Assembly: GCF_000003815.2 (NCBI RefSeq)
Contig: NC_049995.1
Coordinates: 13,978,262 to 14,042,261 of the forward strand
Length of the DNA stretch: 64,000 nucleotides
Direction: 5' to 3'
From: Branchiostoma floridae
Taxonomy: Eukaryota > Chordata > Leptocardii > Amphioxiformes > Branchiostomatidae
Shown here: positions 1-64,000 of the stretch, piece by piece
Layout of the letters: every line of letters begins with the position of its first letter
Position numbering within the stretch: position 1 is the first letter of the stretch
The notes under the pieces: generated by a model
The model's input: only the letters and a program-made list of their open reading frames with translations
What the model was told of the DNA's origin: nothing
Database searches by the model: none
Translations under genes and position numbers: made by a program

Positions 1-2
1 AC

Positions 3-434
3 AACAGAGCCCAGATTCTGCAGGGTGTAATGCTGGACATTCCACATTACACATTCAAAGGAGTCCGAAACTTCTATCGCACCATGTTACGTCGTGCAGA
101 ACACGCATTGCTGGACCTCGATTCTCCACATACAGTAGCACTGGTGAGAGATCTCAAGCGTGACTACCTGCGCCGCCCGACGGACGACGACGACGTCTCG
201 CCCACAGTCAAGGTCAAGGGCAAGGCGATCAGCAGTGGGGCACCCTGTGCAGGTTACCAGCGGGGAACGTGCACGTATGCATCTGACCATCTTGGCCCGT
301 CCGGCGCCAACGCAAAGCACGTGTGCAAGTACTGCCACAAGTTTCGACCCGACGTTCCTCTGCAACACACACCTAAAGATTGCCCCTACGCCGACAAGGC
401 CACACGCGACGCCTACGTGGCAGCTAGGGCATGA
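3..434 (+). CDS. Gag-like protein, C-terminal part, of the Ngaro-type element
   Basis: The frame is open from base 3 and stops at TGA 432-434. The N-terminus is outside the window, so the ATG at 30 is internal. The last third contains Cys and His residues spaced like a zinc-binding motif (CAGYQRGTC, then HVCKYCHKF, then H and DC), as is usual near the end of Gag in DIRS-order elements, where it is thought to bind the element RNA. The stop is followed directly by CTAG, and the RT ORF continues in the same frame after this single stop, so the boundary may be bypassed by readthrough. Gag assignment rests on position and the Cys/His cluster. Confidence 0.65.
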   Translation, partial: NRAQILQGVMLDIPHYTFKGVRNFYRTMLRRAEHALLDLDSPHTVALVRDLKRDYLRRPTDDDDVSPTVKVKGKAISSGAPCAGYQRGTCTYASDHLGPSGANAKHVCKYCHKFRPDVPLQHTPKDCPYADKATRDAYVAARA

Positions 435-2639
435 CTAGCTTTCGGGTCGTCTACTACAGACTTGAACGCTGAGTTAGGTGATGCATCAGACGTTCTTCAC
501 TTCGACAATCACTCTAGCGTTACCTTTAGTCCCCAATCAGAATTTGACAATGATTCCACTATTACATTAGGTTCCCAATCAGACTTAAGCAGTAGAACCG
601 GCCCTGTTTTGGGACACACTACTCTCACGGAGACTCACGGTCAGGAGCCCGTCACCCTCGTCATGAACCCGCCGCAGAGCGGGGAGGCCACGGAGTGCAG
701 CAAGGCATCGCTGGCAACGTCCCAAGACAGACCACACTCTGCATCTTCAGTCGGTAGCCTCACGCAGCACACCAGTAATGCCACCGCGGAGTCTCGGCGT
801 TCATGCCCCGCACATACCGGACTGCGCATACAGCCAACACGACTTCCCGGCATCTCTTCGTGCTCAGGCCCGCACAGCTTTGCAGCTGGTTCAGTCGGTC
901 TCGTCACAGCGGACATGTGGTCAGCAAATACCGTCACGACCCTTGACGTGCCTTCGCCTAAACCGATTCCTCCTCGCTCTGCCATTGAACTTCATGAGCT
1001 AGTGTACGACTCCGGGACACTCAACTTCCAGGGTTTACGTCTCCCCGTCAGTTCCAACTTGAAGATACCAGTGTGGAGGGCCACCTTGTCCCAGTACCAC
1101 GACAGTAAGGTCGCAGACTTCTTAGAATTCGGCTGGCCCGTAGGTTACACCGCAGCGACACTGCCTCGGTCCACGGCACGCAACCACACGTCGGCGACAC
1201 AGTACGGCGCTGATGTTGACGCGTATATAGCCAAGGAAACGAGACTCGGCGCTACCCATGGCCCCTTCGACGCTCCTCCCTTCGAGCGACTCACATGTTC
1301 GCCATTACAAACAGTGCCAAAGCGAGATTCTGACAAACGCCGAGTAGTTCTAGACTTGAGCTTTCCACCCGGGAATTCCGTCAACAGTGGTATACCCGGG
1401 CACGAATATCTGGGAGAGCAATTCAACCTTATACTCCCTAGTTACGACGCCTTCGAGGATCTACTCCGAAGCAAGGGTCAAGGCTGCTACATGTTTAAAC
1501 GGGACCTTAGTCGCGCATACCGGCAGATACCAGTAGACCCGCACGATCACCATCTCCTGGGCTACTGCTGGCGAGGCAAATACTACTTTGATTCATCGTT
1601 CCCGTTTGGCCTTCGGTCGGCCGCCATGGCCTGTCAGCGGACCACCAACGCGGTGTCCTTCATCTATTCCCTCCAGGGTTTCTCCTGCGTCAATTACATT
1701 GATGACTTTGGCGGCGCAGACACCCCAAGCAGAGCGGACGCAGCATATCTCGCCCTGGGTCAAACGTTTGACGATCTCGGCTTGGCCGAGTCTATAGAGA
1801 AGGCCACTCCGCCCTCTACCGAGATGACCTTCCTTGGCGTCGGCTACAATTCCAGCGTGATGTCCAAGGTGGTGACACAAGACAGACTCACTGACACCCT
1901 GAGCGAACTCGCGCTGTGGACAGACAAGAAGAGAGCAACGAAGCGAGAAGTTCAAGCCCTTCTCGGCAAGCTCTCCTTTATCTCGGCCTGCGTCACACCC
2001 GGCCGCGTCTTCTTATCGCGTATCATCACGACCTTGAGGGGCTTACGCAGCAACCATCACAGGGTCCGCATCAGTACTGAATTCCGCAAGGACATCAACT
2101 GGTGGCTCCACTTCCTGGTGGAATACAACGGCGTCTCACTCTTGCCAGACATAGCGGGTCGCAGGGCCCCTGACGTCCCAACTACAGATGCATGCCTTTC
2201 CGGCTGTGGAGGTACCTTCAACAAAGAATTCTTTCACGCCGAGTTCCCGCCGGAAATCGCCGAGTCCAATCATCCAATACACCGTCTAGAGATGCTAGCA
2301 GTCATCGCAGCCTGCAAAGCCTGGGGCGCTGCCTGGACCGGATGCACGATAGACATCGCCTGCGATAACTCTGTGACAGTACACGTTATCAACTCGGGAC
2401 GCTCGATCGACGCCTTCCTGCAGTCGTGCGCCAGGGAGCTCGTCTACCTGCAGGCCAGGCACGATTTCCACCTCTCGGCGCACCACATTCCTGGGGTCGA
2501 CAATAGATTGGCTGACTTTCTGAGCAGGTGGCACATCGACGCCAAATACCAGACCTTGTTCCGCGAAGCCACGGTCAGCGAAGCATGGACAGAAGTCTCC
2601 GCAAACCACAACTGGTTTCACTTCTCCCATTCCTGGTAG
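435..2639 (+). CDS. Reverse transcriptase-RNase H of the Ngaro-type element
   Basis: Same frame as the upstream gag, separated only by TGA 432-434, and ending at TAG 2637-2639; about 734 codons. No good ATG lies near the 5' end, so it is probably made as a gag fusion or from a non-AUG start. The first ~200 residues are Ser/Thr-rich and not recognised. RT motifs follow: VPKRDSDKRRVVLDLS, then MFKRDLSRAYRQIPV with the first catalytic Asp, FPFGLRSA, and NYIDDFGGAD with the catalytic Asp pair. RNase H follows with TTDACLSGCGG, HRLEMLAV (Glu) and ACDNSVTVHV (Asp), ending in HHIPGVDNRLADFLSRW. The arrangement matches DIRS/Ngaro RT-RH. No frameshift seen. Confidence 0.88.
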   Translation, partial: LAFGSSTTDLNAELGDASDVLHFDNHSSVTFSPQSEFDNDSTITLGSQSDLSSRTGPVLGHTTLTETHGQEPVTLVMNPPQSGEATECSKASLATSQDRPHSASSVGSLTQHTSNATAESRRSCPAHTGLRIQPTRLPGISSCSGPHSFAAGSVGLVTADMWSANTVTTLDVPSPKPIPPRSAIELHELVYDSGTLNFQGLRLPVSSNLKIPVWRATLSQYHDSKVADFLEFGWPVGYTAATLPRSTARNHTSATQYGADVDAYIAKETRLGATHGPFDAPPFERLTCSPLQTVPKRDSDKRRVVLDLSFPPGNSVNSGIPGHEYLGEQFNLILPSYDAFEDLLRSKGQGCYMFKRDLSRAYRQIPVDPHDHHLLGYCWRGKYYFDSSFPFGLRSAAMACQRTTNAVSFIYSLQGFSCVNYIDDFGGADTPSRADAAYLALGQTFDDLGLAESIEKATPPSTEMTFLGVGYNSSVMSKVVTQDRLTDTLSELALWTDKKRATKREVQALLGKLSFISACVTPGRVFLSRIITTLRGLRSNHHRVRISTEFRKDINWWLHFLVEYNGVSLLPDIAGRRAPDVPTTDACLSGCGGTFNKEFFHAEFPPEIAESNHPIHRLEMLAVIAACKAWGAAWTGCTIDIACDNSVTVHVINSGRSIDAFLQSCARELVYLQARHDFHLSAHHIPGVDNRLADFLSRWHIDAKYQTLFREATVSEAWTEVSANHNWFHFSHSW

Positions 2640-2716
2640 AAACTCCTCTCGCTGCTCCTAGTGCAGAACGCTAGGCCAGCAAACACCACCCCTCCCCAAC
2701 AACAGACTCCAGCTGA

Positions 2717-3733
2717 CCTTTCACCTTCCCTCCCGTTACAGCTACCGCCTGGCGGCTCCTACAACAGGACACCAGAGACACCCAACGGTCCGCCTTCGCA
2801 GCTTCCACACAGGCTAACCACCGGACTCACTTCGCCGCTTACCTGGGCTTCTGCGAGTATTTCCATCAACAGCCTTTCCCAGCCACCCCGCACCTCCTGT
2901 CCTGCTACGCGCAGTTTCTCAGCCGAACACTCAACTCGCCAGCCTCCATCTCTCATTACCTCTCCTCCGTGAAGCTCCTACATCACTTACAGGGTTTCCA
3001 CGACCTACACCTGAAACACTTTGAACTGCAGCAAACGCTCAAAGGACTGAAGCGCAACTTACAACACCGCCCAAGAGTCCCTCATCCCGTCACCCCAGAA
3101 TTCCTCTTCCAGGCCCACCTATCTCTAGACCATTCAAAACCAAAAGACGCCACCATCTGGGCTATCTTACTCGTGGGCTTCTTCGCCTACTTCAGGAAGT
3201 CTAATCTCGTCCCCCCCACAGCACGCGCATTCAAGCCAGACCACCATCTCTGCCGTCGTGACATCCTAGTTGCTCCAGAGGGCCTTCTCATCCGCACGAG
3301 TTGGTCTAAGACAATCCAGCCGAACGAAAGAGAGGTGTTGACACCAGTCCTGGCCATCCCAGGCTCTCCTCTCTGCCCAGTCGCCGCCTACAGACGCATG
3401 CTACACATCGTCCCTGCCTCACCAGACTCACCCGCCTTTCTACTCCCGTCCACGCCTCGCCGACCATGCAGACCGGTCACCAGCTCCATCCTGGAGAAGG
3501 CCTTCGCCCAACTGGTCGCCTCCGCCGGTAGGCCTCCGGGCTTTCACACCCTGCATGACCTTCGGCGCGGAGGTTACACGCTCGCCTTTGAAGCAGGCGT
3601 CCCCAGGGAACTCCGACAGCGGCACGGTGACTGGCGTTCCGACGCAGACCTGTTCTACCTGCAGCCCTCCATGGCACAGCGACTTCGGCTTCCAGCGGCC
3701 ATGAGGACACTGATCCTCCAACGCACCACCTAG
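2717..3733 (+). CDS. Tyrosine recombinase (YR) of the Ngaro-type element
   Basis: The frame opens after TGA 2714-2716 and ends at TAG 3731-3733; about 338 codons, in the -1 frame relative to RT. There is no early ATG, so the start is uncertain. The N-terminal half (HFAAYLGFCEYFHQQ onward, 2828-3110) has the look of a core-binding domain. The catalytic half shows LLVGFFAYFRKSNL with the box I Arg, HDLRRGGYTLAFEAG with the HxxR pair, RQRHGDW with the second His, and DLFYLQPS with the nucleophilic Tyr. Known role: it inserts the circular cDNA by site-specific recombination, giving no target-site duplication. All expected catalytic residues are present. Confidence 0.88.
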   Translation, partial: PFTFPPVTATAWRLLQQDTRDTQRSAFAASTQANHRTHFAAYLGFCEYFHQQPFPATPHLLSCYAQFLSRTLNSPASISHYLSSVKLLHHLQGFHDLHLKHFELQQTLKGLKRNLQHRPRVPHPVTPEFLFQAHLSLDHSKPKDATIWAILLVGFFAYFRKSNLVPPTARAFKPDHHLCRRDILVAPEGLLIRTSWSKTIQPNEREVLTPVLAIPGSPLCPVAAYRRMLHIVPASPDSPAFLLPSTPRRPCRPVTSSILEKAFAQLVASAGRPPGFHTLHDLRRGGYTLAFEAGVPRELRQRHGDWRSDADLFYLQPSMAQRLRLPAAMRTLILQRTT

Positions 3734-3843
3734 CCACGCGACAACATCGCCGGGACGACCAACTTCTCTTCCAACCCCAGAGAACTCTTACTCACCAACT
3801 CACACTCTCATCTCCTTCTTGGCACACCTCACTCTGTTCGGCC

Positions 3844-3937
3844 TGGCCTTTGACATACAGAAATGTACAGACTCTGGACTACCATTAAAAATGTCATGCG
3901 CCAAGCTGTCTGTTCGTGATCATGAGTTGGTGTAATT
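3844..3937 (+). repeat. Split direct repeat, copy 1 (B1) of the Ngaro-type element
   Basis: 94 bp identical to 4596-4689, offset 752 bp. It starts TGGCCTTTGACATAC and ends GGTGTAATT, about 110 bp after the recombinase stop. Confidence 0.9.
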
Positions 3938-4595
3938 ATGGTGGTACCGCGCCATCTGGCGAGGTAGCGGGGAATTTCACCACGGGCCGGTCACATGACT
4001 CTCCCTGGCCAATCGCAGCAGTCTCAGATGAGAAGCTCTTCCGTCAAGTCAGACATCCCCCGTCCACCCCGGCAACACAGACTCTCCCGAAGACTCTCTG
4101 CGAGGCACGCTCACAACCACCCAGCTCAGCAGAGTCAGCGCACTCTCCCCTCCCGTGACCGGGCTTCATAGACTTCAAGCAGTAGCAGAACTCACATTAC
4201 GAGCAGACTCCTATTATTGCATCACAGGACAACTGACTCTAACTCTGTTCATAACCAGTCCGTTTTAGTTTAGCAGTAGCCAACTTTCGCTTAGTTTATC
4301 AAGGTTCGTAGATCAGTTAGGTTAGCAGTTTGTTATATAAGACTCGTGAGCAGAAAGGCTCACACCAAGCGCTCAAGCATCCGGCCGATGCCACGTTCTC
4401 CACAAACGGAAACTTCTAGTTAGCTTAACGACTTGTTCCGTCGGTTAGGTCGCTCGACTCCTATTATATCAAGTTTACGTACCTCGTGTTACTTAACTCT
4501 TTCACCTGTTAACGCATGCCTTCGACGTTATTCGCACAAGCCTAGTTCTCGATCATAATGTTAAAGCATACGCTTGATGCCTGGGTCGATACCCA
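3938..4595 (+). repeat. Probable A2 segment of the Ngaro-type element
   Basis: The 658 bp between the two 94-bp repeats. By the A1-B1-A2-B2 rule this should repeat the element's unseen left end. It has no convincing ORF (the 80-codon reading at 3916-4158 has no recognisable domain). Confidence 0.55.
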
Positions 4596-4689
4596 TGGCC
4601 TTTGACATACAGAAATGTACAGACTCTGGACTACCATTAAAAATGTCATGCGCCAAGCTGTCTGTTCGTGATCATGAGTTGGTGTAATT
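4596..4689 (+). repeat. Split direct repeat, copy 2 (B2), right end of the Ngaro-type element
   Basis: Exact 94-bp copy of 3844-3937. Its end at 4689 is taken as the right boundary of the element. Confidence 0.88.
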
Positions 4690-4892
4690 GTTTAGTTATA
4701 CCTCAAATTAAGATCACATTGCCTGTCAGGCAAGAATTGGACAAGCTTGCACATAAATGTGGAAGCTTGTCGGCCACCAGCTCAAATAGGCTAGCAGCCT
4801 CTATTTTAAGGGTTGACATTGTATAGGAGCTGATGAGGAGATGACAAAATATCCTTATGTTGTCAGCTCATTTTTCTTTAAAAACTTTTCAG

Positions 4893-7800
4893 GTGTAAGG
4901 TGACACAACATGATGGCAATGATCCAGTGTATGACTGGGAGGGAGAGGGTGAGAGGATCATACTGTCTGTTACAGGTAAGCAGACTCAAGTATTAATTAA
5001 ACAAGTTCTCTTCGTCCCTGTAGACACATGAGGCCAGGATTTTTTCTTTCTCCTATCTGTCTGTCCTGTGCCACAGTTTGTGTTGATCCTTATGGATGCC
5101 AGTTAGTCTGATACTGTTATCCTCCACATGGTTTTAGGTCTTTCTTGTTATCTTCTCCCATCTTTGACTGGTTTCCTCTTAAGGGCTGATTTTTAGTTTG
5201 TCACCCTCAGTAAATGGCCATCTTAACCCTTTGCTGTTGATTTTTGGTTGAAAGGTCCAAAAACTATGGTGAGTTTCTTTCTTCCTAAAATGCACATAAC
5301 AATGTAACAGAGACATGTACTGCAGTACAGTATTGTATACAAAATGAACATTAATTAATTTTGATGTTATTTCTAACCAAACAGATGATGAGCCAGGTGA
5401 TGACACCACAGTTGGAGGACCAGGGAACGGAGTCGATGTTGGACTTGCTGTAGGCCTGTCTGTGGCTGCTGTAGCTGTACTAGTGATCATCGCACTGCTT
5501 GTTGTGCTTATCAAGAAGATAAGAAATAGACCATCACCAACACCAGGTAAGACAAGGGTACTAGATACACATGCATGTAAGTCAGTTACATGAACTAGAG
5601 TAACTGTTGATTATTATGCCAGGTATAAGGAGGCAGGCTCGCACAAGAGGTAAGAACAGCCTCCAACCTTGACTTGAGGATGAGAATAGATACATTACCG
5701 GTACCACCATTTTATGGTTTTTCCTGTATTTGAGAATGTAGTTGGATAGCAATGTCTTTTTGTAATAGTCCTTATCTAACTTTGAATAACGTCCAGTTAA
5801 GGTATCTTTTCGATTTTTCCATGTTTTTTATTTTATTTTATTGAACTTCTTTGGACTTTTTGACCACATAGTACATATAAGTATTTCTGTAATGATTTTT
5901 GGTACTATGTGATTTTAATTTCAACAGACCACTCTGATTATATTAATTTTATTACATTGCAGTATCTGGAGAGGATGGCCATGGTAGCCCAGGAAATGGA
6001 GGAATACAAATGGTAATGAAACATCTTTTTCAGCTAAGTCTTTCATCCAATCAGCAATATTACTAATCAGCTGTAGAATATGAAGTTCAACATAATGTTT
6101 ACTCATATGTATTACACATCATAATACATTTTACCAATACCCAGTAATTATAAGATTATGAGGCATAAGGAAACATTGCCTTGTTTTTCATTAGATCCAA
6201 CAGGTAGACTAATCCTTAACTTACGTCGATGTAGGTTAGACATCCAGGTAATAAGATACACCAAAAAGTAGTTACTCAAGCAAATGGATATGGTTTTGGA
6301 AACGATCAGACGTTTCGGATAGAATCCACTATGATCCTTCGTCAGTGACACTGAAGTGATCTGGAAGAAACAGGTCTTTAATACTCTAACTATGAATGAA
6401 GACAATTTCAGATGTCCAATAGGAAACATTGTTAGACAATTCAGACAGAAGACAATTTGGATTCCAAGGAAAACAAATTTAAGGTAAGGCAATATCAAGC
6501 TGAAGACAATTTGGATTTCAAAGGATAGCAAGGCTAAGACACAGTTAATGCAAATGGCTCAATTAGCTCCTGTTGTTTTAGTTGCAGGAGTTGTTTCAGT
6601 TGCAATCCTTAACTTTATATATTGCAATACATGATGGTATTAAATATTGATCTGATATGTTCATGACTGTAATAATACTATGAAATAGGTAGTCACTGTG
6701 GTGCTGATGCCCGATATTTCTATGTGAAACCCTAAACCTAGAAATCTACTTGTTTTGCACCAAGCGAAGTTCTAGGGTTCGAATTTGGCTCTGTATAACG
6801 TTAAATCCTAGGCCTGTAAGTGCTAATTTTGTACTGTATTTAAGTTTAAGATACTAAATGTTTTGTTCTTTTCACATCCAGAGCCAGCTTCCCCCTAGTC
6901 ATCAAAATGGCACAATCACTTCTGGAGCCCAAGATGAAATTGTAGACTCAGAGGATGGTCCAAGTGGTCCTGCCACGGGAGAGTTTGGAATTGAACATGA
7001 GGGACCACCCACCTCACCTGGAGATCATGCAGAACCAGGTATGTGTGTAATTAGGTATTTAAGTTCCCTTTAGAATATTTTCTGGTTTAGCAAAACAACT
7101 TAAAGTTAGTGAAAGGTTTACTTAATGCTAGAATAAATGTGTTTAAGACGGCCAGAGACATTATACCCTAAAATAGAGATTGGTTGTTAATGATATGTCC
7201 TCCAGCAACACAGCAACACCAAGGATGCATGAATTTTAATGCATTTGTACATATGCATGCATAGAAGCATACATTCCTTTGAGGTTAATCAATCAATTAA
7301 TTTTATCAAAGATCACTTGTAATAGTGGTGCTCAAGATCAGCTAAATTAAATTATTCCTTTCCCCACAGAAGAGCCTTCAGGAGGACCAGTAACAGAAGA
7401 GTCATCTCAGGATGGTACGTCAGAACAACCACATACACAGCCGACTCAGCCGTCAAATGGGGCAGACGGGGGGTCGCTACCTTATCTTGTCATAGAATCA
7501 ACAGGGGCAGGTATGGTTTTCAGAAATCCTTTCCTACACTATACAATCTGACTTTACATTTACAACAAAAATCCAGACTGATGCACAAGTGGTTTTGCGT
7601 CCATGTCCTGCTAATGTATTCTTTTCACTAGTGTGTGGCTTTATCAAGTTTTGTAACATCAACGATGTTTGACGAGTAATTCTGCAATGTTGATTGAATA
7701 AATAAAGAAAAGAGGAAAAGCAATTAAGGTTATGACTCTTACCTGAGTCTACTTTTGGTTATCTTTTGCAGGCCGACCCACCCAGCCAGAAAGCACCAGT

Positions 7801-8094
7801 GGTGCCCCTAGCACAATTTGGCCTGATATCTACGACATAGTCGAAAGTAATCTGCGCTCAAAGTACCGCTCTAGTTTGGCACGAGCACTGGGACTTGGCG
7901 AAACTGATATCAGCAATATTGAAGAGGACTATCATCTACGCGCACGTGAGAAGCTGCACCAAGTTCTGCTTCTCTGGAGAGAACGGAATCCAACTGCTAC
8001 CCCCGAAACCCTTGCTATAGCTCTTCGCAGCTGTAGGTGTAACGCAGTTGCTAACTTGGTGGAAGAGCTTTGGCTAGGTCATAATAGGAGATAG
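4893..8094 (+). CDS. Death-domain transmembrane receptor, C-terminal seven exons
   Basis: Exons by splice sites and phase: 4893-4975, 5385-5546, 5623-5649 (a 27-bp microexon), 5963-6012, 6882-7038, 7370-7510, 7772-8094 (TAG 8092-8094). Upstream exons are outside the window or beyond the retrotransposon. The second exon encodes an acidic juxtamembrane stretch and a hydrophobic helix (VGLAVGLSVAAVAVLVIIAL, then VVL and a basic stop-transfer KKIRNR), so this is a type I membrane protein. The cytoplasmic linker is Gly/Pro/Ser/Glu-rich and low complexity. The last exon encodes a death domain of about 90 residues (IWPDIYDIVESNLRSKYRSS to VANLVEELWLG). Known: death domains recruit adaptors such as FADD, TRADD or MyD88. 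The ectodomain family cannot be told from the ~27 residues visible, so TNF-receptor-like or another lancelet death-domain receptor are both possible. Confidence 0.8.
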
Positions 8095-10411
8095 AAATAT
8101 CACGTGCTAAACTGTCCCTCCAATTGTGGAAATTGTATAACTGCATTCCATACAATATCGTCTCAAAAGAAAATGTGACAATTCTAGCCATAAATTTTAA
8201 TGAATGTTAAAAATCAAAAACATTATTTCATAATGTTGCAATTAAAAGTCGTCATGTTTTACATGTAAGTACATTAATTTTTGTACTTACTTTGCCATGA
8301 TGGCCAACTGCCATTTTGAATGTCACATATTGATTTAAAATTTTAGACATAGAGTAATCTGAAGAAGAAAAAGGGAAAAACTTATTGCAGCATTGTAATT
8401 TACGTTATACCTAGCCATGAATTGTTGACCGATGTACTTCCACAGGTAACTTAAACTTTCACAAATAATTTTGAATAAGTTTGAAAACCAAGCTACCTCC
8501 TGGCAGGCCACGCTGCAAGTTTCTTGTACATTTGTACATTAAAAAATATGTACATGTGTATTTTCCAACTAAGGTCACACCACACATTGAATATCTTGGT
8601 TCTCAAATTTGATATGATAAATTCTAAACCTGGAAAATCAACATGAAAGCTGAGAGGCTAATCTGTACCTTGCAATGAGTGAAGTTTTTACTTTTCAATA
8701 TCTATATGTAACGCTTGTTCACCTCTATCCACAGGATAACCTTAAAATTAGTCGTTCACTTCTCACTGAACCTTTGCTTTAAAATTGTCAGAGAACCTGG
8801 GTCCAAGAAAATAAATTAGTGTGGCCTATTAAACTGGGAATAAAAGCAGTTTTCACTGCCAATCTGGTAATTTTTAAAAGTTTGAAATAAGAATTAATCC
8901 TAATGTAATGTACGGAGTTGTAAGCAATGTACTGTAGCTGGTTGTGAAAACATTTTTAGAGGCTGTTTTAATAATAGTGGGTATAATGTATTAGACTGAG
9001 GCTCACAGAAGTTTTAAAACAGAATATATGACATTTGAAACATTTTCATAAAACAACAATGTATTGTATATTTTGGGGCATTCAAGTACATGCACTACTT
9101 TATTATTGGTTTTGTACAATGCAAAGATTGACTGATTGAAATGAAATATTGTGAAAAATAGACCACTGTTGTAAAGATAAGATCCAAGGCTTTGAAACTT
9201 ATAGAAAAAAAAGATAGTGAAAAATTGATGAATTGTTATGGTAAGCTTTTATTGGTGGTGTTGGTCAATTGTTTGCACCTGTACATAGGAAATTCTGTTT
9301 GTAATAATCAGCGTATTACTCAGACTAAGGAAAATCATTTTAAAAAATACTTTTACAAAAAATATAAATACAATAGATGCAGTATAATGTTGACAGTTGC
9401 ATGCATCAAGCAGTACAATCCATTTTAATGAACTGTAACCTTTTGACAGGCCTGGGGTGATTTTAGCAAATTGAAGACTTTGTAATTCAAGTAAGACTGT
9501 TCATTGTATTTTTCAACAACCAAGTCTGAGAAAAAAGTTTGTGAAAATTTAAGAGAATCTAATGTAAGATATTGTCATTTTATATTTCAATGATCATTGT
9601 ACAGTAACTGTGATACTTTTGTAGGAACAATTACAAGATTGTGCAACAGTGTGTATTATATTTTACAAAGTATACCTAATCTACACTTGTATTAAAAAAG
9701 AATTACCGCAATTTGCTACAAAATCTCACTGTAGATAGCATAATAAGGTTACCAGTATATATACATTCATGTCAGCGAGACTGAGTGCATTCATGAAAAG
9801 TTTTGATAATTTTGTAAATATCAATGACATGATTTCAATATCCAACCTATGTATACAAAATGAAGACTGCAATTAATGCCATTTTGGAGAGTAATATCAC
9901 AATGTGAAAAAAATAAAAATCCTTGAAACTCCCTGTATAAAAATATACTTTGCAGACTTACGAAGGAGCTAAGAGGTTTTCTGGTAAAAGCAGTGGTCCT
10001 TATGTACGGGTACCTGTACATATATTTTGCACCTGTTCTTGCAATATCTTTCTACTAACTGTTAGTGTATCTCTTTCTCACATCGTGTACTAATTTAAAA
10101 ATGTACTAAACAACGGAAAAGAGAGTTTGAGCCAGATCCTTGTAACTTCTCCTTTCTCTACATTCAACATGAATATTCACTGTACATATATAATGTGTCT
10201 GTTTTTGTATGTTCAATGGTAACGTGGCTTCATCAAATCTCAATTTATTACATATATCCCTCATTTTGCTGGACACAGTATTTCTAGTTGTATAAATAAG
10301 AGTTAATTCATTCATATACAAAGGCATTCAAGTCAATGACAAGTTGTTTCCTGAAAACCATCATTGCAGAAAAGGAAGTCAATGTTATTTTGTAATCATT
10401 TCCTGACTCTT
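8095..10411. other. 3' UTR of death-domain gene and convergent intergenic DNA
   Basis: AT-rich sequence without a supportable coding exon. It lies between the stop of the plus-strand receptor gene and the stop codon of the minus-strand kinase gene, so the two genes end tail to tail. Several AATAAA-like hexamers are present (for example near 8811 and 9908); none could be singled out as the used poly(A) signal. Confidence 0.5.
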
Positions 10412-13400
10412 TTAACCACTGTCAAAAAGGTCCTCCAAGAATGCTGGGTTGCCGGGCAACAGGCCTGTACCATTATTGCCATTAGGGGTGCTGCCATAAG
10501 GAATGATGTCACAGACTACGAAACCCTCCTCCTGAAGCTGCCTCTTCATCTGGACCTGAAATGGAAAAAAAGTCTACTATAAATATTGAAACATTCATGG
10601 TTTTATATTCACAGTATATGAGCTGACCACTCAACTTCCAAACTGAAACACTGAATAATACCTGGTCCAGGTGTGCAAAAGACGTTTTGTTTGTTTAAAC
10701 CTTTCTTCATTTATGAAAATCTTGTATGAGTGATAGTCTTCTTTATATTGAGGTCATAAGAGAAGAGGTAAGAGTGAAACAGAACATAACATACAATGAA
10801 TAACACATGCTTATAAAAGAAGAATAGTCCTACATGTACATGTAGGCTAGTTATAATTGTGTGAACCTGTGTTCTTGCTGCAGCACCATCCAACAAGTGG
10901 CAAAAGGACTACAGATTCTAAAACAGCATCCATGAATCAATCATCCAACATCTCTCATACTCCATTCACTACTGACTTCATGATGTAACAGTTACATACC
11001 AGGTTGTTTTGGTCAGGGCACAAGCCTACCACAGCCCCTCCACTGCCACAGAACTTCACAGCTGAACCATGCTGGAACAAATACAAAACAGGGAGATTTA
11101 ATTCATGACCTTATAGTACTAGGAGACTGTACTTGGAGATGGGTGCCACTCCTAAGCAACTGTTACAGATGCACGCCGGGCAACTTCAACTTAAAAGTAC
11201 TAATTAAAATGTTTCACTTGCATTTATAGGATGTTGCAGGATGCTGGTCAAAGACTTACTTTTGTTTTTGTTTTGCAGATAAAAGATTCTAAAGAAAAAC
11301 AACAGAAATGGAAAGTTTTTTTTTCCTTTAGAAATAAGGCTCAACAGTCAACTTTCAGCAGCTCCCCACTCTTCCTCCATCCCTCACTCCTTCCCCCTTT
11401 CTCCATCCCTCCATCCCTCCCTAGATCCCTCGCTCCCTCCCGTACCTGTCTAGCTATCTCCACCATCTGCAGGTTTTTCTGCCCCACAGCTGCATCACCA
11501 TAGATTCTTCTGCAAAAGGATAAATCAAGTGTTGATATTGCCAGACCCAACAACACAATGGTATGACTAGTACTGATTTACAGCAGGGTCTTGTGTAACA
11601 ACTAACACACAGATTAAGTAGCGTACAAGCATGCATAGTTACACACAGGCAGACAAATAGAAGATGTGACAAAATAACAAAAGGGGCAACTTAATTTTTT
11701 TCCGATACAATTCCATGATCGACCTAATGAGTTAAAAGATTGTCAGCATGACGTTTCACCTTTCCTAAAAATAATATTTGACTTTCTGATTCTTATGACC
11801 CCTGACTAATAGAGCATGTTATGACCTTTTTTTTATCTCTGCAGATGAAAAGGGGTGGTTATTTATTACCTTCTTAGGTCAAAGTTCATGTTCATGAGCT
11901 CAGCCAGTTTCACAGCATCCCCTGCTTCTAGTGAAACCCTGAAAATTAAAGTATAGTTATAAACATAACTCTTTTCTTGTCAGAGAAGACAAAAATTATA
12001 TGTGTAGTATCAATCCATATTTTTGGGGTCATTCCAGCATATGCAGAATGTGGACTTGGCTTAGTATGACAAGTTGCTTCATGTGTTTTGATCTAAGCCT
12101 TAACAGTTTGTCGGTCAAAATGGTGTCTTTATGCTAAAGTTATATTGTACATCTTAAGCCAGTTACACCATGATTGATACAATATCATTTATTCATTTGT
12201 TTCTTCATTCATCCACTTTAAGAAACTAATGATGACAACACACCTGGCCTGGTCTGTGTAGTCAGCAAAGGTCTTCATAGCCTCTAAAACTTCCTTGTCA
12301 CCTGTAAGATAATTTAGTACCTTAAATCTAAAAACAACATTGAGAGGGAAAATCTGAGATAAAAAAGTAGTTCATGCAGTAAAAACAAATAATCACAAGT
12401 TTGAACGTTAGTATGACATACATACCATTATTAAACCTTTGTCTGACATTGCTATGGAAACGACCTGAGTCGCTGGGGTCACTGAGGTAAGCCAACCATA
12501 GGGGCGGAGCTCGGGACAGGTCAAGCCACTCATATCGGCCTGTAAATTATGAGAGAACACGTCATCACACTATTTAAAGTAAAAAGCTAGTTTAATTTTA
12601 TCTGCGATTCTGCAATGAAACCTATTTCGATTCCATAGTTTTCAAAGCAAGTAGATGGTTTAAAACTATAATATTTTGAAAATATTGCAATTTCAAGCTG
12701 CTGTCCATCAACTTGATATCCCTAAATACCTCGCTTTTAGAAACAACGGATAACAAGGTGAACAAGCATCAATGTTTAAAAATGACTATAGTTTTTCAAT
12801 AGCTGATATTGCAGTGTGGTTTCACTGCATTTCGTGTTTCAGCAAACCATTTAAAGAAGTCACTGTGATATTCTGCCTTGAATTACACTTGACCTCTGAT
12901 TCAGATAACTGTGACCTTTGCCCTTACCATGACCTTCAGCCTCCATGATGTCCTTGCTGAAGTCCATGTACACCAGACCTTCATAAACCTGGAATATGAG
13001 CAGTAGAAACAGGTTAGATCCATGTCCACATTCACACACTGAGATAGTGAGTCCTGTCCCTGGTGCTGGTAACTAACATTGCTGAAGCCCATGTACACCA
13101 AACCTTCATAAACCTGGAGTAAGAGAGGTAGGAACAGGTTAGAACAATGTTTTCACTCACACAGATACGGATAAGCCCTGTCCTTGGTGCTGATAACCAA
13201 CATTGCTGAAGTCCATGTACACCAGAACCCTTCGTAAACCTGAAAAATGAGATGTTAAGGAACAGGTTAGAACCATGTTCACATTCACACGGATACTGAT
13301 TAGTCCTGTCCCTGGTGATGATAGCTAACATTGCTGAAGTCCTATACACCAGACCTTCATAAACCTGCAATATGAGAGGTGGGAATATGTTAGAAACATG

Positions 13401-16400
13401 TTCACATTCACACAGATACTGATAAGTCCTGTCGTTGGTGCTGATAACTAACATTGACTGTAACAATTGAACATTGACAGGAACTTTTGCGCTGGTTTTA
13501 TGTTTGCAGTATTTGCTGTGGCCACTTCACCACAAACTTGTGGCCACCGCAAACATCTATTTATCCCTTGTGGCTTGTAGTATGTGACTATAGTCTATGA
13601 TGCTACCGCAAACTTTAAACAACCGCGAACACTCAATTTTCCCGCTACTACGAAAGTAAATCCCCGCAAACTTAAATACAATTACAGTATTATTAGTGGC
13701 TCCTGTCCTTGGTGCTGATACTTAACATTGGTAAGTGATGTCTGTGGTATGATAGCCTACTCTGACACCTGTGGTTCCTGCCCTCGGTGCTGAATAACAC
13801 TGCAGCTGCCACAATTGGAGAACCACATAGAGAGGCACTAGGCTGATATAGCATAGCATACATGAGTTCTTTCTGTGGTGTTAAGCCTACATTAAGGCTG
13901 GTAGTTCCTGTTCTTGGTGCTGAATAACACTCACACTGGCACATGCACTGTTCTTTTTTGTATAACTTTGTATAGTTTGTTTGTTTGTTAAAACATTCCC
14001 ACCTGCACCAGTCTTTCCTGTTTGTTTGTTTATTTGTTTGTTTGTTTAGTAAACATGACCCCACCTGCACAACTCTGTCCTGCAGTCCTGCAGTGATGAA
14101 CAGTTCCTCCTGTTCCACATCCAGGATGAACTGGGGCTGGATCGGCTTTGGTAGATCCTGGGGAAACAAACAAATAAATAATAAGATACAAGGGAAAATA
14201 GACTATGTGCCCTTGTAGTATTTCTAAGCTTATCTTAGATTATCTTTTGTTATCAAAATACCACTGTGACCAGATGGAAAGAAAAGATTAAAATGCTTCT
14301 AAAAAAGGCTTCAAGCCCAAGGTTTAAGTTAAAAGTTTAAGATACCCATCGATCTATAACCTGAATGTTGCCCTTGCCCATCTCCATAATAAACCTTTTG
14401 ACTACATATTTGTGTTAGACACTATAGCATGGAGCTCACTGGTAGTTAAGTGTATTTAAGTGCAATGCTCTTCCTAGCTTTTGCATATCAAAAGTTCTGG
14501 TTTGTTTTTGTGGCACCTCAGGGGTGGAAGCATTATAATCACACCATCTGACCTTGTCTGTGAGGTTGAAGAACTGCATCAGGCACTTAAGCGTTGCCGT
14601 GACGATAGCACTGCTGCCCGCCAGGCCGACCTGCCGTGGAATGTTGGTGTCGTATTTCAGCGTGAAGTTCCGCTTGGCGAGCGCGATGCCTCGTGTCGAG
14701 CAGTACTGATAGAACTTCTTACATGTGGCCTGGATTAGACGCAAACCACCGAGATAGCTGAAAAATATAATGGCCAACAAGTTTATAAGTTAGCAATTTG
14801 GCAAGTCTTCTTTACAAGTCGATAAGTTTAAAAAGTGGAACTTTTAACACATGGCATGGTGCAGGCCCAGCCATGGACAGTTAAACAGTAAAAAATTTAG
14901 ATGAGTTAAATTCTTCTGCTAGACGTAACGGTTCAACATTGATTCAGGATGATTTCTAACAACAAAGATGAACTTTCAAACTTGGTAACATCCAACTGTG
15001 ATATGATTAATCCATGGGGGTAGGTTACAGGTCATACAGGGATTAGAGGTCACACAGAGGTTAGAGGTCAGGACTGCATAGCTCACCCCTCCTTCCTACT
15101 CTGACAGTGGAGGTCGCTGAGACTTCCAAACTGTGTGGGGTCACACAAGGGGTTAGGGGTCAGCACAACGCGCTCGCTCTCCGAGATCGTCACCTCCGCC
15201 CAGAAGTTTGCTATCGTCATGGAGATCGTCTTGCCGTAGAAACCATCAGATGGGTTGCCAATCAGACCGATCCTAATAGAAGGCAAAACAAGAAAGTGGA
15301 ATTGGCTTTGAGCTAAAGTCTTGGCATATGCAGGTGTCAAAAAAAAGCCTTCCGATAGATGTAGCATCTAGTACAATGTTGATGTCTAATTTCATAAAAA
15401 ATATTTTCTGCCTTTAACATTGGAGATCAGGTTTTGTCTGTCTTGCCAATATGCTACTTGCTGGTGCCAATAAATTGTGCCATCCTATTTAAACGACTAA
15501 ACTATAAATCTTTGCTATACTTGTCAATGATCACTTTTACAGCAAACAGTCCCCTACCTAGCGTACGCCCTTGCAGTGATGGCCTTCCGTGCTGCCTGAT
15601 CGTACTGCTTACTGGAGAAGAAGCTCAGCCACTTCTCATAGTCGGCCAGTCCAACTTGACCAATCAGCTGGAAGCCTGTCGGCAGCTTCATACCGTAGAC
15701 TGGGACTTCGTTTCATTCACAAGCCAGCTCTGGAAGTAGATCCAAAACATTTCATTCATATAGACTTAGTCAAAACTTTTGGTGTTCAAAAAAATTTTAG
15801 CTCTGCATTCCATTTGTATTGTCTTTTGCTTTTGTCAGCAGGGCCACAGCCACAGGCTACAATGTAGTTGGGCAGCCCTGGCCGTGCATGCTGAACAGCC
15901 CAACCAATAAAGAATGGATGAAAGAAATACATTGGTATTATGTTGACAAAAAAGGCATAAATCTTGGTATAGTGACTGCTTAAGAGACTTAAAAAAAGAC
16001 AGCTATAGAGACATTAATACACAATTTTAAACACAGTTATTGGACAGATATTTAAAATGTGTCAGACCACATCAGCTAGCTTTTGTCCAATATTGACAAG
16101 ATACACTGGTAAATGGGAAAATAGGTGTCCCCAAGAAGTGGCCACTATGACCAGGCAATCATTATGCCGAGGAGCAATCCAGTATAGCTTTGATTGTACT
16201 AGTACTCAATGAAATGATTTAATGTTGTATACAATTAACAAGTATGCCCTCTAGCAGTTTGACTGGGTACTGCAGGCACTTATTTACCATGTACTGCCCA
16301 AACACTCGACTGTTGACATCTGGGTGTTGTTCAAGAAACTGTGGGATAGTTTCCAGGGTTTTCCTTCTGAAGCAGTAGAAGACGACGCTGGCAAGACGGG

Positions 16401-19400
16401 AAGATGTCTGATCAGCCGCGGGCTTCTCAAGAAACTTGGAGATTCTGCAGGAGGGAAAAAGAAGTTAGAAGATTAATACATGACATATGTTAAGGAATGA
16501 AAGAATGACAGAACCAGTAGAAGACGACGCTGGCAAGACGTAAAGACGTCTGAACTGCTGCTGGCTTCTCAAGGAACCTGGAGATTCTGCAGGACGAAAA
16601 GAAGTTAGAAGATTAATACATGACATTATTAAGGAATGAATGACAGAATGATTGAAGCAGTAGAAGACGACGCTGGCAAGACGGGAAGACGTCTGATCTG
16701 CTGCAGGCTTCTCAAGGAACCTGGAGATTCTGCAGGAGGAAAAACGAAGTTAGGAGATTAATAAATGACAATATTATGTTCAGGAATGAAATAATGACAG
16801 AAGCAGTAGAATACGACGCTGGCATGGCGTAAAGACGTCTGATCTGCTGCTGGCTTCTCAAGGAACCTGGAAATTCTGTAGAAAGGAAGTAAGAAGGAAG
16901 GAGATGAGTACATGTCAATATGTATGACAATAGTGGTAACAGAGGAAGATATATGGTCAGTAGCTGGATTCTCAAGTAGTCCAGAGATTCTGGAAGAAAA
17001 CAATAAGGAAGCACAAAGGACAGAATAGAAGTATGCATGAAAGGAAACATCTGTTGTCAGACTGTTTCTGCTTACAGGTTTATCAAGGCTAAAGCAAATT
17101 CCAACCATGATGATTAAAATGTGGTTTGCACTAAACAGGATCTAGGTTTGTTACTGTAGTCTATTACCAATTAGACTGGAAAGACTTACCTGTTGGTTGT
17201 TTTCTCCACCTCTACAATCCCTCTTGACTCTGTTCTCTCTGATGGTTCCATTTCATAGTAGATCGCCAGTTCTCCTTCCTGTAACAGATTCAATCACAAC
17301 AAACGTGGACAACAATGCAGTTGTACATGATTTTTAAGTTTAAAGTTCTTAATATTAAGTTTTTTTTAATGGGAAATCATTGATTCAGACCAATTATCAA
17401 CAAATAAAACAAAGACACACAATCGTACTCTAAACTTTAACCTATGCTTACCTTCAGTTTGAAGTAGTCTAAAACTTGAGAGAGGTCAAACTTCTGATCT
17501 TGGAACAGCATGTCTCCTGCTACCTTTGAAGGGGAAATGAATGTTAAGAAAAATTTTTGTAACACTTCGCTACAATGTTAGCTACTACAGTAACTGTATC
17601 TACTGAATATGAATATTCATTGTTTAAGCCTGTTTAAAGGAGTTACTTACTACTCTTTGTAACTTAATGTGAATCCTGGCCTGGCCTGGCGCTATTGGTA
17701 TTTTCAACGAATACAAAATAGGGAATGATAAAACAATTGCAACCCAGATGTGTCGTATCTTATGATACAGCCTAACAAACAAACAAACAAGACACATCTA
17801 CATACCACCATGACATCATCATTGACACGTTTGTTGCGTAGGACAAGCTCGAAGTCTGCCACAGAGCCAAGTCGCGTCTCAAATGTTGTCGAGCCGTCGT
17901 TGACGATATTTTCCACTGGGAAGTCATGAGCTGTCGCCCAACGCTCAAAATGCTTGTACCTGAAGGAAGTGTCAGAATAGATTATCTGCCGTTTTACTCA
18001 TCTGTCTGTCTGCAAATTATTATTTCCTTTATTCGTCATTAAAGGTTACCGCAGTAATATGTGTAGAATAATAGTTACGTACTCAACTGGATATGATTTT
18101 AGAAATCATTGAGTCATTTCAGATAGCATTAACTACCTTACATCAGTGACAATTACTTTTTGTCATTCATGCATTTTTTCATCCATGTAATTTTCATCCA
18201 TTAATACATTCATTCAGTTCCCTTTCCTACAAGAAAACAGAAAAGTTTCTTTAATTTGTTCCTTCCTTCATTCATTCATTTATTCAGATATTTGTCAACA
18301 CCTAGCCAGAGGGGAATACTCTGTTGATAATCTATTAACATCGATATCCCAGCAATGCATTACTTTAATACTGTTCATTGCACAAAAGCATGATCAACTT
18401 ACTTGTCTGCATTTGTCACCAGGTACACATCACTGAACAGCTGCCTCCTGCAAAACAAACACAAAGACATAAAAATTAGGTCAGGGTTGTATCCCCCTAA
18501 ACTTTCTATTGGTGTCGTAAGAAATGTAAAAAAGTTTATTCTAATTCAGATGCAGATGCAGAGTCCTTCCGAGGGAACATTGTAGCCTGAGGATATTCGA
18601 CTGATCTGCAAGGGCTGTGCAATGGCTTAAAGACCTATATAGACTTTAATTGACATCATTATAATTACAGTAAGTATAATCTTAATCCCCTATGTGCATT
18701 TTGGCGGGTAACATAGGATCAAGCTATGGCATCTTTGTGTGCATTATGGTTGTACACTGTAATCCAACATGGCAAATGAAAAGCCCAGCTTTAAAGTTCC
18801 CTGCACAACTTGGTTTATTCAATCTACGTATAGGAGACATGGTAGGGCATGTGAAAGTTTACTCACGTGTTGAGCGCATCCCACCAGAACGTCAGGATCT
18901 TCTTGCCCCCCACCCCGGGGAGCAGGGCCTTTGGGACCCCCTGGAGGTTTGTGTATCGGTTTGATGAGTCTTTCTGCAATGAATGTACAATGTATATGGT
19001 TAAACACTTTAGAGTAGAGTAGAGTAGAGCAGAGACCAAGCTGCGAAGAGCAGATCAAAGTCAGAGTCGAGTAGAGTAGAGTAGACAGTATAGCAGAGCA
19101 GGGTTGGTGTAGAGCAGAGCAGAGTAGAGTAGAGTAGACAGTAGAGCAAAGTCAGAGTAGAGTAGAGTAGAGTAGAGTAGAGTAGAGTAGAGTAGAGTAG
19201 AGTAGAGTAGAGTAGAGTAGAGTAGAGTAGAGTATACGTAAGAGTAGAGTAGAGAAGAGTAGAGTAGAGTAGAGTAGAGTTGTGAGCAGAGTAGAGTCAG
19301 AGAAGAGTTAAGAATAGGGTAGAGTAGAGTAGAGCAAAGTCAGAGTAGAGTAGTCTGAGTAGAGTTGTGTAGAGCAGAGTAGAGTAGAATGGAGTAGGGC

Positions 19401-19645
19401 ATAGTAGAGTAGAGTCGATTTAGCCAGATAGGATTTACAGTAACCCTAACTCACATGGCAAGAGCTCACAGTTGATAACACAAACACACATACAACCATG
19501 AAAGGATAGCGCAAACAAAGGAATTTTAAACACCTTGAATTATAACCTTTCTACCCAAGGAGGTAATAAGGTAATAACCTACCTTGCAGTTTATGTCTGG
19601 TACTTTCAAGTATCTATGGTCGGCCACTAGTACAATACAAATCAT
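10412..19645 (-). CDS. Bifunctional nucleotidyltransferase-GHMP kinase (glucuronokinase-like), 18 exons, one apparent frameshift
   Basis: Exons in coding order (minus): 19583-19645 (ATG at 19645), 18867-18973, 18403-18447, 17806-17959, 17452-17523, 17190-17278, 16288-16444, 15558-15729, 15087-15272, 14553-14757, 14065-14157, 12928-12988, 12426-12539, 12244-12301, 11870-11938, 11446-11509, 11000-11071, 10412-10555 (stop TAA 10412-10414). All join in phase if one base is restored in exon 8; about 641 residues. The N-terminal ~260 residues read as a sugar-1-phosphate nucleotidyltransferase (GVPKALLPG, VAGDMLF, RISKFLEKP, ASVVFYCF), but the usual Gly-rich G-x-G-x-R loop is missing from the predicted start (VLVADHRYLK). 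The C-terminal half is a GHMP kinase: RIGLIGNPSDGFYGKTIS, the phosphate loop IPRQVGLAGSSAIVTA, and the C-terminal KFCGSGGAVVG. Best family match by eye is plant-type glucuronokinase (makes glucuronate-1-phosphate); a fucokinase/pyrophosphorylase-type fusion is the alternative. Cytosolic; no signal peptide. Confidence 0.85.
12989..13480 (-). repeat. Tandem partial copies of kinase-gene exon 12 acceptor side
   Basis: The motif encoding VYEGLVYM (TTTATGAAGGTCTGGTGTAC on the minus strand) and the intron bases around it recur at roughly 115-bp spacing to the right of the true exon 12928-12988, near 13085, 13205 and 13335. Copies then degrade. They are in the intron upstream of the exon in gene direction. 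Confidence 0.8.
16500..17000 (-). repeat. Tandem partial copies of kinase-gene exon 7
   Basis: Units of about 145 bp near 16517-16600, 16657-16745, 16800-16890 and a worn one at 16965-17000 repeat the 5' part of the true exon 16288-16444 with its acceptor. Conceptual translation of the copies still gives variants of RFLEKPAADQTS followed by LASVVFYCF. All lie 5' of the true exon in gene direction. Confidence 0.85.
19012..19420. repeat. AGAGT pentamer microsatellite
   Basis: About 400 bp of AGAGT (read also AGTAG) in long perfect and interrupted runs, inside intron 1 of the kinase gene. A short run of the same pentamer is at 38929-38952. Confidence 0.95.
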
Positions 19646-20223
19646 TTTACGCAGGAAACCTGACGATTTCAGTCAACCATATGGAACGTATTTGCCGTGG
19701 GCAAGACAGAAACAAACTTTAAGTTCAAACATTCAAGTTAAAAAAATGATATCCCAACGTCCAACCCAAATATTGACAGTCGGAAAACGGTTGCGTAAAA
19801 GTCCAGGGAATTACCTTAATTTCTTTTTCCAGGAGAATTCCGTGTCCCGCAACAAGTATGATGCAGATCATGTCTAGATAATTAGACAGAATGTAATAAA
19901 AGTGGCCGAAAAACTCAGTATAGATTTGTGATCATCTCCCGCGAAATTCTGACCTCTAACCTTAATAGTGTAATCGTCCAATAGTATTTTATGAAGTCTT
20001 AATATCATTGTATCCATTTCTAAAGGTCTTTTTATAAAGTGTTTTCCAATTGTTTTAAATATTTTAATTGCTTTTTTCTTATATGACAACGATTATATAC
20101 TTATTTTGTAACGTTAGTATCTTTAAAAGTACAAAGAATAAAACACCCCCTTGATACAAGTGGACGACACTACCTCGCATGGTCTCGCGAGAGTTGAGGA
20201 CACGGAAGGGCAAAAATACGAAG
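19646..20223. promoter_or_regulatory. Head-to-head (bidirectional) promoter of kinase gene and SDHD
   Basis: The two ATGs are 578 bp apart and diverge. A perfect TCTCGCGAGA palindrome, a known housekeeping core-promoter element, is at 20183-20192. AAGATGGCGGC at 20221-20231, overlapping the SDHD start codon, matches the YY1 consensus often found at first exons of nuclear-encoded mitochondrial genes. No TATA box was obvious at a fixed distance. Confidence 0.6.
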
Positions 20224-22262
20224 ATGGCGGCCACTTTTGGGATTCTCCGCCTTGCGAACCGCAGTAAGTCTCTTTTCTCCTTAAAAAAGTTCGACTGAGA
20301 TGTAGAATCGGGGCATAAGAAAGCTGAAAGTATCAAGGAAAAGTACAAATAGCTAAACATTGCATGCCACGTCATATCTTTATCTGGTAGCCATATCACA
20401 TCGTCATGTTTCGTGACCTTTCGTCATACGTAACTAACTCAAAGTCAGAGTTTCATAATTTCTGGACGAGAACTATTCGATAGAAAACAATAAAGAAAGG
20501 GCGTGGCATTCAGTTGACTCGTAAGCAGTGTGTTTAACATCAAATTTCCATCCAGGGTAGTATACTGGCATCCATGTATAAATATAATTGTTTAAAAAAA
20601 AAACTGTCGACAGAATCTTGTACTATGTAAAGAAAAATACCAATCATTATCATTGCTGTTCCACAGTGAATATATGAATCATTTGATCCCTGAGTCTGAC
20701 ATATGATCTGTTTACTTTCCCACCAATATTTGTTTGTTATGTCAATGAAATTTAGACCACCAGTTAATAAGAAGTGCAGTCAATTTACAAAAGTCTGCAG
20801 ATCCTGTCTGAAATATCCAACCGTTTTCATATTTTATCCAGTTGCTTGAGTAACTTATATTGCGTATGATGTTGTCAAGATGTCCAACCAAATTTTGTCC
20901 AGTTGCTGGAGTATCTGTTATATTGATATCTTTGATACCATCATTAGGATGAAGGCAGATCCATTGCCTGTTAGCTCCCGATCTTCACTCTTGCTGTTTG
21001 TACATTTCTCTCTCCCACAGTTTATCTAACCTGGTTAAAAAATTTGATGATGTGTAAAATGTGTTTGTGTTGCAGACATGTTGCTGAGCCCCCAGCTGAT
21101 GACGCGGCCCTTCGTGGCATCTGGTCTCGTCCACCGCAACCGGTTACAGCCAGCTCCTACTACCCAGTTTCACACATCGCCTCGGAGTCTGGGTTAGTCC
21201 TCATCTAACTTTATACTCATTCATTCACTCACTCCTACTGCCCTGTTCCTGACCATAGATAACAAGACTGGCCTCCAAGGAGATTCGAAAACAACTTTTC
21301 AGGTTACAGAAAAGAATGTAAACCCTCGCAAGCAAAATGAACTGTAAATACAACTTAATGTTACGTCCAAAGGACTGCAACTCTTTCCAGTAACTTGCAT
21401 GTCAGGTGAGCAACAACAGCCAAATTTGAGCTCCCAAACACTAATTCAAAAGGACTATTCATCACTGGACTAAGCACCAGGCTTTTAGCCAGACATGCGT
21501 CCACGCGTCTTTTGGACGTGCTGTTTTAAAAATGATAGGAAATTGGACACACCAGATGCTGACCCTTACACTGGGGAGCAGATCCTTTGACAAGCATAGA
21601 ATTCTGATTGACCAGGGATGCTAATTAGGCCACTTGTGGTCAGTCTTCTACTGTGACCTCTCTGACAGTAATTTTGGCCCTCAGGATACCTTAGAATGTA
21701 CCATTTTACCTTAGAATCCTGCACCATGTAAGGGTGATACCCCCTTATCCCCCTACAATACTCACACCTATATTACTAGCCTAACATGAAAAAATTGCTA
21801 AGCACACACTGATGTCTTCTTATTCTCTTCCTCTCCTGTAGCTGCCATGGCATCATCTCACTGGAACGCTGAGCGTGTGCTGGTGCTAGGCATGCTGGGA
21901 ATCTTCCCGCTGGCCTATTTTGTTCACAACCCCGCCATGGACTACTGTCTGGCAACTGCAGTGGTCCTGCACGGGCACTGGTACGCTCGTTTTTTTGTTT
22001 GTTTGTGACACATAGTTTGATCCACATAGCAGTGCTCAAAATACCACCTGCGTATGCAGGTTAGTGCAGGCAAAAGTTGGGATGTGCAGGTATTTCTGAT
22101 GTCTACTTGCACCTAACCTGCATGTGTGAGTGTCATTCAGCACCAAGGACAGGACCTACCAGTTAGGTGTTTGTACCACAGAATACAGAGAACTGGTCAA
22201 TATTTAGCAGTTATTCACCACCAATGTACTCCTCACTAGTGCTCACTTGTACAGTGTTTGTT

Positions 22263-22301
<39 letters not shown>

Positions 22302-23428
22302 AGGCTTTACACTGCAAAAAGGACTGTTGAATATACTTCTTATACTACAGGGCCCAATCAGTATGCAACAAGAGATGTGTAACATAGTCAACGTTAGTTT
22401 AAAGATAATTGGTGTTTATAACTAGCATACATTAGACTTGTAGACATGTGGTTGCATGTAATAAGATACCATGTTCTTACTACACTTACTGATAGGCTAA
22501 TACTAGAACTACTTAGAGAACTTTACCATCCTGACCTTACCATCATTATTTTCAGAGTTTTGACAGACTATCGACAATCAGTCTGTAACTGTGAGATATT
22601 GTATAACACAAGCTATATCAAAGATAACATGCTGTTCATAATTTCCAGATGTTTTGACAGACTGTAGACAATCAATCAGTAGCACTAAGAGACTTTATAA
22701 CACAAGCTATGTTAAAGATCGCTGTTGTTTATTATCTCCAACTGTTGACAGGTGTTTTGACAGACTTTTGACTGTCTGTAACTGTGAGATATTGTATAAC
22801 ACAAGCTATATCAAAGATAACATGCTGTTTATAATTTCCAGGAGTTTTGACAGATTGTAGACAATCGATCAGTAGCAATAAGAGACTTTATAACACAAGC
22901 TATGTTAAAGATAACTGTTATTTGTCATCCCCAGCAAATCGTGACAGACTATAGGGCCCAATAAGTCTGTAACAGCGAAAAAAGAACTTTATTGCGCAAC
23001 GATCGCACACGGTACAATGTATGGCAAAAAAAAGAAGAAACAAACTTATCATCCTAATTACTAAAACAAGTATTAAACATAGCACATATGCAGATTATGA
23101 ATATAGAATGAAATTTGACATTCTAATTTCTAGAACAATAAGAGCTAGCCTAAATCATTGATATTGTACTACAATCGAGTGGGGCTAATTATGAGTTTGA
23201 GCATTTTTCATTATACAACACAAGCTATATTAAAGATCACTGTTGTTTATTATCTCCAGGGGTTTTGAGCAAATCGTGACAGACTACATCCATGGCCCCC
23301 TCCTGCCCCGCCTCTCCAAGATGGCGCTGTACGGAGCGTCAATCCTCGCCTTTGCTGGGCTGTGCTACTTCAACTACAACGATGTCGGCATCACCAAGGC
23401 CTTGTCTATGATCTGGCACGACTTGTAG
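20224..23428 (+). CDS. SDHD: Succinate dehydrogenase cytochrome b small subunit, mitochondrial
   Basis: Four exons: 20224-20263, 21076-21192, 21842-21980, 23260-23428 (TAG 23426-23428), all in phase, 154 residues. Membrane anchor subunit of respiratory complex II in the inner mitochondrial membrane; with SDHC it binds heme b and ubiquinone. The first ~55 residues are basic and Ser/Thr-rich with almost no acid, as in a mitochondrial presequence. The mature part starts near SSHWNAERVL. Three hydrophobic helices are visible. The hallmark LHGHWGFEQIVTDYIHG (residues ~95-111) carries the heme-ligand His and the Asp-Tyr near the quinone site. The end (AGLCYFNYNDVGITKAL) is strongly family-like. Length is close to the usual ~159. 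It shares a divergent promoter with the kinase gene. Confidence 0.96.
22032..22147. repeat. Dispersed repeat built from CACCTGC/GCAGGT motifs, copy 1
   Basis: Starts at GTGCTCAAAATACCACCTGC and contains inverted CACCTGCRTATGCAGG and GTGCAGG motifs. A longer relative is at 42945-43144. Located in SDHD intron 3. Confidence 0.65.
22263..22296. repeat. GT dinucleotide microsatellite
   Basis: An uninterrupted (GT)n run in SDHD intron 3, preceded by a TTTG run. Confidence 0.95.
22553..22990 (+). repeat. Tandem copies of the SDHD exon 4 acceptor junction
   Basis: At least five units of about 95-100 bp repeat the end of intron 3 (ACACAAGCTATATTAAAGAT, then a T-rich tract and CCAG) joined to the first bases of exon 4 (GTTTTGA, GACAGACTA). 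The copy near 22934 still has CAAATCGTGACAGACTA, matching exon 4 exactly. The true junction is 23213-23290. All copies lie 5' of the working exon. Confidence 0.85.
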
Positions 23429-24620
23429 TGTGGTAGACTGGTGTGAGAGTATGTCTGTGTTGCTGTATATCAAATAAACATTACAAAAGAGTCTGAATAA
23501 GCTGAATAAACACTTTGGAGCAGAAGAGCTTGTACAACTGATCTTCAAGCACTTATAGGGGGAGGTATTATCTAAAAAACATGTAAAAACAGCTCTATTG
23601 TAGAAGCTTTGTTGCTGTATATCAATTAAACATTACAAAAGAGTGTGAATAAGCTTATTGTCAACACTTTGGAGCAGGTGAGCTTATAGACCAGTATGTC
23701 AGACTACTTGGTGCTTTGCTTTGCTATTGATTGTCTTACATAAAATGTCTGTATATCAATTAAACAGCACAAAATTCTGATGTCTTTATTAGCATATTGT
23801 CAACACTTTGGAGCAAATAAGCTTATACAAATGGATGGCAGGCTACATGGTGCTTTGCTTTGCTATTGAATGTCTTACATAAAATGTCATTAAAGAAAAG
23901 AATCTTAAAACTTCTGACATTGTCTTCTTGAAGAAAAATGATTTTTTTCAAAACATGTGACCTTTAAGCACCAGTAGGGAGGGATTATCTCAAAGACATG
24001 TAAAAATCGCTCAACTGTAGAGGCTATACGCCCTTTCTTCGTTACAATGGAAAATTGCTGTCACACGCTAGCAACGGGCTGACATGTACAAAATGATGAC
24101 ATATTTTACTGTTTCCCCTTACAGGAGGACCTAGATTGTCATTTCTACATCACAATCGAAATTGATCAATATATGAATATTTCCTTAACTTGTAGTCAGT
24201 GCAAAGTGCGCAATATAGGACGGGGGTCATTGAAATATTCAAAAGCTACAGCCAATACTTTAGAAGCAACCAGAAAATGCTGAAGAAATATGTTCTGACT
24301 TGTGACTGCTGCCTACCCCTGCGTCAGGGAACCCAGCAGCAGTATAATCTAACCATGGATAGTGAGTGTGTGTGTGAGTGTGTGCAGTGATGAAATTATG
24401 TTGTGATTATTTGTGCACAACATGTAGTTTCTGCAAACAGCTTAGGAAAACAAAAATAAAAGCACTTTTAAAAAGTCACAAATTGTGTTGGTCATCAATT
24501 GTTCATTTCACTTGACTGACTCCACATTTGAAGCATGATAAACATAAGTTTCCGGTAGCCAGTGTTTACACAATCTCTCGCTGACTGGGGTTAATGACCC
24601 CGGCACCTGTAGGGTCGGCA
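23429..24620. other. SDHD 3' flank with a diverged tandem repeat
   Basis: AATAAA at 23471 and 23504 are candidate SDHD poly(A) signals. Units of about 130 bp containing TGTATATCAATTAAACA, AACACTTTGGAGCA and TGCTTTGCTTTGCTATTG recur between 23460 and 23900. No coding exon supported. Confidence 0.6.
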
Positions 24621-24629
24621 GGTAGGAGC

Positions 24630-24879
24630 TACTCTCTAAGCAGATGTTAGGCTCCGGCTTTTGTTTTTTAGCCAGGCTTTCTATTTTATTTTGTATTGTC
24701 AAAACCTAACTGGCCATGGCTGGCGAACTTAAAGCTATGCTACGCAACATTTGGACAATACAAAAAGTAGATTTTCCTGCCATTTCTTTACATAGTAAGC
24801 CAAGCCTACAATGCAAAATAGAACGCCCGATAAAAATAACTAAAAAAACAGCTTGAGCCTAACCTCTGCTTGGAGAGTA
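24630..24879. mobile_element. Foldback MITE with 9-bp target duplication, copy 1
   Basis: 250 bp with long inverted ends: TACTCTCTAAGCAGATGTTA on the left and the matching CTCTGCTTGGAGAGTA on the right, extending into further inverted similarity inside. Flanked by a perfect 9-bp direct repeat GGTAGGAGC at 24621-24629 and 24880-24888. Non-coding. A 9-bp duplication suggests a Mutator-like transposase mobilised it. Confidence 0.8.
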
Positions 24880-26106
24880 GGTAGGAGCGCGATTTTAGTC
24901 AGGCTAACGTTTCCGGTATTCTTCTGTTGTTGTTTTTTTATTAAATTCGGAACCAACAATGGTTTTTGGCCGGCCTAAAACAAAAGGCCAGGCTGTCCCC
25001 AGGAGCAATTACGCAGTATCATACACCGGGTGTATCCCTGTTAAAAGGCAGATGGTTCCCAGCCGAATATTACCCTCCCCAGGTGCAGATACATCATACA
25101 AAATTGGCACATGCCACATGGTGGGAGAGAGGTGTAATATACCAGATGTGTCGGCTTGATCTCCAAACATTTATTTATTTCTGGCTTTTTCCTCGATATC
25201 CGTCTCTGGAAGGCTGTTTGTGACAGAAACTTATACCTAGAAAAGGGTGGCTATTTCTCTTAACTTTAATTCTCCCTCGTCAGAGTTTTGTTTTCTACTC
25301 ACCGCTCTACTGCTTTCGGATTGACCTCTTGGCACATTATTTAGCTTCTATTTCTGTAAATCCAGCTATTTGGTTGTACTTGATATCCAACCTTCGCTGC
25401 GTGGGTATCATTGAGAACATATCAGAATCAATGTTACTTATCCGTTGCCATGGAGACGAATTATCAAAAGGGAACAGAAAGAACTAAGTCATCCCAAACC
25501 AATTATGTTGTTTCATTAACTCGACTCAAAAAGTGGTGTCTGTCCTTTTCCCATCCGATTTGCCCTAAAGGTAAATTCCGTTGCCATAGCGACGCTGTAT
25601 CGAATGTCTTTGGGTCAAACTTTTAGGGGTTACTTAGGGTCGTTATGATAGATAAGGCCATATGTTTGTTGTGCTTGGCAAAAACAGTGGGAGGGTCGCA
25701 CCATACACTGAACCTGTATATAATGTACTTAAAAACAAGTGAAAAAAAGATATGTCACTGCCACAATCACTAGAAAATTGTTTGTTGCTTTTTTTTGTAT
25801 TAGCTGTCCCTGGATCGGTTGAAACTTGATTATTTTTGCAGGGCAACCACTCATCATTAAACGTCGCCTGTACTAGTCTCCAAGCAGACGTGTTAGCTGG
25901 ATGAAGAAAGAGTGTGGCAAAATTGGGACAAATAAGCTGCCATGCGATCTTGGTCAGTCTTTTGCAGTCTATCCAGCTATCCACCGGCAGGTCAGTTCAC
26001 CCCTACGCCCCTATTGGGCTTGTATTCCTTCGGTGGCCAAAGTTCCTTATTACTATTAGGCCAGGAGTCTGCTAGAGACTAGCCAGTAGAGTGAATAACA
26101 TTAATT

Positions 26107-26630
26107 GCACATAGTATCTGCTAACGCTCTTTGGCTAATAACAGGTCAAAAATGAATGAATTAATGGTTTATTGACATGTGATACTTCGCAGCCAGGATC
26201 TGAATGACGTACATGTGTACGCGGTACAATGTAAGCATGACAAAAAAGGAGAAAAAATACTACAAATGAGCATACATTTTGGAACATTGTTATGAAAGTA
26301 CGCTTTATAAAATCAAACGTTATATAGAAACGACAATTGATTAAAAGAGGTCTAATGCTACTTCACCTTTATCTTGAGGTAACCTATATCCGTTGCTTAA
26401 AAAAAACAGTGTATTGGGATAATAAGTCGCAATACATGTATAGTGAAAATATTGCAGTTTAAAACCACCGCCGGTCTCTCCCTGAATACCGTGTTTTTAT
26501 AACAGATATAGGTTATCTCAGGAATAAAGGTGAACTAGCGTTAACAGGAGGCTTGAAATGATGAGGATACAATTTCCGTTTTTCACATAGTGTCTGCTAG
26601 CGCTCTTTGGCTAATAACAGGTTGAAAAGG
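26107..26630. repeat. Imperfect foldback element flanked by a ~40-bp direct repeat
   Basis: CACATAGTATCTGCTAACGC followed by TCTTTGGCTAATAACAGGT near 26107 recurs with two substitutions near 26585. Between them, ACTTCACCTTTATCTTGAGG at about 26362 has an inverted partner at about 26505-26540 (CAGGAATAAAGGTGAAC), giving arms of about 35 bp. Confidence 0.65.
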
Positions 26631-26739
26631 GGTCTTACAGCAGGCTCAGAATGATGAGGATAGAATTTCCGTTTTTCAAGAATGCTTGACCCACTCTATA
26701 TCGACCTGCCTCCGGCTGAAATTCTGTCCGCTTGACTTG

Positions 26740-27260
26740 CCGCTAATAATTGGCTGGCGGGAAAGCCCACTTCTGCGTGAAACGCGAGAAAAAGTCGTCT
26801 GCAGTTGGACGCCCCCTCATGACGTCACAGGTCAGCTCTCTCATAGGTAACACCACAGCGGAGAGACCGGTTAAAGCGAACAGGGGTTGCGCTTTAACCC
26901 ATCCTATTGTTTATTATTTTCACCCCACTTTCTCTCCATTTTCGTTCCAAGCTGGCACACTTTGGATAAGAATCGTCGAATTGAATCGGTTTCGGGAACG
27001 GAAAATTTTCGCGGCGGCTTGGAACGTGTGCTACATGGCATAACCGGCGGCGGCAGTCAAAATAATAGGTGTGCGGTTTTCATACGTGTCACTATAGGGA
27101 AGACTGCCTGAATACAGCACTGACGGTGATCATATGCTATCGGCTGCAAGTATACGGCGTTTACAGCTGTGAATGGGAAAAGGATTTGCCCTCGAAGCGG
27201 TTCTACAAGAAAGGACTGCACCTTGCATTCGGAGACACATCTAATCCAGGTAAGACCTAG
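26740..27260. promoter_or_regulatory. Candidate promoter or 5' exon region with a full CRE
   Basis: A perfect TGACGTCA cAMP-response element lies at 26820-26827 in a stretch richer in CG than its surroundings, followed by a donor-like CATAG/GTAACA at 26844-26853 and another AG/GTAAGA near 27250. It could be the start of the TLC-domain gene or of an unseen transcript. Evidence is motif-level only. Confidence 0.3.
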
Positions 27261-28639
27261 AACCGTGTAAGGCTTATTTTCTCGAGCTCTCTCCTATGCA
27301 TTTGAGACGCCGCAAAACGGCACAGGCGTCGTGAAACCTGCAATTGTTGCGTTTTATTAAAACGTGACAGGTGATTTGGGAGGTGGGCTCACCGCAGATG
27401 TGTCAACTTGCATGTTCTAATACAGCAGGTGAAATCATTGTGAGGGAAATATCACTACAATATGATTTGCTACCACACCATTTATGAGAAGATTGATGTA
27501 TTCTATACATAACATAAGGAACCTTAGGGGCTCTTTTGCCTTTGCATCATAGACGGGACGTACAGTATATCTCTCCGTGGTTTTAAGATGAGGTCTGTTC
27601 CATGTGAATGACTGTTCTGGTTGGATGTTCCCATTATTTTTTTTTACCCATTGACGCCCGGGTGCACAAAGCCACGTTTAAAGAGCATGACGTAATCATC
27701 ACAACCGGATTTGCAAAAACGACCGGCGGGCGATACCATTGGAAAACATCAGGGGGTGGTGGGTTATGCATACAGTCATCACGGGGGTGGTAACCAAACG
27801 TTACTAACATCATAGAAATTTACCTCTAGCAGAATACCAACTTTTGGATTTATTATGTTGAATATTTATCCGGGTCCCTTCAAATGACAATCGTTCCCAA
27901 AACTTGAGGGGGTGCCTTTTCGAAGTCCTTTATTCTGCTTTTAAAATAATTTACTATTATTGAATTACCATTGTCATTTGTATGTCACGAGTATGTTACG
28001 GTATTGATCTTAGTAGTAGGTTGTGCGAAGAATGGTCATTTTGTATTGTATATCAGATCTTATTATACAGTACTTGATATGCCATCAAAAAGCACGTGAT
28101 TAACCCCCTAAAAATCCTACTCGTAGAGCCTAATCTTTATTTATGAGACATGTTCGGATTGAAAGAAGGATGTAGAAAGAGATGGTATCTGACTGAACTG
28201 ATGATTGCCCTGGCTTCTAAGCACCGACGACTGCTAAAAGACGGGTCACACGAGCATTAAATATTTAAGTTAAGACATTAGAGTGTAGAGATTATAGATC
28301 CCACAGCCTTTAAGTTACAGGTACAGGTACCACCGTTAATCAATTTTGACAGGAAAGCGCTGTTCGTAAGATTTTAAATCCTACTTATGCGCGAACAAGG
28401 AAACAGTAACAGCAGATCTAGACTCTACCAGGTCCACTTATCGCTGGAAAAGAGAAGTTGGCCAAATAGATAGCACATCAGCCGGCTACAAAAACTACAA
28501 GTTACGACATCCCCTTGTCGCCAACTGCAGTTTTATACATACATAGGGGTATCGCAAAATGTAGTTTTGGGCCGGCTTTTTGTGTGCTATCTGTGTATTT
28601 GGCCAACTTTTCGCAGTGACATATGGAGCCTGATAGAGG

Positions 28640-28770
28640 CTATAACCTTATAGAAAAAAACGTTTGTCGGGGATGGTAGTTTGCCGTGGAAGGGAGTTTT
28701 ACCCCACCAACAAAAATGTTTCCATGGCAAACTTCCTTCCACGGCAAACTCCCTTTCCCGGCATAAGACG
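28640..28770. repeat. Cluster of inverted and direct TTGCCGTGGAAGG motifs
   Basis: TTTGCCGTGGAAGGGAGTTT at about 28680 is followed by ATGGCAAACTTCCTTCCACG and GGCAAACTCCCTTTC, so several hairpins can form within 120 bp. Confidence 0.6.
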
Positions 28771-28989
28771 CGAAGGCACAAGTCAAAAACAATCCCCAAC
28801 TCCATTGAGCTGAAGTGATGATCAATGCGTACAGAGGTCAGCGCCACCATTTCCTTTGTGCTTTTAAGTAATTATATTTGGTCCGATGCCATGGAGTCCC
28901 GCCAAGTTCCCTTCCATCACTTTGTTTTGTCGCCCTGTTTTCAACGCTAGACATTGCCGTGGGCTAATCACTAAGCCAGCTGGTCCTGT

Positions 28990-29215
28990 CTAGCTTTAAA
29001 TGCAGGCTCACTCTAGCCTCAATCGGGCCTTCCTACGGGGGTTCGGGATCGTAGAATTCGGCACAAAAAAATCGGGAAATTGGCCATGGGAGTCAGTCCA
29101 CACTTATGTTTCCTAGCCTCCACTAGGCCTTCCAACGGGTCCAACGGGGGTACAGGGGTCGTAGTATTCGGTAAAAAAATCGGAAAATTGGCCAGGGGAG
29201 TTAGTCTACCCTTCA
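28990..29215. repeat. Two-copy tandem repeat, ~120-bp unit
   Basis: CTAGCCTC(A/C)A..GGCCTTCC, then GGGGTC..GTAG.ATTCGG, then AAATCGG.AAATTGGCCA occurs near 29013-29090 and again near 29115-29200. Confidence 0.75.
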
Positions 29216-29235
29216 GGAGGGTCTGCATGGGGGGT

Positions 29236-30265
29236 CCTGACAACGCTTTACGCTAAATTCAGGACGGTCGACTACGTTTTACGTTAAATTCCGAAGGCTG
29301 GCAACGCTTTACGCTAAATTCAGAAAGGCCGGCAGCGGTTTACGCTAAATTTCGAAAGACTGGCAACACTCGGCAAGGGCGGGGGCATGCTCCGCCGGGG
29401 AGATTTTTAAATTTTGACTCTCTGAAACACCATTTCCTGCATTTTGAGGGGAAATTTTCGCTGGTAGACAAAGCAAAGTTAAATGGCATATCTAATCAAA
29501 GATTCCCAGGGGTTCAGTGTAAGCCACCCAACAGATATTTTACCATGTCAAGCGCCGAAGGGGCGAGGCGTCGCAAGGGTAGTCTGGGGAAATTGTGAAA
29601 TCCTGACACCCTGAAACGCGATTTCCTACGTTTTTCTGGCTATTATATAAAGCTGAGTTAAATGACATTTCTATCAGCAAAAAGGGTGTTTGAGTTTGAC
29701 ACGTCACATCCCCCAACATCATTTTCAGAATTTCAAGCACCGAAGGCGCGAAGCGGCGCAAGGGAGGACCTTGAAAATTTTGAAACCTTGACCCTCTAGA
29801 ATGATATTTCCTGCATTTTATTTGATGGGCAAATTTTGCTGGCAGACTAAGCTAATTAATAACTTCAATGACATTCCTATTAGCAAAAAGGTTTTCGAGG
29901 GCGAGGCCACCGATACAATTTTTACTATGTCGATGACCGAATAGTCGCAAGGGAGGTCCGGCAAAATTTTGAAATCTTGATCCTTTGAAACGCAATTTCC
30001 TTTGTTTTGAGGGCTAAAATTTACTGGTAGACTACGCTTCGATTTACGAAATTTGGGAGGCCAGACTACGATTTACGGGTAATTTTTAGGCTAGATTACG
30101 TTTTACGTAAAATTTTTGGGCTAGATTACGCTTTACGTGAAATGCACTGGCTACGCTTTACGGTAAATTTTCCATCCTCACTACGATTTACGTGAAATAA
30201 AATAGCCTCCCTACGAATAACGGGAAATTAAAAGGCATGCCTACGCCCTACGGAAAAGAGCATGC
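29236..30265. repeat. TTTACG-AAATT motif arrays bracketing ~185-bp tandem units
   Basis: Two outer arrays (29240-29360 and 30035-30262) repeat a 25-30 bp motif of the form CTACGNTTTACGNNAAATT more than ten times. Between them, three to four ~185-bp units recur, each with TTTGAAA.CTTGA.CC, GAAACGC.ATTTCCT and a CAAGCGCCGAAGG..CGCAAGGG block (about 29550, 29735 and 29930). Non-coding. Confidence 0.8.
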
Positions 30266-31390
30266 AGACCCTCCTTCAGGGGTTCATGATTCCTCTCCGG
30301 AACCAGCTCCTTTGGTTGCCCAACCCCCCTGACAAATTATTCTCCCGAAAATAGCCAGCGTTGTCTGTCTGGTAGAGAACAAAGAGTCAACTGGTCCGAA
30401 GCTTCAAATGCAGGATCAAGCGCAGACGCATTAATTATGTTGATTTTTTTTTCTACCAGATGGAGCACGTCAAAAATTAGATTTGCATGACTGATGACTT
30501 AATAATTGGGATTTGATCCATGATCTTAACGCATGATTTAAAAGACGACAAAACACACACTGAAAAGTACAAAATACACACTAAAAGTACAGAACACACT
30601 TTTTAAAATCAAGGAAATCTGTTTGAGGTATACTTAGTCTAGTAGAAATTTGGGTCGCCCTATGGTTGGTGGGCATTTAAAAAACGTACTGTTTTCTGGC
30701 CTGGCCGCTGATGGCTGCGGTTTTACATATTAGCCCCATTCCGAGAACTTTACATAATCAGCATAGATTCACAATAGCCTATATAAGTACCACCAGTGTG
30801 ACCACCTGCACTTTTTGGTGGTTGTCCCTTTTCCCAATTGACACAAAGATAAAGAATCATTTCTATAGTGACCACCTGTCCACAGAGACCGGATTTTATC
30901 AGTTCACTGACCGGTCTTCTTAGGTAGTTTAGTCCGTACAAAAAGGCCCAATGTGTAGCCTGCTTTCAAGGCTAAAGTATGACTTGAAGAGGGCTTGGGT
31001 CATCATAAAAAGTGGGTGAAGGTCAGTTAACAATTTCCTATAGGCTCCGCCCGGGCATTAGAATTACTAGCATATTGAACATATTGGATTGAAGACCTTT
31101 CATTGCACCCTATCCCAGAGGGCCAAATCCAGGTCATCTCTATGTTTTAATGATTGACAATAATTGCATCGCCATAATTCAGCGAGGCTGTTCGATCTAG
31201 TCGTTGCTAGGCAACCTGAACCCGTTGCTTGGCAACCGTAATCAGTCTCCTGCTGTTCAAGCTGTCGTCTGTCTCTTGCTCGGGCGAACAGGCAGGGTCA
31301 AAGGGCGGGTCGATAATTTCGTAAATTGATTTCCCGGGAGTTTAGCACGATTACCGGAGAGCTGTTCAGAAGGTGTTTAACACCCTATGC

Positions 31391-31680
31391 AGCACGTACC
31401 GTGGCCGATAGCAACAATGGACAACACACCTATTTTTTTCTGATCAACACACCTTTTTTTCTGATCGACACACCTCCTGTATTTTTTTATCAGCACACCC
31501 ATTGTTCCTGATCAACACACCTATTTTCTGCGCAACACACTTACTTATTTTGCGCTGCACACTTACTTTTATCCGTGTTATTATAGGTGTGTTGCACAGA
31601 ACACTGAGGTGTGTTGACCCAAGGGGTCAAGGTTGACCAGAAAAATTGTTGCCTTTTGTTGCTGTCGGCCACAGTAGGCA
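31391..31680. mobile_element. Foldback/MITE element with ~21-bp inverted ends
   Basis: Left end TACCGTGGCCGATAGCAACA near 31397, right end TTGTTGCTGTCGGCCACAGT near 31657, inverted with three mismatches. The inside is a further imperfect palindrome of AACACACCT-T-rich units facing AGGTGTGTTG units. The flanks share GCACG, but a clean target duplication was not found. Confidence 0.65.
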
Positions 31681-31778
31681 CGGCATTTTGCTGAATTATC
31701 CGGCTATCGGATCAAAGGGTTGGTTATTGATCGATCGATTGATTGATTGATTGATTGATTCATGTATTGATTGGCAGA

Positions 31779-32085
31779 AAATATGACCCTGGAAGTGACG
31801 CACCTCCTGACGGCGACAGGAGGGTTCCTGGGATGTTGACGATTGTTTTTTTTTTGTATATTTGTTTGTTTGCCAGTAACGATGACCCCGGAACTGTCCC
31901 ACCTCCTAATCGCAACTGGAGGTTTTCTCAGGATGTTGATGACTGATTGTTTGTTTGTTTGTTTGTTTGTTTGTTTGTTTACAGTAACCATGACTCTGGA
32001 GGCAACACACCTCCTGGCCGCTGCGAGCGGGTTCCTCGGCATGCTGATGATCTACAAGTTCATCAGTCCTCGGGTTGATGATTTA
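31779..32085 (+). repeat. Three decayed tandem copies of TLC-gene exon 1
   Basis: Copies start near 31783, 31887 and 31988 and repeat ATGAC(C)CTGGAA followed by the CACCTCCTG segment of the true exon at 32137-32293, each with a T-rich tract and usually CAGTAAC before it. Similarity rises toward the true exon. The third copy is nearly identical over ~85 bp and encodes MTLEATHLLAAASGFLGMLM before diverging. Confidence 0.88.
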
Positions 32086-32141
32086 TTGATTGATTGTTTG
32101 TTTGTTTTTGTGTTTGTTTGTTTGTTTGTTCTACAGTAACC

Positions 32142-35100
32142 ATGACCCTGGAAGCAACACACCTCCTGGCCGCTGCGAGCGGGTTCCTCGGCATGCTGAT
32201 GATCTACAAGTTCATCAGTCCCCGGGTGGTGCCGCTCTGGTTCCCGGCATACCATGCGCTGCCCTGGGAGAAGCAGATACAGGTCAACGAGATGTACGGA
32301 ACTTTCTTATTTTGTATCTTTAAAAAACTCCATGGTATTGTATTGTTTTCTTTTTTTTATGTCGATAGTGATGAAAATTAAGGAAATTAGCTACAGGTCA
32401 ACGAGATGTAAGGAGGGGTTTTGGATTGTTGTTTTTTTGTTAATGATGATGGAAATGGAGAAGTGACTTTAATTTAGTATTGACGACAAGTGGATTATCG
32501 CTACAGCTAAAGAGTAAAGAAAAGATTAGCTAGCTAGTCAATGCAGCCAATCTTCATGTAATCAAGATGTAATCAATATGATCATAGATACAAGAGATAT
32601 TTAGAGCTTTTGCAGATTTCATGAAAATGGCTATTTTGCCATTTTTGTACTGATCATGCAACCCGGTTCCTCATTTGCGTGTTTGGTATCTATTTATGTT
32701 CCATCTGCCATGAATAACTATTGTGTTACATTTATTGAAGACTTTGCCCAGTTATGAAAATGATGGAATTACAGAATTTCCTATCATATATTTTTGAGTG
32801 TTTCTGTAGGCCACAGATAGTGTATGGTGGGCGAGATTACATGTAAACATTCATAGATAAAAAATGACCGTTGTCATGGCAACCGGTGACACCAGTTGAC
32901 CCCAAATGTACCTTTTTTGTATGATTATATAAAGGCATCACACTTTTGGGAAAGGTCGATGTTTTGACTTTGACCACTTTTTTTCTACAGACAGCGTCTT
33001 AATGTCACCCATGATGCATTGCAATACCAGGGTGATTGATAAAACGCCCGCCGGGGTGTAATTCTTAAAATACTTATAACTCCTGATTGAATTGGCGGAT
33101 TTTCTTGATTTAAAGTCCAAAATGCGGGGAATAATGTGGCTAATCAATATAATTTATCATAAAAGACCCCATAGGTAGTCCAAAAAAATGCCTGATGTTG
33201 GAAAGTAAACAATGCATTTTCTACACAGAAATTACCCCCAAAATTGGAGTTTAAAGACTCATAACTTCCTAAAAATGCAGAATATTTACAAAATATTGCT
33301 TATTTCGTGTTTCCCAAGGCATGTTTTATCTATAAACCAATTTTCACAGAAAATTGTTGATGTTTGATAATTTGTCCTGGCCTTTTGTACTTAGCCCCCC
33401 AAAGCGATGTTCATTCCAATGACGTCATTTGGTCACGTGATTACAATAAGAAAGCTGTACATAAAAGCTTGCTATTTTACATAAGAATAAACTTTGGTTA
33501 ATGCAGATTAAAAAAATCCATAGTAGCTCTGGTCCCTCTCGGTGGTACAAAAAATCGTCCTGGCCCATGGACTAAACGGGTTAACTAGATATCGTTGTAT
33601 TTTATCTTAGTATTGAAGATACAAGTCATTGAGATGAAAGTACATTTTTGTCATGGTTACGGCGAAAAAAATTTCAACGGCTTTACTGTTTATATACAAA
33701 AATCTAAAAGAATAAAAGCTGAGATAAAAAAATGCATAAGATTCAAGGTACTTAACGGGCTACTGTCGCGCCGCGTGCCTACGATGCTGGTGTATGTGTG
33801 TATAGATACGCCGAAGGGCGGTTATACCGGCTATACGGATACAGATACTTTGTTGTTGGTATGTTTTGTGTTTTATTTGCTTTCTACTGCACCACATATT
33901 TCGGGTGAGCATTCTGTAGCTAGAAGTCTGGAAATCATCATTCAATACTAATGATCCACCTTTACATGTTGCTGCAATGGGTTTTTTTTCCAGCTTCATG
34001 GCGGGAAGTCACTCCGTGGTCGTCTGCATCTCCTCCTGGGTGGCGTACTTCACTGTGGAGGAGCTCAAGCCTACTACACTATGGTCGGTAGATGGTGATG
34101 ATGATAACTTTATACCTGATGATGATAACATTATACCTGATGATGATAAATTTATACCTCCTGATGATGATAACTTTTCACCTGATGATGATAACTTTCT
34201 ACCTGAAGACGATAAATTTAAACCTGATGATGATTAATTTATAACTTATGATGGTAAGTTTATACCTGCTGATGATAACTTTTTGCCTGATGATGAAAAC
34301 TTTATACCTGATGATGAAATCTTTATACCTGATGATGATAACAAAATACCTGATGATGATCACTTTCTACCTGATGATGATAACATTATAACTGATGATG
34401 ATAATTTTATACCTGATGATGATAACTTTATACCGAATAATGACAACTTTCTACCTGATGATGATAACTTTCTACCTGATGATGATAACTTTATACCTGA
34501 TGATGATAAATTTATAACTGATGATGGTAAGTTTATACCTGATAATGATAGCTTAAAGTTTATATCTGATGATGATAACTTTATACCTGATGATGATAAC
34601 TTTATACCGAATAATGACAACTTTCTACCTGATGATGATAACTTTCTACCTGATGATGATAACTTTATACCTGATGATGATAAATTTATAACTGATGATG
34701 GTAAGTTTATACCTGATGATGATAGCTTAAAGTTTATATCTGATGATGATAACTTTCTACCTGATGATGATAATTTTCTGCCTGATGATGATAACTCTAT
34801 ACCTGATGATGATAACATTATACCTGATGATGATAACCTTATAGCTATTATAGAAAATATATCATTGGCTACATACAGTCCGATTGAGTTTTTCATGAAT
34901 ACATAAAGGTTCAAACAAGCATCTCTATGACCTGATATACTTCTCCTGCCAACTCAGGTATGACTGTGCGTTAACCAGACACACCAGCGCCTTTTTCTGG
35001 GGGTACAGTATCGCAGGTAAGATTTTATACCTGGTTGATTGATTGATTTCTTGGTTAATTGATTGAATGATTTATTGATTGTATTTCTTAACACATTGCT

Positions 35101-38100
35101 AATTGAGTGCTATTGGTCACATCTACAAATAAATCATTACATTGAAAGAAGTGCCAAAATGTTACCTTAGCAAAGAGACAACAGACCATCCTACTACGGA
35201 CATATAAAAGTAGATTAAATATGTACAAGTTTGCCTGTACGTTTCTCTAAAATGTTATTTACTTGTTTGTTTATTTGTTTGTTTGTCTCAGACCTGTTGT
35301 TGATGATCTGCCACCCACATTTCGGAGACGTGTATTTCCTGATGCACCACGTGGTGTCTCTCATCGCCGGGTACCTGGGAATGGTGAGTAGAAGCCTCTA
35401 CCAGGCTCGGCGCAACCCTGGTCAAACAGTAGCAATCGGACAAAAAGAGGGAATAGCAGCCTCCATAGCAGGCTCTCGGGGGCTTTTTTGTGCTCATGAT
35501 ACACTTTTGTTGGCCATTTCTTTTTGTACTGGGTCGCTGAATGCTGGTGTCGCTGATTACTGGCCCCGTCTGGGTAAGGTCGCGTAATACTACTCTCCAA
35601 GCAGAGGTCGAATNNNNNNNNNNNNNNNNNNNNNNNNNNNNNNNNNNNNNNNNNNNNNNNNNNNNNNNNNNNNNNNNNNNNNNNNNNNNNNNNNNNNNNN
35701 NNNNNNNNNNNNNNNNNNNNNNNNNNNNNNNNNNNNNNNNNNNNNNNNNNNNNNNNNNNNNNNNNNNNNNNNNNNNNNNNNNNNNNNNNNNNNNNNNNNN
35801 NNNNNNNNNNNNNNNNNNNNNNNNNNNNNNNNNNNNNNNNNNNNNNNNNNNNNNNNNNNNNNNNNNNNNNNNNNNNNNNNNNNNNNNNNNNNNNNNNNNN
35901 NNNNNNNNNNNNNNNNNNNNNNNNNNNNNNNNNNNNNNNNNNNNNNNNNNNNNNNNNNNNNNNNNNNNNNNNNNNNNNNNNNNNNNNNNNNNNNNNNNNN
36001 NNNNNNNNNNNNNNNNNNNNNNNNNNNNNNNNNNNNNNNNNNNNNNNNNNNNNNNNNNNNNNNNNNNNNNNNNCGACCTCTGCTTGGAGAGTAGCGTAAT
36101 ACCCCTGTCACATTATCCACGATCTTCGGGCGTATCGATGGAAGATATGCCATATTTAAGATCGACTGAGGGTTGCGCGTATTTTTTTTACATGAAAATG
36201 GTCCATATCACATATAAGCCTTACTTTGTACCTTGTACAATTGTTGTGCAATAACGTTATTGTTATAAGCGAGGCTCGTGACAGGGGTAAACTTACTCCT
36301 CTGGCCGACCGACTTCCCCAGCACACTAGTACTATTCCCTTGATCTAAATTGAAACCACTGTCCGTCGACTTGATATCTTAGATACCCTTCTTTTATAAA
36401 CAATGGTCCCTGACCCTCAGGCATGAGGATTGGACTAGGTAAAGGTAATAAACAGTTGATAATGGTTATCGTAGGACAAAGGAGAACTGGGGTGAGCTTC
36501 TAAATGGACCATTCGAAAAGAAATGCACAGTAACATATTTTGGTTTTCTCTGTCTCATGTTTACTACGTTCCCATTCCATGTCTGCAGGCCAGCATTTCC
36601 ATACCGTACTACGTGAATGTGTTCCTAATGATGGAGTTAACCAACCCGTTTGTGAACTTCAGGTGAGTTGGATCTCTCTTTCTATTTCTTTCTATCTATT
36701 TCTCCTCCCCCACTCTGTCTTACATCAGGTACATTCGGAACTTCTGACAGATAATGTTGAAAAGGTTACGTTCATGCCTTGCAAATCAATGAAGACTAAG
36801 CCTATATAAATCGTAATCTTTCGTGTAGTTTTGCTAGGGCAACGTGATGCAGCGGAGCATAGAAATAGATATCAGGAGACCGAAAGTTGTCGTACGGTAA
36901 TTCTGATGGCGCTAGCTAAAGGGCAACTAGACATACAACAATTAGCCTGGGTACCATCCGGATAGTAGTTCGCTCCTATGTTCACTTCTGCTATCCGTCT
37001 GGAGACGTGCACATTCAAACCGTTTGGTGCTAACGTCAGTTAATGAGCGAATCAAGGAATGGGTTCTAAAGCGCTCGTTCAACAGGCCCTCTCGCAAGCA
37101 GACGGAGAGCTTGTCCGGTGTTGGAACGCCTGTTCGGACGATCGCTTGAACCCATTCCATAATTTGCTCATATGTGGGGACCAATCAGCGCCTGCGTCCA
37201 AAATTTGGACGATTCCAGACGTTAAGATGGTCCGCGTTCCCAGACGGAAACACAGAGAAGCGATTGTATATAGTGTATAATGAATGTCAGAGCTAGAAGC
37301 GACTGTATATAGTATATATTGAACGCCGGAGCGAACTACTTTCCGGATGGTACCCAGGCTATACAACAATACCATCGAAATGCCAATTGACTTGTGCATC
37401 AAAAGGCAAATTGACTTGCATAGTCCCTGCAGATTCCGGAGAGTTGGTGTGCTTTACATCTTCATTTAATGCCATGGGCGGTAGTATAACCATGTCCATA
37501 GAAATTAAAGCATGAAAATGAAAATGGAAAGACCGTCTTCTATGTACCTTGATTTATGATTTATGGTTTATGAGAATTCTCCATATACGATGACAATGGA
37601 GGGTAGACACCTTCCCGCAGATTCGTGCTTAAGGCGCTAACGATTACTCGGAGAAAACCCCTCTGTTCCCCTCTTCCACTGTAATGCCGAATGCGCTAGC
37701 GTAACCATGATTTGTACATAAAATTCCTGCACATACATGCCGAATTCGCTAGCTTTATACCTAAAGAAAAGCCTTCTTTTCTCCTCCACTATATCATCAT
37801 CTAATGCGGAAGGTGCATAAGCACATAGACATGGAAAGACTTTTATGTACTTCTCTCCGTCAGATTCATTCTGAAGGCTCTAGCTATAGGTTACTTGAAG
37901 AACGAATGTTTTTTCCATCTTCCATATCTTCAAATATTGAAGGCGCAAGCACAACCATATCTTTACAAAGATACCATGGAAATAGATATGGAAAGACATT
38001 CATCTATGAATTTTTCTCTAGATTCATGCTGAAGGCGCTAGGTTACCCTGAGAAGAGCCTGCTGTTCTCCTGCACCGGTGTGCTCATCTTCGTCACGTGG

Positions 38101-38912
38101 TGGATGGGCTTCATCTGATGGAGATGATAATGAAAATACCGTCTTCTATGTGTACGTTCCCACAGATTCATGCTGAAGGCGCTAGGTTACCCAGAGAAGA
38201 GCCTGCTGTTCTCCTGTACCGGCGTGCTCATCTTCATCACGTGGTGGATCGCTCGCCTCGGTCCCATCCCGATCTACGCCTACCACATGGCACAGCTCAT
38301 GAGCACAGGGGGCTTCTTCAAGGTGAAAAAAATTGCCACAAGATACCTGGGAATTCTTTTACAAAATCGGTAGCTTTTGCCTAGTTACGTTTCGATCCAT
38401 ACCCTTTAGACATCTTTCTCGGATCTTTTCACTGGAGTGCTACTTTTGCGGTGAGGAAGCACTCCGAAGCGTGGTTGACTTTTTTTGACTGACCAGTGTC
38501 GTTGGGTACACGTTTTTCAACGCCTTGGGTCGAATATGGTTTTGCGTCATGAAACGTCATGTAACTAATAGTTTGCATGGTTTTGTGATTTCCATGTAGC
38601 TGGAGTTGTCTATGCAGCTGACTATCGCCATGGTTTATTTGTTTTTTACCGCCCTGAACCGAATATGGTTTCGGGCCATAAAACTAAACTCGCGTCATAA
38701 TAATTTGCCATGGTTTTGTATTTTCCAAACAGATCGAGTTGTCCATGCAGCTGACCAGTGTCCTAGGATACGCGTTTTTCACGGTCCTGAACCTAGCATG
38801 GTTCCGTGTGATCATCAAGCTCTTCCAGCGTGAAATCCGGGGACTGATCCAACAGGGGCATTCCATGGCTAAGAGAGTACAGCAGGAAACCAACAGCAAA
38901 AAGGGTGGTTAA
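32142..38912 (+). CDS. TLC domain-containing multipass membrane protein (TLCD4/TMEM56-like)
   Basis: Seven exons in phase: 32142-32293 (exon starts 32137), 33994-34083, 34958-35016, 35292-35383, 36589-36662, 38166-38322, 38733-38912 (TAA 38910-38912); 267 residues, the usual size for this group. The protein has several hydrophobic helices. The family hallmark is in exon 4: ICHPHFGDVYFLMHHVVSLI, with the conserved His-Pro, Asp and His-His. Other typical pieces are SGFLGMLMIYKF (first helix), FMAGSHSVVVCISSWVAY, MMELTNPFVNFRFMLKALG, TWWIARLGPIPIYAY and a Lys-rich C-terminus (SKKGG). Known: TLC-domain proteins act in lipid synthesis, sensing or transport in ER or plasma membrane; the substrate of this subgroup is not established. 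The TLCD4 label rests on length and motifs. Introns hold a minisatellite, two foldback elements and an assembly gap, and exons 1, 6 and 7 each have decayed tandem copies just upstream. Confidence 0.88.
34091..34852 (+). repeat. 21-bp minisatellite (CCTGATGATGATAACTTTAT-A unit)
   Basis: About 35 units of a 21-bp repeat, beginning just after the donor of TLC-gene exon 2. The unit length is a multiple of 3 with no stop, so it leaves a long open frame (34283-34906) reading Asp-Asp-Asp-Asn-Phe-(Ile/Leu)-Pro over and over. A larger duplication is also visible: about 34393-34572 is repeated at about 34573-34752. Confidence 0.93.
35591..36093. mobile_element. Palindromic MITE containing the assembly gap, copy 2
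   Basis: The bases flanking the run of N are perfect inverted repeats: TACTCTCCAAGCAGAGGTCG at 35591-35610 and its complement at 36074-36093. Outside them is a perfect 9-bp direct repeat GCGTAATAC (35582-35590 and 36094-36102). The same family as 24630-24879, also with a 9-bp duplication. Lies in intron 4 of the TLC gene. Confidence 0.82.
35614..36073. other. Assembly gap (460 N)
   Basis: Unsequenced. Readings through it are meaningless. It falls entirely inside a foldback element, which probably caused the gap; its true length is unknown. Confidence 0.99.
36943..37361. mobile_element. Long-palindrome MITE with 9-bp target duplication
   Basis: 419 bp starting TAGCCTGGGTACCATCCGGA and ending with the complement. 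Flanked by perfect direct repeats TACAACAAT at 36934-36942 and 37362-37370. The inside is also palindromic (GGAATGGGTTC at about 37057 faces GAACCCATTCC at about 37150). Short readings inside are palindrome artefacts. Lies in intron 5 of the TLC gene. Confidence 0.85.
37430..38118 (+). repeat. Ladder of decayed copies of TLC-gene exon 6
   Basis: GATTC.TGCT.AAGGCGCTA and the following exon bases recur near 37620, 37863 and 38024, with more worn pieces from about 37430, before the true exon at 38166. The copy at 38024-38118 is nearly intact, follows a TTTCTCTAG acceptor, and reads RFMLKALGYPEKSLLFSCTG and on to TWW before a TGA at 38116-38118, so it could act as a truncating alternative exon. 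Confidence 0.85.
38488..38700 (+). repeat. Two decayed copies of TLC-gene exon 7
   Basis: Pieces near 38490-38560 and 38598-38690 match the true last exon at 38733; the second still reads LELSMQLTIAMVYLFFTALN, then RIWFRAIKL. Both lie upstream of the working exon. Confidence 0.8.
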
Positions 38913-41485
38913 AACGGTAGAATTCTACTCTAGAGTAGAGTAGAGTAGAGTACAGTCAAACCTGTGTGCGGTGATCATCCAAAGAGTCACAATAGATGAT
39001 TATAAACTCTCCAAGCGGAGGTTTAATAGGCTCGTTTTATGTCATTTTAGGCTTTTTGTCGACCTTAAATGGTACACAACAAAGCCTGGAAAATACTTTG
39101 AAACAAGTCACTAAGACTAAACTCTGTTTGAAGAGTAAACATAGACAGGTGGCCACTATATGGACAATATTCTTATGCCCTGAGCCAATTGGAAAGATAA
39201 TCTACATGTAAGGAACTACCAAAAAGTGGCCATAAACTAGCGATCACTACTACAGGTTTGACTGTATGTATCGTTTCCCCTTCTTTGCTGTAAAATTCTG
39301 TACGTAACTCTGAGAAGGTGCTCTGTAGGGACGACCAAAATCTCCAGCTGTTTTGGAGCTGAAACTTTCAACAAATTGAGGAAGTCGCATTAGATATATG
39401 TATATGTATGCATATGTATCTGTAGGCATGGTTGTACTTTTCACGTGGGTTATGGCTAATGTATTGTTGCATTTGGTACATGTGGTTCTCTAGTACAGAA
39501 TGTCAGAGATGTTGCGTCCAAAGCCTAAGGATATAGACTGCGATGATGCGCGATTTAACATGTACCATCATGTTAACGTTGTCTAATGCTGGTGAAGATT
39601 TGCCTAGAGGCACAGAAACGATCTTCTTGGCATTAGAAAATTTGGCCCATATTGCATCGCGAATCATTGCTACGTATACCCTCCAAAATAAATGCCATCG
39701 GTCCTAGAAGTGTATGAAGGAAGTTAGCCAAACAGTGCGTCGTACCAGAGAAAAGCACACACTGACTTTCAAACTACCACTTTCTACTATGAAGGTGCTG
39801 GGTTTTCGAATTCAGACATATGGATTTTCATGTAGTGATATAAAAACTTTTTCTAAACTTCTCAATAGGATTCAGTGAACTGTCAGTAGAGCTATTTTAA
39901 CTGTTGTCGGTGACACGCTTTTCGTGTACGTTGTGACTAGTGATGTGAAGGTATATTCATCATTGACATTTAATATACTGTACTTGATTAATCATGATCA
40001 AGCACATTACAATTCAGCCCTTACAGAAATTACAAAAGCTATCCAATTTAACTATCTGGAAATGTAAAATATAGTTATTTATTACAGATTTTTGGAATAT
40101 AATATTTGTAATTGGGTTATTCATTATCACTCTATAATTGAGGAGGAAAACCCAAGCCATATTTGCATCTGCTACTAGTGTAAGGGAATGCTCCTTACTT
40201 AGATCATTGCTTCTCAAACATGTAAGGAAAATGTCTTGAAGGTATCTTCAGATTTGAACTTTAGAACTCTTTGCCATATTAGTGAGTTCTTTTAAATGGT
40301 CAGTAGTGTGGAATGTGTATGTAAAATGATATGTCGCATTTATGAAAATAACTATATTTAGGAATATGCTGTGTGGCAATATGAAGGGTATTACAATGTA
40401 TATGTAGCAAGATTTCAGATGCAGGTCAACTTTTGAATGGATTAACTCTAGCCCTATGTGGGGTATGGTTTACGAAACAAACAGTATTATTATCTTTTTT
40501 ATTTTCTCCTCCCTTTCTTTGAATGCATAGATTTATATGCTGCTACTGATAGGTGCATTCATATATTTGGTATCATGTTGGAAAAAAAATCGAAAATTTT
40601 GAAGGATACTAGGAAACCCTACCACTACAAGAGTGTTAATTTTAAATTTCAAATGCTTCACTTCAAAAATCTTACAATCCAACTTGACACTAACTGATAT
40701 TAACTTTAAGTTTCAAATGTCATTAGAAACATTCTTCCCATTTCAATACTACCATTTCAAAGTGTCATAGTATTGAAAATTGGTAAAGATATTCTTTAGA
40801 TTTTTGAAATCAAACTTTTGGGTCTTACAATGGTTTTGTGTCCATGATATTTTTACTAATTAAGAAAGGTGCAACGGAAGAAACGTTATCAGTGTTATAA
40901 AAATGTGACTTTTTCCACTATTTATGGTGACGCGGGAATAGACGGAACATGCTTTCTTGCCATCAATGTGGTAGATGCATTCCTGTCATGAACTCTGTAC
41001 TTTAAGTACTAGACATATAGCTGCAGCATTTACCTGTGTTTGTAGAAGTATCAATAAAAAAATTGAACCAAATATACAATAGACAAATTCTGCATAACAC
41101 AACTTCACAGGAGCAGTGGATTGACTGGTAAGCATAAAATTTGTGTCTGTTCACTTTCTTGTGTTGTAGTACTTGTAGGTTACAATTCAACTTTGACTCA
41201 AAGAATTGTATTACAAATATTTGTACTTGGAAATGGTTTAAAATTCTAGGGTCTCTGAAGAGCTGAAATAAGAACTTCTATCACAGCTATTGTATCTTAA
41301 TACATATTTATTATCATTAATGGCTATCGGTAAATGTGACATGAAAAAAGTCTCTACAGGGTTTGCTCTTGCGGAACAGAAGCATCTGAAGCCAGTCTGT
41401 GGTATTTGAGCAGTACACAATGTCTGTATTGGTATGAGGGATGTCATTGGTGTGCTTATCAATAAACAGTTGTTAAAAAAAACTT
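38913..41485 (+). other. TLC-gene 3' UTR and flank, with a small foldback
   Basis: AT-rich DNA with no supportable exon. AATAAA near 41460 is followed closely by an A-run and is a plausible poly(A) signal. A degenerate relative of the TACTCTCC foldback family lies at about 39005-39141 (ACTCTCCAAGCGGAGGTTTA facing CTCTGTTTGAAGAGTA), without a clear target duplication. Another AGAGT run is at 38929. Confidence 0.5.
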
Positions 41486-41739
41486 GAACAGGTGGTCTCT
41501 TTGAACTGCAGCTTGGTTAGAATCAGTATAGCAGGAAATTGTGTCACGACAATGCAGGAAATGAAATCCTTATGCAATTTATCTCAAAGAATGTATGAAG
41601 ATATTTTATCTTAATGTACACATGCTTTACAGAATGCTTAACATTGGATTTTGTGAAGGGCTCCTTTAACAAATTGCTAAGGACGTTAATACTGTTCAGA
41701 AGATAACATTTTGGCCAGGCAGCAAAGAGATCTCCCCCC

Positions 41740-41914
41740 CCCCAATAAAATATATACCCCCCTCCTTCCGTTTTTGAGGCTACCAACTTCAATTTGCTGA
41801 AGACTTTTGTAGCCTATATAGGAAAGTCGTGTAAAGTGCCTTTCACGTCGGGGTTTGAACTCAGGACCTTCTGGACCTGAGTCAAACGTGCTGACGATTG
41901 CGCCACGCGGTCCC
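41740..41914 (-). mobile_element. tRNA-derived SINE
   Basis: On the minus strand, 41914 to 41846 reads like a tRNA: box A-like TGGCGCAATCGTCAGCACG, box B-like GAGTTCAAACC, overall closest by eye to tRNA-Trp with the anticodon loop altered. A non-tRNA body follows toward 41740, ending near a C/G homopolymer and AT-rich tail. It starts about 37 bases after the DCAF13 stop codon, in sense, so it probably forms part of that 3' UTR. Confidence 0.65.
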
Positions 41915-41951
41915 AAACCACACACATAACTGCAATAACCCCCTCCTATCA

Positions 41952-44900
41952 TCATTCCTGCTCTGCCACCACGACTTTTTCTCTCTCCCGTTTCTTCTTG
42001 ATGCTGCCAGGTTTGCTGTGCCGTATTCTGTTCTGCTCCCTGGGGGAAACACAAAAATGTAAATAATGTTTTAATCAAAACCAAAACCCTTGTGATAATA
42101 CAGCTGACGGAATGCTATTATCAGGGTTCTCAAGAGGATTTTTCACAGCATAAGGGGCAAAGCCACATGGCAAGCCACACAGGGGTATGTATTGTAGGGG
42201 GGGAGGGGAATTTGGGGGATATTTCCCCATGGATTTCTATATTTGTAAACCTAAGAAACACTAAATTTTATCAAATTGAGCCAACATTTCAATTACAACA
42301 GTAAACTCAATACACACAGGGTAGGAGCCCGCTATGCTCAACTGCTCTAGCAAGAACCCTCTAAACATTACGATTTCTAGGGTAAAGGAATGAAAACTGT
42401 CTGTTTTGCACTGAGCTTGAAATGCCAACCTGCAATCAACAAAAGTTTTTGAGATAACAGTGAAAAAGAATTTACAGGGCAAATAAAACAGAAAAGGAGT
42501 ACTTGTACTACAACAAGCCCTGCTGGTGTAAGTTAATACTACATAATTGCAGAGGTAAAGCCAAGGCACGTACTTTCTCCTGCGCGAATCCTTCATAATT
42601 CTTGTCTGTCGTGTTAGATGGTGCACCTCCTTCGGCACATGGCGGTGGCGCGCGATTCGTCGCACCTGTGGGTGGTGCTGAAACTTCTCCTTCAGTTTGT
42701 CGTTGTACGACAACGCTGATTCTTCCCGCGGTGTCAACTGGGAGGGTGTAACAATATAAAGAATATGTGACATAGTCTTCTCATTGCTGGGACTCTACAT
42801 GTACATCTGTTATAATGACGATTAAAGTAGATTGTTAATAGAACTGACAATTGATGTACTGGTTTGTTACTTGCATGTTTCCTATTTTTTTTTAGAAACC
42901 CTGGCTTTCAACATGGATGAAAATGTAGAACCTTGTAAGGCCTTGCAGGGCTCAAAATACCACCTGCATATATGCAGGTTAGTGCAGGTAAAATTGGAGC
43001 TGTGCAGGTATTTCTGGTGTCTAGCTGCACCTAACCTAAATTCAGGTAGGAAGTGTGGTACAGGTAAAATTTATCTGGTGCAGGTAATTTTCAATGTTAC
43101 CTGCATCAGTGCAGGTATGTAGAAAAAATCATTTCGAGCCCTGCCTTGTAAGCTCCTCACAATTAAGCCTCTGGCTGAGTAGTTGGCCCATCTAATAACC
43201 AATATTTTAGCCAAACCCTCTGCTTATTTCACAAGAGACCAACAATGAAAGATGTCATATTTCTTCACCTTGCCTATCTTCTCAGCAGCCTTTGCCTTCC
43301 AGATTCGCACATTTGTCTCATCAGAACCGGAGAGGATGTACTTATTGTCCAGCGACCACTTGATACAGAACACTCTCTGCATACGCTTTGTGTGGTACAC
43401 CTCTCTGTAACAACAAGATTTAATGATAAATAAACAAAAAACAAGGTAATCTGAAACATGTTGATCAGTCTCTTCTGACAGGACCTGAAATGCACTGCAG
43501 AGCACAAATTCATACACACAGACAGACACACACACACACTCATTCTGGTTCATTGTCTTTTAATGCATAGAAACACAATACTTAACTCCTGAAGAACAGA
43601 AACAAATACTACATGTACACATAGACTCACACACAGACAGACACATAGAAACACAACATTCCAATGGGGTTTAACTAACCAAAAGATATAGGTTACTTCC
43701 CAAACTTAGAACAAGTTAGAAGGCTAGGAGGAAAACATGGATCTGACTAAATCATATTTCATTCCTCAAAATGGTGAGCCAAGGTTCAAAACTGTGAGCC
43801 AAAAACTTCTTCTAAGATTATATTTTCTTCTTGGTCCAACTTCAAAGCAACCAGGTTTCCTGGACATCAAAATTCAGGGCTCGAACTTAACTATGTCCCG
43901 ATGTCCCGGGGCCACTAAAAATTAGGCCGGGACAACTGAAAAATCTTTTTGGGACACTTTTGGGACAATAGGAAAATAATCAACGAATCAACATCAGAAT
44001 GTCCGATCTCCCCGCGCCCCGCGGTTGTCAGGCGTGCGAACTCTGACTTACAGTTGTTGTAATACATAATTTCTGAAAATAGGGTTGGGACAGTCCATCC
44101 TCACTTCGGGACAGTTGAAATTTATTTTTGGGACAATGCTGGGACAGTAGGGAAAAAAGTTAATTTTGAGGCCTGAAAATAAACAAACAAACAAACAAAT
44201 AGCCCTACCTGCTGCGTCCCTTGTCCAGCGGGAAGATGCGGATAGTTTTGTCGAAGCTGCCAGAAACAAACTCGCGACCAGTGGGAGAGTAGTCTAGATC
44301 CAACACTGCGTTCACATGGTCCATGTGGATGTTAAATGGGGAGGTCAGGCGTCGGATGTCAAAACTGTACAGACTGGGAAGAACATGTGGGTGAATCCAA
44401 AAGCTCTTAGCCTCATCAAGAAGGAAGGGGCAGATGTAAACGATGGTTGCAGACGAGCTGGCCACCGGTTGTCGTGCACCGAAGGAAGGCAAATGGCAAG
44501 GAAATGTCCAATTCAAAGTCTTTATTCCATTCCTGTAAAGTCTCACAATGGGTTCCAGGTAGCGGCAGCACTACTCTCAAACTATAGCAAAGTGTCCGGT
44601 CTAAAGTCTCTGCTACTGCTCACTTCTGCTCGGCTGTCTGAGAGTGGTCCCGGAGTCAGGCTTCCCGCCTCCTGACTGAAGAAATTTCCTAAGTTTCAGC
44701 TTTTATTTCCTTAACTTGTAGGATCCTCCCCCTGGCCAAATCTGAATAACAAATGTGAATTCCCCGATTTTGGTTGGTTAGAAATATGCAGAGCAGAAGT
44801 GACAGTTCATCAGAAACGGATCTTTTCCAGTTACAATTTGACTGACATTTTGCTGCGAAATAGTGTCAAAACCCCCATTTTCCCATTTATGTTCATTAAA

Positions 44901-47900
44901 GTGCTGATACCGTCAGGTCAGAGGTCTGGTTCACGAACTCACTGACCAGGTCACTACACACCCTGTTACCCCCTGCAATACTGTAATCGTGAAACCCGGA
45001 TCAATTTCTAACACTCAACAGTCATGTCATACATCGATCACCTAGGACCCGTCCATACGAAAGTAGGGAGGGTTTACAAAGGGTAGCTAATGGTTGCTGC
45101 CATACCTGGTAGGAATACAAGACTTTTCACTCAGTAAAATTAGTCATACAAGAAAAGAATAAGTACATAAAATAATTGTCTCGCACATGTCAGTCTTTCA
45201 CATCGTTCCGATCTAACACTGGGTTGTTTACTGATGTTTCAAAGTCTATTTTGCTAGATCGTGGCTTCTGAGTAGACTATGGTGACGTCGGGCGTCTCAA
45301 GTATCTATCTCTTAATTGGATGTGACCCCTGCTTTGGTTGGGGTCACTGTTGGCCCGGGACTAGGTTTGTCCAGCCCTCCCTGTCAATCACTGAAGACCA
45401 CCGGAGGAAGTCTCCTAGGTTACAACTGGTATCCTTACTTGTCAAAAGATAACATTCGGTAGGAAAGTATAGCACACATTCAGTGATTACTGTACTTATA
45501 ACACTTACAAGATATTACATTTCTTCTAGATTTCATCAACAACTTTAAGAATGGGCGACTTTTAACATATGTCTGTCCTAAGTCTTAGGCGATCTTAGGA
45601 ACCTGTGCTGTATGCCCCCATTCTGTCTTCAACAAAGATGTCAACTTCCTACCCTCGGGTTTGTGCAGTCAACGACCTGTTAACGTACCATAACTAATTA
45701 TTATTTCTAGAACTACCGAGCATCAGACTAGAGCCACAGCCTGGGAATGGTGGCAGTGAAAAAGTTCAAATGAACTGGCTTTCCCTCCGCGGGTTCTCAA
45801 ACCCAGCAGAGTCTTTATCTGTCAAAGGATCGTTTTAGAAGACGTACGTCGGCCCAGCTCTAGTCATCTGCGTGTTGGCTTATCAGCTATCACTAATCGG
45901 TCATTTGAGATAACACCCTCGCCCACAATCTGGTGTAAATGGATGGGCCGAAGTAAGGAAATACATAGGAAAACGGGGGCCGAAGTAAGTAAATACTTTG
46001 GGAGACAGCTATCATTACATCAAGCAGGCTAGGGGCCTGCTTACACCCCCTTGCTGGAATCTTGCATCGTCCCTGATGCAAAATACGTTCTTATGACTAC
46101 AGAGTACTGAGACACACTAACACCATCGAGTATAAAGAGTATATACGAATACATAAGGTTACGTTTGGTTATACATAATAATATACGATTACATACTGTC
46201 TCCTTCATCACCATCATTACCATCACTACCACCACTAGAAACGTGGCGATCAAAAAACCGAATCGTGCCTGCCCAACGGCATTAACATTGTCGTGCACTT
46301 GTCTCTTGAAAACACTAATATAGAGATAAGACTGAGGTGTCAAACTCAAACGAGACTCACAGAGTTCACGCTTGATGATAACCTACTAGGTAGAGACCTT
46401 AACTGTTACTAAATATTACGTCACCGTCGCTCACACATTCTCTTGTACTACCTCATCAGCCTACTAACGTGGCATGCTTATTGCTCAGAGAATAAATTAC
46501 ATTCTGGTCCCTTTTCCGTCAGTCACATTCACAGTCATAGTCACAGTATGGCCCAACGGCCGTCATACGACAACACATTGTACAACTATAGAGTTATAAC
46601 TGGGCTCTCATGCACTTCCTACGGGAACATGGACTTGAGTACTATTCCCGTACTTCCTTCTAATCGATACGATGGCGGAAGGAGAAGGAAAACAAGGCGA
46701 TAGAGAATTAAAAATACTTAGAGCCGCCTCAACTCGAGCGGAGGGACTTGTCCCTTGGGGACCAAAGGACGGCCTGGTGTTTGTCTTCCCAGGTCCTTCC
46801 ACGGCATTTGAGCACACCTTAGCCCACTCGGGCGTACTTCAACGATTAAAATATAACTAGTCTAGGGAAGATTCCCTTGTTCTCCATATACTGTACACTA
46901 TTCCATTCGGAACACACACTTTGAAATCAGAGGATTACTGTAAGAACCACCTGTCTTACTAGAAGAGAAGGAAGCCAGTGGACTTCATGTATAATCAAAG
47001 TTCGGCATTACTTTGTTGGGGTGGACATTCCTACCGGACCGAACAGTCATGCTGCTGGCCTGGAAAACCTGTCCGAGACGGACCAAGAGGCCTTCCAGTG
47101 CAACTTTTGGAGAACAAATAGGTACCGATTATCAAGGAACATACGTCGTCTCTAACTAACCCATCCCGAACACCATTGGCAGAGATGGAGGATTCAGAGA
47201 CACCACTGAACACACCTTTAACAGAGATGCAGGATGCAGAGACACCACTGACGGAGAATCAGAGGGCTGCGATAATAAACTATGGAGGCTGTCGTTTTCC
47301 CAGACAGAAAAGGAATTCTTCAATGGGCTGCTGAACCCGGCGGGGATAATCCCGTGGGACTTTCTCAAGAAGGGCGGTACACCAGACTGGTGACACAAGG
47401 AAAATAAGACGTCCAAGGTGTCTCCTGGCATAGCGACCACAGCTAAAGTCTCCTCAGCAGTCCACGTCAAGAGAATGGGATGCCATACAGGCGGTACACG
47501 GAAAATATGACAACAGAGAATAATAGCAGTAGCGGCCGTCCACGAAATTTCTGAGTGACCGAATACCAAGTGTAACAGCGCTACGGAACACGGGCTCGAC
47601 TACTACTTCCGCAATTTCCGGGCAACAATATTTGCCCTGCGTTTTTTCTTTCTTTTCCTTCTTTCACGGCCACGTGTAAAGTTGAAGTTGAAGTGATCGA
47701 TATAACGTACCACTTCCAATGAAACGTAACACAGAGTAACCCCTTCCTTATTCACCCCCATTGTCTACCGTGTTCAGCACTCGACTACGACTCCTGTCGA
47801 GATGGAAAGGTCTGGGGACGATGACCCCCATACAGCGAAACCTGAGCTGTCATATCTACAACGATGCCAAGGCACAGAACCCTCGCATGAGACAGACACT

Positions 47901-50900
47901 TTGCCTGTCAATCTCTAATACTAACCATTAAAACTATATGCCTAAGTCTCTTTCCGTATTCCTTCCATGTGCCCCAATTGGCTACTTTTGTGGACTCTCA
48001 CGGGAAAATCCACACTTCAATTACAGACTCATCCGACCATGCAACGGACGGAGCTCACCACACGATCATATGTTCTTAAGGTCAATCCCGTGTAACCCGA
48101 CGGCTACCGGAAAGCCAAACAAAGCCTCGAGGGCCCTCATTTACTCAATCAAACATTAGTATCTATCCCGTCCAGACAGTGGAACGGCCGTGGGTGAGCT
48201 GCAAGATTTCACACAGACAAACTACATAGCTCCCCATACTGGGCAGAGGAGTTGCTGTGGACACCAGGAGGAACACACCCTTGTTACACAAATCACAAAT
48301 GGGTCACCCAACTTCCCTAAAGGACACTCCCCCTTCCCACAATGGGCATTTACCCTCACTGCCTCGTCTTCTAAGGGCAGGGACGCTACCCCCTGGGTCA
48401 CCCATCATGACCTGACTACCCCGGTATCGTTGACTGCACCTTCCCGATTGTTTACATCACCATCTTCTTAACTAACTTATGCTAATACAGTGTAGTACCC
48501 TAATCTTATCCATAAGCTAACTTACACATAGCCTACCCTACTACGTCGGAATCTTGCTTGCATCTTGCCGTCGAGACAGGAACAGCGTTCGTGATTGTCA
48601 GGAACAGCGTTCATTTCAGGCTCAGCGTTCATACGGTCAGGAACAGTGTTCATTCCATCATTTGTTGCCATAGAAGTTGGTGGTGTCTCCACCCTTGCAC
48701 TGCCCGAAGTCGCCGTTTGATTTCCTTCTGCTTAGTTTCCATCTGATCGCGCAAGGAGTCCACCTCCCGTTGCAGTTTGCGGACGGCGACCAGCAATTCC
48801 AGCGATGACCTGACAGGTACGTGTATCACCGGGAACCTCATGCCGACAAGTCGTCGTTCAATGTCCAGGGTATGATGGTCGGGTGGCCAGAGAAGTCGGC
48901 TGGCTAGGGCATTCACGTCTTCTCGCCCTGACGTTGATCGTCTGCTACCCGACTGTCGCGCATCAAAGTTCGCAGCGTTCTGTCGAGTAGCGTACTCGCT
49001 CCATAGTAAAGCGTGCAGTTCAGGACAAGGGCGACATCCCTCTTCCTCCAAGGTCAACCGTTGAATTACCCGCTGTTGTCCCCGCAGTGTAGATTCCAGG
49101 TGCACTTTAGTGTCTCTCAACTTCTCTGCGGTCGCCACCAACTGGGGGAGAGTTTGTCTCGCGGGCGGAAGAAGACACGGGATGTATGGACGCGACGAGT
49201 CCATAGAGCTGGTCTGCCGGGAAGGGTCTGTTGGTCGAGCGTCTGCGGGTGCCTCCGGCCAGTACATGGTCGCGGAATCGTCCATCGAAGTCGCCACTCC
49301 AACTCTTCAGGGATCTGTTATAGGAGGAAGACAGAGCATACACGACAAGTCGCCCCCTTGCTTAATCCTAGTGTTAACATCAATCACAATTATCTAACTC
49401 GTACAAAAATAAAGATAAGTAGATAAATATAGATACATAGGTATATTAGGTAGAAATATAGATGTATAGATAGATACTTGATTATATAGGCTCGATAACT
49501 CGGGCCGCCTTCATTGCTTCCACTTCTAGTGTGGAGTAATCCTAATTGTGCGTCAACCCGCTATCTACCTGACTGCAATCTTTGTCCCGCCCTATTTTAT
49601 CAATACATATCCTTAACCTATAGCCTGTCTTCACGTATCCGGCAAAGACACTTGCGGACTTTATAAGATCCCGTACGCGTCTCAAAAGAACTTAACGCGT
49701 CGTTTTCTTCACTCTTATATTGCTAGTACATTTCTACCCGATCGTTCCTGTCACCACAATAGGCTCCCCGCTTGTCATCCGCCCGTTTGGGTGATGGATC
49801 ACATAACTGGATCCGGCGGACGGGATCCGATTTGGAAACCCGCCCCTGAGCAACAGGTCGATCGATTCTCTACATCCATACTGCACCATTGGAATTATCT
49901 TTGCTATTAGATTCCATCTCTTACTTTAACGTCACCAATTATCTCTCCGGCACACCTTGAACACCAGCCTTCCTCCCTATGATCTCCTGTGACTGTCCCT
50001 GCCAATATACGCCCGCCCATTTGGGTGCCCGCACGTAAAACTATCCAAGGCGATCACAATGAGGTCGAGGGTTGGCCTTGGAAGGACCAGCGCCTTAGTT
50101 TGCCTATAATCTCTGTTTCCCAACTCACGTACAACCTGCCTGTTCATCTCAACATTTCCTGCCATACTGTCTTCACCTTGCCGCACGTAGCTCCACCCAC
50201 CAATTTACGCGAGCCCAGTTTGGGTACCTACACGCAACACCGACGGGGTCGGCCCGCTGTGAACAAGGTTGCGCAAAAGACAGTACCGGTAACTAAATCT
50301 ACCACAACATCGATAACCCGTGCGGAACAATTCTCTCTAGTCATCACTTATAACATCTTCTGTGACAGAACTCCTCACAGAATCGCCATCGCCACCTCGA
50401 CACAGCCTGCCTGTCTCCCACTCGTTTGAGCCCTGAAAACACAACAAACCACTACGGGCGAAACCAGTTTTGGTATTACCACCCACTGAGCAGCGACAAC
50501 CGATCCTGTGCCTAGGACGGAGGATTGCCACGAACCAATAAATCTTCTACCAGTCTCTTCAGTTAAAATGGAACCACTGAATCGCTATTCTTCTTTAATT
50601 TAAGGACATTACGACTTCAGCACCCTAAACTACTTCAACTCACTACCAGCTAACGTTCATCAATCAGAATCCGTTACTCGTCATCCCTATATTTCGTCAG
50701 CCCGCCCAGGTGCGGACATCAGGTAATCATATAGGGTCGAAATAGCCCTTACGCCCAACAAGATTGGGTTTCCAAACCAATTAGGGGGTACTCCTCTATT
50801 CGCACGTATTGGATACCTTGGCTGCCCTTCCCTAGTCGGATCGTTGACCTGCGCCGGAGATGGTTCGTCATCTCCATCGCTAACCATAGAACCAGTAGGA

Positions 50901-53900
50901 CTTGCAACCGAAACGGCCTTCGGGCTCGTCGCACCCTCAGAATTTGGGGAAACGTATTCTTCCACCGGCCTAGGTTCCTCGTTATCACTAGGGTCACTAG
51001 AACCTTCTCCTACCGTATCAAAGAGGTAACGGGGGATAGCGTATACGTCAAAATACGCAGAGTCCTCATCATCTGGGTCGTCTGGCAACGGGTCAGCTAC
51101 CTTAGCGCTATCTACCCGGCGCCCCGACTCACGCCTTGACCTGTCTGCGGCCCGGGTCTTCTGTTCCGGATCGAAGAAACAAGGTATGATCATATTCCTA
51201 TGCAACTTCCGGGCAGGCCCCTTACCCTTTTCTGGCTCAACCACATAAACGGGGACATTGGCATCTGGCTGTTCTTTTACAATATATGGACCTCGTTCCC
51301 ACCGAAATTGGATCTTCTTCCTGCCCTTGCACTTTTTGTCCTTAACCAACACGCGTTCGCCAGGGAGGAGCGGCGCTTCTTTTGCGGTCTTATCGTAGAT
51401 TCGTTTCCGTGTCGCAGCCGCTCCGGCCAGGTGCTTCTGCGCTTGGGCGTAGACGTACTGATAGCGTTCGTGGTGTTCCCGGACCCAGTCATCGGGACTA
51501 GGTTCCCCCCCTTCGTCTTCTGGGTCAGTCCCTAACGTTAAATCTATGGGCAACCTCGCGTGTCTCCCGAACATCATATAGTACGGGCTGTAGCCAGAAC
51601 TGCTGTGCGGGGCGTTATTGTATGCATGCACTAGTTCACCAATGTATTCAGGCCAGCGTCGTTTCTTATCTACCTCAAGGGTTCCCAGGAGATCCAACAA
51701 GGTGCGGTTGAATCTTTCGCACTGCCCATTTCCCTCGGGATGATAGGGCGTGGTCGAGACTTTTGCCGCCCCATATAATTTGCATAATTCTCGAATGGTC
51801 TCAGATTGGAAATTAGCGCCCTGATCCGAATGGAGTTTACGAGGGAAGCCGTAGGGAAGGATAAAATGCCGCCAAAGAGCCTTAGCAGTAGTCAGTGCGG
51901 TCTGATCTCTCGTCGGGACAGCCACTGAGTACTTAGTGAAATGGTCGGTTATTACCAAGACGTTCTCAATTCCACTCGACGACTTTTCCAACTTCAAGTA
52001 ATCCATAGCGACTAGTTCTAACGGGGCCGACGTCTTTATGACCACGAGAGGTGGTTTGACATGCGGGACCGGGGTTTTACGCAGCCCACAGTTCATGCAG
52101 GACCTAACCCAAGAAGTCAAGTCGGCGGCCATGGTGGGCCAGTAAAACCTTTGCCTGGCCAACCCAATAGTCTTAGGAGCGCCCATGTGACCATGACGCG
52201 TATGTATCTCATCAAAAGCCTCTCGACGTAGTGCGGCCGGAAGTATCACCTGTCTAGCGCTGCTCACATGCCCGGGTCCCCAAACTAACCGATACAGGAC
52301 CCCCTCGCTCAAATGGAGTCGTCTCCATTGACTCAAAAGCCGACTAACTTCCTGCATTTCCCCAGCCAACTCCCGATGGGTGGGTTGTTTCCCCTTGCGG
52401 AGGTAATGTAGGACCCGCTCTAGCCCCGGGTCCTCCTGCTGCAACTTACTTATCCCCTCCTTATCATGACCTAACCAAGCTGTTTTTAATTTCTTATTCT
52501 TCTTCTTGGGCCTAGCCTTACGTGTCTCCCCGGTCGAACTTGACGGATCGGAACTAGCCCCTTCGTCTTCTTGGACAGTGAGCATAGCAACCGAGGTTTC
52601 CTGAGAAGGTAATCGCGACAGGGCATCGGCGTTAGCGTTCGATTTCCCCGGGCGGTACTTTATATCAAGCATGAAATTCTCCAACCTGGCAACCCATCTT
52701 TGCTCGGTCGCTCCTAGGACAGCCGTCTTTAGATGGGCCAAAGGGTTATTATCAGTATACACAGTTACTTTGTTACCCAGTAAATGTTCCTTGAACTTCT
52801 CCGTCACTGCCCACTTAAGCGCTAGAAGTTCTAATTTGAACGAGCTGTAGTTGTCCCAATTACGTTCCGCCGCCCGAAGACCTCTACTGGCGTACGCTAT
52901 GACGCGTTCTCTCCCGTCCTGCTCCTGCGACAGGACTGCACCTAGACCATCATTACTAGCGTCTGTGTACAAAATGAAGGGTTTAGAGTAGTCAGGGTAC
53001 GCCAACAACGGAGTGGACGTCAGTTTGTCACGCAGGGTGTCAAAAGCTCCCTGACACTCAGTGGTCCAAACGAATGGGACATCCTTTCTAACAAGTTCGT
53101 GTAACGGCTTGGCGATCTTACTGAACGACTCGATAAACCTCCTGTAGTAAGAAGCAAACCCTAAGAACTGTCTAACCTGTTTGACGGTCGCGGGGACCGG
53201 CCAATCCCTGAGGGCCGCGGTTTTGTCGGAATCAGTGGATACTCCTCCCTCACTAACCACGTGACCCAGATACTTAACTGCCGTACGAAACAAGTGACAC
53301 TTATCTGGACGCAATTTCAACCCATACTGATGCAGGCGGGAGAAGACCACGTCTAGTCGGGCCAATTGCTCATCAAACGTCTTAGAAAACACTATGATAT
53401 CATCTAGGTAAATTAACAGGATTTCTAGGTTCTCATCACCTAGGCAACGCTGCATTAATCGTTGAAACGTACTGGGTGCCCCGGTCAACCCAAACGGCAT
53501 TCGAGTGAACTCGAACAAGCCCATGGGACTTGTAAAAGCGGTCTTCTCCCGATCAGCTTCATCAACTTCGACCTGCCAATAACCTGCGGCTAAGTCCAAT
53601 GTGGAAAACAGTCGAGCCCCTCCTAAAGCGTCCAGACTCTCGTCTATTCGCGGCAATGGAAAAGCATCCCGATGTGTACGCGCGTTCAATTTCCTGTAAT
53701 CAACACAGAATCTAAGAGTTCCATCTTTCTTCCGTACAAGGACTACTGGAGAAGCCCACGGGCTACTACTTGGCCTTATCACGTCTTGATCTAACATAAG
53801 CTGAACGTGGGACTTAACCTCCTGGTATAGGGCCGGGGGTATTCTGCGGTAAGCCTCGCGGGACGGGGGGGAGTCACCCGTCGGTATCCTGTGCGTTACT

Positions 53901-56900
53901 ACGTTCGTATGACCAAAATCGTGCTTGTGTTTCGAAAAGACATCCTTGTGCCGAGCTAACAGGTCTTTTAGCTTGGCGGTCTGATCCTCGGTTAAACCGC
54001 TAAGGTCTACGTCCACGTCTACCGGAAGCGAACTGTCCACTTCACTAACTCCCTCTGTTCGATCCACGCTAACTGCCCTTACCTCGGCCTCCGAATCACC
54101 AGTCTGTTCTACCTGTACGTCCTGTTCCGGCACTCGCTCGACGACAAAAATCTCGCCCAACTTAGCCCTAGGGCCTAAGGTTATGTCACCGTCAGAGACA
54201 TTAGCCAGTCTAACAGGGAGCCGACCGTGCCGTACCTCGGCATAAGTCCTTGCTACTGCGATTCCTTTATGAAGGGTCCCTGTCTCAGGAGGTTCGACTA
54301 GAACAGTATACGGAGCCCCGTTAGGTCCAGGGCGCGCCTTACAGAAAAGGATCATCTCATGCCCGGCGGGAATTACCAACTTCTCTCGTTGCGGTGCCCA
54401 AACAAACCCTACTCTACCATTCTCTCCCATAGTGAAACGTGACAACTTGCCCTCGGCCTTAAGTACCCGCGTCCAAACTTCTCCCTCCGAGGTTCGCTCA
54501 GGGCCTGGGTTTTCCAGCGCCTCCTGAACCACCGATCTACAAGAACCTATAACGTTCATACCGAGGATGGCTGGCAATTTCCAGCTAGGTTGATCCTCCA
54601 CAATTAAAACTCCTACTTTCGGCATGATTCGTCCCATAATTTGGATATCCATCTCGGCACACCCTACCAAGTGGACGGGAAGGCCATTCATCGCAGTCAG
54701 CTTTACCCATGATGCATCTGTAGTCAATTGTTCCCCCCTAGCTCCGAAATTAGACTCAAAACAACTAGCTGTCATCAAAGTTACCTGGGACCCCGTATCC
54801 AACAAACAAGGTATCTCTTTCCCCTCAAATACAACATTAACCTTTAAATCCCCACCTATAGTACGCTGCGACAAACTATGTAAACTCTCAGAGCGCGAAC
54901 CTCTAAGATCCCCCCTTGCTGCGTCCTGTGAACTACCTACAGTGCGTCTAACTTGGGGGCTACTTTCACTTAAACTCTCTACCGGGCCCCCCTCCCCAGT
55001 AGAGCCTCTTAGTTTGACCGTTGGTTGTACGCCGGACCCTCGAAGATCGGGGGCAGCCCCCGCGAAGCATTAGGGCCCGCCGCCGAAAAAGGCATAAAGC
55101 GAGGTGCCGGCGACCCTGGCCTAACGGCAGAGCATTGGCGCTGCATGTGGCCAACCTCCTGACAAGAAGAACAAATAGGTCGGCCGTCCGGAGTGAACCG
55201 GTGCTGCCATGCACGATCACCCGGCCGCCCGTTATTGCTGCCATTCCGCCTGTCACTCTCACCCCAGGATGAGCGTCCCCCGTCGGTCGGACGGGGCCCC
55301 ACGGCGGCCCGGTATCGCTCTGCGTCGTCGTACAGGTGCTGGTAGGCGCGATCCGTCTGCTGACCCCTCCTCAATTGTTCCCCTAACTCTCGGTACTGCT
55401 GACGTAGCTCGTTAAGTTGCTGCTGGACGGCATCAGGTGCAGGGCGTCTCGGCTCGGTTGACCCGGCGTTGTCTCTCTCTTCAGACGTCCTTCCGCCTCG
55501 CACCCGGGCGTCTCTTGCTGAGCTACGGACAACCCCATCTGCCTCTGCCATCTCCAAGGCCTCCCTCCGTACGTCCTGGAAAGTAAGGTTAGGGTCCCTC
55601 CGGATCAACTGGCGAAGAGCCGGCCGTAAAGCTACGTCACGGAGCCCCTCTATGAATTGATCACGCAGGACCTTGTCTGGTTCTGCAATGCTTTCTGGGT
55701 CCCTGCGGAGAATCTTGCGCAGGAGGTCTTGTAATTCTAAACTAAAGGTGCGGATATTCTCGTCTCGTTCCTGCCGGCGGGCGAACAAGTTCGATCGCAT
55801 AACGGCACTAGGGGTCGTGTCTCGAAAAGCCTCACGCAGGGCGACCTCTATCGAGTGTATGTCCTCCCGATCCCGTGGGGGAAGGACGGCAATCTCCCTC
55901 CGGGCGTCACCCTCCAGATGACGCCAGATGGCGTGAGCTTGCTGGTCTCGGGGCGTTCCCCACGTATGAAACGCCCCAAACACCTCTTCTAACCAGTCTT
56001 CGACAGAAACGGCCGGGTCCGTCCCGGAGAACTTAGGCAGTCTCCGGTCCATCGGCACCACAACATGAGACGGGGCACCGGTCAGGCAGGAGGGACACGA
56101 ACGGCGCCTATCCTCTTCCGGGTCTCGCTCGGACAGCACACGGCGTCGGGGAAAGGAATAAGGCGGACGCTCCCGACCGTCATATCGAGGCAGAGAATCT
56201 CTCTGTACGGTGCGCGGTGAGCGTCCATGGATACCATTCCTCACTGAAGGGGTGTAGGTGACCCGTTCTCCATCAAACCTAAGCTGTGGATCTACTTCCT
56301 CTGTCTCCTCTATGTCGTCCATGTCGACCAAGTTCACCAAGCAGATAACGGAGTAAAAGGGAGTTTAAAACGGCCCACTTGAAACCAACGGCGGTGAATC
56401 AATAGCGACAATTCTCTCACTACACCAAAACAAAGTTCACCTACGTGGCATAGAATTTAGAACACACCCCGTACGAAAGGCAAGATAAAAGATCGTAACA
56501 ACAGCCGTCTCGTCTCGTATGGAATGACACAAGAATTGAAGAAAGAGGATAACCGAGGGGCAACTTGAAAAGGAGCAAAATCAGACAGCCTATAAATCAC
56601 CGCTCAAGGAAAACTGTGGCAATCCAATCGATGCTGAAACAACATATACTAGGCAAAATAGCAGGGTCCAGATATAGCCTCGAGGAAAACAACAATCAAC
56701 AAGAGAACCCAACAGAACTCACCATTCCTCGCCGTGGATAGTACATAAACAAAACAACCACAAAAATAACAACAATAGAGGACTAAAATAAAATAGAACA
56801 AGGACAAATCAAACAACCCTTACAAAAGAAAAAAATCCAGATCAAAAGCGAACTGTGTACGCATTCAATACTCACTGAGCACAACTGTTCAACTAAAAGT

Positions 56901-59900
56901 AAACCATAATGAAATAAAGCAAGACGCGAAACAGAGATTACAGCGCACTGGCCCTTAGCGACGCATGTCTAGATGGGATTCCCCCCTTGTCCAGGACTGT
57001 CAAGATTACTTCTATATATCACCGGAAAGAACAAGGTGCGCCAGAACTGCCGGCCGTGACGTTAAGGTCATTTAGATGAACTCCAGTCGGGCCACCACGG
57101 AACAATATGGATGCAGAGGTCATTTAAACTAACTCGCGTGTTACAAACAACAATAAAAAGTTTCCCGTTCGTGGCGGGGAATCCGCAAAAGTCCGCTTTA
57201 CTGTCTCACACTGTCTTACCGGATACCCGAAGAGCGGTCCGTTTAACCAGTCGTGGTATTGTTATTGATCACTGAATGTCTAAGGATGCAGTTAGTGAAC
57301 GATGGGGCTATCTCTAAACAGACGTCCCTGACAAACTTCTTGTCTTTTACCTCATAAAACCCCGTCTCTGGGTTGAGAATCAACCAAATATACTCCTGTA
57401 GCGTGTCAAGCCAGTTTATGAGTACCATACAGTTGCACGATGCTGGTGGGAGGCCGTATCTCGCCCAGTGTTGACAAAGATTATCAAAAAGGTCAGAGAC
57501 ACACGCTTCGTAACTGGAGTAATCTGCGAATGTTCTAGATCTAACGTCCGTACACGTTTGCGATAAAACGATCATGCGAAACCCGGGATTCCCGGACGGT
57601 CCCCCCTCTGCCATCAATACCTAACTTCTAAAACATCTATGGTAAGATATAACAACATCGGCTATTATGAAAGGCGACTGTCGTGCATCTCCATCAAACC
57701 CCCACAACAGATTCCCTTACCTTAAGATGTTCTTCGATGTTGCCTGCCGCAGTCTCGTGTCACGGTCCTGTCGTAGCTTGCTTGGTGTTGTTACAGTTCT
57801 GCTGTTCCGTTGATTTTCCTTGTTTCCACGTCGATCCTGCCGACAACGCCAAGATGTAAACGATGGTTGCAGACGAGCTGGCCACCGGTTGTCGTGCACC
57901 GAAGGAAGGCAAATGGCAAGGAAATGTCCAATTCAAAGTCTTTATTCCATTCCTGTAAAGTCTCACAATGGGTTCCAGGTAGCGGCAGCACTACTCTCAA
58001 ACTATAGCAAAGTGTCCGGTCTAAAGTCTCTGCTACTGCTCACTTCTGCTCGGCTGTCTGAGAGTGGTCCCGGAGTCAGGCTTCCCGCCTCCTGACTGAA
58101 GAAATTTCCTAAGTTTCAGCTTTTATTTCCTTAACTTGTAGGATCCTCCCCCTGGCCAAATCTGAATAACAAATGTGAATTCCCCGATTTTGGTTGGTTA
58201 GAAATATGCAGAGCAGAAGTGACAGTTCATCAGAAACGGATCTTTTCCAGTTACAATTTGACTGACATTTTGCTGCGAAATAGTGTCAAAACCCCCATTT
58301 TCCCATTTATGTTCATTAAAGTGCTGATACCGTCAGGTCAGAGGTCTGGTTCACGAACTCACTGACCAGGTCACTACACACCCTGTTACCCCCTGCAATA
58401 CTGTAATCGTGAAACCCGGATCAATTTCTAACACTCAACAGTCATGTCATACATCGATCACCTAGGACCCGTCCATACGAAAGTAGGGAGGGTTTACAAA
58501 GGGTAGCTAATGGTTGCTGCCATACCTGGTAGGAATACAAGACTTTTCACTCAGTAAAATTAGTCATACAAGAAAAGAATAAGTACATAAAATAATTGTC
58601 TCGCACATGTCAGTCTTTCACATCGTTCCGATCTAACACTGGGTTGTCTACTGATGTTTCAAAGTCTATTTTGCTAGATCGTGGCTTCTGAGTAGACTAT
58701 GGTGACGTCGGGCGTCTCAAGTATCTATCTCTTAATTGGATGTGACCCCTGCTTTGGTTGGGGTCACTGTTGGCCCGGGACTAGGTTTGTCCAGCCCTCC
58801 CTGTCAATCACTGAAGACCACCGGAGGAAGTCTCCTAGGTTACAACTGGTATCCTTACTTGTCAAAAGATAACATTCGGTAGGAAAGTATAGCACACATT
58901 CAGTGATTACTGTACTTATAACACTTACAAGATATTACATTTCTTCTAGATTTCATCAACAACTTTAAGAATGGGCGACTTTTAACATATGTCTGTCCTA
59001 AGTCTTAGGCGATCTTAGGAACCTGTGCTGTATGCCCCCATTCTGTCTTCAACAAAGATGTCAACTTCCTACCCTCGGGTTTGTGCAGTCAACGACCTGT
59101 TAACGTACCATAACTAATTATTATTTCTAGAACTACCGAGCATCAGACTAGAGCCACAGCCTGGGAATGGTGGCAGTGAAAAAGTTCAAATGAACTGGCT
59201 TTCCCTCCGCGGGTTCTCAAACCCAGCAGAGTCTTTATCTGTCAAAGGATCGTTTTAGAAGACGTACGTCGGCCCAGCTCTAGTCATCTGCGTGTTGGCT
59301 TATCAGCTATCACTAATCGGTCATTTGAGATAACACCCTCGCCCACAATCTGGTGTAAATGGATGGGCCGAAGTAAGGAAATACATAGGAAAACGGGGGC
59401 CGAAGTAAGTAAATACTTTGGGAGACAGCTATCATTACATCAAGCAGGCTAGGGGCCTGCTTACACATAGGTACTGATCCTCAAAACAGCAACACAAAAA
59501 ATTGACCAAATATGAATACAGTAGTCTTTGTAACACAAACTCTGCTGTCCAGGGCTGTAACTGGCCCCTCCCTGCTTATTGGACAGCCTGCTATAAGCGA
59601 GATTAAATCAGGCTACGAATACTAGTATGGAATAGTCTACTAAAACACCTAGCCTGTTCTGTAAAGCAGTTCAACACTTAAGTAGCCAAACATTACAGCT
59701 ACCCCAGCTCTGCCCAGCTGTAAGTTTAATGTCAGGCCCTAGCATGCTAATATGTGCATAGAACTCCACTTCTTTTCAGATGTTTTGTTTTTATGTGCAA
59801 GTCTTTGTGTCAATAACCACCAATGGCCATACTAGGGTAAAAACCTCCCTGAGTGATATGCTCGATATGTTACTTGCTCAATACTCAATATATGTACATG

Positions 59901-62900
59901 AAGAATTAGATGTATACAGACTATTGGCAGACATCAATAGTCATTCTTGACTCTAGAACCAATCCTTAATACCTTCTTACCCTTGGTACCAAGTTCTATG
60001 TCTACCGTGAAACTTACTTATGGTCCTCGTTGGCCACAGTGAAGACGAAAGCCTCCATGGGGTTCCAGGCGATCACGTTGGAGCGCATGTTGAGGATGAC
60101 CTTCCTCAGGGGGCTCGACCCCCGCGTGTCATACAGGATGATACTTCTGTCTGCTGCACAGCTGGCCAGGTAGTGTTTCTGTAAGGTTAAAGGTTAAAGG
60201 TTAGGTCATACAGGGTGATACTTCTGTCTGTTGCACAGCTGGCCAGGTAGTGTTCCTGTAAGGTTAAAGGTCAGGTCAGGTCATACAGGATGATACTTCT
60301 GTCCGCTGCACAGCTGGCCAGGTAGTGTTTCTGTAAGGTTAAAGGTTAGGTTAGGTTAGGTCAGGTCATACAGGATGATACTTCTGTCTGCTGCACAGCT
60401 GGCCAGGTAGTGTTTCTATACCGTAAGGTTAAAGGTTATGTCAAGTCATACAGGTCAGGTCATACATGATGATACTTCTGTCAGCTGCACAGCTGGTCAG
60501 GTAGTGTTTCTGTAAGGTTAAAGGTTAGGTCAGGTCATACTGACGAGGTAGTGTTTCTGTAAGGTTAAAGGTCAGGTCAGCTAGTGTTTCTATACATCAG
60601 GTCAGGTCAATTCCTACACTTATGATGCCAACTACTGTAAATTCCTTCACTTTGAAGGGTTTGGTTTTGCCATACAGGTGAAAAGGAGTTTTTCACAGTC
60701 TGATTATAAGTTCTCAGTTGAAACAATACTGTAGCACCAAAAACACAAATTTTCAGTGTCATAATTTTGCAAAAATAGCAAAAATGATATCACAGTGGAT
60801 ATGTCCAGATTTCGCAGTAAATATCTTTAGCATTTCTGTAGTTTCTCTACAGTCCGAACAAATACAGTGCCTCTCCAGGGTAATTCAGATCAAACCCTAC
60901 AGTGTTTATGCCTAGACTGAGTTCCTCTTTTAGGCATTCTTGTTCAACAGACAGCTCATAACAGCAAACAGCTCACCTCAATGGGGTTGAACCTGACACA
61001 GTTGAGGCTGTCCACCCCCCATGAGAAGGAGCGGAGTGGTTCGGCCCGGGCGTGGTCCCAGATGTCTACAGTCTGCCCACAGGTGGCAAAGGTCGTGTCC
61101 TTCCAGTGGTGGTCAATTCCGGTGAAAATATTCTGGGGGAGGAAAACACAGATAGCAGTGAGTGTAGTAGCAAAAAAAGTGTAATTTCTTCCACTGATCC
61201 CTCTTGAAATATTATCTAGGAGGAAAACAATTTCTATATTTGAGCAAAGTTTCCTGCATGCAGCAATCATTGAGAAACAAGTACACAAATCAAGTACATG
61301 TACAGTGTAACATATTTGATCAGACACAAACAAAATGAATGCAAGCTCATACACGTATACTATTGGGTTAGATGAAAGTTTAATGGGTCAGATTAAAGTT
61401 TACAACTTTGATCAAATTGAAACAAATTATTGAGTCATTGATACAAATTATCTTTCCAGCTTGTTGTACTGATGAAGAAAGAATGCTTAGGACCAAGCTA
61501 TGATACAGTCCTTTTGAGACAAACATGAATCCTGACCTTCCCCAGAATTGTATGGACCGGCTCCTCCTCCTCCCCAGCATCCGGGGATGTCAGGCTCCAC
61601 ATCTTTATGGTCTTGTCATCTCCGATCTGGGAAATAAACATGGCATGTCAACATTGATCAGCCTCCTTAATCTTCTATCTTATTACTCTGGGCTTATGAT
61701 CTTATAGCACTGTACTGAAAAATAGACAAGAAAAAAACAGAGTGCCTGAGGATGCCAGGCTCCACATGCATCTTTGTGGTTTTGTCATCTCCTATCGGAG
61801 AAAAGAAAATGGTATGTCAACATCAGTCTTCTTCTTACAGTATTGCTTTGGCCCAGTGATCTTAGGTCAGTTGAATACTTTTGCATAAAGAAAATAGAAT
61901 CTGAGGGAGAGTCTGTACCTTGGTATATACAGTTTCAGGGAGTGAATTTAGTCGATTTTAAGTTGTTTTTTATCTCCATCTACCGTTTTAACCTTGTCCT
62001 CTTGATGAATCTTTACTAAAAATGTCCTTCTATGAAGACACATAGTATACATTGTACCTCTAATAAGTACACTGTACGCCTGTTGTCAGGATGGATGACC
62101 TAAAAAGTTTGCCCATGTGAAGGGTCAAAGGTGAAAGGTTATGCCCTTACCGACAGAAAGTTGCTGTGATCCGGGGTGACGCACAGCCCGCGAACAAACC
62201 CAGAGTGCGCCTGGATCGTTCTTCTGCAGTCTCGACTGGCCAGATTCCAGATCTTGATCTGAAGATGGGAGGCAATCAAAACTTTTATATTGATGTTTAT
62301 GGAGAAAAAGTGTCTTTCGTATATCTTTATTCAGGTTGAACGAAACAATACACTGTGGACACTAGGGAGCAAGGCTGGTATTGTGGCCACAGACATATAA
62401 ATATACAATACAAAATGAACATACATTTGAATAAAAAAGGGGCCGTGCAGCCACACATACATGTAGTATGTTGTAAATTGTACCAAAGAATTCACACTAG
62501 TTTTAAGATGTTCTGACTGCAAACGTGTACAAGTTTGCAAAGCTTGTGTCTGACTTTCTCTTGATTCTCAACTTAAGAAAAAGAGTGATATGATTTGGGA
62601 CACTGATCCCTATGAGTATGAAGAAAATTTTAAAATCTAAATCATTCTATTTCTTTATTCATCCCAAAATGGCTGGGTGGTCCTTACAACTATTATCATG
62701 TAAGTCTACTTTGACAGCTTGATTACTTTTGAATTGTAACACCTCCACCTAAAAAAATCTTTTCTTCTAAAAAATAATTTCTAACTATTGACTGCAACCC
62801 CACATATTTTCAACACTTTTGAATGGTTTAAGTAAATACTCATCTAACCTCCCCATCACATGCCCCAGTCAGCAGTGTTGACAGCGACCCCGGGTGTTTC

Positions 62901-63548
62901 GCCATGCAGTTCACTCCATCACGATGTCCGTCCAGAGCACCGACGAACGGTTTGGCGAAGACCCGCTCCAGTTTGGTGGCGTTGAGCGCTCGTGTGTATT
63001 CCCGCGCCGCCTCGAAGGGATGGAGGGACGGGTCATAGTTCCTGGGTACTGTGGGGGAAAAGTCATTCATTTATTCCTGATCAAGTAACGTTACTTTGTT
63101 GGGTTGTTCAACTTTTTGAGAAAAACACCCCAGTACACAGGTACTGAAATTATTGGACTTTTGATGTATTGTTGAGCGAAAAATACATCATCCCTCTCCT
63201 GTCAAAATCTCTCTATATATAATACTTTACTTAGTTCCAAAGCAAGACTTTGATGAAAAAATAATTGTTTGCAACAGCATAGTTTTTATTTTCTGCATTT
63301 ATTTCTGCAGTGGTTGGCTCATTCTTCAAAAATCATTGACCGCTTGATCTATTTAAATACGTTATACTGGCCAGAAACGTTGGTCCATGATTTGAAGACT
63401 TTGAAGTAAACTTAAACCAGTCAGCATGCACATGCACGAACAGCTGTACAAAGGGGGAGGGGGGCGATAGGTACTCACATCTCTGGATGTCCCGCTTGGT
63501 TTCCCGCCCGTAGTCGTCCGGGTTCCGACTCAACATCTTGATCTTCAT
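41952..63548 (-). CDS. DCAF13: DDB1- and CUL4-associated factor 13 (Sof1-type WD40 protein)
   Basis: Ten exons in coding order: 63479-63548 (ATG at 63548), 62849-63048, 62151-62258, 61537-61626, 60977-61132, 60018-60178, 44209-44373, 43269-43404, 42574-42737, 41952-42039 (TGA 41952-41954). They total 1338 nt, 445 residues, the same length as the vertebrate protein, with no break. Role: nucleolar WD40 protein of the small-subunit processome (yeast Sof1) needed for 18S rRNA maturation, also a CRL4 substrate receptor. Seen: N-terminus MKIKMLSRNPDDYGRETKRD and NYDPSLHPFE; WD40 blades with DHHWKDTTFATCG, VDIWD, DYSPTGREFVSGSFDKTIRI and SGSDETNVRIWKA; C-terminal Sof1 region KEKFQHHPQVRRIARHRHVP and a Lys/Arg-rich tail, likely nucleolar targeting. 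The start at 63548 is chosen because MKIKML matches the family; an upstream in-frame ATG at 63581 would add 11 residues. Intron 6 is expanded to 15.6 kb by a Gypsy element ending 61 bp from the exon 7 acceptor. Confidence 0.97.
42945..43144. repeat. Dispersed CACCTGC/GCAGGT repeat, copy 2
   Basis: Starts CAGGGCTCAAAATACCACCT and ends CGAGCCCTG, so its ends are inverted. Inside are many GTGCAGGT and ACCTGCA motifs in both orientations. Related to 22032-22147. Sits in a DCAF13 intron. Confidence 0.7.
43876..44175. repeat. Dispersed repeat with GGGACA motifs
   Basis: Starts CAGGGCTCGAACTTAACTAT and ends near TTAATTTTGAGGCCTG, giving roughly inverted ends. Inside, GGGACA occurs repeatedly (near 43930, 43950, 43967, 44088, 44108, 44130, 44143). 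Lies just downstream of DCAF13 exon 7. Confidence 0.6.
44435..46045 (-). repeat. 3' LTR of the Gypsy element
   Basis: 1,611 bp. On the minus strand it runs TGTAAGCAGG to CGTTTACA. Antisense TTTATT at about 44520 and 44703 are AATAAA poly(A) signals in element orientation, the first about 85 bp from the LTR end. Identity to the other LTR is essentially complete. Confidence 0.93.
46046..46055 (-). other. Polypurine tract
   Basis: In element sense CAAGGGGG directly precedes the 3' LTR, the expected place for plus-strand priming. Confidence 0.75.
46056..48649 (-). other. Long 3' region of the Gypsy element, no assigned coding function
   Basis: About 2.6 kb between the extra 3' ORF and the 3' LTR. 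Short open frames occur on both strands (for example 47156-47569 minus, 137 codons), but none has a recognisable domain, signal peptide or membrane segment typical of an envelope. Confidence 0.5.
48650..49297 (-). CDS. Extra 3' ORF of the Gypsy element, predicted coiled-coil protein
   Basis: 215 residues from ATG at 49297, same strand as gag-pol, about 1.4 kb downstream of pol, where an envelope or accessory gene would sit. It has no signal peptide or membrane helix, so it is not a normal envelope. Heptad-like stretches are visible in LPQLVATAEKLRDTKVHLES (about residues 50-70) and in the C-terminal LELLVAVRKLQREVDSLRDQ with METKQKEIKRRL after it. The middle has a Ser/Arg-rich linker. The C-terminus (GWRHHQLLWQQMME) is Trp/His/Gln-rich. 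Family not recognised. It would need a spliced or subgenomic RNA. Being uninterrupted in a young copy argues weakly that it is a real gene. Confidence 0.55.
   Translation of the reverse strand: MATSMDDSATMYWPEAPADARPTDPSRQTSSMDSSRPYIPCLLPPARQTLPQLVATAEKLRDTKVHLESTLRGQQRVIQRLTLEEEGCRPCPELHALLWSEYATRQNAANFDARQSGSRRSTSGREDVNALASRLLWPPDHHTLDIERRLVGMRFPVIHVPVRSSLELLVAVRKLQREVDSLRDQMETKQKEIKRRLRAVQGWRHHQLLWQQMME
49298..50686 (-). other. Gypsy element spacer between pol and the 3' ORF
   Basis: About 1.4 kb after the pol stop. No frame with a recognisable domain. GCCCGCC/TTTGGGT motifs recur (near 49788, 50008, 50195), otherwise nothing notable. Confidence 0.45.
50687..55011 (-). CDS. pol: Gypsy Pol polyprotein: protease, RT, RNase H, integrase
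   Basis: One open frame on the minus strand ending at 50687. It is already open above the gag stop (55009-55011), in the -1 frame relative to gag, so Pol is probably made by -1 frameshifting; the first standalone start-like codon (TTG) is at 54874. Counting from there (1395 codons): aspartic protease CLLDTGSQVTLM (~23-35); RT with FSTLDLAAGYWQ, MPFGLTGAPSTFQ and LIYLDDIIVFS (catalytic Asp pair); RNase H with ILYTDASNDGLGAV and YTDNNPL; integrase with a His-His-Cys-Cys zinc site (HTRHGHMG to CMNCG) and the DDE core (VAMDYLKLE, HSDQGANF, PEGNGQCERFNRTL). The C-terminal ~250 residues are acidic and Pro-rich; no chromodomain was recognised. Every catalytic motif I looked for is intact. Confidence 0.95.
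55009..56340 (-). CDS. gag: Gypsy Gag polyprotein
   Basis: 443 residues, ATG at 56340, TAA at 55009-55011. An acidic N-terminus is followed by a capsid-like region with KFSGTDPAVSVEDWLEEVFG and WRHLEGDARREIAVLPPRDR, then QEVGHMQRQC as part of a zinc knuckle CX2CX4HX4C (about residues 390-403) that binds RNA. A Gln-rich helical segment and an Arg/Gly-rich linker precede the knuckle. The end overlaps the open pol frame. Capsid/retrotransposon-gag family by these features and position. Confidence 0.92.
   Translation of the reverse strand: MVNLVDMDDIEETEEVDPQLRFDGERVTYTPSVRNGIHGRSPRTVQRDSLPRYDGRERPPYSFPRRRVLSERDPEEDRRRSCPSCLTGAPSHVVVPMDRRLPKFSGTDPAVSVEDWLEEVFGAFHTWGTPRDQQAHAIWRHLEGDARREIAVLPPRDREDIHSIEVALREAFRDTTPSAVMRSNLFARRQERDENIRTFSLELQDLLRKILRRDPESIAEPDKVLRDQFIEGLRDVALRPALRQLIRRDPNLTFQDVRREALEMAEADGVVRSSARDARVRGGRTSEERDNAGSTEPRRPAPDAVQQQLNELRQQYRELGEQLRRGQQTDRAYQHLYDDAERYRAAVGPRPTDGGRSSWGESDRRNGSNNGRPGDRAWQHRFTPDGRPICSSCQEVGHMQRQCSAVRPGSPAPRFMPFSAAGPNASRGLPPIFEGPAYNQRSN
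56341..57242 (-). other. Gypsy leader between the ERH-like ORF and gag
   Basis: About 0.9 kb, A-rich in forward orientation, with no supportable frame. It may hold the packaging signal and whatever allows gag to be translated downstream of the first ORF. Confidence 0.45.
57243..57617 (-). CDS. ERH-like protein encoded before gag in the Gypsy element
   Basis: 124 residues, ATG at 57617, about 240 nt after the 5' LTR, so it is the first ORF on the genomic RNA. Residues 15-104 line up by eye with Enhancer of rudimentary homolog, a ~104-residue eukaryotic protein: MIVLSQT matches the first strand; SRTFADYSSYEACVSDLFDN matches the invariant R-T-[YF]-A-D-Y then E-C pattern; INWLDTLQEYIWLILNPETG matches the [FL]-x-[FW]-[IL]-D-x-L helix running into a strand; and FYEVKDKKFVRDVCLEI matches the Y-x-x-x-K-x-W-[IV] region and last strand. 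The alignment is from memory. Known: ERH is a homodimer that serves mRNA-processing, RNA-elimination and small-RNA complexes. Inference: a host-derived gene captured by the element. The first 14 and last ~20 residues are extra. Confidence 0.6.
   Translation of the reverse strand: MMAEGGPSGNPGFRMIVLSQTCTDVRSRTFADYSSYEACVSDLFDNLCQHWARYGLPPASCNCMVLINWLDTLQEYIWLILNPETGFYEVKDKKFVRDVCLEIAPSFTNCILRHSVINNNTTTG
57834..57851 (-). other. Primer-binding site, tRNA-Ser type
   Basis: In element sense TGGCGTTGTCGGCAGGAT begins three bases after the 5' LTR. Its complement ends in CCA and matches the T-arm/acceptor end of animal tRNA-Ser (the ATCCTGCCGAC part; the rest differs slightly). Confidence 0.7.
57855..59465 (-). 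repeat. 5' LTR of the Gypsy element
   Basis: 1,611 bp, the partner of 44435-46045, upstream of gag in element sense. It should hold the promoter; no TATA box was assigned with confidence. Confidence 0.93.
60179..60610 (-). repeat. Tandem copies of the DCAF13 exon 6 acceptor side
   Basis: Five or six units of about 75-100 bp repeat the exon bases TCATACAGGATGATACTTCT, then GCACAGCTGGCCAGGTAGTG, joined to the intron motif TTTCTGTAAGGTTAAAGG. True exon: 60018-60178. All copies lie 5' of it in gene direction. Each carries the same TTACAG acceptor. Confidence 0.9.
61741..61870 (-). repeat. Single diverged copy of DCAF13 exon 4 acceptor side
   Basis: GATGCCAGGCTCCACATGCA, then TCTTTGTGGTTTTGTCATCTCC at 61751 onward, matches exon 4 (61585-61626) with a few changes, and intron similarity continues (ATGGTATGTCAACAT). 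It lies 5' of the true exon. Confidence 0.8.
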
Positions 63549-63967
63549 CCTTAAGGAGTTTTTTGTCTTATCTGATCTCAATTAAGTCGTTTGCTTCGAC
63601 CTAAAAGTTAAAATCTGTGCTAAGCTTTTCTTCTGTCCATTTGGTGGGCACGCTTTGGGGGCCTCGTTAGCAACTTTAAAAAGTAGGCTGTCTACTGGAA
63701 TTATTGTACTGCCTGATTAATTTCCAACAACGTTTTAGAAACCTACAAATTAAAGTGTAAATTCCATATTTTGAAAGATTCCATACAAACTGAAGGCTCT
63801 AATAAGTTTTTGAGAGTTTTATTTTAGCGAACGTATAACTTTTTCAGGCGCAAAATATATTCATTTTGGTGACCTGTTAGGTCCTCACGATCTTGTGACG
63901 GGGGAGGAAAACCAGAAAAAGTGTCGTCTAAAATTCGACATAAATGAGCCATTTTTGACCGTAAAAC
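63549..63967. promoter_or_regulatory. Divergent promoter region between DCAF13 and a VPS26-like gene
   Basis: 419 bp between two outward-facing start codons. No TATA box or other strong motif was recognised; the inference rests on gene arrangement. Confidence 0.45.
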
Positions 63968-64000
63968 ATGAGTTTCTTCGGGTTTGGGACGACAGCAGAC
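63968..64000 (+). CDS. First codons of a VPS26-like retromer subunit gene
   Basis: ATG at 63968 opens a frame that is cut by the window end after 11 codons: MSFFGFGTTAD. The MSFFGFG start is what I recall for VPS26B-type proteins, the arrestin-fold subunit of the retromer complex that recycles endosomal cargo. Eleven residues are little evidence, but the head-to-head position with DCAF13 and the plain Kozak context (AACATGA) are compatible with a real start. Confidence 0.45.
   Translation, partial: MSFFGFGTTAD

Follow-up and report, generated by a model that had tools for sequence, protein, structure and literature searches.

An intact ORF homologous to the near-invariant eukaryotic protein ERH is located after the 5′ LTR and in front of gag in a Ty3/Gypsy retrotransposon of the lancelet Branchiostoma floridae, and we are highly confident that it is an ERH-derived gene that selection has preserved in the element. 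The element was found in a 64,000-nucleotide stretch of genomic DNA, here called the window, in which it occupies 15,031 bp on the minus strand (44435..59465). According to excerpts of PMC10605862, the size and fold of ERH have barely changed across eukaryotes and no related protein is known. The element appears to have taken up this protein, altered some three quarters of the residues and maintained the gene under selection.

Structure of the element

The element is ordered from its 5′ to its 3′ end as follows:

57855..59465, minus strand: 5′ LTR, TG...CA, 1611 nt, from the match of the LTR pair
57834..57851, minus strand: primer-binding site (PBS) TGGCGTTGTCGGCAGGAT, after the 5′ LTR
57615..57833, minus strand: leader from the PBS to the ERH-like ORF, with four short uORFs, from copy comparison
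57243..57614, minus strand: ERH-like ORF, 123 aa, ATG to TAA, without intron, from translation, Pfam, copies and selection
55009..56322, minus strand: gag, 437 aa; narrowly below cut-off for both PNMA (24.7 bits, cut-off 25) and the zinc knuckle (19.3, cut-off 20.8)
50687..54874, minus strand: pol, 1395 aa; RT, RNase H and integrase above cut-offs, a protease-like stretch below its own
48650..49285, minus strand: 211-aa ORF after pol, no family above cut-off
46046..46055, minus strand: polypurine tract AGCAAGGGGG, adjoining the 3′ LTR
44435..46045, minus strand: 3′ LTR, matched stretch with 1 mismatch in 1615

The LTR pair, PBS, polypurine tract, gag and pol, the last in the order protease-RT-RNase H-integrase, assign the element to Ty3/Gypsy. 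The 120 pol relatives listed are Gypsy-type, and among them the most identical come from Branchiostoma lanceolatum (82%) and B. belcheri (71-77%). We take the primer-binding site, TGGCGTTGTCGGCAGGAT, to be of tRNA-Ser type. Since the LTRs are identical at 1614 of 1615 positions the insertion is young, and the preliminary description of a young element is borne out by this single difference in 1615. The flanks, TATG (59466-59469) and TCTG (44431-44434), agree at three of four positions, and an exact target site duplication, for which 4-6 bp would be expected, is absent despite the near-identical LTRs. Minus-strand exons of DCAF13 lie on either side, at 62840-63070 and 42261-42773, and the element, in sense orientation to them, is therefore probably intronic in this gene. 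The 211-aa ORF at 48650-49285 sits at the env position; it matches no family above cut-off and lacks a clear membrane segment.

The ERH-like ORF runs on the minus strand from a start ATG at 57614 to a stop TAA ending at 57243, and begins 219 nt past the PBS of the 15.0-kb element. It had been described as a 124-residue ORF at 57243..57617, between the 5′ LTR and gag. The position and the intact frame stand, with the gag (437 aa) and pol (1395 aa) ORFs also open, and the length is corrected to 123 aa, the count of 124 having included a TTG just upstream of the ATG. The full ORF has N- and C-terminal tails around a domain of ~95 residues, compared with the 100-110 aa and no added domain expected of ERH. 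Its length alone is unremarkable, being reached by 12% of Markov-1 sequences modelled on the region. Codon composition of the ERH frame is unlike that of gag and pol and gives no coding signal (-0.045 bits per codon, a score reached or exceeded by 26% of non-coding pieces). The status of the ORF as a gene thus follows from homology and selection, to which length and codon composition contribute nothing.

Homology to ERH

Homology to ERH, as proposed in the preliminary description, is confirmed by sequence comparison: the ORF matches Pfam PF01133 at 32 bits (cut-off 25, E 1.4e-7), and two other copies of the element pass the same cut-off. A home-made profile built from 10 unique ERH domains scores the ORF at 27.7 bits, and none of the 306 other six-frame ORFs of at least 60 aa in the window exceeds 5.3 bits. 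The motifs first picked out by eye, namely RTFADY, the Cys of E-x-C, the W-L-D helix and the K-[FW]-[IV] end, all align with ERH. The alignment spans residues 11-104 with one gap, located in the α1-α2 loop, which is also variable among known ERHs.

The identity to known ERHs is low, at 20 of 91 aligned positions between the window copy and a vertebrate ERH and 22-23% between the transposon (TE) ERH and either host ERH, as might be seen if the likeness were due to chance or convergence. The single-sequence AF2 model likewise did not recover ERH: it was poor (pLDDT 49.5), and Foldseek gave a best E of 1.8 with no ERH among the best 50 of 106 matches. When ERH relatives were included in the alignment, the modelled fold was ERH-like, β-β-α-α-β-β-α, the arrangement given for ERH in excerpts of PMC10605862. 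The fold check proposed for this protein is thus positive with relatives and uninformative from the single sequence, and in these models the ERH-like fold appears only when ERHs are in the alignment. Against chance stand the profile score of 27.7 bits, compared with a maximum of 10.6 across 20,000 shuffles of the same protein, and two other copies that hold the family's conserved His3, absent from the window copy, and pass PF01133 independently. Chance resemblance was rejected on the shuffle result, and we regard a chance or convergent origin of the likeness as negligibly probable.

A search of a protein collection (5.8 billion) with the ORF as query returned three word-sharing candidates, none at E <= 10, which does not imply absence from other lancelets. 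A profile of worm and human ERH matched 1004 proteins, the best 120 of which are all ordinary ERHs. No relatives turned up in viral contigs, for which the queries were the ERH-like ORF, pol and an alignment of 10 pol rows, or in phage records.

Further copies in the host genome

We searched the host assembly (513,431,437 bases) with the ERH-like protein, scoring the best candidates only, so that counts are lower bounds. The protein matched itself and at least eight further sequences, all on contig C6 and in at least six places. Two of these are open over the matched stretch (residues 1-123, 76%; residues 1-113, 73%), and the rest are broken or partial. Six older ERH-bearing places, together with many decayed related gag/LTR pieces, lie at 19.6-27.9 Mb of this contig, which may be a region retaining old insertions. 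With PF01133, three TE copies in the host genome score above cut-off (39.6, 33.5 and 31.4 bits), as do two ordinary ERH genes on contig C1. Each of these host genes comprises three or more coding exons, and they share 75-78% identity with mouse ERH.

Four copies on contig C6 (L018-L021) preserve the order LTR end, PBS, leader, ERH ORF. The ERH ATG is retained in L019-L021 and gone in L018, and the ORF of L019 is open with its ATG. The ORF is therefore neither absent nor broken in all other copies, and its lineage shows past purifying selection. The PBS is mostly kept in the C6 copies, with one extra base and with further changes in L019 and L020. PBS and leader together (57615-57851) are 84-87% identical to the four copies while dS in ERH is near 1, which suggests that the leader RNA is itself constrained.

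In two ERH-bearing C6 copies the gag pieces are 35-37% identical to that of the window element, compared with 69-75% for ERH. A gag search of the assembly gave the window element as the only match above 50% identity, the next best being 41% and short pieces reaching 47%. The LTR has eight further matches longer than 1 kb, at 92-97% identity, on other contigs, so that recent relatives seem to persist chiefly as LTRs. For nine related gags taken from the 46 gag matches, the 8 kb upstream yielded no ERH (916 ORFs of at least 40 aa, best E 0.56), and ERH therefore seems particular to this lineage. The polyproteins of the 120 pol relatives listed contain no significant ERH match (best E 0.36). In two copies, at L020:6052-6054 and L023:3907-3909, the stretch after ERH runs directly into pol residue 468 at the same junction, as if one deleted element had spread or been duplicated.

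Selection on the ERH frame

Comparison of the window copy with L018, L019, L020 and L021 gave dN/dS values of 0.124, 0.120, 0.128 and 0.134 (bootstrap upper limits 0.21-0.24) at dS near 1.0-1.1; the four comparisons share one long deep branch and amount to one independent contrast. Codons with gaps or stops were excluded in L020 and L021. The same DNA read in two shifted frames gave 1.1-2.0, and since the ERH frame stands at 0.12-0.13 against values of about 1 or more, we conclude that the ORF has been a working gene of the element. Between the window copy and L018 there are 16, 15 and 46 differences at codon positions 1, 2 and 3. A separate estimate from the protein alignment gave 0.124, 0.139 and 0.755 for three pairs. 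Among L018, L019 and L020 themselves dN/dS is 0.8-1.1, with limits of 0.18-4.4 that are wide because few differences separate these copies, and L018 and L019 differ at 5, 5 and 5 sites at the three codon positions. As read from these sequences, the pattern is one of constraint while mobile and decay after insertion, as for a mobile element's working gene.

A recent retrocopy of host ERH or of an ERH paralog, carried without function in one copy of the element, would also be without introns, and the status of the window element as the only gag match above 50% identity would agree with such a passenger. We consider this very improbable, given that older copies hold the ORF at the same place and that the TE protein is only 22-23% identical to host ERHs which are themselves 75-78% identical to mouse. 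In a simulation of neutral decay, 7/8 dimer residues were kept in none of 2000 runs and the ORF stayed open in 26 of the 2000. Recent capture was rejected on the dN/dS of 0.12-0.13 in the ERH frame.

Residues kept and replaced

Excerpts of PMC10605862 list the ERH dimerisation residues, in human numbering, as I5, L7, Q9, R17, Y19, D21, L70 and Y79. Seven of the eight are identical in the window copy (Tyr19 is Phe), compared with 13 of 83 aligned positions elsewhere (Fisher P 6.6e-5, a generous value because the dimer residues also anchor the alignment). Worm ERH-2 keeps 5/8 dimer residues and 36/91 positions overall. H3, L7, Q9, D66 and Y79 are called perfectly conserved in host ERHs in the same excerpts. 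The window copy keeps L7, Q9 and Y79 and has Arg at H3; D66 is Glu in this copy, L018 and L019, H3 is present in L018 and L019, and Y79 is Phe in L018.

The groove of fission yeast Erh1 holds Mmi1 (excerpts of PMC6335422), and we placed its positions on the lancelet proteins by numbering offsets of 6 and 2. On this inferred mapping, both host ERHs have V-G-I-F-F-L in the groove, where the TE copies have S-D-N-L-[W/Y]-L. A second partner face reads D-S-[F/Y]-N-P in the hosts and E-I-L-G-V in three TE copies. Ten of the 11 mapped partner-face residues differ from the hosts, although some changes, such as Asp to Glu, are mild and several of these positions differ in worm ERH-2 too. In 49 columns the three TE copies agree with one another and differ from both host proteins and from mouse, an agreement that represents two lineages because two of the three copies are 88% identical. 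The alignments thus suggest that the dimer face stayed while the partner faces were replaced and then held. In the TE ERH, dimerisation would be naturally uncoupled from partner binding, a situation difficult to obtain with a near-invariant protein.

Predicted splicing

Splice sites were scored with average base frequencies, and two predicted sites frame the ERH ORF:

57712..57720, minus strand: predicted splice donor AAG/GTAAGG, first intron base 57720; a score reached by 4 of the 7834 GT sites across the window
56782..56801, minus strand: predicted splice acceptor ahead of gag, exon starting at 56782; second best in 55000-59466

Because the predicted donor precedes the ORF and this acceptor precedes gag, the ERH ORF may be intronic in the gag mRNA. 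The donor at 57720 is intact in four of five copies. The best-scoring predicted acceptor of 55000-59466 is at 55158, inside gag. A weaker predicted acceptor at 57636 and donor at 57219 flank the ERH ORF, which could on these predictions form its own exon; the donor-like site at 57219 is weaker or lost in other copies.

Possible functions of the TE protein

These data allow a tentative account of capture, expression and interference with host ERH, to which we give, mechanism included, slightly less than an even chance. An ERH mRNA would have been copied long ago into a lancelet Ty3/Gypsy element, capture from mRNA being suggested by an element ORF without introns and host ERHs with at least three coding exons. 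The captured sequence would then have become an accessory gene between PBS and gag. Selection in the element would have kept the dimerisation residues, and both known partner-binding faces would have changed to their present state, alike among TE copies. The protein would be made from unspliced or alternatively spliced element RNA, enter the nucleus as an ERH-type dimer and pair or compete with host ERH. As a result, element transcripts would escape the splicing, degradation or silencing carried out by host ERH complexes. Excerpts of PMC10605862 report that in human cells ERH silencing releases endogenous retroviruses and SINEs, but not LINEs, and that H3K9 trimethylation falls in some domains. 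We favour interference with host ERH complexes because ERH silencing frees endogenous retroviruses in human cells.

More specifically, the TE protein might pair with host ERH and disable ERH-dependent nuclear RNA decay, small-RNA processing or heterochromatin at the element's own copies, which we regard as plausible and clearly short of probable. The earlier proposal of a decoy or dominant-negative subunit fits, in sequence terms, a dimer face that was kept and partner faces that were replaced, but a role as an adaptor for the element's own RNA would fit nearly as well. The kept dimer residues may serve only the fold or a homodimer, and the held TE-specific partner faces suggest a partner of its own over a mere decoy; both points weigh against interference.

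Such an adaptor would leave host ERH untouched. As a homodimer it would join a partner specific to the element, be it Gag, the 211-aa ORF or an export factor of the host, to control splicing, export or packaging of unspliced element RNA. We hold this, too, as a real but less than even possibility. It agrees with both mapped faces having been replaced in a way common to three TE copies, whose lineage has a dN/dS of 0.12-0.13. The location of the ORF in the intron of the predicted gag mRNA, with its donor intact in 4/5 copies, would suit control of spliced and unspliced RNA. The candidate partner is, however, only putative, and tight co-evolution with Gag is not obvious when gag is 35-37% identical and ERH 69-75%.

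A role in the virion or in replication appears unlikely; the ERH fold would here have been co-opted for a structural or chaperone function in the particle, apart from host ERH pathways. The ORF adjoins gag and has been kept over a long divergence, and three groove positions are Ser, Asp and Asn, as such a role might allow. No sequence feature ties the protein to particles, however, and ERH was undetected within 8 kb upstream of nine related gags.

If interference with host ERH is the correct reading, the element would encode a counter-defence protein built from a housekeeping silencing scaffold. Since ERH silencing frees human endogenous retroviruses, it becomes a testable question whether ERH restrains chordate retroelements and whether the elements fight back through ERH.

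Relation to known systems

ORFs that precede gag include Ogre ORF1 and epsilonretrovirus orfC, and VANC is a plant transposon-encoded anti-silencing protein. VANC, likened here by description, may be a functional parallel as a TE protein directed against host silencing, although both the element class and the protein are different. The host ERH family (PF01133), which includes C. elegans ERH-2 as a diverged paralog, has the domain, the fold of the alignment-based model and the dimer residues in common with the TE protein, and ERH-2 also has its short α1-α2 loop. Relative to host ERH, the TE protein is encoded in a retrotransposon, is intronless and tailed, has 22-23% identity and has its partner faces replaced.

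A comparable arrangement in the excerpted literature is an orchid Ty3/Gypsy element with an AlkB-type m6A RNA demethylase ORF (PMC9289625), likewise a large Gypsy that kept a captured host-like RNA-pathway protein. The orchid demethylase is proposed to affect host surveillance of TE RNA; it is a plant enzyme with in vitro tests, whereas the lancelet protein belongs to a non-enzymatic scaffold family and is known from sequence. Excerpts of PMC5408684 describe bdelloid rotifer LTR retrotransposons, which also show an extra non-envelope ORF kept in animal LTR families, but their ORF3 resembles an exonuclease or esterase, whereas the lancelet element has ERH in front of gag. Accessory ORFs also occur in plant LTR elements (PMC7264820), with no ERH among those in the excerpt. 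No report of ERH in a transposon was found in the open-access literature, as judged by titles and the beginnings of abstracts. On these partial sources, captured accessory ORFs in LTR elements are already known and ERH as such an ORF appears to be new.

Other features of the window

A second retroelement lies at 462-3733 of the window, with an ORF containing an RT domain followed by a 254-aa ORF. By eye, the 254-aa ORF resembles a tyrosine recombinase, and we take it to be DIRS-like. A repetitive stretch at 34283-34914 is open on both strands, encoding PDDDN-type and LSSSG-type peptides.
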